A stretch of DNA of 64,000 nt from Tetraselmis striata (lineage: Eukaryota; Chlorophyta; Chlorodendrophyceae; Chlorodendrales; Chlorodendraceae). Both the position numbers and the translations under genes were made by a program. The notes under the pieces are model-generated. The model was not told the DNA's origin. It saw only the letters and a program-made list of their open reading frames with translations, and did no database searches. How positions within the stretch are numbered: the first letter of the stretch is position 1; every line of letters starts with the position of its first letter. This document shows, in pieces, positions 1-64,000 of the stretch. The DNA is taken from the NCBI GenBank assembly GCA_006384855.1, contig VCJN01003568.1, positions 124,001 to 188,000 on the forward strand, written 5' to 3'.

Positions 1-1850
1 AAAGCGCCGTCCTCAACCTGGGAGGCTGGGTGGCTAAGCGCCACATGGACCCAGACGCCGTCTCGAGCTGGGCGGACCGGAGGAAACTTGCGCCGGTGGA
101 CCCCGGGATGGAGGAGATTCTGGACAAGATTTTCAACGGGGAGCCTGGACAGGCGGCCATGGACGCGCTTGACAGGTGATGCCCCAGGCGCGCTCCACAC
201 ACACACACACACACACACACACAGTCGGCGATGTCGTTCTCGACGCCATTCGCGCGAGCAGATGAAGGCGCGCCGGCGTCAACATGCACTCCTTGCCGTA
301 CGAGGAGGGTTCGATATTGAAGAAGCAATCATTGAACCCGTGGATCGTATTTCGCGATTGATTTATTAATTCCCAGTGTTTAGCGTTTGAACCACACGGT
401 ACACACGTGCACGCGTGGCCCGGACTCTGAACCGCGTGCGCATCACTCATCCATCCCGCCTTATGCGCGATGCAGGCCGCTTTTAGGCGGCTTGCTGTGT
501 TGTTTTTCTAATTCTGGGGAACTGCCCTTTTTGTAATTCACACCAGTACGTGCAATACCATGTTGCGACTATACCGCGCGATCACGCGAGTAACCTCGTA
601 CACCATTAGCGACTAACCGTTGCGGTACAGGTGTGAATTACAAAAAGGGCAGTTCCCCAGAATTAGAAAATCAACACAGCAAGCCGCCTGCATCCCGCAT
701 AAGGCGGGATGGATGAGTGATGCGCACACGGTTCAGAGTCCGGGCCACGCGAGCACGTTGCGGTACAGGTACCGTTTCGGCCACGAAATATTGTAGCCTT
801 TTTTTTTCGCCGCCGGGACAGGACTGGCAATGTGACCTGAAGTGCCCCACGCTCAGGTAATATAATCCTTATTCGAATATGCTGCCCGACCAAATCAACT
901 TCCATCTCAATTGTTCAGAAGGGTTTGGATTAGGTTGTAACATACCTTAAACCCTAAAGTACGACCTATGCGAGTTCTGAAGCATATCTCTAGGGTTTTC
1001 AGGTTTAAAAAACCCTTACATTGAAGCCCCGACTATTACACAAATTATTAAATTTATCCCTGAATTTACTACGAATGTATACTTTGAGTTTGATTTGGGG
1101 ATGTATGTTTGGATGTCGTTCATCGAACCCACCTCATAGAGACGCGGGCGGCTGTGCATTGGTATTGCTCTGTGCCATCAAAGTCACGGTCAACCGAGTT
1201 TTTGGCGGGCTGCGTCACTGCGCAGGTTTACGTCCGGCGAGTCGGTTGAGGACATTGCGGTGAAGGGGCGCATGAAGCCCATCCAGGTCAGCACGGTATT
1301 GGGCTACCTCTCCCACGCGATGTGCGTCCGGGACATTGACGACGGCACATGGGGAAAGCTCGCCGCGGAGTGCGACCTCGATGCCAAGCGCGCCCAGGCG
1401 GTGCGCCAGGCCATCGGCGCCCACGGCAGCCTGGGCATGAAGGCCGTGAAGGGGGCGCTGCCGGAGGAGTGCACGTACGCGCAGATCAAGGCTGTGGGCG
1501 CGGCGATCAAGGCTCATCGTGAGCACCTGCTGGGGATCAAGGCCGGCGTGGGCGGGCGCAGCTCTGCCGCGGGCGTCCCGCCTCCCGCGGCTGGCACGGC
1601 ATCTGCGCCTCCGTCCGAGCTTGATGACATGATGGTGATGCTTCTGGACGACAGCGAGGCCGACGGTGGCGCGCCGCTTGCCACCCTGGCCGGAACCAAG
1701 CGGCCCATCGAGACCGGCAAGGAGAACAGCGACAACGGCGCTGCCCTGGACGGCCGGTGCACGGCGCCGCCAAAGATTTTGAAGGCGGCCCCGGGGCGCG
1801 GGTTCCGCGCCAAGATGACTTCTCCTGCATGGAAGACGAAGCGGTTCTAG
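1..1850 (+). CDS. 3' end of a RecQ/WRN-type helicase-like gene (5' partial)
   Basis: Exons are 1-175 (open at the left edge, codons starting at base 3) and 1226-1850, with the TAG stop at 1848-1850. The intron 176-1225 has a GTGATG donor and a GCAG acceptor; the split Arg codon (AG/G) joins the frames exactly. The joined text around the junction (ALDR-FTSGESVEDIA) and the following 'MKPIQVSTVLGYL ... MKAVKGALPEE' match the HTH_40 pattern found at the C terminus of RecQ/Werner-like helicases. The last ~100 residues are low-complexity Ala/Pro/Ser with a basic tail (SPAWKTKRF), possibly a nuclear-targeting tail. No helicase motor lies in the window, so the helicase identity rests on the HTH domain alone; another HTH_40 protein remains possible. 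The intron is unusually long because it carries a foldback repeat and an (AC)n run. Confidence 0.6.
404..758. repeat. Foldback (inverted) repeat inside intron
   Basis: Arm 1 (about 404-544) and arm 2 (about 630-758) are near-perfect reverse complements, separated by about 85 bp. Each arm contains a GGTGTGAATTAC end, a short GC hairpin (gccgcc/ggcgg) and a conserved 'ggttcagagtccgggcc' stretch. A third diverged single copy lies at about 31894-32080. The arrangement is two copies of one short dispersed element in opposite orientation, and the RNA could fold into a long hairpin. The 'ggttcagagtcc' motif faintly recalls a pol III B box, but no A box was found. Confidence 0.7.
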
Positions 1851-3062
1851 AGCCGCCTTGCAGGGAGGCCGTCGATCGGGTGGGCGTATTCAAGGCAGCT
1901 GGAGGGCAGCCGCACCGGCACCGAGCATGCAGCTCTGGCCCCATGCTCGTCGTGTAGCTGCCCCGGCTAATATTGTATGGCTAAACGCGACCAGCCGTGA
2001 GGCCTGGAGGTTGCTTAAAGGGCGTCGCCCGACCCCAATTGGGTGCCTGGCTGTCGCCCTAGGCCCCGGCTGATAGATAAGTAGAACCTAGTTATAGGCG
2101 CGGACAAACAGTGCGCCCGCTGGTAAGCATGTGTTTCCGGGACCCGTTCAGCTGAGCGCTGCGGCCGCGCGCGTTTGTCACCTGCCCCTCTCCACCGCGC
2201 CACCATAGCGTGACGCCATCTACGGGCACCCATACATAAGAGCCCTCATTACAAGCATCAAACCGGGCTGGCATGCAAGGTACAAGAACACTCCCTATAG
2301 TTCCACAGCTCCCGTAATCAGCGCGCGTACATGCGTGCTTACATACCCAGGGATCCGAAACCAATACAAACTGCGCCCCGGGGTCATGGATGGGATCCTG
2401 TCATGCTTATAACCCGGAAAACTGGAGGGTGAGCAATGTTGTAAAAGGCGTATTTGAACGAAGTAAAAGTCGGCATGACACTGTTCCATTTCTAAACACG
2501 AATAATGCACAATGTATCACGGACCGGGATTATTAATGTACGCCTGCGCGATATATCTGCTATGATGTACGTAACTACGTACGCTGTGTCGGGGAGTTTG
2601 AGTCTAGTTTCGTCTAGCTGGAGTTTGAGCTCCGGCAGGCCGAGCAGACCGGCTCTATTGTAGTCGCAGTGCTCTCATCACCGCGCCGGCCCCCATACTG
2701 ACTTGCGCTGCCGCCATCGGTCCGCCTGCAGCGCACTGGCGTGCACAGTGGCAACCTGGCCGAGCGACGGCAACATGCTCAGGGTGAATTTGAGGCCATG
2801 GTGACGGCTTGCATTCCTCGGCAGTGCTCGCAGGCGCCCTGGGTGTCGGCACTCTGGCATCCGCCAGGGCAGACGGTCGTCACAGGTCGCCCCACTGCCG
2901 CTTGCCGCTCCCTCTGCCCCGCCCACGGCCGGCTCTGCGGATCAGGGGCTTGATGAGCAGGGCCCCTGCGCCTGGTGATCATGATCCGACACGGTCAGCT
3001 ACCCTTAACAGGCAGCAGGGTACCGTACATGTGTAGAGCAAACAGGCAGGTAGGTTTAGGGT
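1851..3062. other. Intergenic region between convergent genes
   Basis: This lies between the stop of the helicase-like gene and the stop of the minus-strand XRCC4-like gene. Several frames are open by chance because of GC content, but none has the consistent GC-ending codons seen in the flanking exons. A TTTAGGGTTTAG motif resembling plant/algal telomere units is at about 3055-3066. I see no other recognisable feature. Confidence 0.5.
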
Positions 3063-6000
3063 TTAGCATGATGACAGCTGTCCTTCCCCTCCCTGGCAAA
3101 ACCCACCTTCCGCTCCCGTAGCACGCGATCGCTCCTCTGGCATCTCCAAAGTCGAGGGGTCGGCCATCGAATTGGGAGCCGGAGCCCGCGCCGCTGCGCC
3201 GGTTTCTTTTGTCTGCGGTCCAGCGCCGGCAGCGGTCTCCGGAGCGTCGGCGCCGCTCGCTGCCTCGGCGCCCGCCCGGAGGACCGCGTCCCCGTCCGCG
3301 TGCGGCGCACCCAGGATGCCGCTGAGCCTGCGGGGAGTGCGGATGTCGGCGTCTGCGTCGTCGCGCGGCAGCTCCGGGCGCCGCCGGGGTCTTGCCTCCG
3401 GTGTGAGCCCTGCGAGTTTACCAACGTCAATACGTCAACCCCCCCCCCCCCCCCCCTCACGGATGGCACATCGTGCAAGTGCCGGCGATCGTGATGGCAG
3501 CAGCGGCGGCATTCAGTGCCGCTTGCCTGCGAGGTCGTGCGCGCTTGGCTGTGGCGCGGCGCCGTAGTCCGCCCCAAGGCGCTCGCGCAGCTGCGCGACC
3601 TGATGATGCCATCACCGGGGCCAATTCGTCAACATACCACAGAAGAAGGGGGGGACTTGAAGAAGCGATGAATGTGGCAGACCACGGGATTGCGGTGCGG
3701 CGCACAAGTTCCGTCATCCACGCCCGCAAACGCACGCCAGGGGGGTCAGAACACACCGGGATGTGCCCCTTGGTGGCGCATTTCCCGCTGAATCCATTTC
3801 AGTCCACGTTGACTACGGCGGTCAAACCTACACACCTACCGACTACTCTTCAAGGGCTTAGCTGCTTACCCCAACTGGGATATCGGGATGCCCTCCAACC
3901 ACCTACAGCTCCACGTTAGGTTTCTTTTCCCCATCTCTCTCTCTCTCTCCCCCCCCCCCCCCCCCCCCCCCACACACACACACCGTCTCTCTCTCTTTTA
4001 GTCTCTCCTACTACTCTCCACCATTTAAATCTCTCATCTTTGGGCCTCGCCTGCGTGCGCTCAGACAGCCTACAGCCGTACATCCACGCCCTAGGTCGAG
4101 GAGGAAGGGCCGCATGGCCCAGTGGATCCAATGATGAAGCGGTGACGTGAACTGGAGGCGGGGGAGGGAAAGCATGGGGGGTAGGGGGGGGGGGGGGGGG
4201 GGCACCTCGTCGCGCAGCGCGTGGTTGTGGCTCTGTAGCTCCGCAAGGCAGCGGCCTGACTCTCTGCGGGTCAGAACGCCACGCAGGCGCCCACCAGGTC
4301 CGGCAAGTTAATGGAACTGATGTTATCATCAGCTGTGAGACGTAATCAAACATGTCTGGGATGTCTTGCCAGCATGCCCATTTCAAATTATAACGATTTC
4401 GATTCCGATTCCATCTCCTGCTCCAGCTACAGCAGGAGTGGCGCACGTGAAGCCAAAGAGGGCAGAGGGTGGAGAGGGTGGAGAGGGTGGGGCAGGCGGG
4501 CGTATACATGCTGAGCTTCTCGTTCTCCACCAGCTGCTCCGCGTACTCTCTGTAGACGCTGACCCCCAGCCCTGGAACGCCACGCAGCATGCGCTCACGG
4601 CGTCATGCGGCAGCGTGTCATGTCCAGCCACATCCAGTCACAGCCGCATCCGAGCTTGCAGGCAGCCGGGTAGATAGTTGGGCAGGCGCAGTGGCAGGTA
4701 GGCGGTGGGGTCGTCACGTGCGCGCGCTCTGGCCTCCTCCGCCCCATGCAGCCGTCGGAGCATGGCGTCCCCCGGGGGCAGCCTGCGCGCCATCGCATCG
4801 ACGCATCAGATCCCGCCCAACTGGTGAGTCATGCGCCGGCCGGCACATGGGGGTCAAGCACATGTGGGCACGTCCGAGTCCGCACCGAATCGGCAGGCAG
4901 ACGCCCCCATCGGCCAGCTCGATCTCCGCTTTCAGGGCGGCGATGTCCGAGGCCCCCGTGGCTGCAAACAACCAGGAGAAAAGGGCGGTATACAGGGGGG
5001 GGGGGGGGGGGCTTCACTACTACACGGCAGCATGAGAAGTAGGAGAGACATCCGACCCCACCATTGGCACCACCGCTTTTGCATCGGCTGACTTATGTAA
5101 CAATGTGTGGCAAATGGCAAGAGCAGAGGAGCGCTGCCAGTTGGGAGAAGCATCGGATCCCCCGGGAGACGTGTATGGACCGGGGGTCAGTGTTACGGAG
5201 GGGTAAACGCAGGCTATGCTGTGCTATGTGCAGGACGGGTCGATGTCCTACTCGTGCGGGCGTGAGCACAGCCTGCCATTGCTGCTGCATGCCCTGCGCC
5301 GAGGGCAGCTGCTTGCCCCCCTCCGCCTGCCCTCCGCCGACCTCGCGAAGGCACGCACCTTTGCCCGGCGCGACCTCCGCGCAGAAGCTGTCCGCTTCCA
5401 GCCTGGCCCACATCCCAGCCCTCCAGTGTCGAGGCGTCTGGCTCCGCATAGTCCTGCCGGCCGGTTAATTCGCGTAGCGTCTTTAGAATGATGTATCTGT
5501 TGAGGATGTGTGCCTGCGCCTGTGAGAGTGCTGCTGTGCTGGCCGCCTGCGGTTTCCCGCCCAATGCGCCAAACAACCCACTGCTGCGACAATCCCAGCT
5601 GCCTGGAGAGGGCCGTACATTGATAGACTCCTGCAGCGCCTCGAACGGGAAGCTTGCGGCGTAGGTGTGGAGGCCGAAGTCCGTGAGGGAGAGAGTGCTG
5701 CGCGGACAGTCGGCGCCCAAATCAGGCGTCGCGCCACCAAAAAAAAACACCCCACCTCGCTACCTGTGCCTTCCTGCTCCCGCCACGGTGAATTATCATT
5801 CAAGAATTCCACCTTGTATAAGATCAGTGCCAATAGTTCGCACCCAGACTTCATGAAAATCCTTGGGCGTGTAAGGATATTAGGGGCTGATTCCTGGACT
5901 TTGACTGATGGGCATTCACGCAGCATCGCTGGCATTCACGTATCGTAATCTGCCGGCGACTCCGAGAACGGGGGAGAGGGGGCTCACTAGCGAAGTGGCG

Positions 6001-6145
6001 TCGGACTCCGATCTCTCTGCTCCTCAAGCCCAGAGGCGCCCGCTCTAGCATACTCGAGCTCCACGTACACCACTAAGCAGCCGGCGCCAGACCGCTGCGA
6101 GGCGGCCTCTGGCACTACGGCCTTGCTCCATATCACACGCCTCAT
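3063..6145 (-). CDS. XRCC4-superfamily-like head plus coiled-coil protein (332 aa)
   Basis: Nine exons, in transcript order: 6145-5988 (ATG at 6145, in-frame TAA just upstream), 5697-5619, 5437-5359, 4961-4886, 4782-4718, 4571-4508, 4263-4206, 3599-3527, 3409-3063. All junctions are phase-consistent and total 999 nt. Residues 1-~135 look beta-rich, with 'CLVVYVELEY' and 'YTLSLTDFGLHTY'. The latter resembles the LTDG...W strand-turn region of XRCC4 heads. About residues 136-205 form a charged coiled coil ('VYREYAEQLVENEKL', 'LRDEVAQLRERLG'). The remainder is an acidic, Pro/Ala-rich tail. XRCC4 scaffolds DNA ligase IV in end joining; that role is inferred from architecture only. SAS-6, CCDC61 or an unrelated coiled-coil protein are alternatives. 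The acceptor of exon 3 (5437) is the least certain, and the intron between exons 8 and 9 uses a GC donor (GCAAGC). Confidence 0.55.
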
Positions 6146-7393
6146 TCCGGCTTACTATGTGCCCGCCTAGCAGAGCAACAAACGGCAGACGGTCGCCCTT
6201 TTTGGGCTCTGGCGCTCCTGGTGTCTGGGCTCACCGCCTGCACTGCAGGACCTGCTGCGCGTGATACCTGAACGTGCAAGCTGGTGACAGCGGCTGGGAG
6301 GCTCCCGGAATCAGCTTAGAGAGGTTTTCCTTTTCTCGACCGCGACAATAGTACACGATTGACGAGGTGAGCGCTGGCAGTCACTACTACCTAAAGCGCC
6401 GTCACTGCTACGACCTACTGGTACTATGCCCGTGCGGCTTGCCTCGAAGCATATCCAGTCCCGTGCCCCGATTCCCTGTCCCCCTGCTCGTCTGATGCCT
6501 GCAGTGCGCCCTACGTCCACCCTCTCCCCAGGCCGGTACCTTGTAGGTCGCGAGTCCCCCGTCACCCTGATCACTACTGATCATCGCGTCGCGCCGTGTA
6601 TGTCGCCTGCGGTGCGCAATTCCGTGATGAGCAGCAACGGGCGCGCGCGCGGTTTATTTACTTAGCGCTATGCGACTATGCTGCGCGCGTGGCACGCAAA
6701 AGAGAAATATAACCGGATCGCTGGTTAAAATCCGGCGGGTACCAGGTGGCGTACCAGGGTTGAGTACGGGTACCGGTAGCGCTGCGTACTGGTGGTGCGT
6801 CACCGCCAAGTCACCAGGGAGGGAAGGAAGTGGAGCGAGCGAGAGACTCCTGCCCTCTACGCTAAGAGCGCCCCCACCACTGTGTGGAGTTTGGTACAAG
6901 TACTCCAATCTGTCCTCGTGGCGCGGCTGTGCAGGAAGTCCTAGTGGTTGAGCGATAAGTCCCTCTGGTGAGTCCTGCTGCTCCCCGCACGCTTCGCCAC
7001 CCGGCAGCCATCGTCGTCCCGTAATTGGCCGAGCCTCTGGGCAGCTGCCGCAGGTAGCTGGCTACTAGCTGGGACAGAGAACGGCGCCGGATAGTTTCTG
7101 CTCTGGCGGGCTGTTCGTTTGCAACTGTCGTCTCAGCATGCAGTCGTTTGCAGAGAGGTGGTGCGGGGGGTCTGCGGCGAGGTGTGCTGCGGCGGCGGGT
7201 CGTGCCGCTTCGTTGGTAGAGCCGCAGCTGCTGACTCTGAACGTGTGCCCTCCGCCGCCCACCCCCCCCCCCCCTCCTCCCCCTCCTCTCCTATCCCTTG
7301 TCGGCCAGCCGGCGATCCCACTCCTCCTGGGCAAGTCAGAACATATTGATACACGTGAGCATAGTACGCAGACACCGGAGACAGCGCGCAGAC
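6146..7393. other. Divergent intergenic/promoter region
   Basis: This separates the start of the minus-strand coiled-coil gene (6145) from the start of the plus-strand small-protein gene (7394), so both promoters should lie here. I could not identify a convincing TATA box. Two short CACCGGAG/CACCAGG stretches and a C-rich tract at about 7260-7290 are present. No coding exon with consistent codon bias is visible. Confidence 0.4.
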
Positions 7394-8554
7394 ATGTCGT
7401 CCGTTGCCATGCCCAAGCGCGACCCGCCGCCGGAGACCAGGAAGCTGTCCAAGTCGAGTGAAAACAGCTGCAAGAAGAAAAAGGTGCGCGCTGGTGGCTG
7501 CGGCGCGCCGGGTGCCATGTTTGGACGGCCTGTGCCATGATCAAAGAAGCTGCGCCGTGTCTGCACGCCTGGCCGCGGTGCTGATGGCTCGATGCTTTGG
7601 GGCTGATCCTGGCTGCTACTGGGGCAACCGGCGCTTCATTCCCACCATGAGAACGAATCGCAAAATTGCAATCCGTGCATGCATGCGTGTGATGCAAGCT
7701 TCGCTGGCTGTCCCATGTCATTGCGCCCGGTGCCGATGGCGCGCCCCACGGTACCCCTCGCATGCTGCTGGCCTGTGGTGCTGCCGTGGGCACCGTTACG
7801 GCGGGACATCGGAGCGCGGCGTGACGGCGGCTGTGCCTGCCGTGCATGCAGGTGGTGGAGAAGAAGGGGTACACCGACCCCAAGAGCAAAGCCGCCAGGA
7901 GCCAGCGGGCCGCCCGCGCCGCGTCAAACGTGAGCCTCCCCCCCCCCCCCCCCCCCCCGTTCCACCGTGCCCCTTGAGGAGTCCTGCATTGCAGTGCACG
8001 CGATGCACACAGAGCCGCACTGAGCCACCGCGGCATGTGGCGGTGCGCAGCCGGTGGAGGCGATGTGGCAAAAGGCGGAGGGCGTCATCCCGCCCGGCAT
8101 CCACAAGGGAGTTGGGAACTTCTTCGGGTGAGTGGCGCACGGTTGTGTAGTAGATTAGATGCGTGCGCCCTGGGAGTGTGCGCCGCATGCGACGGCGGCG
8201 GGGGGGCCTTTTTGTAGTCACCACATGTGGTCAGTGACCATGACGATTCTTAGCACCAGGGGAGCATGTGCCAGCAGCAGCCATATCCCGTAATGATTGG
8301 CATTGCCCACAATGAGTCTTCCAATCACATGAAAGCATTGCGCTCGAATTGGGAAAGAGATGATATTCCTGAGGCATAAAGAAGTCAAGGACAGGGTCAA
8401 AGAGAGAGAGAGAGGAAGAAGGCACTATTCGCAGATGATGCTCTGGCCTGAGCAAGCGTTCTTCCTGTGTTGCCTTTTCTGCAGAGGACTTGGCGGCTTT
8501 GTCGGCAGCGTCTTCCAGGGAGGCGGTGGCGGCGGGGTGGGCCGCAGGATGTAA
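7394..8554 (+). CDS. Small Lys-rich/Gly-rich protein, unknown function (104 aa)
   Basis: Four exons: 7394-7483, 7852-7929, 8051-8127 and 8485-8554, with donors GTGCGC, GTGAGC and GTGAGT and CAG acceptors. The total is 315 nt including TAA. The N-terminal half is strongly basic, with a run of four Lys ending exon 1 and 'KAARSQRAARAAS' in exon 2. The C-terminal half has the hydrophobic/glycine stretch 'IPPGIHKGVGNFF' followed by Gly-Phe-Val and a six-Gly run. This could be a peripheral membrane or nucleic-acid-binding protein. I do not recognise the family. The start is the first ATG after an in-frame weak upstream stretch. Intron 2 begins with a long C tract, a hallmark of real introns in this window. 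Confidence 0.65.
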
Positions 8555-8620
8555 AGTGCGGCCCACGGATTGGCGCCCCCCCCCCTCCCCCCCCCCCCCC
8601 CCCCCCGGCTCCTATCCCTT

Positions 8621-8625
8621 TGTAA
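8621..8625 (+). terminator. Candidate TGTAA poly(A) signal
   Basis: TGTAA, the usual chlorophyte poly(A) signal, lies about 65 nt after the stop of the small-protein gene. A second TGTAA occurs near 8675. Confidence 0.4.
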
Positions 8626-11205
8626 CGACGCCGCCGCTCTGTCGTCAGTCCTTTAGAACTAGCATGAGCACTGATGTAAGAGGGCACCGGCCTGTTTTGA
8701 ATGCCGGTTCATGTGCGTCTTGGCCCTGCCCTTGCTGATGTTGCATACTACTGTGACGTGGCATTACGGCGCGCATGTGGGCGCAGTAGTTTTGCCGACA
8801 AAGCCCCGGCCTGGCTCCGGCTCAGACTAAGCCGGGTGGCTCTGCCTTAATGCAGTCGGCATGCTAATGGGCTGCTGTCTCGCCCTTTTTTTGGCGATGC
8901 GACGCGTGGCTGGTCTGGCTGGCCAGCCTCATAGCGATAAACAGCAGTACTTTGCGCGCAAAGTCTGAGTGGGAGCGCAGCGCCAACGTATTGTAGCGGG
9001 ATGCTGGAAATACTGGCTGTTGTGAGGAACAGGCGAGGCTGGCCCCCTGGTTTGTGACATACACAACCCATTTCCAGACAGCTTTGGGCACGGTCCTGGG
9101 TCTGCTAGCAGGTGGACTCCCTCACAGACCCAACTGCCACTTACCAATCATTGTCACTTATCATTCTGACTGTATATTTCTAATAATTGTTGGTCTTGAT
9201 CTTCTCTTGCCTCATCCTACCTCTGCAGAAAACCGGTGTGGCCGTTGCCCACAGGCCACCACCAAACATGCCTTGCTGAAGAGATCACGAGGCAAGGTTT
9301 TTGGGTAGCCTCACAGGGGGGCGCTGACAGGGGTGTGTGGGAGATGTCCTGCCACTGAGTAACAGTGGTGTCTGCGAAGACGCCGCTGCACGCCCATTGG
9401 TCCATTTAGAAAAGTAATTCAGAGGGCGGCGATGAGCCGCAGAATCTCGGTGGCAGATGCATGACCACACGTAAAATGGGATACATAGCGGGTAAGATCT
9501 CCGTGGATCATGTGCTACAGTTTCCGTGGCACGGTGGTTCCGTCCTGTGATCTCCGTAGAAGCGCCAGTGTAAACGCGACCACCATTATTCAGGTCCCGG
9601 ATGTCCTATTTAGGTCGTGTCATTTCTTTGTAGATTGCTGCTGCGAGTGGCAATGTGGACAGGCACAAACGCGCCTCGGTATGTGTGTTTGTGCGCTCAC
9701 TTGAGACCTGTGGTGTGTGGTTGAGGCATTTTCGCGGCACTGTGACTTTGCCATGCGGTGAAGTCAGTGAGAGCACGTGGTCTGTCATTATGTTCACAGG
9801 ATGCTTACTTGTCTCCCAGCCGCGCTGCTGCTACTTGCCAAGCCAATTCAACTGCTGGCCGGGGGATTCGGCTGTCATCACCGATGCAACTGCAATTGAT
9901 TGATGAGCGCTTCATATGACATTGTGACACCACTCCCCCGTCCTCACCCTGCTCATTGCACCTCGTTAAAGGCATGTGCACGTGATATTGCGCCGCCGAT
10001 AAAAGCATATGCGTGCTAGGTTATTGCGAATGTGTATTTGTAGTTGAAACTCTGTGTTTCTGTGTGCGGATGTGCTATTGATAGCTTATATATGTACGTG
10101 TATATCATACAGCGAATCTTCTGTTAATGCCACTCACTTTTCTGCAGATTACATTCTCGTATCAATCATGCTGGTGCGTATGTACATATTCACACAACAT
10201 ATTTGATGAGGGCTATACTGTGCATGTTCCCTCGGACATATGGCTGTTAGGTCATGGACAGCGAGGTGAGGCTGAGAGAACTTTGTCTCCGAAAGGAAGA
10301 CAGCCTCACCCAGTCTCTGTGCAATTTGGATATTCGTGCGCCCATTACCGGCATTAATAATGTTTATTAAATATCATCACATAAATAATATCATAGGCAT
10401 TATTTCTGATGGTTTAAAGATAATGCTGCTTGACTGCCAAATCATGAATCACATACGGGTGGTACGTACGTACAAATACCACCATGTATACAACAGGAGA
10501 CTAAAGCAAATTACCAAATGTTAAACGCCTAAATCAAATTCAAATCTTGGCACGCGCGAATGCTATATATAGAGGGTATTTGCACTTGTACTCATCGTCA
10601 AGTATCACTAGTCACTACTTAGACTAGCAGTCGCGACGATAGCTTCATGCTGACTAGATGCCCGGGATCTAATAATGGTGCAGGAGTTGCGAACTGTCTA
10701 GCAGAAATTTTACTCATAGGACAGCTGCTGGCAGGCCGCCGCCGTGTGTATTCTTCTATGCATATCATGTCAAGAGGTAACCCTCTGAACTATACATATA
10801 TGCATATGGATAGGCGATGATGCCGACGCTGTAGTCGTTGCACTACCTGGGGTTCTAGTTAAGAATCCGCTGTCCGATCACATTCAGACGCCCGATAATA
10901 TGCCACCTGGGACTAATCAGACTTACATACGAGTAGCCCACCCGACCGTCGTCCCCAAGAGCTAGCTGGCCTGGAACCACACACCCATGATATCATTGAT
11001 CCTACCGAATATACCGTGCAGCGCGCTCCGTGTGCAGTCGCACGGCCAGCAGGAGCAAGAGGCGTGCCGCGGAAGCGCCGGAGCCAAGTCGTCGGTCGGT
11101 CTACCAATATTCGCTGCTGTGCCGAGTCAGTAGGTCAGGAGGTCATGGTTACGCACGTCCTATGTAGGCCACATGTATCATGATAGTATGGCTGATCAAA
11201 TCATA

Positions 11206-11207
<2 letters not shown>

Positions 11208-11256
<49 letters not shown>
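11208..11256. repeat. (AC)n microsatellite
   Basis: An uninterrupted dinucleotide run of about 24 units. Confidence 0.95.
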
Positions 11257-11257
<1 letters not shown>

Positions 11258-11592
11258 ACGGCGCCCGGAAAGGGGAGATATGCCGACTGTTTAAACGCAC
11301 AAGTCGCGTCTAATGGAAACATTACGAAACATATCCGCAATACACGGGAAGGCACAAGTAGGAAAATTGAAGGGTGCACGTGGGTTGTAGGTTGATGTAC
11401 TTTCTTACATCAGGGCTTTAACGTGAAGGGTGCACGTGCCTGGGCTGTATGTTATTTCATTTACACAAATGTATCGATGCGCATGATCCCATGCACGGGC
11501 ACGGCCATATTCAAAAATGTCGAATATCCAAAAGATGCACAATTGTATCCGAAATGTACTTAAAATTGCATGATCCCATTTCCGTGCGCCGT

Positions 11593-11635
<43 letters not shown>
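11593..11635. repeat. (AC)n microsatellite
   Basis: An uninterrupted dinucleotide run of about 20 units, some 340 bp after the preceding one. Confidence 0.95.
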
Positions 11636-11637
<2 letters not shown>

Positions 11638-12815
11638 ATGAAGTGCCAGAGTCATGCGCAAGCATGTGACCTATGTGGCAATCAGCGACTATACGTATGC
11701 TCGCGGGGTCATTTTGTTTTTGCAACTCATTAGTGTATATATTGACACGCAATAAGAAAATCAATCAAGCCAATGTTCCGCCAATGCGCAATTTCAATGC
11801 TGCGCCAGCATGTCAAAGTCCGAAGTGGCCGCGCCGCAAAAATGACTATCCAAGCGCTCAGGCAGTGCGACAATTGGGCAGTGCCATCTATACATACAGC
11901 ATGGCAGCAGCGCGCAATGCCGCCCCTGCCCCCTGCACGGATTCCCCCGCCCGGCGGACGCGCGGTGGTGGCATATCGTATCACAACCAAACGACAAGCC
12001 GTCCACAGCAGCGACTAATGGACTCGGCTGCCGCCCTGAGCACTCGCCCCCCGCAGCGTCTCCAGCAACAATCCCACCGCCACCGAGGGCGGGACGCAAT
12101 TGCGAATATTAACGATATATATCAGTTGTCACGCCAATAAAAAGAGAGAAGTTGGAGCGGGCTCTAGCCCACAGGTCTACCCATTTATATAGGGTTGTTT
12201 ATTACAAGGGGCTTTATTATAAGGGGTTTTGTTTATATAGGAGTCGTTAAGGCATAACAACATAACTGGCTGGTTGCTTACTGTGCATTATGCCTGTGCG
12301 TTATGACATGGATGACGCCCTTCGCATACACGTGGACGTCAGGGACTGTGCGGTGGTTAGGATCGACTAGCTAGGGCGAACGTAGGGCTAGCTGAGGGAG
12401 CACACCTTCTTCTTGAGTGGGGGTCACTAGCCTCGCGCGATGCAGCTACACTGGTAGAGGCATCATCGGTGTAGGCGCGTTACGAATCGTCGGCAGCAGC
12501 GTTAGCCCGTAGTATGACCGACACCTGGGCAGGCATATATGTCCAGCATCTCATGCGTCGAACATTATGATACAAATACGCACCCGAGTATTTCCCACTG
12601 CCCGGCGGATTCACGCCAAAACTGCGCAAGGGGTGTCACTGTTGCCAGTCCTTGTCCCGGGTGCGAAATAAAAAAGGACGAGATTCTGAGCGCGCGGAGT
12701 GAGCAATACGCGTGCGACGCGCGCGGATCACGCAAACATGCCGACGTGACTAGCATGTACCGGGGTACCGGTAGCGACTACAACGACGCCGCGCGACGAT
12801 GTTGGACTGGGATGC

Positions 12816-13022
12816 TGTGAGGATATATCCTATACCCTCACTAACCCTAATCAACAGTAGCACACATTAAGGCGCGTAGCGCCAGGCGCGTAGGCGCGTC
12901 GGCCAACCGGCGCCAGCTGATATATCAGCACGGCGCCCTGCCGGAACTGTAATCAGACAATACTCACCCTCACAACCTCGGAGTAGCACAGACTCTCGCC
13001 ACCATAAGCGCATCCCCTCACA
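12816..13022 (+). repeat. 5' LTR
   Basis: Starts TGTGAGG, ends CCTCACA and contains the palindromic TGATATATCA. It is nearly identical to 17934-18116; the main difference is a duplicated 'ggcgcgtag' segment and small indels near the 3' third. Confidence 0.9.
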
Positions 13023-13024
13023 TT

Positions 13025-13037
13025 TGGTGCTTCTACC
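13025..13037 (+). other. Candidate tRNA primer-binding site
   Basis: TGGTGCTTCTACC starts two bases after the 5' LTR. The leading TGG is complementary to a tRNA CCA end. I cannot name the tRNA. Confidence 0.5.
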
Positions 13038-13139
13038 TACTCGATCGCTCCCTCGCGAGCTTTCATCAACTATACCATACGCGCCTGTAGCGTAGCCACG
13101 GCGGGCGCAGGCAATTACCCCGCCGGAAGACTGTAACGG

Positions 13140-14175
13140 GCTTTTCCGAAAGCCATCGATTCAGAACGATCCTGCCAAGAGGCAGTATCGGACAGTCGAA
13201 ACTTCTCGACGACTGAATCCACTACCATAACTCCGCTCTTTCTATCAGCGGAAGCTTATCATATACCCGCCACACGAACTTGGCGCTACCATCAACTTTA
13301 TTTTCTCGCCCGGAGCATGGACGAGATTACCGGGGCGCTACGCTACCTGCAGCACCGCCGTCTCGTAAAATACTCTGCCGAAAGGCAGCACCATATATTC
13401 GAACCCTCTCGACTACTGAGTCGGAAACACCGTAATACCATAATAACATAACTCCGCCCTCTCAGAAGGCGGAAGCATACCATATGCGCCTGTGCGGTAG
13501 CCACCGCGGGCGCCGGCGATTACCCCGCCGCAAACCATAGTCGGCAGTTTTCCTGCCGTATGCCGTTTCAAAAAAAAAAAAAAAAACACCATGCCAAGGG
13601 GCGGCACCATATTCTCAAACCTTCTCGGCCACCGAGTCGAGTGAAACATAACTCCGCTCTTTCATAAGGCGGAAGCATACTATATTCTGCGCCACCTCGG
13701 CGCTACTTTTTCACCCGGAGCTTGGGGATTACCGGGCCGCGACGCTACCTGAGAAATTCGGAGCGTCGTGGAAAAAAAATACTATAACATGCCAACAAGG
13801 CAGCACTATACACCAGAACCCGCTCGACCACTGAGTCGAGCTTATCGTAACTCCGCCTTGTCTTGAGGCGAATGCATACAATATCCCTCTGCGCTACCTT
13901 CTCACTTGGAGCGCTACACCCATGATACTCGCGCTTGTCGTGGGGCAACTGCGGGTGTCGGCAATTACCCCGCCGAAAAACTATAAGAGGCTTTTCCAGA
14001 AGCCACCCTGCCAAAAGGCAGTACTATACAGTCGAACATTCTCGACTATGGAATCGAACGAATCATAACTCCGCCCTTTCATAAGGCGGAAGCATACTAT
14101 ATTCTGCGCCACCTCGGCGCTACTTTCTCGCCCGGAGTTTGGACATTACCGGGACGCGCGACGCTGCCTGTAGAA
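13140..14175 (+). repeat. Five-unit hairpin array in retroelement leader
   Basis: A motif of the form 'taactccgccctttcataaggcgga' (self-complementary ccgcc/ggcgg) recurs at about 13248, 13472, 13669, 13867 and 14087, spaced 197-224 bp. Each unit also has a 'ctcgac..ctgagtcgag'-type palindrome and a 'cgcccggag' block. It lies between the PBS and gag, where packaging signals sit in other retroelements. It has no long coding frame. Confidence 0.75.
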
Positions 14176-14507
14176 CTCGGAGCGTCATTATTCTTTTTTT
14201 GTATGAATCGAATTGAGGTAAGCAGCCTATTAGGTAAGCCACTTCCACTCCAACCTTACCTTATCTTTTTTCCCCAAAACTATGAATAACATAACAACCA
14301 TCGAACGTCAGCATATCATTGTCGGAACCATACATCACTGTTGCGTCGCTTACGATATTCAAACCATATTGAGCCCGAAGAGGCCTGTGACGATATTCCA
14401 AACCATATTGAGCCCGAAGAGGCCTGAAATCAAACCATATCCAGCAGGTTGAATCCTGACTGTAATGACTATATTTCGAACAATATCGCCGCCTCAATGG
14501 CAGCTGC

Positions 14508-14741
14508 GGACGAAACGATAATCAGTCGCCCAATGGGGTCGACAACGATATCTCCTCAATGAATGAGGACAAACCATAACTTGCAGGACGAAACGATAAT
14601 CAGTCGCCCAATGGGGTCGACAACGATATCTCCTCAATGAATGAGGACAAACCATAACTTGCAGGACGAAACGATAATCAGTCGCCCAATGGGATCGACA
14701 ACGATATCTCCTCAATGAATGTGAGGACAAACTATAACTGG
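14508..14741 (+). repeat. Three-copy 78-bp tandem repeat
   Basis: Units start at 14508, 14586 and 14664 with 'ggacgaaacgataatcag'. The period is 78 bp (26 codons), so the frame stays open through it on the minus strand by chance. A shorter duplicated block ('gagcccgaagaggcctg') precedes it at about 14370-14425. Confidence 0.85.
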
Positions 14742-15012
14742 AAAGATGTTGTTGACATTGTAAATGATATGCCACCTCACAATACGAATGATACAATATA
14801 CATGATAATCTAGGCCAAACTGAGGGTCACTCTGGCGAACACATGTTGCCAAAAGGAGAGGAAGAGATAACATCACAACCTCTCCATGATCACCATAATA
14901 ATCCAATTCTAAGTGAGGCACAGCCTCGCCTGAACATATGAACATCTTTCCAACATATCTCAGAGCAAAGCCATGAGAGCTATGACTCTGATGCTAATCA
15001 TAAAAGATATTC

Positions 15013-16102
15013 ATGACCTATTACGATATGCTGCGCGAAGATGGTGACTATATCCAAAATATGATACTGGGTTTTCAATCCAGTGAGTCAAGGAATACTA
15101 TAAGTAACATGCGCCAAGCATGCGGTCTGATTCTTCCCTTCATGGATGCAGACCTGGTACCATATCAAGACATGGCAATGAACATACACTATAACCAAGG
15201 CTGGAATGCAAGCCTGATGGACAATCTGGCTGACTTTGTCGGCAGATGGTCTAACAATATCATAGAACATAACCATATCACGCACAGGCCTGCTGGAGCA
15301 GAAGACCCGCAGCAGCGACTCTTGCTGCAAATACAATATATTGACACTGTGCTTACACGGGCTACACCAAAGCGAGCCAGCTCAGCCCTCATACTGTTTC
15401 CAGCAGCTTATGTTCATCAGAATCCTATGCTAACATATTGCAAGATATTCCGGATGGCGCACAAGACTGGATCCAAACCGGAATGGGTCCTTGAGTATGT
15501 TAACCATATGGCCCCTGCGCTTGAGGCGTGGCGGCAGAGATACAATAAGAAAGTACGTGAGCACTTCAAAGACTGTGCTAACACCTTCCCAACACATACC
15601 TTATCCCAACAGACAGTTTGCAGACCAACCGTTGGGTCTGCTAATATACTCTGCCATCAGAACCATAATGACCAAAGCAGCGCAGCAACGGCACAATCCA
15701 AGTGCCTATGATATGGGTGCAAAACCTGCAGGTTATGACCCACACTTGCAGCATGAACCATATGCTGGCCAATCAGACCATAGGGCAGACAAGCGCCCAT
15801 CATATCCTGCAGCAGAACAGACCAGGCGGAAGTCGCCTAGGCGTGAAACCTCGCCACCGGTGAGTGAACGGCCTGCACCGCAACAACTATATGCAACTGT
15901 AGCTGCTAGCCAGCCAACGCTGCAACTTAAACTGACCCCGCTGGCAGGGCAGGAGAAGTTGCATGCCAATCACCATAGCCCTCTGTACCTGACTGAGGTC
16001 ATGCAGTTTTTGGACAGAGTGGGCCCTACAGTAACAGAAACATGTCAGCAGAAAACATGCTGGCTGGTCCCAAATTATATCACCATATATGAACAATATT
16101 AA
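15013..16102 (+). pseudogene. gag-like ORF of the LTR element (frameshifted)
   Basis: A 232-codon frame from 15013 to 15711 continues in a second frame (15491-16102), implying at least one frameshift. The first part has the helical, Gln/Asn-rich character of a capsid region ('LADFVGRWSNNIIEHNH'). The second part is basic and Pro-rich ('RRKSPRRETSPPVSERP') like a nucleocapsid tail, but I see no CCHC knuckle. Assignment as gag rests mainly on position between leader and pol remnants. Confidence 0.5.
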
Positions 16103-17411
16103 TATTGTACATAAAAAGGGATCTCAAAATATGGCAGATGCACTCAACATATTTCCAGATCTAACAGATCTGAAGGCATCGTTAGATGCATACTATATGC
16201 CAGACCTTTGAGAAGGATCTGGAGCACATCACTGAATGGCTCAATCTTGCCACTGTCTCAGTGCAGTTGGACAAACAATTCCTCAACCATATCAAACTAA
16301 AATATATGCAGGATCCAAAACTGAACAAGGAGAAACTATCTCCTGGAGTACGATATGATTACCATACTGAACTTTATATGATACTATATATTCATGCTGA
16401 TGATGAACTCAAAAAGAGCATCATCAAAGAACACCATAATTACCATACTGATCTGAACCATATCATCAAAGAACACCATAATTACCATACTGATCTGAGC
16501 CATGATGATGATGATGAACTCAAAAAGAGCATCATCAAAGAACATCACGATATTAAGACGGCTGGCCATAACGGTATACTCAGGACTGAGAACCTGATCA
16601 AAAGAATTTTTTGCTGGCCGCACATGCACCAAAACATAAAATCATATATTCGAAACTGTAAAGTCTGCAAGCTGACAAAACAGCATACGCAGGCCCCAGC
16701 AGCGGCTTCACAGCCACTGCCAACACCAACTGTACCATGGGAATATTTCAGTCTTGACTCTATCACAAATTTACCATCAGTGGATGGTTATGACTGTATT
16801 GCCACTTTGTGGATTTGTTCACAAAACATGCACACTTTATACCATGCCAGAAAGCCATCTCGGCTCCTGAACTGGCACAACTGTACAACAAAAATTTATA
16901 CGAACTCCATGGTCTCAGTACCTGTATGATAGGAGACAGAGATGTCAAATATACATCATCATCCTTCCAAGAACTGTTCAAACAGCTTGGCACAACTTTA
17001 AACCTCAGTACTGCTTACCATCCGCAGACTGTTGGTCAGACTGAAATATTGAATAAGATAATTGAGCAGTTGCTGCGAGCATTCTGCTACAATAACCAGC
17101 AGGATTGGGTCAACTACCTTTCCCTTGCTGAGTTCAATTACAATAATACAGAATCGTCAGCCACAAAATTTACTCCATTCCAGGCAGTATATGGCTTCCA
17201 TCCTCGGTTGCCAATCGATATTGTAAATCCCAAAACTGGAGTGAGAGAAACTACCATAGACATTCTGTCAAAAACACAGGATATACACAATTTGGTGCAT
17301 GAAAATATCATAATTGCCAATGAATACCAAAGGCATTACCATAACAAAAACAATAAACAACCGATGACTTTTCAGATCGGTCACAACATAATGATAAAAC
17401 TGACGATATGA
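16095..17411 (+). pseudogene. RNase H remnant plus integrase of the LTR element
   Basis: 16095-16211 encodes the end of a gypsy RNase H domain ('VHKKGSQNMADALN', compare the usual GxxNxxADALSR) and then a stop. 16186-16929 gives the integrase HHCC finger ('HNGILRT...CKVCKLTKQH') and the start of the DDE core ('YFSLDSITNLP', first Asp). A frameshift near 16810 moves the core to 16809-17411 ('GDRDVKYTSSSF' second Asp; 'TVGQTEILNK' Glu). A 60-bp segment encoding the 'IIKEHHNYHTDL' motif is duplicated at about 16420-16500. Not functional as it stands. Confidence 0.85.
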
Positions 17412-17888
17412 TCATAAGAGGACAGAAGTGTCCTAAGCTCAAACAACGATATGTAGGACCATATGAGGTCATCGAACAGGTGAATCCTCAGGCCTACAAA
17501 ATACTATTACCACCTGAGCTTGAGTGCCACCCAGTGTTTCATGTCTCAAAGCTGAGACTCTGGGATACTATATCTGCGCAAACAGACATTCCTGATGCCT
17601 TGATTGGCAGGCAGACGCGCAGAACTGATGACCCAATCATTGCGGACATCACCGACTGTAAATTGGCACTATACCCCAGACTATATGCGAAGGGCAAAGC
17701 CTTACTTGCTGTTCAAAGTAAGGTTCCATAATTTTCCAGCAACTGGAGATGACTGGATGCCCTATGAAACAATGCGGTATTCACCGCTGATGCAGCAATA
17801 TATGCTGTCAAAACGATACAAACATATCTCGACCTCACCAGCATACCTTGCTGCTAAGGCGAGCCACCCGCAAAGGTTTCCACCGTGA
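17408..17888 (+). pseudogene. Integrase C terminus and chromodomain
   Basis: 17408-17731 encodes the conserved 'LKQRYVGPYEVIEQV' and 'HPVFHVSKLR' motifs that follow gypsy integrases. A +1 shift near 17690 continues as 'YLLFKVRFHNF...DDWMPYETM', a chromodomain-like sequence ending at 17888. Chromodomains steer insertion to particular chromatin. The frameshift shows decay. Confidence 0.75.
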
Positions 17889-17933
17889 ATCTGCTGGCTC
17901 AGATTCATCAGAGCGGGGTGGAATGTGAGGATA

Positions 17934-18116
17934 TATCCTATACCCTCACTAACCCTAATCAACAGTAGCACACATTAAGGCGCGTAGGCGCGTCGGCCAA
18001 CCGGCGCCAGCTGATATATCAGCACGGCGCCCCGCCGGAACTGTAACAATACTACTCTCACCCTCACAACCTCGGAGTAGCACAGACTCTCGCCACCATA
18101 AGCGCATCCCCTCACA
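17934..18116 (+). repeat. 3' LTR
   Basis: Starts TGTGAGG, ends CCTCACA and is preceded by a purine-rich tract. Small indels relative to the 5' LTR indicate an old insertion or a recombined pair. Confidence 0.9.
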
Positions 18117-18890
18117 GTGCGTGGTAACTGCTTTAAAATTACATGCTGAGCTAGCTGCAGAAGGCGATATCAGAAAATCACCAGCAGATGAGAATAAGCA
18201 GCAGGAGCGACTAGCGACTATGTAATACAGTAGATGAATTTTTGCATAGATTAAGGCGGCGGCCAACCAGTAATCCTTAAGCGGCAGGTAGCTGCATTCC
18301 ATAAGCCCCCAGCTAAACTTCTACGAGTACCTGCGCGCAACCCCCCGGCGGAAGGAGTTAATATATAAACTAATATATATATGATTATCGCCGTCTGATG
18401 CTGCTAGCTCATGTTATTTATATATTTATTTATACTGTTATACAGATTTTAAATACACAGTCGATGTAGAGGACCGTTCTGATTGCCTTTTATTTTGGTG
18501 ATTTCCGATATCGCTGCTAGCTCGTGTAATTGTAAATACACAGGCAGGTACCGGTAGTACAATATCTACAGGCAATAAGTAAATAACTTCGACCTGCTGG
18601 AAGCGCCTGCGGGTAGCAGGCGCGCGCTAATTCGCGATGGGCCAGCATCGTGGCGCGCCCGTACTGGCGGCGGGCCCGCCCGGGCAGGCCAGCAGAGACG
18701 ATGGCCAGCTGCTGGCGGTGGCCAGTTCAGCGAGAGATCAATACGCACGCGGACGACGATAACTGCAATTGACGAGCCCGGCGTCTTCCAATACGACAGC
18801 CCGCCATCTCTGCGTCCGCCACGGCATCTTCCTGTCTCGAGCACCTCCTAAGCACGCTCCTTCTCTCCGCCAGCCGTGCACAGCAGCACG
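18117..18890. other. Upstream region of the aldo/keto reductase gene
   Basis: Between the LTR element and the reductase start. The first 450 bp are AT-rich (TATATAT stretches at 18360-18430) and probably old repeat sequence. The GC-rich last 250 bp presumably contain promoter and 5' UTR. No coding exon was recognised. Confidence 0.4.
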
Positions 18891-21800
18891 ATGGTGTCTG
18901 CGACGTTCGCAACGTGCGGCGCGACGAGCGCCGGGCGAGGGGTGGTCGCCGCCCCGCCGCGATCGTTGGCGCGCCGCGCGGTCAGCCGCCGAGGCAGCGT
19001 GGCGGCGCGCATCGCCCGGGTGAAGCTGGGCGAAAGCGGCATCGATGTCCCAGGTGCATCTTCGTCCTGCTACTTCCCAGCCCCGTCAGCTGAGACTTCG
19101 ATAACCCGCCTGTCCGCGGTTCTGCGCTCACCCCGGCTGCACTGTCGCTGGCCGCAAGGTGTCGGCGACTTACTGTTAACGAGATTGCCGCTGCCTGGGC
19201 GGCTTGGCAGAAATTTGCCTGGGAACCATGACCTGGGGGGTGCAGAACACGGAGGCGGAGGCGCACGAGCAGCTTGGCTACGCGCTCGACCAGGGCATCA
19301 ACTTCCTGGACACCGCGGAGGTGCGCTGCCCCAGCCCCCGACCCGGTCTTCTTTGTATTTACATTTAGGTTATTAAATTAGGTTCTTTATAAATCGGAAC
19401 TGCTGATGGCCTGAAACCGTCTGGGGTAGGAATTTGCGGGTGGAGGATGGGTGGGTGGGTGGGTGTTGGGGGGGGGGGGGGGGGAGATGATTTTTCGCGC
19501 TCCAATGTGCCCCCCCCGCGTAGATCTACCCCGTGCCTCCCTCGGCCGAGAAGGCGGGCACCACGGACCGGTACATCTCTACCTGGCTGAAGGAGCAGAA
19601 GCGGGAGGACATCACCCTTGCCACTAAGGTAGGACCCCCGCCCCCCCCCCCCCCCGGCCCAGGCCCCTTCCGCGCCCTATATCCAGTCCCCACTGCAAGG
19701 GTCTCAAACTCGCGCTGTGCCCTGTTCACCCTGCCCCAGGTTGCCGGCGCCAATGAGAACATCAAGTACCTAAGGTGTGGGCGCCCACTGCGTTGATGCA
19801 TGCGGGGCGGTGCGGGGATGCCAGTGGCCAGCAGACCTCTGCCGGGCGAGCTCACCCGGCTGCCGGCTGCTGACCCGCTTCCCTCCTGACGGCTGGCCGG
19901 GCGCGCAGGGACGACGGCTCGTCCTCCCGGCTCACGAAGGGGCAGATCATGGAGAGCGTGGACAAGAGCCTGGCGCGGCTGGGCACCGACTACATCGATC
20001 TGCTGCAGCTGCACTGGTATGGGGGGGCACAAGGGAGCTCAGGGCGAGCGGCAAGTGGCGGGTGGAGGGCACAGGGTGCCCACAACGTTTTCCGGTCGGG
20101 TTTGCAGGTCCATAACTAATTACCTGTTTGCACCATCGTGTCGAGATATACCTGCGGTTTCCGTTGTGTATTCTGATAGATTAGATGCATATAATTGTTT
20201 TCTCTTGGTGCAGGATTTTTTTTGGGGGGAGGGGGGTAAACACAAAGTAATATATCGCAGACGCAAAGTAAGGTTACGGTATCATGCACTGCTGCAAAGC
20301 CGTTGCCCTGCAACCGCTGGGGCTAATTCCCCTCCCCCCCCCGGCCTCCCTGCGGAACAGGCCGGACCGCTATGTGCCCCTCTTTGGCAGCGGGTCCTTC
20401 GATCTCGAGAAGATGCGCGACGCGGAGCCGTTTGAGAGCCAGCTTTCCGCTTTGAAGGAGCTGGTGGACAGCGGGAAGGTGCGGTAACGCGTTCCTGGCG
20501 TGCTCCACTGCCCTGGGCTTGTGTGTGAGAGGGGGGGGGGGTGTTCTAGCACAACATGTCCATGAGATGGAGACTAAAGGGCCTACTCCTCTCCCCATGC
20601 TAGGTGCGGCACATCGGCGTGTCCAACGAGACCTCCTTTGGCGTCATGCGCTTCTGTCAGCTGGCAGAGGCCATGGGGCTGCCCAAGATTGTGTCCATTC
20701 AGGTGCCTCTCCCCGTTGGCCTCCCCTGGGCGCAGCCCCTCCCCCCCTGGGGGGGCCTTCCTGTCAGCCCCGCACCCGGCATCCCTCCCCCCCCCCCCCC
20801 CCCCCCTGTCCCCGCCAAGGCTGCCCCTAAGCGCGCGGTGCTGTGTTGCCACCGTCCGCAGAACGCCTACTCCCTGCTCGTGCGGGTGCCCTTCGAGACC
20901 GACCTCGCGGAGGTGGGCTGCGACATAGCCGACACTCACCACACCACCACGCAAGCCGGCCCTGGTCCGCATTCCGTCCCTAATGATCCCAACCTGACGC
21001 CCCTCCCCGGCCTCCTACATGCGTGCCGCAGACCTGCGCCCCGCCCAACTGCAATGTCGGCCTGCTGGCGTACTCTCCGCTGGCCGGTGGCGCGCTCAGC
21101 GGGAAGTACATCAACGCCTCGCCCGAGGGCGCTCGCTTCAACCTGTTTCCCGGTGCCCCCCCCCCCCCCCCCCCCCCCCCACTCTCGCGAACCTAGGTCG
21201 CCCTACCCAGTCTTTGGCCCTGTCTCCCGCTACTTCACCCCGTAACACAAATTTAATACAATTTGATTTCATTAACTCTGTCGTCCTGCCTATACCGGTA
21301 CTCTATCCGTACAGGTACTCGCACTCGCGTAAAAGAAGTTTAAGAGGCATATCATACGGACATCGCGTCATCAGATAATCCTGTCATCGGATAAATACTC
21401 GCACCGGAGCGTGCCACGTCGTAACTGATGACATGCCCCGCGCCGCTATCTGATGACAGACCCGCGTGTATACTGTACACGGGGGCATTTCCAAATGGAA
21501 ATGCCCCCGTGTACAGTATACACGCGTCATCAGATAGCGGCCTCGGCCAGCCCATTTTCAAAACATTTTCGCCCAGTCTACCTACCTGCCCGGCACCCGC
21601 CGACGCCATGGCAGGCTCCACCGAGCAATCTCCGCAACGGACAGCCAGGCGGGGCGAACCCACATGGGAGACCCGCCCTCCCCGCACTATGGGGGGTCAT
21701 GTTTCCCCTGGGTTCACGGTTTCGCCGCGGGAGCTACGCGCGAAGGCCCGTGCACTGGCGGGGCGCAGCGGCTGCAGCCATGGCGCCTCGCCCGCCGCCA

Positions 21801-23511
21801 CCGCGCTGCGCCCGTCTCGCCCGCCCGCGCGTGGTCATCCCTCGACAGCCGGCGCAGTGCCTGATCCCTGTCGCGCTTCTCGTTGCCTGCACGGTTAGGA
21901 TGGCGTGCGCCCGCGTTGCCATGGGGCGTGGCCCCGTTGTCGTCCTCATCGGTGTTCGCTTTGTCTGTATGCGGTGTGTCCATGTCTATGTCCAGTGCGG
22001 CCCCGGCAATGGCCAGCATCCGAGGGTACGCGCTGCCCTCCGACTGCGCGTTGCCGTAGGTAAGTGCAAGCCCTTTAACTTCGTCTACGGCAAAGCTGGG
22101 ACGCTCCATGACTGTCCAGTGTGGATGGGCGGGACGGACGGGGCGAGAGACACGAGGGAAAAGATGGTGTTTGCGGGCCCGATGGCGGCGGCGGAACTAG
22201 AAGCGCCGGTCGATTTATTGCGATATCTGATGACAGACCAACGCATCTTGATATTTGTCCGTATGAATCACATCTCTTGTCATGCGTTAGCGTTGTCGAC
22301 GTGGCAGCCCGCGGTGCGCGAACGGTAGATGATGACAAGGATTATCTGATGACGCGATGTCCGTATGATATGCCTCTGAATCACATCTCTTGTCATGCGT
22401 TAGCGTTGTCGACGTGGCAGCCCGCGGTGCGCGAACGGTAGATGATGACAAGGATTATCTGATGACGCGATGTCCGTATGATATGCCTCTAAAGTAATTT
22501 GATTTCATTACTTAAACATGTCGTTACTCGGTCACTGTACTGGTATTGTACCCGTACTCATACTACCCCCGCACCTCGCGCGCGACCCCGCGCCTGATAT
22601 CAGCCATGCCGCGCACCCTCGCAAACCGCTGCTTCTGATCTGAAGACGCGGCGGCATTGGTCCGCCCCCTTGCAGGCTACATGGAACGTTACAACAAGTC
22701 CTTCGCCGTCAAGGCAGTCGCGGACTACGTCAAGGTGCGGGCAACGTGTCACTGTGGCCGGGATCAATCCGTGCGCTCCAGCGGTATGCGTGTGTGCAAT
22801 CTGAGCGAATGCGTCCGTGCTGCATGGAAGGGCCACTGATCCACCGGTCTGGGGCGCGCGACGCCGCAGGTTGCTGAGAAGCACGGGCTGACGCCCTCCG
22901 AGCTGGCGCTTGCGTGGTGCAAGAGCCGCTGGTTCGTGACGTCCACCATCATTGGCGCCACCAGCATGCCGCAGCTCAAGGAGAACATCAACGTGAGCGC
23001 ACGTCCGCCCGCCCGCCCCCTGCCTCCCTTCATCCCAATTCTATTCGCTGCTCCCCCTCCCAGCCTCGCAGCCGTCTCATCCGCACAATCCCACAGCGCA
23101 CCTAATACAAACCAGCAAATGATTATTTGGTGCCAGCATCACGTTTACACTACATGTAACCATGCTTTGGGTCGGCATATAATAATAATTTACCCACACA
23201 CACAGAGATAACGGTTTTATAAGGAAAAATACCAGAATTTAAGAGAATGCACCAGGAATACAACACGGGATATCCGACTCAATGGTTCAAGACAGTTCAT
23301 TGTATTTGTGACCCGTGAACCCAATGAAGTTTCACAGTATGGCGTCACTGATGCGGTGCCTCCGTATTGTCCCCTCACCTTACTCCCTCCATGCCCGCTG
23401 CGATCATCTTCACCCCGTATGCAGGCGTTTGAGATCAACTTGTCACCAGAGTGCATCGAGGATGTGAACGCCGTCTTCAAGCAGTACCGCGACCCATCGA
23501 CGGCACACTAG
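18891..23511 (+). CDS. Aldo/keto reductase, Tas-like, putative plastid form (392 aa)
   Basis: Twelve exons: 18891-19053, 19211-19320, 19524-19628, 19740-19774, 19909-20016, 20361-20478, 20604-20702, 20862-20912, 21032-21152, 22676-22734, 22870-22992, 23425-23511. All phases join and total 1179 nt. It is an NADPH-dependent oxidoreductase with a TIM-barrel fold. The catalytic tetrad is visible: Asp88 (NFLDTAE), Tyr93 (IYPVPP), Lys126 (LATK) and His173 (LLQLHW). 'LGTMTWG' and 'HIGVSNET' are family signatures; 'MYPVPP'-like text points to the Tas subfamily. Residues 1-~45 are Arg/Ala/Ser-rich without acidic residues, like an algal transit peptide. The substrate is unknown. Intron 9 (21153-22675) holds a complete MITE. 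It is convergent with the MORN gene. Confidence 0.95.
21344..22489. mobile_element. Harbinger-like MITE, copy 1 (in reductase intron)
   Basis: The left end GAGGCATATCATACGGACAT continues as a ~45-bp terminal inverted repeat matching the right end. It is flanked by a 3-bp TAA duplication (21341-21343 and 22490-22492). A three-base TWA target site is the hallmark of PIF/Harbinger elements. The second copy is at 47234-48255. This copy has an extra 112-bp tandem duplication at its right end (about 22265-22488), so two successive right TIRs are present. Internal frames are open in several registers but give no transposase motif, so it is non-autonomous. Confidence 0.85.
21443..21540. repeat. 98-bp palindrome inside MITE
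   Basis: A perfect 30-bp-arm hairpin (21463-21526, 4-nt AAAT loop) is extended by outer arms 'ccgctatctgatga' / 'tcatcagatagcgg'. The same structure in copy 2 (about 47333-47430) has a base change in one inner arm. Confidence 0.85.
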
Positions 23512-23953
23512 GTGCGCGATCAGCAGCCGCCCCACGAGAGGCGCTCGTGTACAGAAAAAAGACGGAGCGGAAAGATGGTGATTCTGTGTCACGCCGAGCA
23601 ATAATGGACGCGGCGGCGGGAAGCGGCGGCCTTTTTGTCACTTTGGCACGGCGGATTTTAGATGGAAATATTTACAAATGCAGCCTTTTGGATTATACCT
23701 CCCAAGACACTCAGTGTCTTGGGGGAGACAAGGCGGGAGAGGGGGGGGGGGGGGGGGGGGGGGGAGGGGCGATGGGGGTACACACTCATATGGAAATGCC
23801 GGGGTTATCCAGTTGTATCTCCTTTTGGCACCTCCATCCTTCAATCCCCTCGTCCCTAAACTGTTCCGAGGGGGGCAGTCACGTTTTGGCTGCACAGTCA
23901 TGATGGGAAACGGAGAAGCCACTGCAGCCTTGCAAGAGAGCCGATCCCAGGGC
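23512..23953. other. Convergent 3' region with poly(G) tract
   Basis: Between the stops of the reductase and MORN genes. It holds the hairpin 'ccaagacactcagtgtcttggg' at about 23701-23722, followed by a >20-base G run at about 23740-23764. No gene was found. Confidence 0.5.
23672..23676 (-). terminator. Candidate TGTAA poly(A) signal (minus strand)
   Basis: TGTAA on the minus strand about 280 nt downstream of the MORN gene stop. The assignment is by motif and position only. Confidence 0.3.
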
Positions 23954-25321
23954 TCACATGAGGATGCATGCAGCAGAGCGGTGTGGACGGTCTGCAGTGG
24001 GATCATCCGTCATGTCGCTCCGCACGACGCGCTCGTCGTTCTCCCAATCACCTCGTATCGTGCGGCCGTCCGCAAAGACGTAGGTGCCGTGCCCGTGCTT
24101 TTTGTCGTCCTTCCAGTTGCCGCTGTACACGGCTCCGTCCGCGTAGCTGTACATGCCGTGGCCGTTCTTCTGGCCACGTGACCACTCCCCTTCGTACGTG
24201 TTGCCGTTGGCGTACGTGCACTTGCCGTGCCCGTGGCGCACGTCGTTCTGCCACCCCCCCTCGTACACGTTGCCATTGGGCAAGGTCTCCTTCACACGGC
24301 CGCCCCCGAGTTCCACCAACCCCACCTCGAGCAGCGGCTGGCTCTGCTTGGCCTCCTCCACATACATGCAGATCACGTCCGCATCGGCGGCACTTGTCAA
24401 GTTGGACATCACGCGCGTGGCGGAATACAGGTCCAGCTGCTCGTGCAGCATTGGCGGCAGAAAGATGAGCGGCCAGCGCTCTACCTGCTCCTTGGTGCCG
24501 AACAGTACATGCGGGCGTCGACCCGCCGCCAGCATCGCCCCCAGCGGCTTGCCCTGCAGCGCCCGCACCTTGCGCTTCCATGCATCGTCGCCAGCCTGCG
24601 GCGTGACCGCTGCAAAGGTGGCCTCAATACGACACCAAGGCCGCTCCCAGTAGGCGTTCCGGTCCCCGATCCAGCCGGGCGCCATGTACTCCTCATAGTA
24701 GTTTGTCCACAGGGCTGGGTATGACCAGCGAGCGTGGCTGGGATCATACACTGGGGTGAGGATGATGTCGCAAGAGCCGATGAGGGAGCGCATGCGATCG
24801 CCCAGCTCCTCCGCCGGATTGCCGTCCTGGTTCAGCGACATCCAGTCCATCCACAGCGCCACCCCGAAACCCGGCGGCAGCGAGTGCTTCAGCTTGCCGC
24901 AGGCGAGCTTGACCAGCTCCAGCTTCGGGCTGCCGCTGTCGGGCAGATCGGGGTGAGCTTGCTGCGGATCACGACTGGGACGGAGCCAGCGGTGCGATAG
25001 GAAGATGAAGAGTGTCTTGCTGGCGTCGAAGGAGCTGTATGGGCGGGACGAGCAGGCCGATGCGCCGCGGCGGGGGAACTGCGGCATGCCGTCCAGCTCC
25101 TCCATCGGCATGAACATCCCCTCGGCCGCTGCTGTCGGTACCGAGAGTGGCGGGGTAGAGGTAGCGGCACCCCTCGCCGCTCCCGAGGACACTTCGTCGA
25201 CATGGCTGTCGTTTGATGGCGCCTGCGCGCGTCCAACGACTTCAGTCCGACAGAGCGCAGCTGCCAGCATATAAGAGCGGCCTGAGGCCCTCGGACCGCA
25301 GTTGAGGTAGCAACATGCCAT
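23954..25321 (-). CDS. SHRW/HET-TIR-like domain protein with C-terminal MORN repeats (455 aa)
   Basis: A single open exon with high GC at third positions. Residues ~100-240 hold a compact domain. 'TLFIFLSHRW' (103-112) gives the strand and SHRW motif, 'LWMDWMSLNQDGNP' (156-169) resembles the D-x-x-x-x-N-Q step of HET domains, and 'CDIILTPVYDP' and 'ERPWCRIEATFA' (226-236) follow. This order is that of the broad TIR/HET-type family that includes signalling and incompatibility proteins. Residues ~350-430 carry three clear MORN units (YEGGWQND..., YEGEWSRG..., YSGNWKDD...) and a fourth partial one; MORN repeats commonly bind membrane lipid or cytoskeleton. The N-terminal 100 residues are low-complexity. 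The start at 25321 is the first ATG; an upstream exon cannot be excluded. Enzymatic activity is unknown. Confidence 0.85.
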   Translation of the reverse strand: MACCYLNCGPRASGRSYMLAAALCRTEVVGRAQAPSNDSHVDEVSSGAARGAATSTPPLSVPTAAAEGMFMPMEELDGMPQFPRRGASACSSRPYSSFDASKTLFIFLSHRWLRPSRDPQQAHPDLPDSGSPKLELVKLACGKLKHSLPPGFGVALWMDWMSLNQDGNPAEELGDRMRSLIGSCDIILTPVYDPSHARWSYPALWTNYYEEYMAPGWIGDRNAYWERPWCRIEATFAAVTPQAGDDAWKRKVRALQGKPLGAMLAAGRRPHVLFGTKEQVERWPLIFLPPMLHEQLDLYSATRVMSNLTSAADADVICMYVEEAKQSQPLLEVGLVELGGGRVKETLPNGNVYEGGWQNDVRHGHGKCTYANGNTYEGEWSRGQKNGHGMYSYADGAVYSGNWKDDKKHGHGTYVFADGRTIRGDWENDERVVRSDMTDDPTADRPHRSAACILM

Positions 25322-25733
25322 CAGGGGTGATCGTCCTTCCTCATATAATCCACGCTATATGCGCACTTACCGCCGTGCTGCTCCCTAAAGCGTTCCCCAT
25401 CTGACTACCGTTGCTTGGTCTTCAGCCTTCTCGGCAGGCGCTCCGGTCGGCGACACGGGTCCAGGCGCTGTGAAACTTCGCGCGCCACTGCAAACTGCTG
25501 TGACCCCGACTGCGCGGGCAGGTGCACCAGAGGACGCGGGTGCTGATTCTGGTGACTATTAACGCTAAACGGCGGGTAGTTGAATCTGGCGGTACATATA
25601 TGGGGACGGTAGTAGCGCGCGACGGCATTCGCCGGGCGCCATCGCGGAGGCACGGCACTACACTACGCTTCAAAATTAGTGGTACTCCAAGCGTAGTTGG
25701 CGAGCATTTTTCGAGTATCATCGCATTACCAAA

Positions 25734-26983
25734 ACCCTCCGAGCTGGGGACGCGGGGTGACTTGCATGTAGTGCTGTAATAGATGATTTCCACGATAAGG
25801 TGCTAGCACACAAATACGGTGTTAAGGATTCGTACCCGTACTGGCCCCGGGCAGTAGCTCTTCCCGGGCGCTCCTGAAACGTGCTGCTGGCGCGGCTGCG
25901 CCGCTGCGACGTAGTCGTCATCACCAACTCCTTATCGTGGAAAATCGTCGCTAATTAGTTCGCGGTGCGAAAACTACTGCTTAAATTGTAGAATTCTGAC
26001 GGAAATATGCGGCCTCGCGCGCCGTAAGTAAGAGTTGAAATACGGGTACGTGCTTGCCCCACTGTGAGGAATGCGCTTATGGTGGCAAGGGTCTGTGCTA
26101 CTCCGAGGTTGTGAGGGTGAGAGTATTATGATTACAGTTCCGGCGGGGCGCCGTGCTGATATATCAGCAGGCGCCGGGCAGCCGGCAGGGCGCAGGCGCA
26201 GCCGCTACGAGTGTTGCGCGTGCTACGCGCCTTAATGTGTGCTACTGTTGATTAGGGTTAGTGAGGGTATAGGATATATCCTCACATTCCACCCCGCTCT
26301 GATGAATCTGAGCCAGCAGATTCACGGTGGAAACCTTTGCGGGTGGCTCGCCTTAGCAGCAAAGGCAGGGGCAGCCGGCAGGGCGCAGGCGCAGCCGCTA
26401 CGAGTGTTGCGCGCGCTACGCGCCTTAATGTGTGCTACTGTTGATTAGGGTTAGTGAGGGTATATGATATATCCTCACACCCACCGTGTATATAGAGCTA
26501 GTAGCGCGCTACCATTTGAAACGGCTGCCAGAAGGTGCGCATGCTCATTATAAAAGAAATTCGCCGCCTACACGAGTACGTGCCTTGTGAGAGGTGTAGC
26601 ACTTGTGTAACGCTGATGTACGTGGGCATTATGAGCGGTTGGAAGGCGCGGTGCGGGATCACTCGCGGTACCATGCGAGCACATCTATGGGCAGTCTATT
26701 GCTATAGAGCCATGCCAAAGACTCCTCATGTGCTGCGCGTAGGAATTTTTTTCTGAATATTTGTGATAATGTAAAGTCGAGATAGGCGAATTTCGTGCCT
26801 CGTTTTTACATCTACATACACCTCAATGTACACGGCAAAATCAAATCAATCTAAAATATGGGGGCTGTAGCCAGCATTCCTACCCAACATACCCCTGTAT
26901 TGGGATTAGGGTCACGCGCTTCGATTGCGCGTGAGCACAGACCCTACCAAAAGTAGGGTTTGCCATTAATTTTGAAGCGTAGT
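25734..26983 (+). repeat. Long direct repeat, copy 1 (interrupted by an LTR insertion)
   Basis: From 'aaaaccctccgagctggggacg' to 'gccattaattttgaagcg', this matches 28652-29343 except for the LTR insertion at 26063-26479 and about 175 extra bases near 25770-25950. It contains a short frame (26535-26756) conserved in copy 2. The two copies flank the Tc1/mariner relic as direct repeats. Confidence 0.85.
26063..26479 (-). mobile_element. Truncated minus-strand LTR copy (LTR - internal scrap - partial LTR)
   Basis: 26063-26286 is a full reverse-oriented LTR of the family at 12816-18116. About 75 bp matching that element's last internal bases (PPT side) follow, then a second partial LTR ending at 26479. 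The insertion is flanked by a 5-bp direct duplication CCCAC (26058-26062 and 26480-26484). The uninterrupted site is preserved in the paralogous repeat near 28840. The internal region has been lost. Confidence 0.85.
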
Positions 26984-27017
26984 GAGCAAGGCGAAAATGT
27001 AACATGATTTGGGATGG

Positions 27018-28204
27018 CAGTACTTTGCACAATAGTTTCAAGCTGCGCTTTTGCTAACGATGGCCACAATTTATCATGTATATATGTTGCGCTCTATGTG
27101 ACCGCCCTGCAGCTTGATCACCTTGCGCAAGCGTCTAGGCATCGACTCGACTCGCTTTTTAAAATAATCATGCGGAATTTCAGCTAGCGCCCGTTGGATT
27201 GCAGACTTGAAGCTCGCCATCGTCTTGCACCTCTTGCCCATGAGTTTATCGTCAAGCTCGTTCCATATGTTCTCTATCCAGTTCAGATCCGGAGATTTAG
27301 GCGGAGCTTGAAGCATCGACACTTCGGGTTGATATGTCTACCACTTTAGGGTGGTACCCCTCGCAGTGTGAGCTGAGGCCCATCTTGATAAATTGTGAAG
27401 GGCTGCCCACCAAACATGCGTCGACCTTCAGGGACAAATGTTTTTTCAATGACAACGCCTTTCCACCCTGTCCGCAGCCCTGTCGTACCGCTGGCAAGGT
27501 GTGCCTTGCTTATGCCATGAACACTAGCATGCACCAAGATATAGGTGCACTGTTGGGCCATGGTGTTCCGTGTCCACAGTGACGCGGTGGCGCGGATATT
27601 GATATCGCTTCCTGCCCGTGGACTTGTGCAACACTATGTAATGGAAAACGGTAACCATAACACGCTTCCAATCCACATGTAGGTGTCGATGGCACCACTG
27701 CAACCTTGTAGCCATGTTGCGGATTGTTAGGTGCTGACCCCGTATAAGGCTCATCCACACATTAGGGGCTCTCCCAATCCGTAAAGCATGCTGAACGGTG
27801 CTTTTAGATACCTCTTTCTGTGTTTTGCCACAGTTGTGCAAACGTCTAGCGATTATCTTCGATCCAACTACTTTGGTGCGACCATATGTGATACGCTTCG
27901 CGGCGGTCGTCGCCGCGCCATCTAGCAATCGCTTTCGCCCTTGCCCTTGCTTGTTATCCGGGCCTTCTCCGACTGCATGCCGTTCCGCCTAACATTTTAC
28001 GAAGCGCACATCACGATGCAATTGCCTAGCCTCCGCTGCCACGTCTCCACTGCATGCTTGCATTAATACCGGCACCGCTTCCCGATCAGCTTGGCTGCTC
28101 CGCGGCCTCCGCGCCATCTTACGATATATGTACTCAATAGACAGATACGGCGCTCACGCTGACCGGCGCGTAGCGCAGCTTGAGATAGGGATACTTTGCT
28201 GGGG
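27018..28204 (-). mobile_element. Tc1/mariner-like transposon relic with imperfect TIRs
   Basis: The left end (27018-27049) and right end (28172-28204, reverse complement) share 'TCAAGCTGCGCT' and a roughly matching outer part, giving about 30-bp imperfect TIRs. Flanking TA duplications are not clear. The enclosed transposase is decayed. Confidence 0.5.
27074..28117 (-). pseudogene. Tc1/mariner transposase pseudogene
   Basis: Reading from 28117, an N-terminal helix-turn-helix-like segment with Arg/Asp-rich text ends at an in-frame stop. The frame then resumes with 'SKSTVQHALR' and 'RLQWCHRHLHVDW', typical of the Tc1 middle region. After frameshifts the C terminus reads 'PPKSPDLNWIENIWNEL', the hallmark preceding the last catalytic acidic residue. 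Several stops and shifts mean no active enzyme. Confidence 0.85.
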
Positions 28205-28651
28205 CGGTCGCCCTAAGGCTTATAGTGGTATACCTATAAGGTCATAGCTGGCTTTATAGGAAATAGGCGGCAAATCCAACACAATGCTAACTGCGGTTAG
28301 TGCCCACGAACACATGCCGGCCGTCCAAACAAATCTTCGAACGATGCACGCCATGCATAGGCTAGGTAACAAAGCCAAGGGGGCGCGTGGCACGCGCACA
28401 CGTGACGATGCATGATGCACATGCAACAATAGTCTAAAGTACTGAACATTAACCGATGCCATACATTATATAAAATCACGTTTACTTTAAATTAAAGCGT
28501 TTATTGCTGATCTCCGAAATCAAGTTCCAAAACCAATATGCGCGCATATCTTGCAAGGGAAACAAAACTAGAGCGTGATATTGTACAGGCATGCGTAGCT
28601 AGCATGGATGACGCATTGCGTGGCACTGCGATCGTTGGCAGCACGAAAACC

Positions 28652-29343
28652 CTCCGAGCTGGGGACGCGGGGTGACCTGCCGGTGTTTAGAATTAGTTCG
28701 GGGTGCGAAAACTACTGCTCAAATCGTAGGTTTCTGACGGAAAGATAACCGATCTATGCCGAATTCGGACTTACGGGGTTTTTTAGATGCTCTTACGGCG
28801 CGCGCCTGCGCCGCGCGCCGTAAGAGTTGGATACGTGCTTGCCCCACCGTGTAGAGCTAGTAGCGCGCTACCATGTGAAGCGGTTGCCAGAAGGTGCGCA
28901 TGCTCATTACAAAACAATTCGCCGCCTACACGAGTACGTGCCTCGTGAGAGGTGTGGCACTTGTGTAACGCTGATGTACGTTGGCATTATGAGCGGTTGG
29001 AAGGCGCGATGCGGGATCACTCGCGGTACCATGCGAGCACATCTATGGGCAGTCTATTGCTATAGAGCCATGCCAAAGACTCCTCATGTGCTGCGCGTAG
29101 GAATATTTTTTCTGAATATTTGTGCTAATGTAAACTCGAGATAGGCGAATTTCGTGCCTCGTTTTTACATCTACATACACCTCAATGTACACGGCAAAAT
29201 CAAATCAATCTAAAATATGGGGGCTGTAGCCAGCACTCCTACCCAACATACCCCTGTATTAGGATTGGGGCCACGCGCTTCGATTGCGCGTGAGCACAGA
29301 CCCTACCGAAAGTAGGGTTTGCCATTAATTTTGAAGCGCAGTG
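28652..29343 (+). repeat. Long direct repeat, copy 2 (empty-site copy)
   Basis: Paralogue of 25734-26983 without the LTR insertion. The uninterrupted 'gcttgccccaccgtgtagagctag' at about 28838 shows the pre-insertion site. It contains a conserved frame of about 95 codons (to 29144) with a CxxC pair and 'RAHLWAVYCYRAMPKTPH'. I do not recognise that product. A GC palindrome (ggcgcgcgcctgcgccgcgc) lies at about 28798-28818. Confidence 0.8.
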
Positions 29344-29529
29344 TATGAGATATGGGTACCATGTAGCGCTTGCAGTTTCAATCATGCATTCGAGTCTGGT
29401 TTTGCCAAAAAGAGTGCGGAGGCTGTTTTACACGGAAAAGCGCCATTGTATGGCTAGGAAGGTTCAGCGAAAGTGGAGGGAATGTCGGAGGAGGAGCCCG
29501 CAGGGCGGAGGCGGAAAACGGGAGGGCGC

Positions 29530-29735
29530 TGCCGAAGGCAGCGAGCTGGAAGATGGCAGACGAGCTGCCGGTGGCTGTCCTAAGTAGCTCCCCGGCCGGG
29601 AGCGCAGGGCTCGCGGGCGATGGGGCAGCCCGTACCAAACCCCGATGGGAACGGCTTGACACCACTACAGACCGTACGGGTCGCACTAGGACAGCTTTAA
29701 TCCGTTAGGAAACCCCATAAACACGTTTAGATCAT
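29530..29735 (+). repeat. Direct repeat A, copy 1
   Basis: About 200 bp from 'ccgaaggcagcgagctgg' to 'cacgtttagatcat', repeated at 31625-31801. Copy 1 has about 28 extra bases before 'ccgtacgggtcgcac'. A second 30-bp motif ('tcaatcatgcattcgagtctgg') is repeated at about 29379 and 29740. Confidence 0.85.
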
Positions 29736-31624
29736 TTCAATCATGCATTCGAGTCTGGCTTTGCCAGTTAACACGCGGTTCGTTTACGACTGCGAGCGTA
29801 GGCGGTCGGCAGGCGTGCCGACCAGACGAAGGCGGAAGATGTCTTGAGTTGTAGAAGGGGTCTCGCGCCAAGCAAGAGGTCCTCGATCGAGGCGCAGGCG
29901 CATCAGACGCGGACGGGAGATGTTGACGCCGGCATGACATATGCCGGACGTGTCGCGGAATTAGGGCGCTGTCTCCCAACGGCGCCCCATATCATTGGCC
30001 GCGCGCCGTGGTGGCGTGCGGCACGAGCCGGAACTGCAGGCCAGTAGAAGCAGGGGTAGAAGTGGCCATGTTGTCGACGAGCGCCCAGCAAAGCAGCGGC
30101 ACACACCAGTAGGACGAGTACAGCTGCGCGCACGAGCGCGCGAGCGCGCCGTGTATAGCGCCAGGTGAAGTACTGGTGCGTTGTACCCGATGCGATGGTA
30201 ATTATGTACCTGTACTGGCGATGCACGTTACGAGGGGTGGACACGCAACAACGCGCGATGACAGCGATGTAATGCTGCTGTCATCACCAGCGGTGGTTGT
30301 TTCGCCTCCTTGCGCAAAGAGCGGCTGGGGAAACGCACAACGCTGTGGGGCGCGGGAACGTGGACCGTGTGGTCGTGTCGTACCGGCTCTTAGGTGTGTC
30401 GGGGTAGGTTGTCGGCGACGTCGCAGAAGATCCGCCGACTCGGTAAGCTTTGGGTCTTTCTTCGCGGGGAGCGGTGAGCCGGCCGCCGCTGCTGCACCAG
30501 CGACGGCTGCTGACCACCCCACAAAGCGCAGACTTAGGATGATGCCACGAAACGCAAAAGTCACGTTAGGTGGCGGAGCTGTCCTCCGGCGGGCAGCTCG
30601 TGTTGTCACGCACAGATGCGTTGCCGTGACGTTGGAGGCGGGTTGGCCGGCGTAGAGGCCCTTGTAGCCCATGCCGGCCCGTAACGATGCCAATGATGTC
30701 GGGGCGAGGGTGACGACGAGGCGACCGCTGCTGCTGCACCAGCGACGGCCGCCGAAGTCCCAAACCCAGAGTTGGCCAGGGGTAGTTACGTACACCACGA
30801 GGCGCCAGGCACGCCAGGTGGTAGAGCTGCCCCCCGGCGGGCAGCTGCAGGTTGTCGTGGTCCTTGTGACGACGACGTTGTAGTAGGAGGCGTCGGAGAT
30901 GCATCGGCACGAGCCGCACAAACGCCTCCCACTGCGACCACAGCAAACGTTGCTGAAGCATGATTGGGGCGAGGGCAACGAGCCCTCTCAAAACACCGGC
31001 GCATGAGCGGCACCACCCCCGTAACATACCAATTACGCGAGTAGTTCCGGAAAACCACAGCATGTAACGACCGTTGATGCCACGACGCCCTGCTGCGAGG
31101 ACACGCGGACCGGGTTGCAGTGTCTTGCGGGACAACAAGTGGCCGCCCCGACGACACGGACGTCCTCCTCCGTCCGCGCCGATTTGTTGCGGTAGGCGTA
31201 GTTGTCGTCGTTGACAACCTTGACGAGCAGCGGCCATGGTGCCGAGCGCGTCCACCTCACCTAAACCTCAAGAGTTGACTACTGCGAGAGGGCGCTCCAC
31301 TGCGAGAGCCCCGAAGGCATGTACTGCGACTCGACTTCGGGTGTTGAGGTTTAAACCCCCCCAACGGGGACCCCCCCAGCTCCAATTCCTTGCCGTGCGC
31401 ATCGCTACCCGAAAAACGTCCCAGCTGCAAAGCCAGGGCAAAAATCGGAAAACGACCTCGGGCGCACGAGTAGGGAAAACCACACTACCGAGGGGCTGTC
31501 TGTCGCTGCCTGGTGTTGTAACGCATGTGCGCGCGCGGCACGACGACTCACTACCGGGTGGATGAACCTCGGTGCGGACTTGTTCAGCCTCAGTGACCCT
31601 CGCGCGCACAAGTACGCGAAGCCG
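29736..31624. other. GC-rich segment between direct repeats A
   Basis: About 1.9 kb in which several frames on both strands stay open, including a 258-codon minus frame (30202-30978) rich in Arg, Ser and Thr. None shows consistent codon bias or a recognised domain. Short blocks such as 'ggcgggcagct' and 'gctgctgcaccagcgacggc' recur within it. It may be the interior of an unrecognised non-autonomous element bounded by repeats A. Confidence 0.35.
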
Positions 31625-31801
31625 TTGCCGAAGGCAGCGAGCTGGAAGATGGCAGACGAGCTGCTGGTGGCTGTCCTAAGTAGCTCCCCGGCCGGGAGCG
31701 CAGGGCTCGCGGGCGATGGGGCAGCCCGTACCAAACCCCGTACGGGTCGCACTAGGACAGCTTTAATCCGTTAGGAAACCCCATAAACACGTTTAGATCA
31801 T
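31625..31801 (+). repeat. Direct repeat A, copy 2
   Basis: Near-identical to 29530-29735 apart from a deletion of about 28 bp. Confidence 0.85.
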
Positions 31802-31893
31802 ACCCGGGTCCCAGCCTGGTCCTAGCCCAGCCAGCACTCCGCCCTCCACTGGTATTCGTGCGTACATGTACTGGTGACTACTACCAAATATTT

Positions 31894-32080
31894 GGTGTGA
31901 ATTACAAGAGCAGCCAGCAGTCAAAAATGCTCCGCAAAATAAAGCAGTATACTACATGTAAGGATAAACAAAAGCCACTTAAAAGCCGCCCGCCCGCAAT
32001 CCGAAGGGATGAGGCGGGACAGATGAGTGATGCTCGCCCGGTTAAGTCCGGGCCAAGCGTGCACGTGTGTGTGAGAGGGT
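31894..32080 (+). repeat. Diverged copy of the foldback-arm element
   Basis: Shares 'ggtgtgaattac', 'gatgaggcgggacagatgagtgatgc' and 'gtccgggcca..cgtgcacgtgtgt' with the arms at 404-758, in arm-2 orientation, with an unrelated or diverged middle. Confidence 0.65.
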
Positions 32081-33419
32081 GATCCACAGCCGCGCATCTA
32101 GCGCACCTTCGGCAACGGGTGACGGAAAATTGATATCGAAGTTGATCACAATGTGCTAGCTTGCTGCTCTCTGCCGGTAACTCAGAGCTGTTCTTACGGC
32201 TTGCCATCTCTAACCGTGGTAGGGATCGTGTAATTTCAGCTCAAGCTTCCGGCCATCCTCTTTCGCTTTCAGTCCCCGCCTCCTTCCATCACATGATCAA
32301 TAGCACTTGTGTTATTTTCCGGAAAACCACGGGCAATACGAGCAGGGGTACCCCTGATACGAGCGAATACCATTAATTGCAGTACGGGGATTACTAATGC
32401 AGTAATCATCCCACCCCCGAATGGGCTTGTCTGTTCCATCAATAATAAATCGGTACCGCGCAATTTACGGTCGCCGTACTGCGTCTTGGATCCACCTGCC
32501 ACCATCGCTAAAAAGATTCTGCATGTCGCGGCGCTAATCGCCCCGCCGCGCCGGATGTGGCGGTCCGCTTGGCGGCCTCGGCCGCTATGCGCTGCTGCCG
32601 CCTCTCATCGCGCCCGCCTGAGCTCCTCGCAGTAGGTTCCTCGAGGGGGAATGGAGGGAGAAAGATAGTCAGACGAGTAGTGATGGGGCGCTATGTGGTG
32701 CTGCCGGGCGACACGGGATGACAGACGAATCCACGATGCCTGAGGTATGACACATGCAGCACGCTCTCGACCCGCCACCAAGCTCAATATCCCGAGGAAA
32801 TCTCTTGCTAGCTAGGCCTCCCGATGAGCCCAGATGGTACACCTAATGCCCCGCGATGAGAGGGCACCCCGACCCGCGGCCAAGCATGAAATAGCGCGCA
32901 CCGTGTGGGGCAGCGCCTTGCTCACCTCACCCACCGTGACAATGGCCATGCCCGTATACTCCGACTTGTCCAAGATGTCTCGAAGTGGGCCCTTATAGCT
33001 TATATCTCGGCTCCGCCGTGTTGTGCCACGCTGTATCTGACAGTGCCAGCCCGTGTTGCATGTCGTCCAATATGGCACACACGGCGCACCCAGCGGGTGC
33101 CAAATCGGGGAAATGGCGCGAAATAAAAAATTCGTTGTACTAATGTTAGTACTCCATAATGTATTGTGTTTATCACTCATTCCCCGGTATATTCCTCTCG
33201 TGCGCTGCGTATATATGGCGGCGTGCGTTGAAACGGCCTCATGTCGTCCGCAATTGCGGACGGGCAGTGCTCATTCGGCTCACGGAGGGGGCCATGCTCA
33301 CGGCCTTATGCGTGAGCCGGACGGGCACCACCTGCACTCCCTACGAATCTACGGGCACCTCCTAGAGGACGACCCTGATAATCCATGCACCAATATTCGA
33401 CCGTGCCATATCTAGACCG
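32081..33419. other. Repeat-like intergenic region
   Basis: Mixed-GC sequence with only short frames, and no codon bias or known motif. Confidence 0.35.
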
Positions 33420-35320
33420 ACGCCCCGCCGCGCCGGCCCCCCAGGACGCCCAAGCAACACACATCCTTTCGTCCCACTGCCGAGAAAGAGCGGCCACAGC
33501 CTAATTGTCACCCTCGACGCCTTTGGCAAGGGCAACATGGGCGCCCACACCAACCCCATTGACCGAGGCAGCCGCCGCGAGCTCACCGCTAAGATAGTCA
33601 TTGACAAGCTGGCCGGGGACTAGAATCAGCTACCTCGTAAGCCCAAGAAACATAAGGCCGCGGTCGCCTCCAAAACCGCCACCGAGCCGCCGTCCGGCAC
33701 GGTCAACCCGCGCGACACATGGAGGGGGGCGCCTCAGACCATGCCCTAGCCCAAACACCTAACCTACCCCATCTCGCGCCAGGGCGCCAGTAGCAACAGA
33801 GGTCCGGGGCGGTTAATGGCAACGCCTCCCGATTCACATGATGATGACCCGAAACCACCTCCCGACGCAACCCTCCTTGACGGATTGGACGCGGCGCGCC
33901 TCCATACCACGCGCCGCAAAATGCCCACACCTCAGCGGCTGCCTCACAGCCAAGGCGGCCAGCCCCCCACCCTGACGACGTGCTGCGCCTCCTGAACACG
34001 GCCTGCACCGCTCTTGCTAGAAGCCACCCGTCGATAGACGGCCGACATACCCTATCGGCGGAGCCGCGTGCCGCCCCCAGTGCCGAGCACCGCCTTCCGA
34101 GACTCCGCCTCCCATCCGCGAGAGCACCGACGATGCCGTTCGCCGCATGGTGCTGATCGATACAGACTACGCAGCGCCGCTATCATGTCAAACCCCCACG
34201 GGCAACGACGTTTCGACTTGCGCGGCTAAACTGGCGGACCTCCGGGCGGAAGGGGACCTCCGCTCCCCCCCCCCCCTCTATTCCCGCCACCTCTGTCCAC
34301 ACATCCCCTCGGGCGCCGTAAAGAGCAATATGACTCCGAAAATAGTCATGTCGATTTCGATGGAGGTTTGGACAATGTTCCCCACACATGCGGAGATGGC
34401 ACCCACACCGACGAGCCTGCCATACCAACACTCGGTGCCTCAGCCCACGCCGTCTTGGATTTTTCCATGTTGGGGTAGCCCCCGTACCACGGCGCCCCCT
34501 AATCGGATAGACGGTCTAACATCTACAGCGTGGCCGGCGGGGCGCTTTGGTTGCCTCAGCTCGCGCGCCAATATCTCTGTGGACCGACGATCCGATAAGG
34601 GGGGTGATTGAGGCAAAGAGGCGCCTCTCCGAAGCCGAGCCCAATCTGGGCCATGAATGGGTAGTGTGATAGGGAAATCAAGCGCGGCAGGCGATGGCCG
34701 GCGGTAATAAGGACATCAGTAAGTAGGGTGAGCAGATAGAGGGCGAACTAGTGCGGGAAGTACTAGCAAATGAGCTGTGGCGAAAGCACGGCCTTTCGAG
34801 TTTGTCAACACCCCCGCCTTTATGGGTCGAGAGATACCGCCTCGAGGACTTGTGTGTGAGGACAAATCCAAGGTTTTGTTGTACCGTCATTCCGGGGCCG
34901 GTACTATAAAGATGGGGATTTCTGTTAAGGGTAGGTACGCGATTATATTGTACCGGTACAGCTAGGCGGGGCATGCGGCATGACCTAAACTGCCTGCTGG
35001 TGCACCACAGCAGCCGCCGCGACTGGCAAGACATTGGCTCAGACACCGTCCCACGACTATCAACCCGGGCTAACTATAAGGGAACGGGGTCTACATGCGG
35101 TAGCTAGGGCGGCGGGCTTGGGGTATGCCGCCCTATCCGGCGCGGGTGTGCGTCAGTCGGCGGATGGCGGTATCGTCGCGGTGGAGGTGGTGCTCCCAAC
35201 AATCCCGGCTGTAGATATCGATTGCATGGACAAGTCGATTTATTCACGCTCCCGGGCCACACGGGCCCAGTCAAACAACGCGTTGGGGATATGTAGGCCG
35301 GATTTGGAGAGGTGATGGCG
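33420..35320 (+). pseudogene. Decayed coding sequence, probably from a transposon
   Basis: Fragments with coding character appear in changing plus-strand frames. About 33508-33620 reads 'LIVTLDAFGKGNMGAH...ELTAKIVIDKLAGD', then a TAG and a Lys-rich continuation. About 34600-34800 reads 'EAKRRLSEAEPN' and 'EGELVREVLANELWRK'. 35034-35315 is open for 93 codons. Stops and shifts separate them. I do not recognise the family. A decayed retroelement polyprotein is a guess from the setting. Confidence 0.3.
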
Positions 35321-35569
35321 GCGGTTGGCAGGTGGCTCGGCAGAGGGCGCCCTTACAGCGGCGGATGGGGTCGGCCGTGACCGAGAGTCATAATATTTGG
35401 CGGTGCGCTGCAGCTTCCGCAGTTGGGCGAGCATGCACCCACCGACATGTAGCCATATATAGGGCCATGCCGCAAATTGTCGACCGAAACCAGCGGCGAG
35501 TGTCGACACACCGGGTGGAGCCTGGGGATGTAGTGGTAGGTGGGTGGGTAGTGTGTGTGGGTAGTGTGG

Positions 35570-36874
<1,305 letters not shown>

Positions 36875-37088
36875 ATGGCGCGACGCAAAGAGGAAGCCGA
36901 CGCTGGCGCCCGAGTCGTGCCATCCTTCTGGGCGCCCTTCGCGTGGCTGCCGATGGTGCGGCCGCGCCTCACTGTGCCGCTCGTGCTGCTGGGCGCTTTG
37001 GCGATCGTGGCTGGCGGCATGGCAGGCGTGTTCCTGGGCGCCCAGTCCAGCTGCAAGGCCGCGACCGCTGCTGCGGCGACGCAGGTGG

Positions 37089-37120
<32 letters not shown>

Positions 37121-40100
37121 CCCCCAGGCTGCCTTCCTCGCCCGAGCTTTGTGCCCTGCTGCGGCTTTTCCCTCTCATCATGGGAATAGTTTTGGCGTTT
37201 ACGACTTAAAGCGGCTACTCCGCGCCGCGGCCTCTGCGCCTGGGCGGCAGTTCGGCTTCGTGGCGGACCGTATCCAGGAGGAAGTGAGCACCCGCACCCT
37301 GCCAGTCGTGTCGCTGGGCACCTTCGTGCGGCAGACACCGTACTTCCCTGACTTGGAGGCCAGTTTCGACAGCATCGCCGCCGATTTGCTCGAGCAGGTG
37401 AGTGGTCCCTCGTGCACGCTCTCCATTTCGATGTCGATTGCCTAGCTGGTGGGGCACTGGATGGGCCCTCTGCCTTGCCTCCTGTCGTCCTCCCCTGTCT
37501 ATCTGTTGTTACATGGGCCTACTTGTACGGGTATACGCGTGCTCACTATCCTGCCCGCTCCGCGTGGTGACCGACCGGGCACAGGAGAGCGCGGTGCGCA
37601 ACCTGCAGCTGGCCCCCGGTGGCGTGGTGAGCGCCATCTACCCGGTGGAGGGGCACGAGGGTGCCATCGGGCACGACCTCTTTCTGGACCCCAACCGTCG
37701 GCCCGATTCCTTCAAGGCGATCGACGGCGCGCCAGGTGTGACGTTGAGTAATCCTGTCACGCTCAACCTGGAGGGCGAGAGCGGGCGCGCCGTGTTCGCG
37801 CGGTATCCTGTTTTCATCGACGGCCCGGTCGCCAACCGCAGCGAAGCCTTTGGCAAGCCCGATGCCTACGACTGCGGGGACCCGTGCTACGGCGACCCAG
37901 CCCGCGTGTACTGGGGCATGACCACCGCGCTGGTTGACTTTGACGTGCTGCTGGAGTCCACCGGGCTGACGCACCTGGAGGAGGAGGCGGGCGCCTGCTT
38001 CACCCTGCGCACCGGGGGCGCGCCCAACCCCAACGCCACCGACCTTGTGAGCACCAACTCCACCATCTATGCCTCCGAGTGTGAACCCGCTAATCCAATC
38101 GTCATCCCGGTCATCGTGCCGAACGGCGAGTGGTACGTGCCCGGCCACTCATGCCGCCTTGAGCAGCCCCTGCCGGCGTTGACTTGCATGTGTGGCAAAG
38201 GCATGCTTCCATGCGCATGCTCACGTGTCTGCTCCAAAACCATGCAGGTACCTGGAGATTGGGTTCAGCGGCGCATGCGCGCCCTGGGCCGCCCCGGTGG
38301 CGGCGGTGCTCTGCGCCGCTGTCCTCGCGCTGCTGGCCCTGGTGCTCTTCTCGGTGTACCAAGCCACGCGCAACCGGCTGCTCACCGTGCTGGGCTTTGA
38401 GGCGGAGGTCGGCCACCTGCGCGAGCGGCAGCGGCAGCTGGCGCGCGAGGAGGCGGCCGTCGCGTCCGACAGCGTCCGCCACTTGGTGACCGCGCTCACC
38501 CGATCTGCGCACTTCTCCGCAGAGCTGGAGCCCGCCACCTTCCGTGGCGCCGGCTCCCTGATGAGCCAGTCCAGTTCCTCCTGCTCCTTTGTGAACAAGG
38601 CCTCAGGCCAGGGCGGCCTCATCCATCTGAGCGCCAACCTGAGCATCACGGGAGCCAGCCGGGCTGCATCGATGACCTCCACAGTAGCCGGCACTGTCGG
38701 CTTTCTCGTGATGTCGCAAGTTCACAACCTGGGGAAGCTCTCGACCGCAGATGAGCAGGCCTGCAGGTTTGGCCCGCAGCCACCCGCACATTTGCCTGGC
38801 TCCTCCCCCCCCCCCACCCCCTCTTTCTCCATCGTTCATTTCCCCCACTTAAGCCACCAACGTTATGTATTTCTGCGAGTAAGATTCTCATGCCCCCCCC
38901 CCCCCCCCCCCTCCCCCCCCCCCCTGGCAGCGCCATGCTGGACGCCCTCCGCATGGTGGTGCTGGACCTCGTGGCGCGCTGCCACGGCGAAGCGGTCGCC
39001 ATGGAGGGTGGCTCCAGCGTGGTGCGCTTCAGGAGCGCCGCCGCCGCCACCGAGTTTGCGCTCCAGCTGCGGCAGGACGTGCTGGACACCGCGTGGCCGC
39101 CGGAGGTGCTGGCCCTGCCAGGCAACGCGCCAGTGCCCACAGCCGTCACGTTCCAGCCGGACGTCAAAGGACCGCGGCTCCAAATCCTCATCGACGAGGT
39201 CCTCCCCCCCCCCTTTCCCCGGCCTGCTTCCTTCTTCATGCAGCAAGCACTCGTCAGAGGCTGACGGAGCCGGCAGCAAGGCGGCAATGACTCACCATGT
39301 GCTGCCCCCCCCCCCCCCCCCCCCCTGCAGGAGTCCGGTCCATCGGCAGATTATGTGCGGCAGAGGCTGTGCAGCGCCGTCCTGCCGCGACAAATCTTGA
39401 TGACAAACGGCGCGTGGGTGCACATGGTCAGCACGCTCAAGCTCGCGGTGAGCCCTTCCGCCCATTAGCGCCCTGTAAGTTGGAGGTGTCCCCGGCATCG
39501 GCGAGGTCCAGAGGATGCCGCCCCAGCATCGGTGCGCCTGCTACAAGAGCCTGGAACCAACCCCACGCGATTTGCTGTCGCAGGCGGCGGGTTTCCCGGA
39601 CATTCTGCCGCTGGGCGCCGTCGCGCTCGGGGAGCAGGATGGGATGCACGGTGTGTTTGAGGTCAGCCCGCCGTCGTGGGACCTCCGCATGGCGCAGCTG
39701 GACGCGCAGGGCCCGGGGCCGGCCTTCCTGCAGGTGACGCCCTGTGTGCGCCGCGCTTGCGGGAACCCCGCCCCCCGCCCTCACTTGTAACAGGGGTCGA
39801 GCGGGGAGGTCCCTCGCCTGCGAGCTTGAACGTGGCAGCAATAAATGAAACAACGCTTTCATAAATGAATAAATTACTATTATTATTATATTGTTATTGT
39901 TACTGTGATTGTTGTCGTTATTGTTATCATAATTATTGTCATTATTATTATTTAGAAATGAATAAGTGAAACAACGCTTTGGGCTGCTATATGCATAGTC
40001 CTGCTTGTAGCCCCCCCGCCCCCCCCCCCCCCCCCTGCGCACTCGAAGAAAGATAATCTAGATATTCATCTGGAAATCTGGCAGAATACACTTTCCACAA

Positions 40101-43100
40101 AATTTACACGGATGCCCCGGCTCGGCGGTGCAAAGCAAGTTACTTTCTAGACCCGTCCGGCTTACTGGCACACGCGGGGACACTTCTTGGCCGCTGACTT
40201 GGGGGTGGTGTCGTGTGCTCTGTGCCCGCGGCTGTGCGTGCCAGCTGGCTCGGCCGCTGGAGAACCTGTGGACGATGCCACAGGTGCCGCGCGCGGCCGA
40301 CGGCTCGCCGGGCGACCTCGCGGTGGCTGCGCTGGAGCTGCAGCCGCGCGGCGGCGCGGTGCCGTCGGCGCCGGTGCAGCAGAAGCTCCACGCGGTGGCG
40401 CGGTCCATGGCGGTGCTGTTTGGCGGCTACAACCTCACGCCTGGCGGCGCCTGGGTGGGCGGGGAGCCGGTTCTCCTGGCCTTTGTCAGCGCCGACTGCG
40501 CCCTCTCCTTCGCGGCGTGCTTCCAGAAAGCCCTGCTGCACACGCCCTGGGCCGAGGAGGTGTCGCCAATCCGCCCCCCCCCCCCCCCCCCCCCCCCCGG
40601 GTTCCCTGATAGCTTGGCAGCCGCCCCTCCAATCCTGCGGCTCAAATCAGCCGTCTGGTGGTTTGGGATATCATCATTCGGCTCGTGCACACCCCACGCA
40701 GTTGCCGGGTGATGGTCTGCTCAATGCCGCCGTGCATGCGCATAAATGGCATCAAGCGCTGCTTGCCACCCTACAGGTCAAGCAACAACAGCTAGAGGCT
40801 ATCTCTCACCGAAACCCGCCGCGCTCTGGGTTTGCGCCACATTATATATTGGTTTTGACCACATCCATCCAGAAAGCTCCGACCTGATTTCGCGAAACCA
40901 CTCATTACTTTTCTAACCTACAAGTCCCATCACATGGTGCGGTACTATAGGGTGTTGTCAGACAGTGCCCCCATCCCAGCCTCTGCCTCACTTGGCCAGA
41001 CTGCATTGCACCATTGGCTGAGTCGCCTCCTGCCCCCCACCCCTCCCCTCCTTTTCCTCCGGCCCTGCAGGAGCTGGCCACCTGGGGCGCCCGGGACGTG
41101 GGCCTCCTAGGCAAGCTCCGCTTTGCCGGCCCGCGCGTGCGGTGCGCCGTCGATCTGCAGCCTGCAAACACTGCCGCCGTCGCTACCGCGCATGATTGCC
41201 CCGCCGCGGCGCTGCTTGAGGCCGCACACGGGGGGCAGGTGAGGCGGACGCACGCGCTCGCCGAATCTCTGCCCTAAATGAGCAATATTGAAGCGTTATT
41301 TGAAGGGGCTAGTATTTCAAGCATTGATACATGACCAGCGCGCAGGTGGCAGAAATTGTATTTGCCACCCTTCTATCGTTTTTCCATTTCTATTGTATTC
41401 CGCTATTCTGCATTCTTTTATTCTTGTTAGTGGCGTTTTGCTGAAGCTATTCCACCGTATTGTTGAGACGCGGTACTAAGCAGTATGTGTGTGATCATTG
41501 ATGTCTATAGCACTGCTTGATTAAAACTTGTACAAGCACGGCGTATACTGCAGTCCTTACCAGCATACATGCGTTGCATACGCGTTAGTTTGTTGTGCGT
41601 TTGTCCGCATTCCTGTAATGCTTTCTAATTTAAAACAATCTAGGCAGACTTCTCCTGAGAAATGGGCAATACACAATCTAACAATGTCCTTAGTGATGTC
41701 ATAAATTGATTCGCAATACGACTAAACTGGTCCTGTCAGTTATCTTTAAAGAAAAGACAAATTATCAACGCATTTTATATTCTAATTGCCAAATTTGCAT
41801 TATAATAGACTGCTTAATGTTGACAGTTACTGTTCATAATCCCGATCAATCAAATGTTGAACACTTAATTGGCCACGTGTTACGCGCATCCGTGGCACGC
41901 TTTGGAGCGCCTCATCGCGGTCGATTCTCTTTGCGGCGGCTCACTCCGCTCCCCGCCCGCGCAGGTGCTGATGAGCGAAGCCGTGGCGTCCAGGGCCTCC
42001 GCCGTGTTCAAGGAGAATGTCGTGCAGGTGCTAGACCTGGGGTGCCACCGCATGGCCGCGGGCAGCCAGCCTACGCGCCTAAAGGAGCTGCAAGTGAGGG
42101 ATGTGCCGCGCAGCTTCCCACCGCCCCGCACCCTGGAGGTGAGCCCTCCCGCCCTGCCCTGCCCTGCCCTGCCCTGACCAACCAGTCGCTGGTGGTAGCA
42201 CTGGACGTCCTGCTACATGCTCCGGAGGCTTGAGCAGAGGGCACATGCTTGCCTGACAACGGCAGAAAGGGGGAGGGCGGGGCAGGGAGGGGGGGGGGGG
42301 CAATATCGGAATAATGAAACAGCGCATGAACTGTGTCCATTATTAGGCTGTGAAGCTGCCCCCCCCCCCCCCCCCCTGATGGTTGAACAAGCCCCATGTA
42401 AATGACAAATGTGAATCAAGGTCCCTAAAACTCCGGAAAGGGCCCTCGCATGGAGAAAAGGGGGAGGATATCTAACTTTACGCGTGGATGGAGATAGGCC
42501 ATTGTCTTTCATCTACAAAATCGGCAATGATGTATACCCGTGGATCTCTCTCGCCCTACACATATTTATCCATATGTGCATATACATGTACTTGTATATA
42601 TATGTATATACACTCACTTGTTTGTTGGGCAAGATATAACATGCGAGCTGGCGGTGAACAAAACAGACTTACAAGCTGCAACTCTGAGAACACGCAGCGA
42701 CGCTGCCCTTCGCTCAATGAGACTCCTTGTTTTTTGACAACCAGCTTATTAGCACCCTGTGAAAGCAGAAGTAGACAAGCTTCGATTTTTTGATAGGATA
42801 TTCTGTCTAGATAACGCTGTGGAGCTGACGCGCGGCGGCGGCTGTATTGCAGGAGGTGTCTCCGGGCTTCCAAGGCTCCCCCGACCCCGGGCAGCCCGTG
42901 ACCTTCGTGTTTTGCCAGGCGGTGTGCCAGGCCGGCACCGCTGTCTCGAGCACCCAATCATGGTCGGCCGCGCTGGAGAGCTGGAAGGCGCTGGCGGCCT
43001 CCATGGCGCGCCCCCTCGGCGGCTACGAGACCCATGCCCGCGGCGCCAACCTCGGGCTCGCATTCCCCTCCCTCGAGGTCACAGCCCCGTCGGCCTCTCT

Positions 43101-46100
43101 CCCCACTCTGCGCCCATTTGCGCGTCTGCGCCGTGTCTTACATCAGGCTCGCGGGTCCCACACACCAAGGCGCCGGAATCGGGACATCGAGTTCGCCGCG
43201 CAACTCGCAGCGCCGCGCAATGGGGAATGCTGCGGGAAGTGCAGTGTGGTGTCGGCGCCCTGAATGGCGGCGACAATTCCCGCAGGGGATTGAGTGCGTC
43301 GCCGCGAGTCCCGTATTTTCGGCGGCTTTATGGGGCATACGCCATTAAACACCCCTACTACTATTTAGCGGATACTTCGCATACACGTAAATGTATAATC
43401 AGTTCTGATGGGCGACATTCATCGTTTTGATTGCCCCCTCACACCCCCACCCCCCGTTACATTATTACAGGTTAGGCCTCATGTACTCTATTAGACTATG
43501 GAGAGCTGGGGGAGGGGGTGCGTCTCTCTGCGTCTGTGCATCTGGAAAACATCAAAATGCGTCGCGAGCAAGTAATCCGCCTTGGATGTGATTCGTCACG
43601 CTCGCGGGTTGCAATCATCAGTGGCAGCACTCCTGCTACGTTCCGATACATCTCCAGATGACCGCAGCTTTTCCTTCTTTCCGAGAGGATGGACAACACT
43701 GACAGGTAGCGAACCCATGGCCCAGGGATGGGTCCGCTCTCGCGCGTCCTCACGCTGCTCTGGCTGCCCATGCGCAGGCCGGCACCGCGTTCGCCGTCAG
43801 CATGCAGAAGGCGCTGCTGGACCTGGCGCTGCCGCCCACGCTCACGCAGCACGAGGCCTTCAAGCCCAAGCTCGGCAGCCAGGGGCAGGTGGGATCTCCG
43901 CCCTCCCGCACTGCTGCCACGCCCGCTCCCGGCCCCTCGGTGCTGCCATGCTTGCGTCCGTGACCTTGAACGGCCATCTTGTTGTCACGGGCTGCGCTGT
44001 GAGGCGCCGCTGAGCTTTGTCGCGCCCCAGACTTGATGCAATCACGTGACCTACGGGCCCAATGGAATGTCACGGTCGCCACTTGCTGTTCCATATGTCA
44101 ATGTTTGTGACCCGCCCTCTTCCTCCAAAGAGAAAGTTATCTGAAAACCCATGAGAAGACGCCACGAAAGTCGACATTTCAACTGGATGGCGCAAAACCA
44201 TGGATCGCTTTCTGTTCCCTGCGCACAGCCTGATTGAGGGTTCCGGCGTCCCCACACGCCAGGTCGTCTTCTGCGGGCTGCTTGTCAAGATGGGCATCTC
44301 GTGCGGCATCCCCGCCATGCGCCAACCGCACCGCCAGACTGGCGTCGCAACCTACCAGGGCGTCGCGGTGCAGCAAGGGGCGCGCATCATGCTGGCAGCC
44401 AGCCCGGGGCAGGTGCGCTGCCGCCCGGCCCGGCGGGCTGGAATCTGGGAGGCACTTGCGCGGCTGCTCAACCCCCCTCCCCCCCCGCCTCGCCCTCGAC
44501 CGCCTTTTACCCCTGCGTCGCGCCGCCGGCATGTCACCAAAACACGCCCCCGCAAGGTCCTCGCTAGGCCGCACATCGACACGGATGCCAGCGCGTTTAC
44601 AGGAACACCGCGCATGAGAACCTGCCATGCCACCTAGAGGTCAAATGTTGATAAAACCTAGCGGCAGTGTAGAGACGGTTCGTATAGGTGGCATGCAAGC
44701 TCAGTTTGAGCCTTGCCGCGCCGTGACCCGCAGCTCCCTGCGCTCTCATTATAGTGCGCGCCCCATCGGAGCTTTGGTATGGGACCCCTGGCTCTGCCAA
44801 GCTCAGGTGGGGCGCGCCAATGGCGCCCTAGAACCGACCGTTAGCGCCTCTTCTGAATCCAATGCGGCTCTTCTTCTGAATCCAAGTGCAGCTCCGGCCA
44901 CATGCCCAATCCAGGTCGAAGGATGCGCTTTTAGTCATCTCACGTTCTCCCCCTCCCCACTCAACGTGACTCGTTGTCCTGGCCGCCGAATGGCCGCGCG
45001 GGAGTGCAGATGAATCGCCATTGAGACCTCCTTGATGGCAGGGGGGGAGGGGTTTCCCTTGCACCTGTACTTATGCTAGGCGGGTCTACTCAAGACTGTC
45101 GTCGAGGTCTTTTCTTAGGTTCACTCAATTGTAGATGGGGTCTCTAGCACCTGTGCCACCTACACACCCCATAGCATCACCGCGGAGGCTGCAACAAGAT
45201 GGAGGAATCGAGCAAATTTCGAATAGAAAATTGGCCATTGCGCATCGAGTGCCGGCGCTAGGGGCACGCCGTGATTCTGCAGCCTTGTTCGAGAAGGAGG
45301 AAGAATCGAGCGGACCATCACTCCTTGTTTCTTGACAAATATTAATATGGTCATGTCATCCTTATCCAGATATATTCGCAGGACGCAGGATTATTGAAAT
45401 ACCGCGATTTGTTTTTTTAAGTGGAAACTTGTACAAATAAACCAGTATATCAAGATACAAGTTCGGCGAATACAAATAGAAAAGAATAGAATATGTCTTG
45501 ATAATTCGCCTTTTCTTGAAAGAGAGTTGGCAGATACATCTTAGTCGTATTGCGAATCGATTTCGGATATTACTAAGGGCATTTTTTGACTGTGTGCTGC
45601 CCATATATTACGAATATACACGTATTATATTGTTTTAGATGGACAGCAATACAGGAATGCGTACCGATGTACACGATATGAAAACGTCAACGATTACTAC
45701 GCGTTGTTATCATGAGGCACGCAAGTTCTACCGCGATGCATTGATTGCGGGTGGTGCCGGCGCGCGTATGATATATCGTCCTGGTGGTACCAATACTCGA
45801 GCAATCAGCTTCATTGGAGTGCTAGAAGATTGGCAACTTAACATGGCAAGGCACCGCCGTTTGAAATTAGTTGCCACCTGCGCGCTGGTACTGTTATAAA
45901 AGTAGTGTAAAACTGTGACATTACTCGAGCTGCGCGATCCCATGTTTACTGTTGAGTAGTACTGGCAGCAAATGCCCGCCGATGTCAGGATTCAGTACCC
46001 ATGCTGGATTCAATCAGATATCTACCAGTGCTTACAGGATGTAATGACTAGCGACAGGCCACGTACGGGATGTCATGTGCACCGCACAAACTACAGTGAT

Positions 46101-49100
46101 CCGTGATTTGACATTTGATACCGCTGAATCAAGCTCTGTCTCTTGACAAACTGGCGTTACCCAGCATCAATGAAGGGCCCGCCCCCGGCCAATCCGCATA
46201 GGGTCCACGAATTAAAGCGCGTAGGGTGGGGCCTCTGTAGGCCACGTGGCTATGTTGCAGTATAGCAGTACTAAACATCCGCATATATGGTATTTGTACA
46301 CGTTTAGTGCTTGATACGTAGGGTTTATTATGCGCGTATACGGACGCCAGAGTGGCCCGTAGTCTACGCGGTGACATGCTCTACCACAGTTGCGGGCATG
46401 TCCGCTCCGCAGTTGCTTATTGCGCCACTCTGCGCATGGCCTCCGCCGCAGGTGCTGCTGGAGGGCAGCGCCGCCGTGAGCCACCTGGGCCTGGAGCCGA
46501 AGGTGTTCCAGGCGACCATGGGGGACGCCAGGCAGGAGGCGACGGTGATCAGCACTCCTGCGCTGGCGGACATGGGCGTGCCAGCGGTGCACCTCCGCCC
46601 CCTCGGCCTCTTCAAGCTCCAGGTGCGCCCCCATTCTGTACTGTCTAATAGAGTACACCATGATGAAGGACCCTCCGTCTCACGTAGTGACCTGTGCCGG
46701 GGAGGGGGCAGCCATCGGACTATGAATTTAGTGCATCGGACCTTGTCATACCTTAATATATCTTTGATGTACATGTATTTGTGAATTAAAGGCATGTAGT
46801 GGCTCGACTCCCTGAAATACCAGCGTGGCGGCGTTGACATGCGCGGCGTGGGAGCGCCGATGCTGGCCGCAACTTGCGCGTGCAGTCGCGCGCCTATCCC
46901 GGAAACGAGTTGTTTGTAGCGACTTGCGTATCGCAGACACTAGATCGCGCCTATAGGTTTGGCAGATGGGGCTTAAATCAGCCAACCAGCCGGAGAATTA
47001 TCAACATAATCCTGCGACGCATTTATTTTCTTGGTTACAGGGAGAGCGCCCAGAGAATGCACGGAAAGTACTCCTGCGAAAGTAATCCTGCGACGCATCG
47101 TAAAATGATCACCGACTTCTGCCCACTTCCGAATTCCGACTTAGGGTCATTCTATAATCCTTACAGGGCACGATAGCAGCGTAATCGCCATCATCATCGC
47201 TGGTAAGTGAACATAGTACGTGAAATCTATTTAGAGGCATTTCATACGGACATCGCGTCATCAGATAATCCTGTCATCGGATAAATACTCGCACCGGAGC
47301 GTGCCACGTCGTAACTGATGACATGCCCCGCGCCGCTATCTGATGACAGACCCGCGTGTATACTGTACACGGGGGCATTTCCAAATGGAAATGCCCCCGT
47401 GTACAGTGCACACGCGTCATCAGATAGCGGCCTCGGCCAGCCCATTTTCAAAACATTATCGCCCAGTCTACCTACCTGCCGACGCCATGGCAGGCTCTGC
47501 CGAGCAATCTCCGCAACGGACACCCAGGCGGGGCGAACCCACATGGGAGACCCCCCCTCCCCGCACTATGCTGGGTCCTGTTGCCCCTGGGTTCACGGTT
47601 TCGCCGCGGGAGCTACGCGAGAAGGCCCGTGCACTGGCGGGGCGCAGCGGCTGCAGCCCTGGCGCCTCGCCCGCCGCCACCGCGCTGCGCCCGTCTCGCT
47701 CGCCCGCGCGTGGTCATCCCTCGACAGCCGGCGCAGTGCCTGATCCCTGTCGCGCTTCTCGTTGCCTGCAAGGTTAGGATGGCGTGCACCCGCGTAGCCA
47801 TGGGGCGTGGCCCCGTTGTCGTCCTCATCGGTGTACGCTTTGTCTGTATGCGGTGTGTCCATGTCTATGTCCAGTGCGGCCCCGGCAACGGCCAGCATCC
47901 GAGGGAACGCGCTGCCCTCCGACTGCGCGTTGCCGTAGGTAAGTGCAAGCCCTCCAACTTCGTCTACGGCAAAGCTGGGACGCTCCATGACTGTCCAGTG
48001 TGGATGGGCGGGAGGGACGGGGCGAGAGGCACGAGGGAAAAGATGGTGTTTGCGGGCCCGATGGCGGCGGCGGAACTAGAAGCGCCGGCCGATTTCTTGC
48101 GATATCTGATGACAGACCAACGAATCTTGCTGTTTGTCCGTATGAATCACATCTCTTGTCATGCGTTAGCGTTGTCGACGTGGCAGCCCGCGGTGCGCGA
48201 ACGGTAGATGATGACAAGGATTATCTGATGACGCGATGTCCGTATGATATGCCTCTTACTTCCTCCGATGACCCAACAATCGTTCTTCCCTGTACACACG
48301 GGGACAGTCACCGCGTGTGTGCGCAGGCCTGGCTGGGCATCCGCCGAGATCTTGTCCCACCTCCACGCCACGACACTGCCGTGCCCTGCCGCCACCGCAC
48401 GGGGCACGACCCACCTGCCCCCCAGCCCAGCTTCGTAGTACCAAGGAAATCGCGGCAATATATACATGCGCACGGCCGGGAATTGTAACGCCATGCTTCA
48501 TGATGACAAAACGTTTAACGTCAGCAACTACGGTATTCAGTATTTTACGCGGTGCTAGGGGCTACCAGTTGAATAATACGACTGTCGCTCGAACGGAAAT
48601 TGGGACATGCTGTTTTATGCAGTGTATTGTCGAGAGGTGCTCGCTGCATACAGTCCAAATATAAGCATTATTTCCGATGTGTGATTCTTTTTCCGAAAGC
48701 TCAATTATCCCCCTTAAACGGTGAATGTGGGCCGTAGTTCGTTATTCGGAATCTTTTACCCTTATAAAGTACGGGTACAACGAATATATACAACCGATGC
48801 TCTCTCGCATTACCACCATCGCGCACGCCGTGACGCGCCTCGCCGTCCGCAGTCGTGCCGCCCGCCCCTTTTCCAGCCTGCCTGACTCCTGACGTGATTT
48901 CACTTGCGACCGCCAGTTGCAGGCGGGGGAGTCCAGCAAGTCGCTGGTGGACGCGGTGCTGCCGGAGCTGGCGGAGCGCGCGTTCAGCATGCCGCCCGGG
49001 CGAGTGGGTGAGTCCACCCTCCCCCCTTCCCGCCGCCATGGGTGCGCACGTCACATGTTGACACGACAGGCTAGGGTTGCCCGCCACATGTACGGGGCGT

Positions 49101-52100
49101 GTGTACTCAAAACACAACTGCTCTCCGAGAGGTGCTTTTACGACATCTCGGACATAAAGATAAGGACACGACTGCTGTCCGAGAGTTACCGTGCGCGCTT
49201 GTCAACGAGTTAAATTGCGAAACTGTATCACACTTACAGACACTTACAGATCACACTTCTGAGAGACCATACAGTCGCCCGCTCCGCGCCGAACTGCAGT
49301 GGCAGGTCTGGCACGTCGATATTTTTGAAGGCGCCTTGGCTGCGATCGAACTAGGCGAAAATCCGACTGCCCAAAATAGTGCCAAAAATAACGGGTAGTT
49401 GTTCCGTCCCTTATTATTCGTACGTATATTCATGGATTGCGAATTCTGACTTATTTCTCATCAAGCTTCCCTTGAAATTGGGAAATGCTGACTCACCCAG
49501 AACCCTAAAAGCCCTCAAGAAACCCCGTCTTGTGCAAGCACGCTGATGGATGGCTGCTCCGCGGTCGGTCTGCTCAGGGGTTGCCACCGCTGGCGAGGGC
49601 AGCCCACACACCTCCCTGGGGGCGCTGCCGCGCATGCGCCCCTCCGCGCGCGGCAGCGCCAGCAGCGCCAGCCTGCAGTCCATGCTGGTGGACATCATGG
49701 GTGAGCACGCGGCGGCGAAGGTGGGCGGCAGCGAGGAGAAGGTCGCCATCCGCGGCCTGCTGGGTAAGGGCATGCAGGGCACCGTGTACCTCGGCCGCTG
49801 GAAGGGCGTGGACGTCGCGTACAAGGTGGACCCCCCCCCCCCCACCCACCCCCCCCGGCCAACCACCCACCCACCCACTCACACCCTGCTTGGGCATTAC
49901 CTCACGATATGAGGTGACATAATATGATTATGTGCTAGATAAGATACCAAAATCACGCAGTGTTGGCAATCTGTCTGTGTCTGAGTCTGACCCCTTGCGA
50001 GGAGAGGAAAGCTGTACGTATCTGGAAATATATGAGAGTGTACCACGAACGTAGCACGGAATCTCCAACTCGGTGGCGCAAAACAATCCAGCATTGCTTG
50101 TTGTGCCCCGCAAGCGGCCCAGTTGAATGTTGCCGGTGTAAGATGCTACGGACGGTGCTGAGCCCCCCGAGGCACCTCCCAAAGCACGATTCCCGGCATC
50201 AGTGGAATCACAGCCCCTCTCCTTGTATCCGTATTTCGCCGTAGGCCATGCCAGCGCCGCCGACCCCTGCCCCAGTGCAGCCGCGCTCGCCCAGGGACCT
50301 CTTGTGCATTTCTATATTCACATCTGTATAATAATATGTATATATTTATATGCACATAGTTATGTTTCATTCTAAATATATTTACACGTACTAGCTAGTA
50401 TATGTAATAAGGCATATGTATGTGCCTGTGCCCGCAATCATATCAGATTGGATGCAGCCACTCCCCTGCCCAGCTTAGCATTCCATTGAGTTTGCCAGTC
50501 ACAGAAAAAGTGCCCACGCAGTCGATGTATTCAGACCGTTGCGAACAGGGTCGTGCGCTTCATGCGAGCGGTGTGCTTCTGGGACAAAACTAGAGGTCTT
50601 CCCAGTAAGGATTCGCCATGACTTAGTCATGCACGAGCCCCCGAGCACGTACCGCTGAAAGTACTTGTAATCTGCTCCTACGCCACTGCATATAGCCCAA
50701 GAATATCTTTTAAGCGCGGATAGCCTGCGTCCCTCTGGGTGCGGATAAATAAAGATTGAAAAATAACGAATCCATGGTGAATCCTTATTGTGGAAGAACT
50801 CATTCGCGTAGACCTACCCCTAGCCACTCTTTGGGTTTGCGGTATCTTGTCCGTTTTGACCACACCCCCCCTTTTATCCCCGTGAAGAGGAGAAAACTGT
50901 GTTTATGTGGAAATATATCACAATATACCGCAAATAGTGCCACGCGGATCTTCAGACTGGGGCTCCTTATTGGTAGGGGTCCTTATTGATAGCGGCGGCG
51001 ACAACCAGGCTGGTGGGCTGTTTTGCACCATCACTTGGGAGGAACCCGCCTGCATTGTTCGTGGCGTATTCTGATAGATTTCGTAATTTTTACTGCTCTG
51101 CGCGGGAGGTCAAAGCCGGCAATATATAGCGAAACCTAACTCTAAACCCTCAGGGCGGTATGGGGTGCCAATGTTGGCCTGGTATTGTGCAGGCAGGTGG
51201 TTTCGGAGCATGGTTTCGGAGCATGCTCCGCATGGCATCCAGCCACAGGGCGCGCCGCTCTCGCCGGTCGCCCGCGTGGCCGGGCCCGCCCGCTGACTTG
51301 GGGCGCGTCGCCGGCAGGTGGTGGCGCTGCCACCGGTGATGAGCGGGCAGAACAAGAAGGAGACGCGCGCGCTGCTGGAGGTGGCCATCTCCGCCACGCT
51401 GGCGCACCCCAATCTGGTGCAGACGTACAGCTATGAGATCGTGCGACAGCAGGCAGTGGAGGCCAGCGGGCCCGCGCAGCGCGGCTCGGTCGACGGCCTT
51501 GCGGGCCTGGCGAGCGCGCCGCTCCTCGCCGAGGCGATCCTGGAGGAGGCGGAGCGCGACACGCAGCTGCTGGATGACGGCGAGGAGGGCGGGGGCGGCG
51601 GGGAGGCGCAGGAGGCGCGCCTCATCCAGGTCGGCGCCCGCTGCCTCCCGGAAACTCGCCAGTCTATTAGGATGCAAGTGCGGCAAATAGAAACACAGAT
51701 AGAAACCGCCTTGCTCGTTTGCCTTTTTCTTGAAAGAAACCTGACAGGTATAATTAAGTCGTATGGGTATTGCGAATCGATTTCGGCAAGCACTAAGTAC
51801 ATTTTTAATTTTACTGCCCATTCTCGGGTGACGTTAACGTTCATTGTTTGGAGAAAGATAGCAATACAGGAATGCGGACTGACGCTCTAAGATAAGATTA
51901 CGTCGACATCTTTTGCATATCTTGTTGTTATAGCCCTTCCTGGTACCGCTATTTTACGTAAATTACCGGGTAAAATTAATGGGTATACGACGCGTATATA
52001 CTGGTATGGACTGCAGCATACGGTGTGCTTGTACAAGTACTAATCAAGCAGTGCTGCGGACATCAATGATGACACACATAATGCTTAGTACCGCTTCTCA

Positions 52101-53823
52101 ACAATCTACTATCATGGAATGACTTTGACAACAAGCTAATAATAAGAACAAAGGAGGCAGAATAGCGAAATACAACACAAACGGGAAAAAATTCTACAAG
52201 GTTGGCAAATACAACACGGCGGCCAGGCTTTTGTTTAAGATTTCTGCCACCTACGCGCTAGTCAATTAAAGGCGGCCACAATTGAATGGAGTGTTGTTTG
52301 AGGGTCTTGTTTAAACCCTGTTGTAGTCGTGCTGGTGGAACCCATATTTGGTTGGTTTCATGCCCCGAAACCAAATTCCGGAGAAATCTCATCACAACAA
52401 GTGTTTTGGTTTATTTGAGTCTGGTGTTGCCCCCCCCCCCCCCCCCCCCCTCCCACACACACACACACCTTGTTAACATCAACGCTCCCCGGCATGTCCG
52501 CCGCCGCCCCCGCAGGAGCTGTGCGACAAGAAGACGCTGCGCCACAACCTGGACCGCGGCAAGTTGAAGGCGCCGGGGGAGGCGCTGCCGGACACGGAGC
52601 TCATGCTGGCGCTGGCGCTGGACATCGCGTGCGGGCTGGCGCACCTGCACAGCCGCAACATCGTGCACGGCGACCTCAAGGCGCTCAACGTGCTGCTGAC
52701 GTCCTGCGCGCCGCGCCTGCACTGCGCCGCCGCGTCCCACCTGCCCAACGTCACCGCCAAGGTGACCGACTTCGGGCTGAGGTGGGCGCCCCCCCCCCCG
52801 CCACCCACCGCCACCACCGCCACCACCCGCTATCAGGAAGAGCCCGCTTCTTCTCTCATCGCCGCGCGAAAGGGGGGGGGGGGGGGGGGGCTAGCACCCC
52901 ATTTCTGAGAGCAAAAGCGGGTTCTCAGAGCAAGTCGGGTTGACACTTGCCGTTCTTTCATGTTGTTTTGCAGATATACTACAGTTATATACAACGAATA
53001 ACATCAAATATGAAATAAAAAACGGGGCATTGGCCCCGCCAGGTCGGCACCAGATGGCCCTTGTCGCCGTGCGCACAGTACACTGCCTAGCTTTAAACCC
53101 CCTCCCCCCCCCCCTTGCGCACTGCTGCGCGCCCTCTCCAGCGCCAAGCTGAGCAACGAGCAGACGCACGTGAGCAACGTCAACAGCGGCACCATGACGC
53201 ACATGGCGCCCGAGATCCTCCTGGCGGGGCAGCTCTCCAAGGCGGCGGACGTCTACGCGTTCGGCATCCTGCTGTTTGAGATGTTCACCGGGGAGCGCCC
53301 CTTTGAGGGGCTCAGCGTGCAGCAGGTGGCGCACTCCGTGGGCACGCTGGGCCGGCGGCCGGTGTTCCCGCCGGCGGTGCCGCGCGGCGTGGTGGAGCTC
53401 GCGTGCGCCTGCTGGGGCCCGGCCGAACAGCGGCCGACGTTTGACCGCGTGATGGTCGCGCTGGAGGGGCTCATCCGCGACCGCAAGCAGCACCGGGGGC
53501 TGCGGCGCAGCCAGACCAACGCCGCGCTGCTCGGGCCTCCGCGCCCCGCGGAGCCCACTTCCCCGTGCAGCCCCCAGCCGCCGCGGGACGCCGGCGGCGG
53601 CGCCGGCGCCGGCGGCGGCGCCGGCGAGGTCGACTTTGCGGCGCTGCAGCGCGCCCCGAACGGCGTCGGCGGCGAGTCCCCCTTGGTGCGGCGGCTGACG
53701 GCCGGCGCCAGGGTGGCGAGGAGGCCGCGCGCCAATCGCACGATGCCGTCGATGACGGAGGAGGGCGGCAAGTGCAGCCAGGGGGGGTCGCCCGGTCCGC
53801 CTGCCACCCTTCCGGGGCAGTGA
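36875..53823 (+). CDS. CHASE receptor with tandem cyclase-like regions and C-terminal TKL kinase (1655 aa)
   Basis: Nineteen exons: 36875-37084, 37128-37397, 37585-38132, 38248-38766, 38931-39198, 39331-39447, 39584-39733, 40245-40559, 41071-41238, 41965-42093, 42853-43077, 43778-43888, 44239-44412, 46452-46622, 48923-49007, 49578-49825, 51318-51629, 52516-52781, 53142-53823. All phases join (4968 nt). TM1 is at ~32-56. A CHASE-type ligand domain (~70-340) has 'LQLAPGGVVSAIYPVEGHE' and 'AIGHDL'. TM2 is at ~354-380. Three class III cyclase-like regions follow: ~430-694 ('FALQLRQDVLDTAWP'), ~695-898 ('FGGYNL', 'FQKALLHTPW') and ~899-1125 ('LLVKMGISCGIP', 'RQTGVATYQG', 'GARI'). The expected metal-binding Asp residues are not seen. 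The kinase (~1190-1520) has 'GKGMQGTVYLG', Lys1236 (VAYK), HGDLKALN and DFGLS, so it looks active. The tail is Gly/Pro-rich. The start of exon 13 is the least certain junction. It probably senses a ligand at the surface and signals by Ser/Thr phosphorylation. Confidence 0.85.
41338..41830 (+). repeat. AT-rich dispersed element, copy A (intron 9)
   Basis: The left end 'gcgcgcaggtggcagaaatt' and inner 'gggcaatacacaatctaacaatg' have counterparts, in inverted orientation, in copies B (51690-52262) and C (45365-45900). It includes a short frame starting Met-Gly-Asn-Thr-Gln-Ser-Asn. Confidence 0.7.
45365..45900 (-). repeat. AT-rich dispersed element, copy C (intron 13)
   Basis: Shares with copy B 'tcgattcgcaatac', the 'tttcaagaaaa' segment and 'gcaatacaggaatgcg', and ends 'gccacctgcgcgctggt'. 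A minus-strand frame reads 'MGSTQSKNALSNIRNRFAI', close to the corresponding frames in A and B. Confidence 0.65.
46133..46345 (+). repeat. Dispersed repeat D, copy 1 (intron 13)
   Basis: 'tcttgacaaactggcgttacccagcatc' through 'catagggtccacgaattaaag' and on to 'ggacgccag' is matched at about 54037-54280 with moderate divergence. Confidence 0.75.
47234..48255. mobile_element. Harbinger-like MITE, copy 2 (in receptor-kinase intron 14)
   Basis: Same family and orientation as 21344-22489. It has GAGGCAT...ATGCCTC terminal inverted repeats and a 3-bp TTA duplication (47231-47233 and 48256-48258). It is 1022 bp and lacks the right-end tandem duplication of copy 1, so it probably shows the ancestral structure. 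No transposase. Confidence 0.85.
51690..52262 (-). repeat. AT-rich dispersed element, copy B (intron 17)
   Basis: Inverted relative to copy A: 'gtgcttgtacaagtactaatcaagcagtgctg' and 'gccacctacgcgctagt' mirror copy A's 41340-41560. It includes a minus-strand frame starting Met-Gly-Ser-Lys-Ile-Lys-Asn near 51821. Confidence 0.7.
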
Positions 53824-53961
53824 GGGCCGACGATCTCCGCCATCCGCCCGCTATCACACGCACATGGATAACGTTGAAGGACAGTAATATGATGAAGGGT
53901 GCACATAGCGACTATATCATTCATTCATTTTGCCCCCCCCCCCCCCCCCCCCACACACACA

Positions 53962-53966
53962 TGTAA
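53962..53966 (+). terminator. Candidate TGTAA poly(A) signal
   Basis: TGTAA about 140 nt after the stop of the receptor-kinase gene, just downstream of a C tract and (AC)n run. Confidence 0.5.
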
Positions 53967-54036
53967 TACACAGCCCCAACTCGACCCAGAGAAACCATGA
54001 AATTGGACTGGGAATTTGCTTAAACTTAACCAAGCC

Positions 54037-54280
54037 CCCCGTCTTGACAAGCTGTAATTACCCAGCATCGGGAAGGGCCGGCCCTGGCCAACGCGCATAG
54101 GGTCCACGAATTAAAGTGCGTACGGCGGGGCCTCTGCTCTAGGGCCACTTGGTTATGTTGCTGTACGGCGGTACCCGTAACCGTACGTATCTGTAATCCT
54201 GAATGGCACAAGTACTAACACGTGTCTTGTTTCATACATGGGGTTTGATACGCGCGGACAAGGACGCCAGCTTGTGCGCG
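54037..54280 (+). repeat. Dispersed repeat D, copy 2
   Basis: Counterpart of 46133-46345, in the same orientation, just downstream of the receptor-kinase gene. Confidence 0.75.
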
Positions 54281-54990
54281 CTCCCCGCACGACGCACGTC
54301 CATATAAACACGTGACCATGTGACTGCCCGTACACACATTCGAAAACACCACTTGAAATTAAAGTATAAAAGTTGGCTGCTGAAGGGCGTCTAAGGGAGG
54401 TGTATCTTCCCTACGTGGACCGCAGAACTTGCTATGATATTACGTGGTATCATGAAGCAGGCCTTCAAAGGACTGCATGCTACGGGCGCAGCCGGCCCTA
54501 CGCAGAGGTTCGGAAATGTAGCTGAGCGATGAGACAGCTGGCCCGTGCGGTGCTTACTGCCGGGAATACAACTGTGAATTTCGATTTCCAATTTGCTATG
54601 AAGTGACATCTCCCGCGCAGAGCAGCTTGCTCCCTCTAGTAGTCTGCGAACAACCCACCCCCAACGCACGCTTTCCCACTGATGACTATCGGCTTTGTCG
54701 TGTTGGCAGGGAGGGCCTCATGGCACGCTGCAACCGTCAGGATAAATAATGCCATACAATGCCACGCAGCAGCCATGGGTCTTCTTCTACTTGTATATCC
54801 GGTATAAGACCGGCTTTCATTTGTAGCTTCCGGTGGTCGAGACATTAAATCCCTAATCCCAATGCTCAAGTGCGGACAAATCCAGACTCAAGCTCGGGTT
54901 CATGGATATCTTCCCGGACTCTTTCGGCCCTCCTCCTCGGGACCACAAGGGATGTTGGGCCAGTATAGGCAAATCGTCGCGTGTTGGACT
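54281..54990. other. Intergenic region
   Basis: No coding exon, repeat pair or RNA recognised. It may include the 3' end of the DIRS-like relic. Confidence 0.35.
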
Positions 54991-54993
54991 ATA

Positions 54994-56833
54994 CTAGTCG
55001 CCGCAGTCAAGAACGCGAATGAGGCGGTCGGCCCATATATCTGCCGCGGAACGGATATAGCGCGTGGACAGGGTAATCAATACCGCGCGTGTCCATGAGG
55101 TACCATGTTTTGCGTAGCTCGACCATGAGGCGTGGAGAGCGAGAGGTGAGGTTGGTGAGGACGCCGACAACCGCTTGGTTATCATCGTGCAAGCAGATGC
55201 AACGGTTGCGGAGCATGGAGAGGAAGGACTCAATAGCCAAACGGACGGCTTTGAGCTCTTTTAGGGTAATCTGTGCGCAGAGCGGTAATCTTCGTACCAA
55301 AAATCCCGAGCCTCATGTTGTTCGTTCAGAACGGCGCCCCAACCGTACGAGGAATTGTCAACGTGCAAGTAACCGGTTTCGACAGGGCGGTTAATGTGGC
55401 GGCCGTTGTGTTGGGAGGGCACTCCCACCTAGCATTGCACGTCACGTTCGAGCTGGCGGGTGAGCTTGACTCGGCCGGACCAAGAGTCGAACGTTTTGAG
55501 CACATCATGCAGCTCACGGAGGTAAAACGGGCAGGGGCGATGACCTAGTAGACAAACTGGCATTGCCCGCGAGGGCGGCCAACTCGCGAGCGGAAAGCCA
55601 TCGACGGTTGCGTTTCGCTCGCTAGATCAGGCGTTGTGCCGTGCGGGCAAGAACGGAGAGTTTCTTAGCGGGCGCACAAAGGGTAGGCGGCCCCGACGTG
55701 TCAATTTCTAACCCTAGGTGCACGAGCTTCCGGGTGCCTGGGCTCCCGGACGCCATTGCTTGCGTTGCGCAATGTGCTAAACCCCGACAGGTGGCCTTCG
55801 ATGTAGCCGCGTTGCCAGATGGCCTCTGCCTGAGTCCGAGCTAGAAACATGAAATCGTCCATCTAGGGCAACATGCGTAGGCCAAATCGGCGCCGGGGGA
55901 TTGGTATGCCGTATGCTTCAGTCGGGTTACGACGCAATGCCCTAATGAGGAAGTTGGTAAGCTGGCACAAGTAATAAGGGGACAAAGACCAGCCCATGGG
56001 AAAGCCAGCCAGGCAGTCGGTACCGAGTCCCACGGCAATCGACAATGAAACGTCCATGTCCTCCTGGGCGACGCCAACCGTGTAAAACCCATCATGCCGG
56101 TCCATCTGCAACATGTAATCCCCGAGGCGCGCCAGACTGCGCAAATGCGAAAGCGTCTCGAACGAAAGATCCCGCGTCTCGCTATAGCGGTTCAGGGGCC
56201 GAAGGTCAATGACGAGGCTCCATTGTTTGTTCCAGGCTTTGTAGGATCCAAGAACAGCCGAAACACCGACTTTGCGCAATAGTCTCGCTTCCATATGCCC
56301 CAACGGCCAAGAAGCGAGCCAATTCAGCGTCCATGAACTTCAACTGAGCCGGAGTAGCGTCCTTCATTGACACCCCCCGGTGAAAACAAGGGTGGGGCAA
56401 GCCCGTCCAACAACGGAACGCGTACATGTCTAGAGATCCAGTTGAGAACACGACGATTAGCACCAACACCGGCTTGCCAGTTGCCAAAACTACGATGGAC
56501 GCGATGTCTCGTAAAAGGGGAGTCGGGGTTGCATGAATCGGTGCGATGGATGTCGCGAAGGGGGCGACCAGAGCGCCATGTCACTATGCTGACCCTCTTC
56601 GCACCGGCGTCGGGGTCCACGGTGCGGGGGATAGTAGAAGCGCCGCGGCGTGGGAGTAGCCATGTGCCATTGGGCGCCGGCTGGGCCACTGGCAGTGTAG
56701 TGTCAATTTGTATTTGAATTTGTACTAGACGACGGGCAAGCGTTGGCATGAGCCCCAATCGGAGCGCATCTCGGCACCTATTGCGAGCAGGGGCCAGGGG
56801 ATCGAGCCATGCCCATACGGGAAAGGCAACCAT
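54994..56833 (-). pseudogene. DIRS-like retrotransposon relic (reverse transcriptase - RNase H)
   Basis: Minus-strand fragments in shifting frames, in the right order. About 56487-56300 has 'VSMKDATPAQLKFMDAELARF'. 56303-55863 carries RT core motifs 'WSLVIDLRPLNRYSE', 'DYMLQMDRHDGFYTV' and 'FPMGWSLSPYYLCQLT'. A 'MDDFMFLARTQAEA' catalytic region follows a stop. Then 55300-55007 has the RNase H-like 'TLKELKAVRLAIES' and 'HDDNQAVVGVLTNL', and 'YIRSAADIWADRLIR' follows a shift. The 'GWSLSPYYLCQLT' and 'DNQAVVGVLTNLTSRSP' wording is characteristic of DIRS/PAT/Ngaro elements. I did not see their tyrosine recombinase. It has multiple stops and frameshifts. Confidence 0.75.
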
Positions 56834-58046
56834 GGGTTTGTGTTTGTCGACAATGGTCGAAGGGCTTGGACCTTGTTCCGCTGAGTGGGGAAGCGCTGCG
56901 GCTTCGTCCTCTCCTCGCGTTGGGCGAGTATCAGCAACTCGTTCGCAGGTAGCAGTTAGTGCGTCGCAAGCAGCGGCGCGCGTCCATTAACCACACAAAC
57001 CCTAACGTTTTTTTCCTGGAGGGGGGGGGGGGGGGCGAAAGGCTGCGCTCATTGTATAGCATGGCACGATGGCACGGAAGACCAGCACCATGATCGGCAA
57101 AAAAATACCGTGATTTTGATGTGGTGCGCTCTATGGAGCGTACCAAACCAAGGGAGGGTGGACAAGTCGGCCGCCGTTGAGGTAGGTGGTGGCCTTGGCC
57201 GGCCCCGGTAAACATGCGCGTGCACACGCGTGCATGCGCCGTGCCAAGGCTATCTCGTACTGTGAGAGAAACCACATAAACTAGTTTAGAACAAAACCAT
57301 CCCCACAGCCGGCCTATACGCCCCACTTTGAGGAACAATTATGTCGGTCTCAGTTTCGTAGTTAGGGCAAACAACCTACCCTAGTTAACCCTGGATTTGT
57401 TCCACCTGTTTTAGCTCAAAATTCAAAAACTCAGACCGGTGGAAATGGTCATATGGAGCTCTCAATAGTCCAATGGAGGGTAGTCCCGTGGTCGGTTTGC
57501 ACGCCCCTTGAACTGTCGCTTGCGCGTTTCAAACCCTAATGACCGGATCAACCTCCCAGCCTCGTTTTACCACTACCGGTACCGGCATCAGATTACAGGC
57601 TAGCATGCAGGAAAGATTGGTCCAATAGTCGCTAGAGGCCTTCACCGAATTCCGTGATGATCCTAGTCGTCTCAGCATAATTGTGCGGCGGCTGTGTCAC
57701 TATGTAATGCCACCCACGGGTAAGGATGCGGTAGCCGAAATCCTTACCAGTAGCCGAAATCCTTGCACTCCTGTGTATTTACAAAAGACCGCGCTATAGT
57801 ATGTTTTATATTGGTGAATTAGTAGCGACTACCGATTTACGGTGTACGACGGTGGGACGGTCAGTACCTGTGACTGTAGTGACAAAAAATCGTCGATGCA
57901 TAGCAGGACTTTTTGCTGTACGTGGCTTGCTGTGCGTGTCGACAGTACGGCGGTAGAGCGGTCTACCGGTGTATATGGAGCACGTCCCGTGTCAGAGAGC
58001 CCTACTAATGTTCACATATATTTTAAAGTTAGGCAGTTCCGATTTA
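56834..58046. other. Intergenic region, possible upstream part of the DIRS-like relic
   Basis: The first ~100 bp could be gag-side sequence of the relic. The rest is mixed, with a G tract at about 57020-57033 and a repeated 'gtagccgaaatccttaccag' unit near 57730-57760. No gene was recognised. Confidence 0.35.
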
Positions 58047-58807
58047 GGGTCGAAGGATAGAAGACGCCTGCGTAACGCGTAACGCTAAATACTCGCACCA
58101 GAACGTGCCACGTCGATCGAGGCGTCACCGGAGCGTCACTTCCCGGCGTGACGAGTATTCCGGAATACTCGTCAAAAACCGTAACGGATACTTTTTTGGG
58201 CAAAAATCGAAATGAAAAAAGTCCCAAAAAACGTTACGCGTAACGCCTGTATGACCCCGCGGCGCGGCTTTGCATCGCACAATGCGCAAGATCCACAGCC
58301 ACCGCCGCCATGATCGGGCAGTATGACCCCACCCGTAGTACCCTCGCCGCGCGCCGCGGTTTTGCCGGGTCGTATGCTGCGTCTAGGCGGCGGTGACTGA
58401 GAAGATAGGGGGCGAGGATCAGCGTCCAGGGAAGCGGAGGCGCGGGCACCCTTCTCGGCCGACCGCCGTTGGTGCCGCTAAGCGCGTGCGGAACTACCGT
58501 CCCCAGTGCCACGAGAGGACATAGTGACTACCCTGTATCAGCGGGTAACGGGTAGCGGCGGCGAGGATGAGTCAGGTAGCAGTGGGCAGTGGCCGAGCAG
58601 GGGTGGATTCGGCTTGCAATGCCGCTGTGGACCGGGGCGCGGTAGCACGGAACCCCAGGCCCGCGTGACGCGTGACAGGGAGTCGCACGAGCGACTTCTA
58701 TCCTCTCGGGTATATTCGGTGATCGATGTAGCTGAGAGCGTAAACTTCGCAGCCAATCATATCGCAGTATTCGCTGCGTTACGCAAGCGTCTTCTATCCT
58801 TCGACCC
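58047..58807. mobile_element. Second Harbinger-like MITE family
   Basis: The left end GGGTCGAAGGATAGAAGACG matches the reverse complement of the right end over about 30 bp. It is flanked by a TTA duplication (58044-58046 and 58808-58810). The interior holds the palindrome 'gagtattccggaatactc' and a 'ctcgcacc.ga.cgtgccacgtcg' block also found in the larger MITE, suggesting the families are related. It encodes no transposase and is 761 bp. Confidence 0.8.
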
Positions 58808-58810
58808 TTA

Positions 58811-59126
58811 TTGTTATGTTTAGGTGCCCCCCTCCCCCCACCCAAACTATTGTGTTAGGTCTGACAGTACTCAGTACAACATGCCCTCAGCTACATTAAA
58901 ACTCCCACTGGCATGAGTTTTCTGAACTCTTTCAATGCATGGCTATGTGCATGAGGGTGTTCCCTGCCATACGCAAGCGTAAAACGGAGAGGGGGTGGGG
59001 CACTTTTTGGAACCATCAGCAAATTACAGTCAGCATCAAGGCAACCCAACAATATGGTGGCCATATCCACCCCTCCATGTAATGCTATGCTGCCGCTGAC
59101 ATGCTATATGTCGCTGCTACTTGCTG
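58811..59126. other. Intergenic spacer
   Basis: No feature recognised beyond a C-rich stretch directly after the MITE. Confidence 0.35.
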
Positions 59127-60671
59127 CTACATACAACCGTGGTTGCTATATGCCCTCTGCTCACCCCTGCTACGCAATACTGCATGCCTATCTAGCTCAT
59201 GCCGCTTCTCAACACTGTTGGCCTTGGCGCCCCTCTCGAGCACATGGTACCCGGCACGCTCACATGTTTTGTATAGGGGTAAAACTATGTTGTAGGCAGT
59301 TTGTAACTCATCATCAATGAGGCCTCCATATGCATCATCTGCCCATGAGCGCAATGCATCATCAGTGGGCGCAACATAGTTGTTAGGGTTACGCCTAGCG
59401 ACTACCCTAGTACCACCACAAACCTGTGACGCCGAGATTACGGCCAAGTATTTGTACATGTACTGTTGTACTGATATTTCAGCACGCGTATTATTTACTG
59501 ATACGGCCACAACCAGACGCCAGTAGTAATATTCCTTGTAACATACAGAACGCGCTACTACTCCTAAATCATCACGATACTAGCTGCCTGTCCGCGGTGC
59601 CGAGTCGGGCCGCTATAGGATAAATATCCAATGCCACCAGCAAGTTGTAAGAGAACGGGTTTGGGTTTCTGCAACCAACTCAATTCGCCAAACGCTACGA
59701 GTAAGAGCCGTGTTTCACTAAGTACTGCCACGAGTACTTACAATAGCAGGGCAAACATTAAGATTAGGCCTGGGGCAGGTAATGATGCAAGAAGGGGTGC
59801 AGAGATGGCAGGCAGCAAGCCTAACCTGATGACCATGCACACACGACGCATAAGGTGGGCCGGGCGGGATGTACTCCCAAGCGGGGCTCTTCTTCTTGTG
59901 CGTGTCGTACTCAAGTTCCACGGGGGTAGCACATGTCATGCGGTAATCGCAGACAAAGGAAGCATGATGGGGATGATCCTCATCCAGGGGCTGCATGCCG
60001 CACATGAAGATGTTAGAGTTCGGGGCATCTGCAAGGCTATTGGCAGCCAACCACATGCACCACAGGAGGAGCAGTGCTGCCATGTCGGATGCAATTAATG
60101 TATGCATGACATGTTGCATACAAGAAGGCAGATAAGCCCACCACCAGCTGGTAGTCTGGTGTGACCGGGGTTTTCAGCAGTCCGGGCTGGAATCTCCATG
60201 TTGGCAGGTGTCTTCTCGAAAAAGATACATCTCGGCTTCAGGCAGTTTGGCTCCTCGCAGCGCACCGTCCCACGCAAGCGTTGAGCTACGAGGCGCGTGT
60301 CCATCCTGCTGTAGCTCCGCGTCGAACGAGAACTTGTCGATTGCTGGCACGTCATGCATCTCATGCATCACCTTCCATATCTTTTTATTTTGCAACCTGT
60401 ATGCGATGATGTCATACCTGTCTTGGGGCTGGCGCCTTCTACCTTCCGAGGCGGTGCTGACATCTATGTTGTGTTGCACGCATGATGCAGCGATCATGGC
60501 GTCGGCTCTCAGGACGAGCTGGCTATCGAAGTCGGCAACCGCATGCTCCATGAGCTCGCGGTGAGTGTGCGTCTCTAGCCACTGCCTACTGAAATTGAAG
60601 ACACTCTTGTCCAGGAGCATGCCTTCCCACACCACAGTCAGTTTCAGTCTGACTTTGTGGTCGTGTGCCAT
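59127..60671 (-). pseudogene. Interrupted minus-strand reading frame, unknown protein
   Basis: Three open stretches (60671-60174, 60119-59718, 59510-59127) lie in one and the same frame, broken only by stops. The first reads 'RLKLTVVWEGMLLDKSVF' and 'RYDIIAYRLQNKKIW'. The second has a hydrophobic start, then 'HPHHASFVCDYRMTC'. The third includes 'VQQYMYKYLAVI' and 'WADDAYGGLIDDELQ'. Codon use is far less GC-biased than host genes, suggesting a transposon or foreign origin. 'VQQYMYKYL' vaguely recalls Helitron-type proteins, but I cannot assign a family. Confidence 0.35.
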
Positions 60672-60895
60672 CCTTGGTGGCGATGGCGGGCCAAGTTGGG
60701 CCAGCGGGAGGTAGCGCGTGAATGACCATCATGGCGCAGCCCCGCCGCCGCTTCATAGTACGGTATCGTTTGCCTGGATGATATAGATACCGTTGCCAGC
60801 GCACGCGGTGCGGCGGTGAGAGATCTAGCTCAGGCCACCAGCCGCTCAGCACTGCTTTAGTACTGAAATGCAAGTTTCGACCCCAAATTAAAGAT

Positions 60896-60926
<31 letters not shown>

Positions 60927-61100
60927 AGTCTCCGGAAATCCGGTACCTAAAACATATCATTAATGGTAACTGCCTTATAGCGGCTTCGCCGCTTATTTGA
61001 GAAAATAGGGAGGCTGGGCCCCCTATCCTTGTATACGGTTCATCGATTCGCATGTTAAATATATGCGTACGTGTTGCACATACCAGTAGTCGCGACAAGG

Positions 61101-61400
61101 TACATCCCTCATCCGCTCGGTTGAGCGGTCGTCTCGTATGCGAGAGACCCGGGTTTGATTCCTGGCCGATGTACTTCGGCAATATCGGCCCGGCGTGTCC
61201 CGGGTTTACCCGGTTGATGCATTAGCCCTTCGGGGTTCGAATGAGGCAATGGTCTACGGGCTATGCCAGACTCACGACTGCAGTTGGCGCACGAGGTCAA
61301 GTGCTGGGGCGGCTTATTCGGCCGATGTCGCGGGGCGAACTTTAACGGTAGTCGCATTTTAGATTTCGCACGTTGTACAGTATCCTGACTGTATTCCATA
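61101..61400 (+). mobile_element. tRNA-derived SINE candidate
   Basis: 61101-61173 is 73 nt long. It has pairing ends (TACATC / GATGTA), a D-arm-like GCTCGGTTGAGC, an anticodon-arm-like GTCTC...GAGAC and a good T arm (CCGGG TTTGATT CCTGG). 'GGGTTTGATTCC' is close to the pol III B box. The D loop is too short for a normal tRNA and there is a C-C mismatch in the acceptor, so it is tRNA-like rather than a working gene. The following ~220 bp, with a second 'GGGGTTCGAATG', may be the SINE body. The right end is not defined. Confidence 0.45.
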
Positions 61401-61635
61401 AAAAAATTCCATTATTCTTGACAGACGGACGGACGCAGGGACCCGCCCGCTTTCGATGTCGTACATGAGTCGAGAAGGTACCCGGTACCTGATAACCATC
61501 GACGGAACATAGATTTACCCAAGGAGGCACGATTTGCCAAAGAATGTCAGCTCGCTTACATTGGAGGCTAAGACGAGAACCACAGGCTTGGCCTGGGTGT
61601 CTCCTAGCGCAGAAAGATGGCTGTGGGTGGGTGGG

Positions 61636-61811
61636 TGCGCGAGCCGGTTGAGGCGAGCGCAAAGCAGAGAGTGCCGGTGCCCGAGGGCGGATCCCTCAGG
61701 TCGTGGTGCTGGTGCGGGCCGGCAGGCCCCAGTCCGTGCGCCGACCGCGGGGATCGTGCGCAGTACAACATTGCTAAGTACTGTAAACCTCTAGATGACT
61801 ACATCTGACCA
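61636..61811 (-). repeat. 3' LTR of short LTR element
   Basis: Identical by eye to 63194-63369. Confidence 0.8.
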
Positions 61812-61895
61812 TTTACCCAAGGAGGCACGATTTGCCAGAGAAGAAAGCCAAAGGCTTGCACAGGTAGCGAAGTGTAGCGGCCGGACGGGGACGAG

Positions 61896-63164
61896 TTAGC
61901 AGCAGAAACGCAGCATAGCAGCTCGCTGCCGAGGCCGCGCCTTTGCGCAACCTGTGCGATGCCCACGCGACACTGGGGGGCGGCTGGGCGCCCGCCGCCA
62001 GGCGGGCGTCCCGCAGCCAGTCAGTGGGAGTGGCTGAAAAGGACCAAGCGGCGGAAAGCTCCAGCGGGGAGACGCTCCAAAACTTGGTCGGCAGGCCGGC
62101 GCCGGAGAGAGGTCGGCAAGAAGGTGGGGCTCGGCCGCCATCGACACCGTCCAGGGCGCTCCAGAGCCCGGGCGCGGGCGCCGTGCGTGGGACGGGCGGC
62201 CCAGGTACTGTACACTGTACTGCAGTGACGGCCGTACCGCCAGGGATTGGCCGCAGGCCTTAGCATAACAGCGAAGATAATGGTACTTGTCGTACGCTGT
62301 CAGACCCCGCTGCTCCGCGAGGCCGCGGGCGGCGGTGTCGTCGGTCAGAATCCACAAGCGAGGCTCGTCGCCGTCGCGTGGGGGTGGCTCCAGACCGGAA
62401 AGGGCGACTTGACCGAAGTAGGCGTAGTCGACGTACTCGAGCTCGGTGTCGAGTGCGTCCAGCTCAGCAGGAAGGGGCTCTTGCGCTCCTTGCTCACCAC
62501 CCTCGGGCGCAGGCGCGCCCGCGGGAATGGCTGGCTGGGTGCCTTCGGGAGGCGGCGATAGCACGGGAGGAGCCAGTCGAGCGAGTAAGGCGGCCGTAGC
62601 CGCCTCGAACTGCTCGGCCAGCCGCTTCTCCAGGGCTATTGCTTGGGCCGTCAGGCGTTTTGCCAATTCGGTGTCGTCGCCGGTCAGAATCCACAAGCGA
62701 GGCTCGTCGCCGTCGCGTGGGGGTGGCTCCAGACCGGAAGGGGGGACTTGACCGAAGTAGGCGAAGTCGACGTACTCGAGCTCGGTGTCGAGTGCGTCTA
62801 GCTCAGCAGGAAGGGGCTCTTGCGCTCCTTGCTCACCACCCTCGGGCGTAGGCGCGCCCGCGGGAATGGCTGGCTGGGTGCCTTTGGGAGGAGGCGATAG
62901 CACGGGAGGGGCCAGTCGAGCGAGTAAGGCGGCCGTAGCCGCCTCGAACTGCTCGGCCAGCCGCTTCTCCAGGGCTTCCGCTTGGGCCGTCAGGCGTTTC
63001 TCCAATTCCGCGATGGATGCCGCAGTGGCGCCGCCCCGGGCGTCGTCGACTAGGGCGTCTTCCAGTACAGGACGAGGGGGCATCCTGCTGTCGCGGGGTG
63101 GGGAAGGTGTAGCGTCTCGGGAGGCTGAGGCTCGGGTCCGAGTCGTCATAGAGTAAGCTGACAC
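61896..63164 (-). CDS. gag-like protein with internal tandem duplication (422 aa)
   Basis: An intact ORF inside the short LTR element. The N terminus is Arg/Ser/Pro-rich. A helical segment ('AEALEKRLAEQFEAATAAL') is followed by a Pro/Gly linker and 'ELDALDTELEYVD', 'YFGQV', 'GDEPRLWILT'. This whole block is duplicated in tandem (113 residues, 339 bp; DNA units begin near 62342 and 62681). The C-terminal ~130 residues are Arg/Pro-rich and may not be under selection. A helical N-terminal coil preceding a capsid-like region is typical of plant and algal gag proteins. I see no zinc knuckle. Function as gag is inferred from the LTR context. Confidence 0.6.
   Translation of the reverse strand: MSAYSMTTRTRASASRDATPSPPRDSRMPPRPVLEDALVDDARGGATAASIAELEKRLTAQAEALEKRLAEQFEAATAALLARLAPPVLSPPPKGTQPAIPAGAPTPEGGEQGAQEPLPAELDALDTELEYVDFAYFGQVPPSGLEPPPRDGDEPRLWILTGDDTELAKRLTAQAIALEKRLAEQFEAATAALLARLAPPVLSPPPEGTQPAIPAGAPAPEGGEQGAQEPLPAELDALDTELEYVDYAYFGQVALSGLEPPPRDGDEPRLWILTDDTAARGLAEQRGLTAYDKYHYLRCYAKACGQSLAVRPSLQYSVQYLGRPSHARRPRPGSGAPWTVSMAAEPHLLADLSPAPACRPSFGASPRWSFPPLGPFQPLPLTGCGTPAWRRAPSRPPVSRGHRTGCAKARPRQRAAMLRFCC
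62342..63019. repeat. Two-copy 339-bp in-frame tandem duplication
   Basis: 'cggtcagaatccacaagcgagg' starts each unit at 62342 and 62681. The units differ by scattered substitutions, so the duplication is older than the LTR insertion or has diverged under different constraint. Confidence 0.9.
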
Positions 63165-63193
63165 TCTGCTCGACTGCTAGAGTCGAGACTGCT

Positions 63194-63369
63194 TGCGCGA
63201 GCCGGTTGAGGCGAGCGCAAAGCAGAGAGTGCCGGTGCCCGAGGGCGGATCCCTCAGGTCGTGGTGCTGGTGCGGGCCGGCAGGCCCCAGTCCGTGCGCC
63301 GACCGCGGGGATCGTGCGCAGTACAACATTGCTAAGTACTGTAAACCTCTAGATGACTACATCTGACCA
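63194..63369 (-). repeat. 5' LTR of short LTR element
   Basis: Identical by eye to 61636-61811. Confidence 0.8.
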
Positions 63370-63890
63370 TATAAATGCAGGTGTATACAGGAACATGAAG
63401 AGATCTAAATAAATGATGAGATGGTAGTGCGCATACGTAAAAGGACTGATGTGACATGAAGGTAACTCGCACGACGACGAATAATAATAAGGATTAAGTA
63501 AAGGTAGGAGTAAGCCTTACCAGGTCTCCGATTCGTGCTGCGTCGTCATTATCTCGAGCGTTAAGATCACACCCACCCCGACTTACAGAGTCGTCCTGGC
63601 AGGCAGTTGCTATTTAAACAGGTACATCCAACTCTACTTCGACCTTAGGTGCTCGTACCAGTAGCTCCCTCTCTCGGTATAAGCACAGCGCAGGTATAGC
63701 ACCGGGACAGCTACGGGTACCGTACTCGTACTACTGCGCCGACTGCAACGACCGCCGCCCGCTACGACGGGTACCTGTTCGTGCGTATATTCGTAAGGAT
63801 CAGGTTGCCCAACTTGATCAGTCCGCGTCTCCGCGACGTCTCATTTGCTTGCGCAGTCTCGAAACAAGCGGCCAGATCAGCACCCTAGAC

Positions 63891-64000
63891 ATGAATCCTG
63901 CGCCTCCACAAGGCACCGAGGCGGCGATGGCTCCCCCCGCAGTGCAAGGTGTCTCGTGCCCGCCGAGTATGAAGAGGGTCAAGTGGCACCTCGCGGACTA
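63891..64000 (+). CDS. Possible 5' end of a coding region, cut by window edge
   Basis: From an ATG at 63891 the frame is open for 36 codons to the window end ('MNPAPPQGTEAAMAPPAVQG', then 'MKRVKWHLAD'). Its composition resembles a gag N terminus. There is too little to identify, and a chance frame is possible. Confidence 0.3.
   Translation, partial: MNPAPPQGTEAAMAPPAVQGVSCPPSMKRVKWHLAD

Follow-up and report, generated by a model that had tools for sequence, protein, structure and literature searches.

The window analysed here, 64,000 nucleotides of Tetraselmis striata contig VCJN01003568.1, carries a gene with an unusual order of parts. Its predicted product runs from a first transmembrane stretch through a CHASE sensor and a second transmembrane stretch into three successive class III cyclase-like domains, and ends in a protein kinase (Table 1). 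We believe that this receptor kinase is probably a cyclase receptor whose output was switched to a kinase, with the cyclase stack, its catalytic sites lost, serving as a transmission block. The first-pass annotation had read the order as CHASE, three cyclase-like regions and then kinase, the reverse of the animal arrangement, and both the gene model and the domains bear this out; its interpretation also largely stands. The modules themselves are known. What is new is how they are combined, with the cyclase site lost and a kinase presumably gained.

Table 1. Features of the receptor-kinase gene (positions in the window; residues of the final model)
Feature	Positions	Strand	Basis or remark
Predicted coding region, receptor kinase	36875..53823	+	19 exons, 1621 aa
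Exons 1-7	36875-37084, 37251-37397, 37585-38132, 38248-38766, 38931-39198, 39331-39447, 39584-39733	+	
Exons 8-13	40245-40559, 41071-41238, 41965-42138, 42853-43077, 43778-43888, 44263-44412	+	
Exons 14-19	46452-46622, 48923-49007, 49578-49825, 51318-51629, 52516-52781, 53142-53823	+	
First transmembrane stretch, residues 27-57, exon 1	36953..37045	+	hydropathy
CHASE sensor region, exons 2-3	37251..38132	+	PF03924
Second transmembrane stretch, residues 309-343, exon 4	38267..38371	+	hydropathy; predicted long helix next
Cyclase-like domain 1, residues about 448-650, end of exon 4 to exon 7	38684..39733	+	both metal Asp replaced (Gln, Gly)
Cyclase-like domain 2, residues 654-872, exons 8-10	40245..42138	+	
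Cyclase-like domain 3, residues 873-1091, exons 11-14	42853..46622	+	Asn and purine Asp replaced (Gln, Thr); Arg kept
Linker from stack to kinase, exon 15 and first part of exon 16	48923..49729	+	P0135 matches exon 15 at E 6e-4
Protein kinase domain, exons 16-19, insert in exon 17	49730..53490	+	PF07714, motifs, tblastn of P0132-P0136
Dispersed repeat, intron between exons 14 and 15, outside the protein	47230..48256	+	96% identical to 21340-22377

The gene model is internally consistent. All 18 introns are GT-AG, the phases fit at every one of them, and no stop interrupts the 1621 codons between the ATG at 36875 and the TGA ending at 53823, so the earlier claim of phase-consistent exons in one gene holds. 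The start of exon 2 was first placed at 37128 and was replaced by 37251 after alignment with the relative P0001, which dropped 41 residues. The new acceptor was checked by its splice motif, and residue numbers in the Pfam scan of the first model are 41 above those of the final model in the CHASE region. The start codon is the first ATG in its open frame; the N-terminus is uncertain because the P0001 match on exon 1 begins 87 bases upstream of it.

Searching the window by tblastn with P0001, P0132, P0133, P0134, P0135 and P0136 gives collinear matches on 17 of the 19 exons. P0001 covers exons 1-5 and 7-11, P0132 exons 12, 13 and 16-19, P0135 exons 13 and 15-18, and P0136 exons 13 and 16-19. Of the 16 matched exons with a predicted acceptor, 13 have a match that begins no more than 9 bases from it; the fit is looser at exons 4, 5 and 16. 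Exons 6 and 14 have no separate tblastn match at E 1e-3; they fall within longer protein alignments of the relatives.

The introns and the surrounding DNA contain repeats. The copy listed in Table 1 has its partner of about 1 kb lying 26 kb upstream, and shorter inverted pieces are common to both. Shorter related repeats lie in introns at 41356-41812, 51659-52214 and 45442-45691, and just downstream of the gene at 54042-54174. Long runs of C occur in the introns, for example at 37090-37119, 38893-38925 and 39305-39325, the latter two just before a 3' splice site, and six-frame translation reads such runs as polyproline. Elsewhere in the window, frames at 15004-17408 on the forward strand, in an A-rich stretch, look retrotransposon-like: they match the integrase zinc-binding model PF17921 and, weakly and below its cut-off, the integrase core model PF00665. 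On the reverse strand, frames at 55000-56340 resemble by eye a reverse transcriptase with RNase H, and the frame at 55866-56339 has no Pfam match. A 466-residue frame with MORN repeats (PF02493, 2e-23) lies at 23957-25354, also on the reverse strand.

The relatives support a single protein. P0001 matches residues 60-1130 of the first model at E 3.5e-227 in a search of 5.8 billion sequences, so chance is no explanation. It is a metagenomic protein of 1001 residues, 47% identical to the receptor kinase, that runs from CHASE through cyclase-like domains 1 and 2 to the start of domain 3, where it apparently reads into an intron at the same border as in our gene. P0136 (928 residues, from a contig of 2949 bases) carries domains 2 and 3 followed by the kinase. 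Judged by their unbroken frames, both of these probably come from transcripts. For the part from domain 3 to the kinase the closest named matches are P0132 from Tetraselmis striata, P0134 from T. chuii and P0135, labelled as the acoel Convolutriloba macropyga; P0132 is 53% identical over 99% of that query, and both it and P0135 join domain 3 to a kinase. Every domain junction is thereby covered by overlapping predicted proteins from different sources. The first-pass annotation had proposed looking for the same domain order in other algae, and it was recovered piecewise, in the partial relatives P0001, P0132, P0135 and P0136; among the relatives retrieved no outside protein spans CHASE to kinase. 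P0135 (LOC142356349) bears an animal label yet belongs to the algal receptor-kinase lineage. Acoels of the Convolutriloba type carry Tetraselmis-like symbionts, so P0135 may be the gene of the algal symbiont.

No second copy of the receptor kinase was found by tblastn with eight proteins in 29 loci (L001-L029) of its own genome assembly, which comprises 224 Mb in 2903 contigs. These loci are eight from an own-genome search, 20 regions around the 68 matches to PF00211 of that search, and one flank of the window. Other cyclases in them were matched at about 25-39% identity, and two domains of P0002, a triple-cyclase protein, had no match at E 1e-5 in 137 reading frames of the first eight of these loci. 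None of the 68 PF00211 matches is on the window's contig, and a close paralogue is not expected in those regions since the three domains of the receptor kinase do not match PF00211.

The sensor scores 27.1 bits on PF03924 against a cut-off of 25, a weak match, and P0001 falls under the same cut-off at 19.6. With hydrophobic stretches on either side of the CHASE region, the two-pass CHASE module of the earlier reading is sustained, and the protein would be a two-pass membrane receptor. Further hydropathy peaks at residues 728-747 and 985-1003 lie inside cyclase-like domains and were not accepted as membrane helices. The CHASE region is 67% identical to that of P0001 and 32% identical to that of the Chlamydomonas CHASE-phosphodiesterase P0003. 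It has Asn-X-Ser/Thr sites at residues 203, 269 and 277, two of them at corresponding places in P0001, and there are four more elsewhere in the protein. The P0001 structure model has pLDDT under 50 over the CHASE part and shows a helix at 358-436 with pLDDT of 49-81 up to residue 420 and under 45 beyond it.

The middle region was described from the start as cyclase-like, with a comparison to class III folds suggested as the check. Fold comparison, made on relatives, and profile comparison agree on the class III nucleotidyl cyclase fold. The closest solved structures are those of the trypanosome receptor adenylate cyclases GRESAG4 (1fx2, 1fx4), reached by fold for domain 2 and by profile for domains 2 and 3, the profile of domain 3 matching 1fx4 at E 2.4e-8. 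Simpler searches return little: at E 10 Pfam has no match to domain 2 or domain 3, and domain 1 matches none of its cyclase models, a Pfam scan of four members of the domain 3 alignment gave one stray match only, phmmer of domain 2 against solved structures found no match, and a two-sequence profile of domain 1 found no credible one. The profile of a mixed alignment (A3) mainly matched leucine-rich repeat (LRR) proteins, and its match to GRESAG4 at E 3e-26 is due to the sister-family sequences it includes. Only kinases appear among the 50 matches listed for the fold search with the P0136 model, so its domains 2 and 3 were judged by model confidence, secondary structure and profile instead.

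That sister family is a set of green-algal receptors that includes P0002, P0018 from Nannochloris, P0029 from Coccomyxa, P0020 from Trebouxia and P0046 from Tetraselmis striata itself, among others. Its members line up three class III domains in the order seen here. They differ in bearing LRR or fibronectin-type labels, whereas the receptor kinase has no LRR ectodomain and has CHASE in that place. The LRR label is not universal among them: PF08263 is found in 22 of the 40 best sister-family matches and in 9 of the 19 proteins aligned. None of those 40 best matches carries a Pfam label for a kinase or for CHASE. When nine domains of the receptor-kinase lineage were scored against P0002, leaving aside the 83-residue start of domain 3 in P0001, all nine did best against their positional counterpart, with small margins for domain 2 (21.4 against 17.2 bits in the receptor kinase, 24.5 against 21.3 in P0001). 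Judged by sequence, the triple stack is common, domain for domain, to this green-algal receptor family, and even in its degenerate state it is well conserved between the receptor kinase and P0001.

The catalytic residues are where the two groups part. In class III cyclases two Asp bind metal, a further Asp contacts the purine, and an Asn and an Arg complete the site. Across the 19 triple-cyclase proteins aligned from the sister family, the first metal Asp of domain 1 is present in all 18 sequences that extend to it and the second in all 19, and none has Asn at the Asn column. Domain 3 is the complement: purine Asp, Asn and Arg each occur in all 19, and the metal columns lack Asp. In domain 2, 0 of 12 sequences with a letter at the first metal column have Asp there and 1 of 13 at the second, and none has Asn, in an alignment that is uncertain. 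From this division of residues we predict that the sister family has a single active site common to domains 1 and 3; domain 2 appears to have neither set. The receptor kinase has lost this predicted composite site. Its domain 1 has Gln and Gly for the metal Asp (Arg and Gly in P0001), with an Arg at the matching Arg column in a gapped stretch. Domain 2 has Glu and Ala at the metal columns, where its alignment is likewise uncertain. Domain 3 has Thr for the purine Asp and Gln for the Asn, keeps the Arg, and has Gln and Gly at the metal columns. The relatives vary in domain 3. In P0132 the purine Asp has become Asn and the Asn has become Leu, and the Arg is kept; P0135 has Met, Gln and His for purine Asp, Asn and Arg; in P0136 the purine Asp is kept, Ser and Ala stand in place of Asn and Arg, and the second metal column holds an Asp. 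With neither the two metal Asp nor the complete Asn-Arg pair of a competent cyclase, the receptor kinase has presumably lost cyclase activity. Its first-pass description as a stack of former cyclases fits both the folds and the loss of the metal Asp and the catalytic Asn.

The kinase, in comparison, looks intact. PF07714 matches at E 9.9e-41 (140 bits), and the motifs GKGMQG, VAYK, HGDLK, DFGLS and MAPEI supply the glycine loop, Lys, HxD, DFG and APE, which confirms the four motifs that had been named as kept. HGDLK is a Ser/Thr-type loop. The sequence and fold matches are divided on the earlier assignment to the TKL type. The kinases MLK, CTR1, MAP3K12, MLT and B-RAF are among the sequence matches in the PDB, but EGFR and a Src-Abl ancestor take the first two places, and the fold lists for P0136 are headed by Src, Abl and Eph-type kinases. 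The kinase may be of the TKL type. The HRD arginine is Gly in the receptor kinase and in P0132-P0136, which may mean regulation of the non-RD kind.

Several known systems resemble parts of this receptor. Animal receptor guanylyl cyclases place a dead kinase-like domain first and a live cyclase after it. They share with the receptor kinase a sensor, a membrane helix, and a dead and a live catalytic domain in one chain, but here the site-less cyclase-like domains come first and the kinase that follows keeps its motifs, so there is no kinase homology domain ahead of an active cyclase. P0119 of Pandoravirus massiliensis has a sensor-like domain, a cyclase (1197-1365) and then a kinase (1506-1760); it differs in that its single cyclase matches Pfam and its sensor match is PBP-like, and in having EGF-like matches as well as a second kinase stretch. 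The Chlamydomonas protein P0003 is the best named match to the CHASE region, but its output is a cyclic nucleotide phosphodiesterase. GRESAG4, nearest in structure for domains 2 and 3, is a single catalytically competent cyclase and has no kinase. In a domain scan the bacterial-type proteins P0068, P0070 and P0107 put the kinase before the cyclase and P0239 puts CHASE2 before a kinase, and P0245 had no cyclase match at E 1e-5. Rice CHARK is described as a cytokinin-binding CHASE receptor that carries a predicted Ser/Thr kinase, and as a retrogene and a product of trans-splicing (PMC7814049). It combines, like our protein, a CHASE sensor and a predicted Ser/Thr kinase in one receptor; the abstract on it mentions no cyclase domains (PMC7814049), and the likeness is one of domain content. 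A CHASE domain by itself does not make a cytokinin receptor, according to one account (PMC10338860), and another mentions degenerate cyclases in two algal rhodopsin proteins (PMC7693036). The first-pass annotation knew of no description of this architecture. None of the matches listed from the open-access literature describes a single chain that unites CHASE, three cyclase folds and a kinase, but rice CHARK and P0119 are partial precedents.

We suggest that the outer CHASE domain of this two-pass receptor would sense a ligand, and that the resulting change would pass through the second transmembrane stretch and the helix after it into the three cyclase folds in a row. These would make no cyclic nucleotide and would act as a dimerising or rearranging transmission block. 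Pairing of the stack, within or between chains, could then set the distance or contact of the kinase domains and so the activity of the C-terminal kinase, which would be the output and signal onward. This flow through the stack is one we infer. As to origin, the three-cyclase module of the green-algal receptor family would have had its sensor changed, its cyclase site lost and a kinase added, a change from cyclase receptor to kinase receptor. The full account is more tentative, though a serious contender: a three-cyclase receptor whose only active site was divided between domains 1 and 3 may have given up that site and acquired a kinase, retaining the whole stack as a transmission block of a mechanical or nucleotide-sensing kind, an independent mirror image of the animal receptor guanylyl cyclases.

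Other explanations deserve to be weighed against this. The stack might bind a nucleotide without converting it, so that the kinase is gated both by an outer CHASE ligand and by an inner nucleotide. The retention of cyclase folds in the relatives, the conservation of the degenerate stack against P0001 and the Arg kept in domain 3 of the receptor kinase and P0132 would all suit such sensing; however, the purine Asp of domain 3 survives in P0136 and is gone from the receptor kinase, P0132 and P0135, and we consider the idea unlikely. Less likely again is that the receptor kinase pairs with another cyclase, such as a triple cyclase of the sister family, to which it would lend a domain, and so still controls the production of cyclic nucleotides as well as phosphorylation. 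Class III sites form between two domains. The sister family seems to split its site in just this way, between domains 1 and 3, and pairing is conceivable because some site residues remain in the stacks of the receptor kinase, P0132 and P0136, among them the domain 3 Arg of the receptor kinase. But the Asn and purine Asp of its domain 3 and both metals of its domain 1 are lost, and the 29 own-genome loci examined contain no strong triple-cyclase match.

The remaining two explanations are both unlikely. Two or three neighbouring genes could have been joined by mistake, since repeats sit in the two introns that separate exons 13, 14 and 15, which are about 2.0 and 2.3 kb long, and no full-length outside protein was found. 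Yet P0136 and P0001 each carry their several domains in one predicted protein, P0135 and P0132 join domain 3 to the kinase, and the phases fit throughout; we regard a misjoined model as very improbable. We give still less credence to a decaying pseudogene. The cyclase catalytic residues are gone, as they would be in decay, but the reading frame is open over its whole length, the 47% identity to P0001 across CHASE and stack suggests constraint, and the kinase motifs are in place.

If our preferred reading, a cyclase receptor with its output switched to a kinase, is true, cyclase folds can persist after their chemistry is gone and serve a kinase receptor as its relay, in parallel to the kinase folds of the animal receptor cyclases. 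The sister family then offers a natural before-and-after pair for the receptor kinase, and its predicted site, built from domains 1 and 3 and leaving domain 2 silent, can be tested in its own right.
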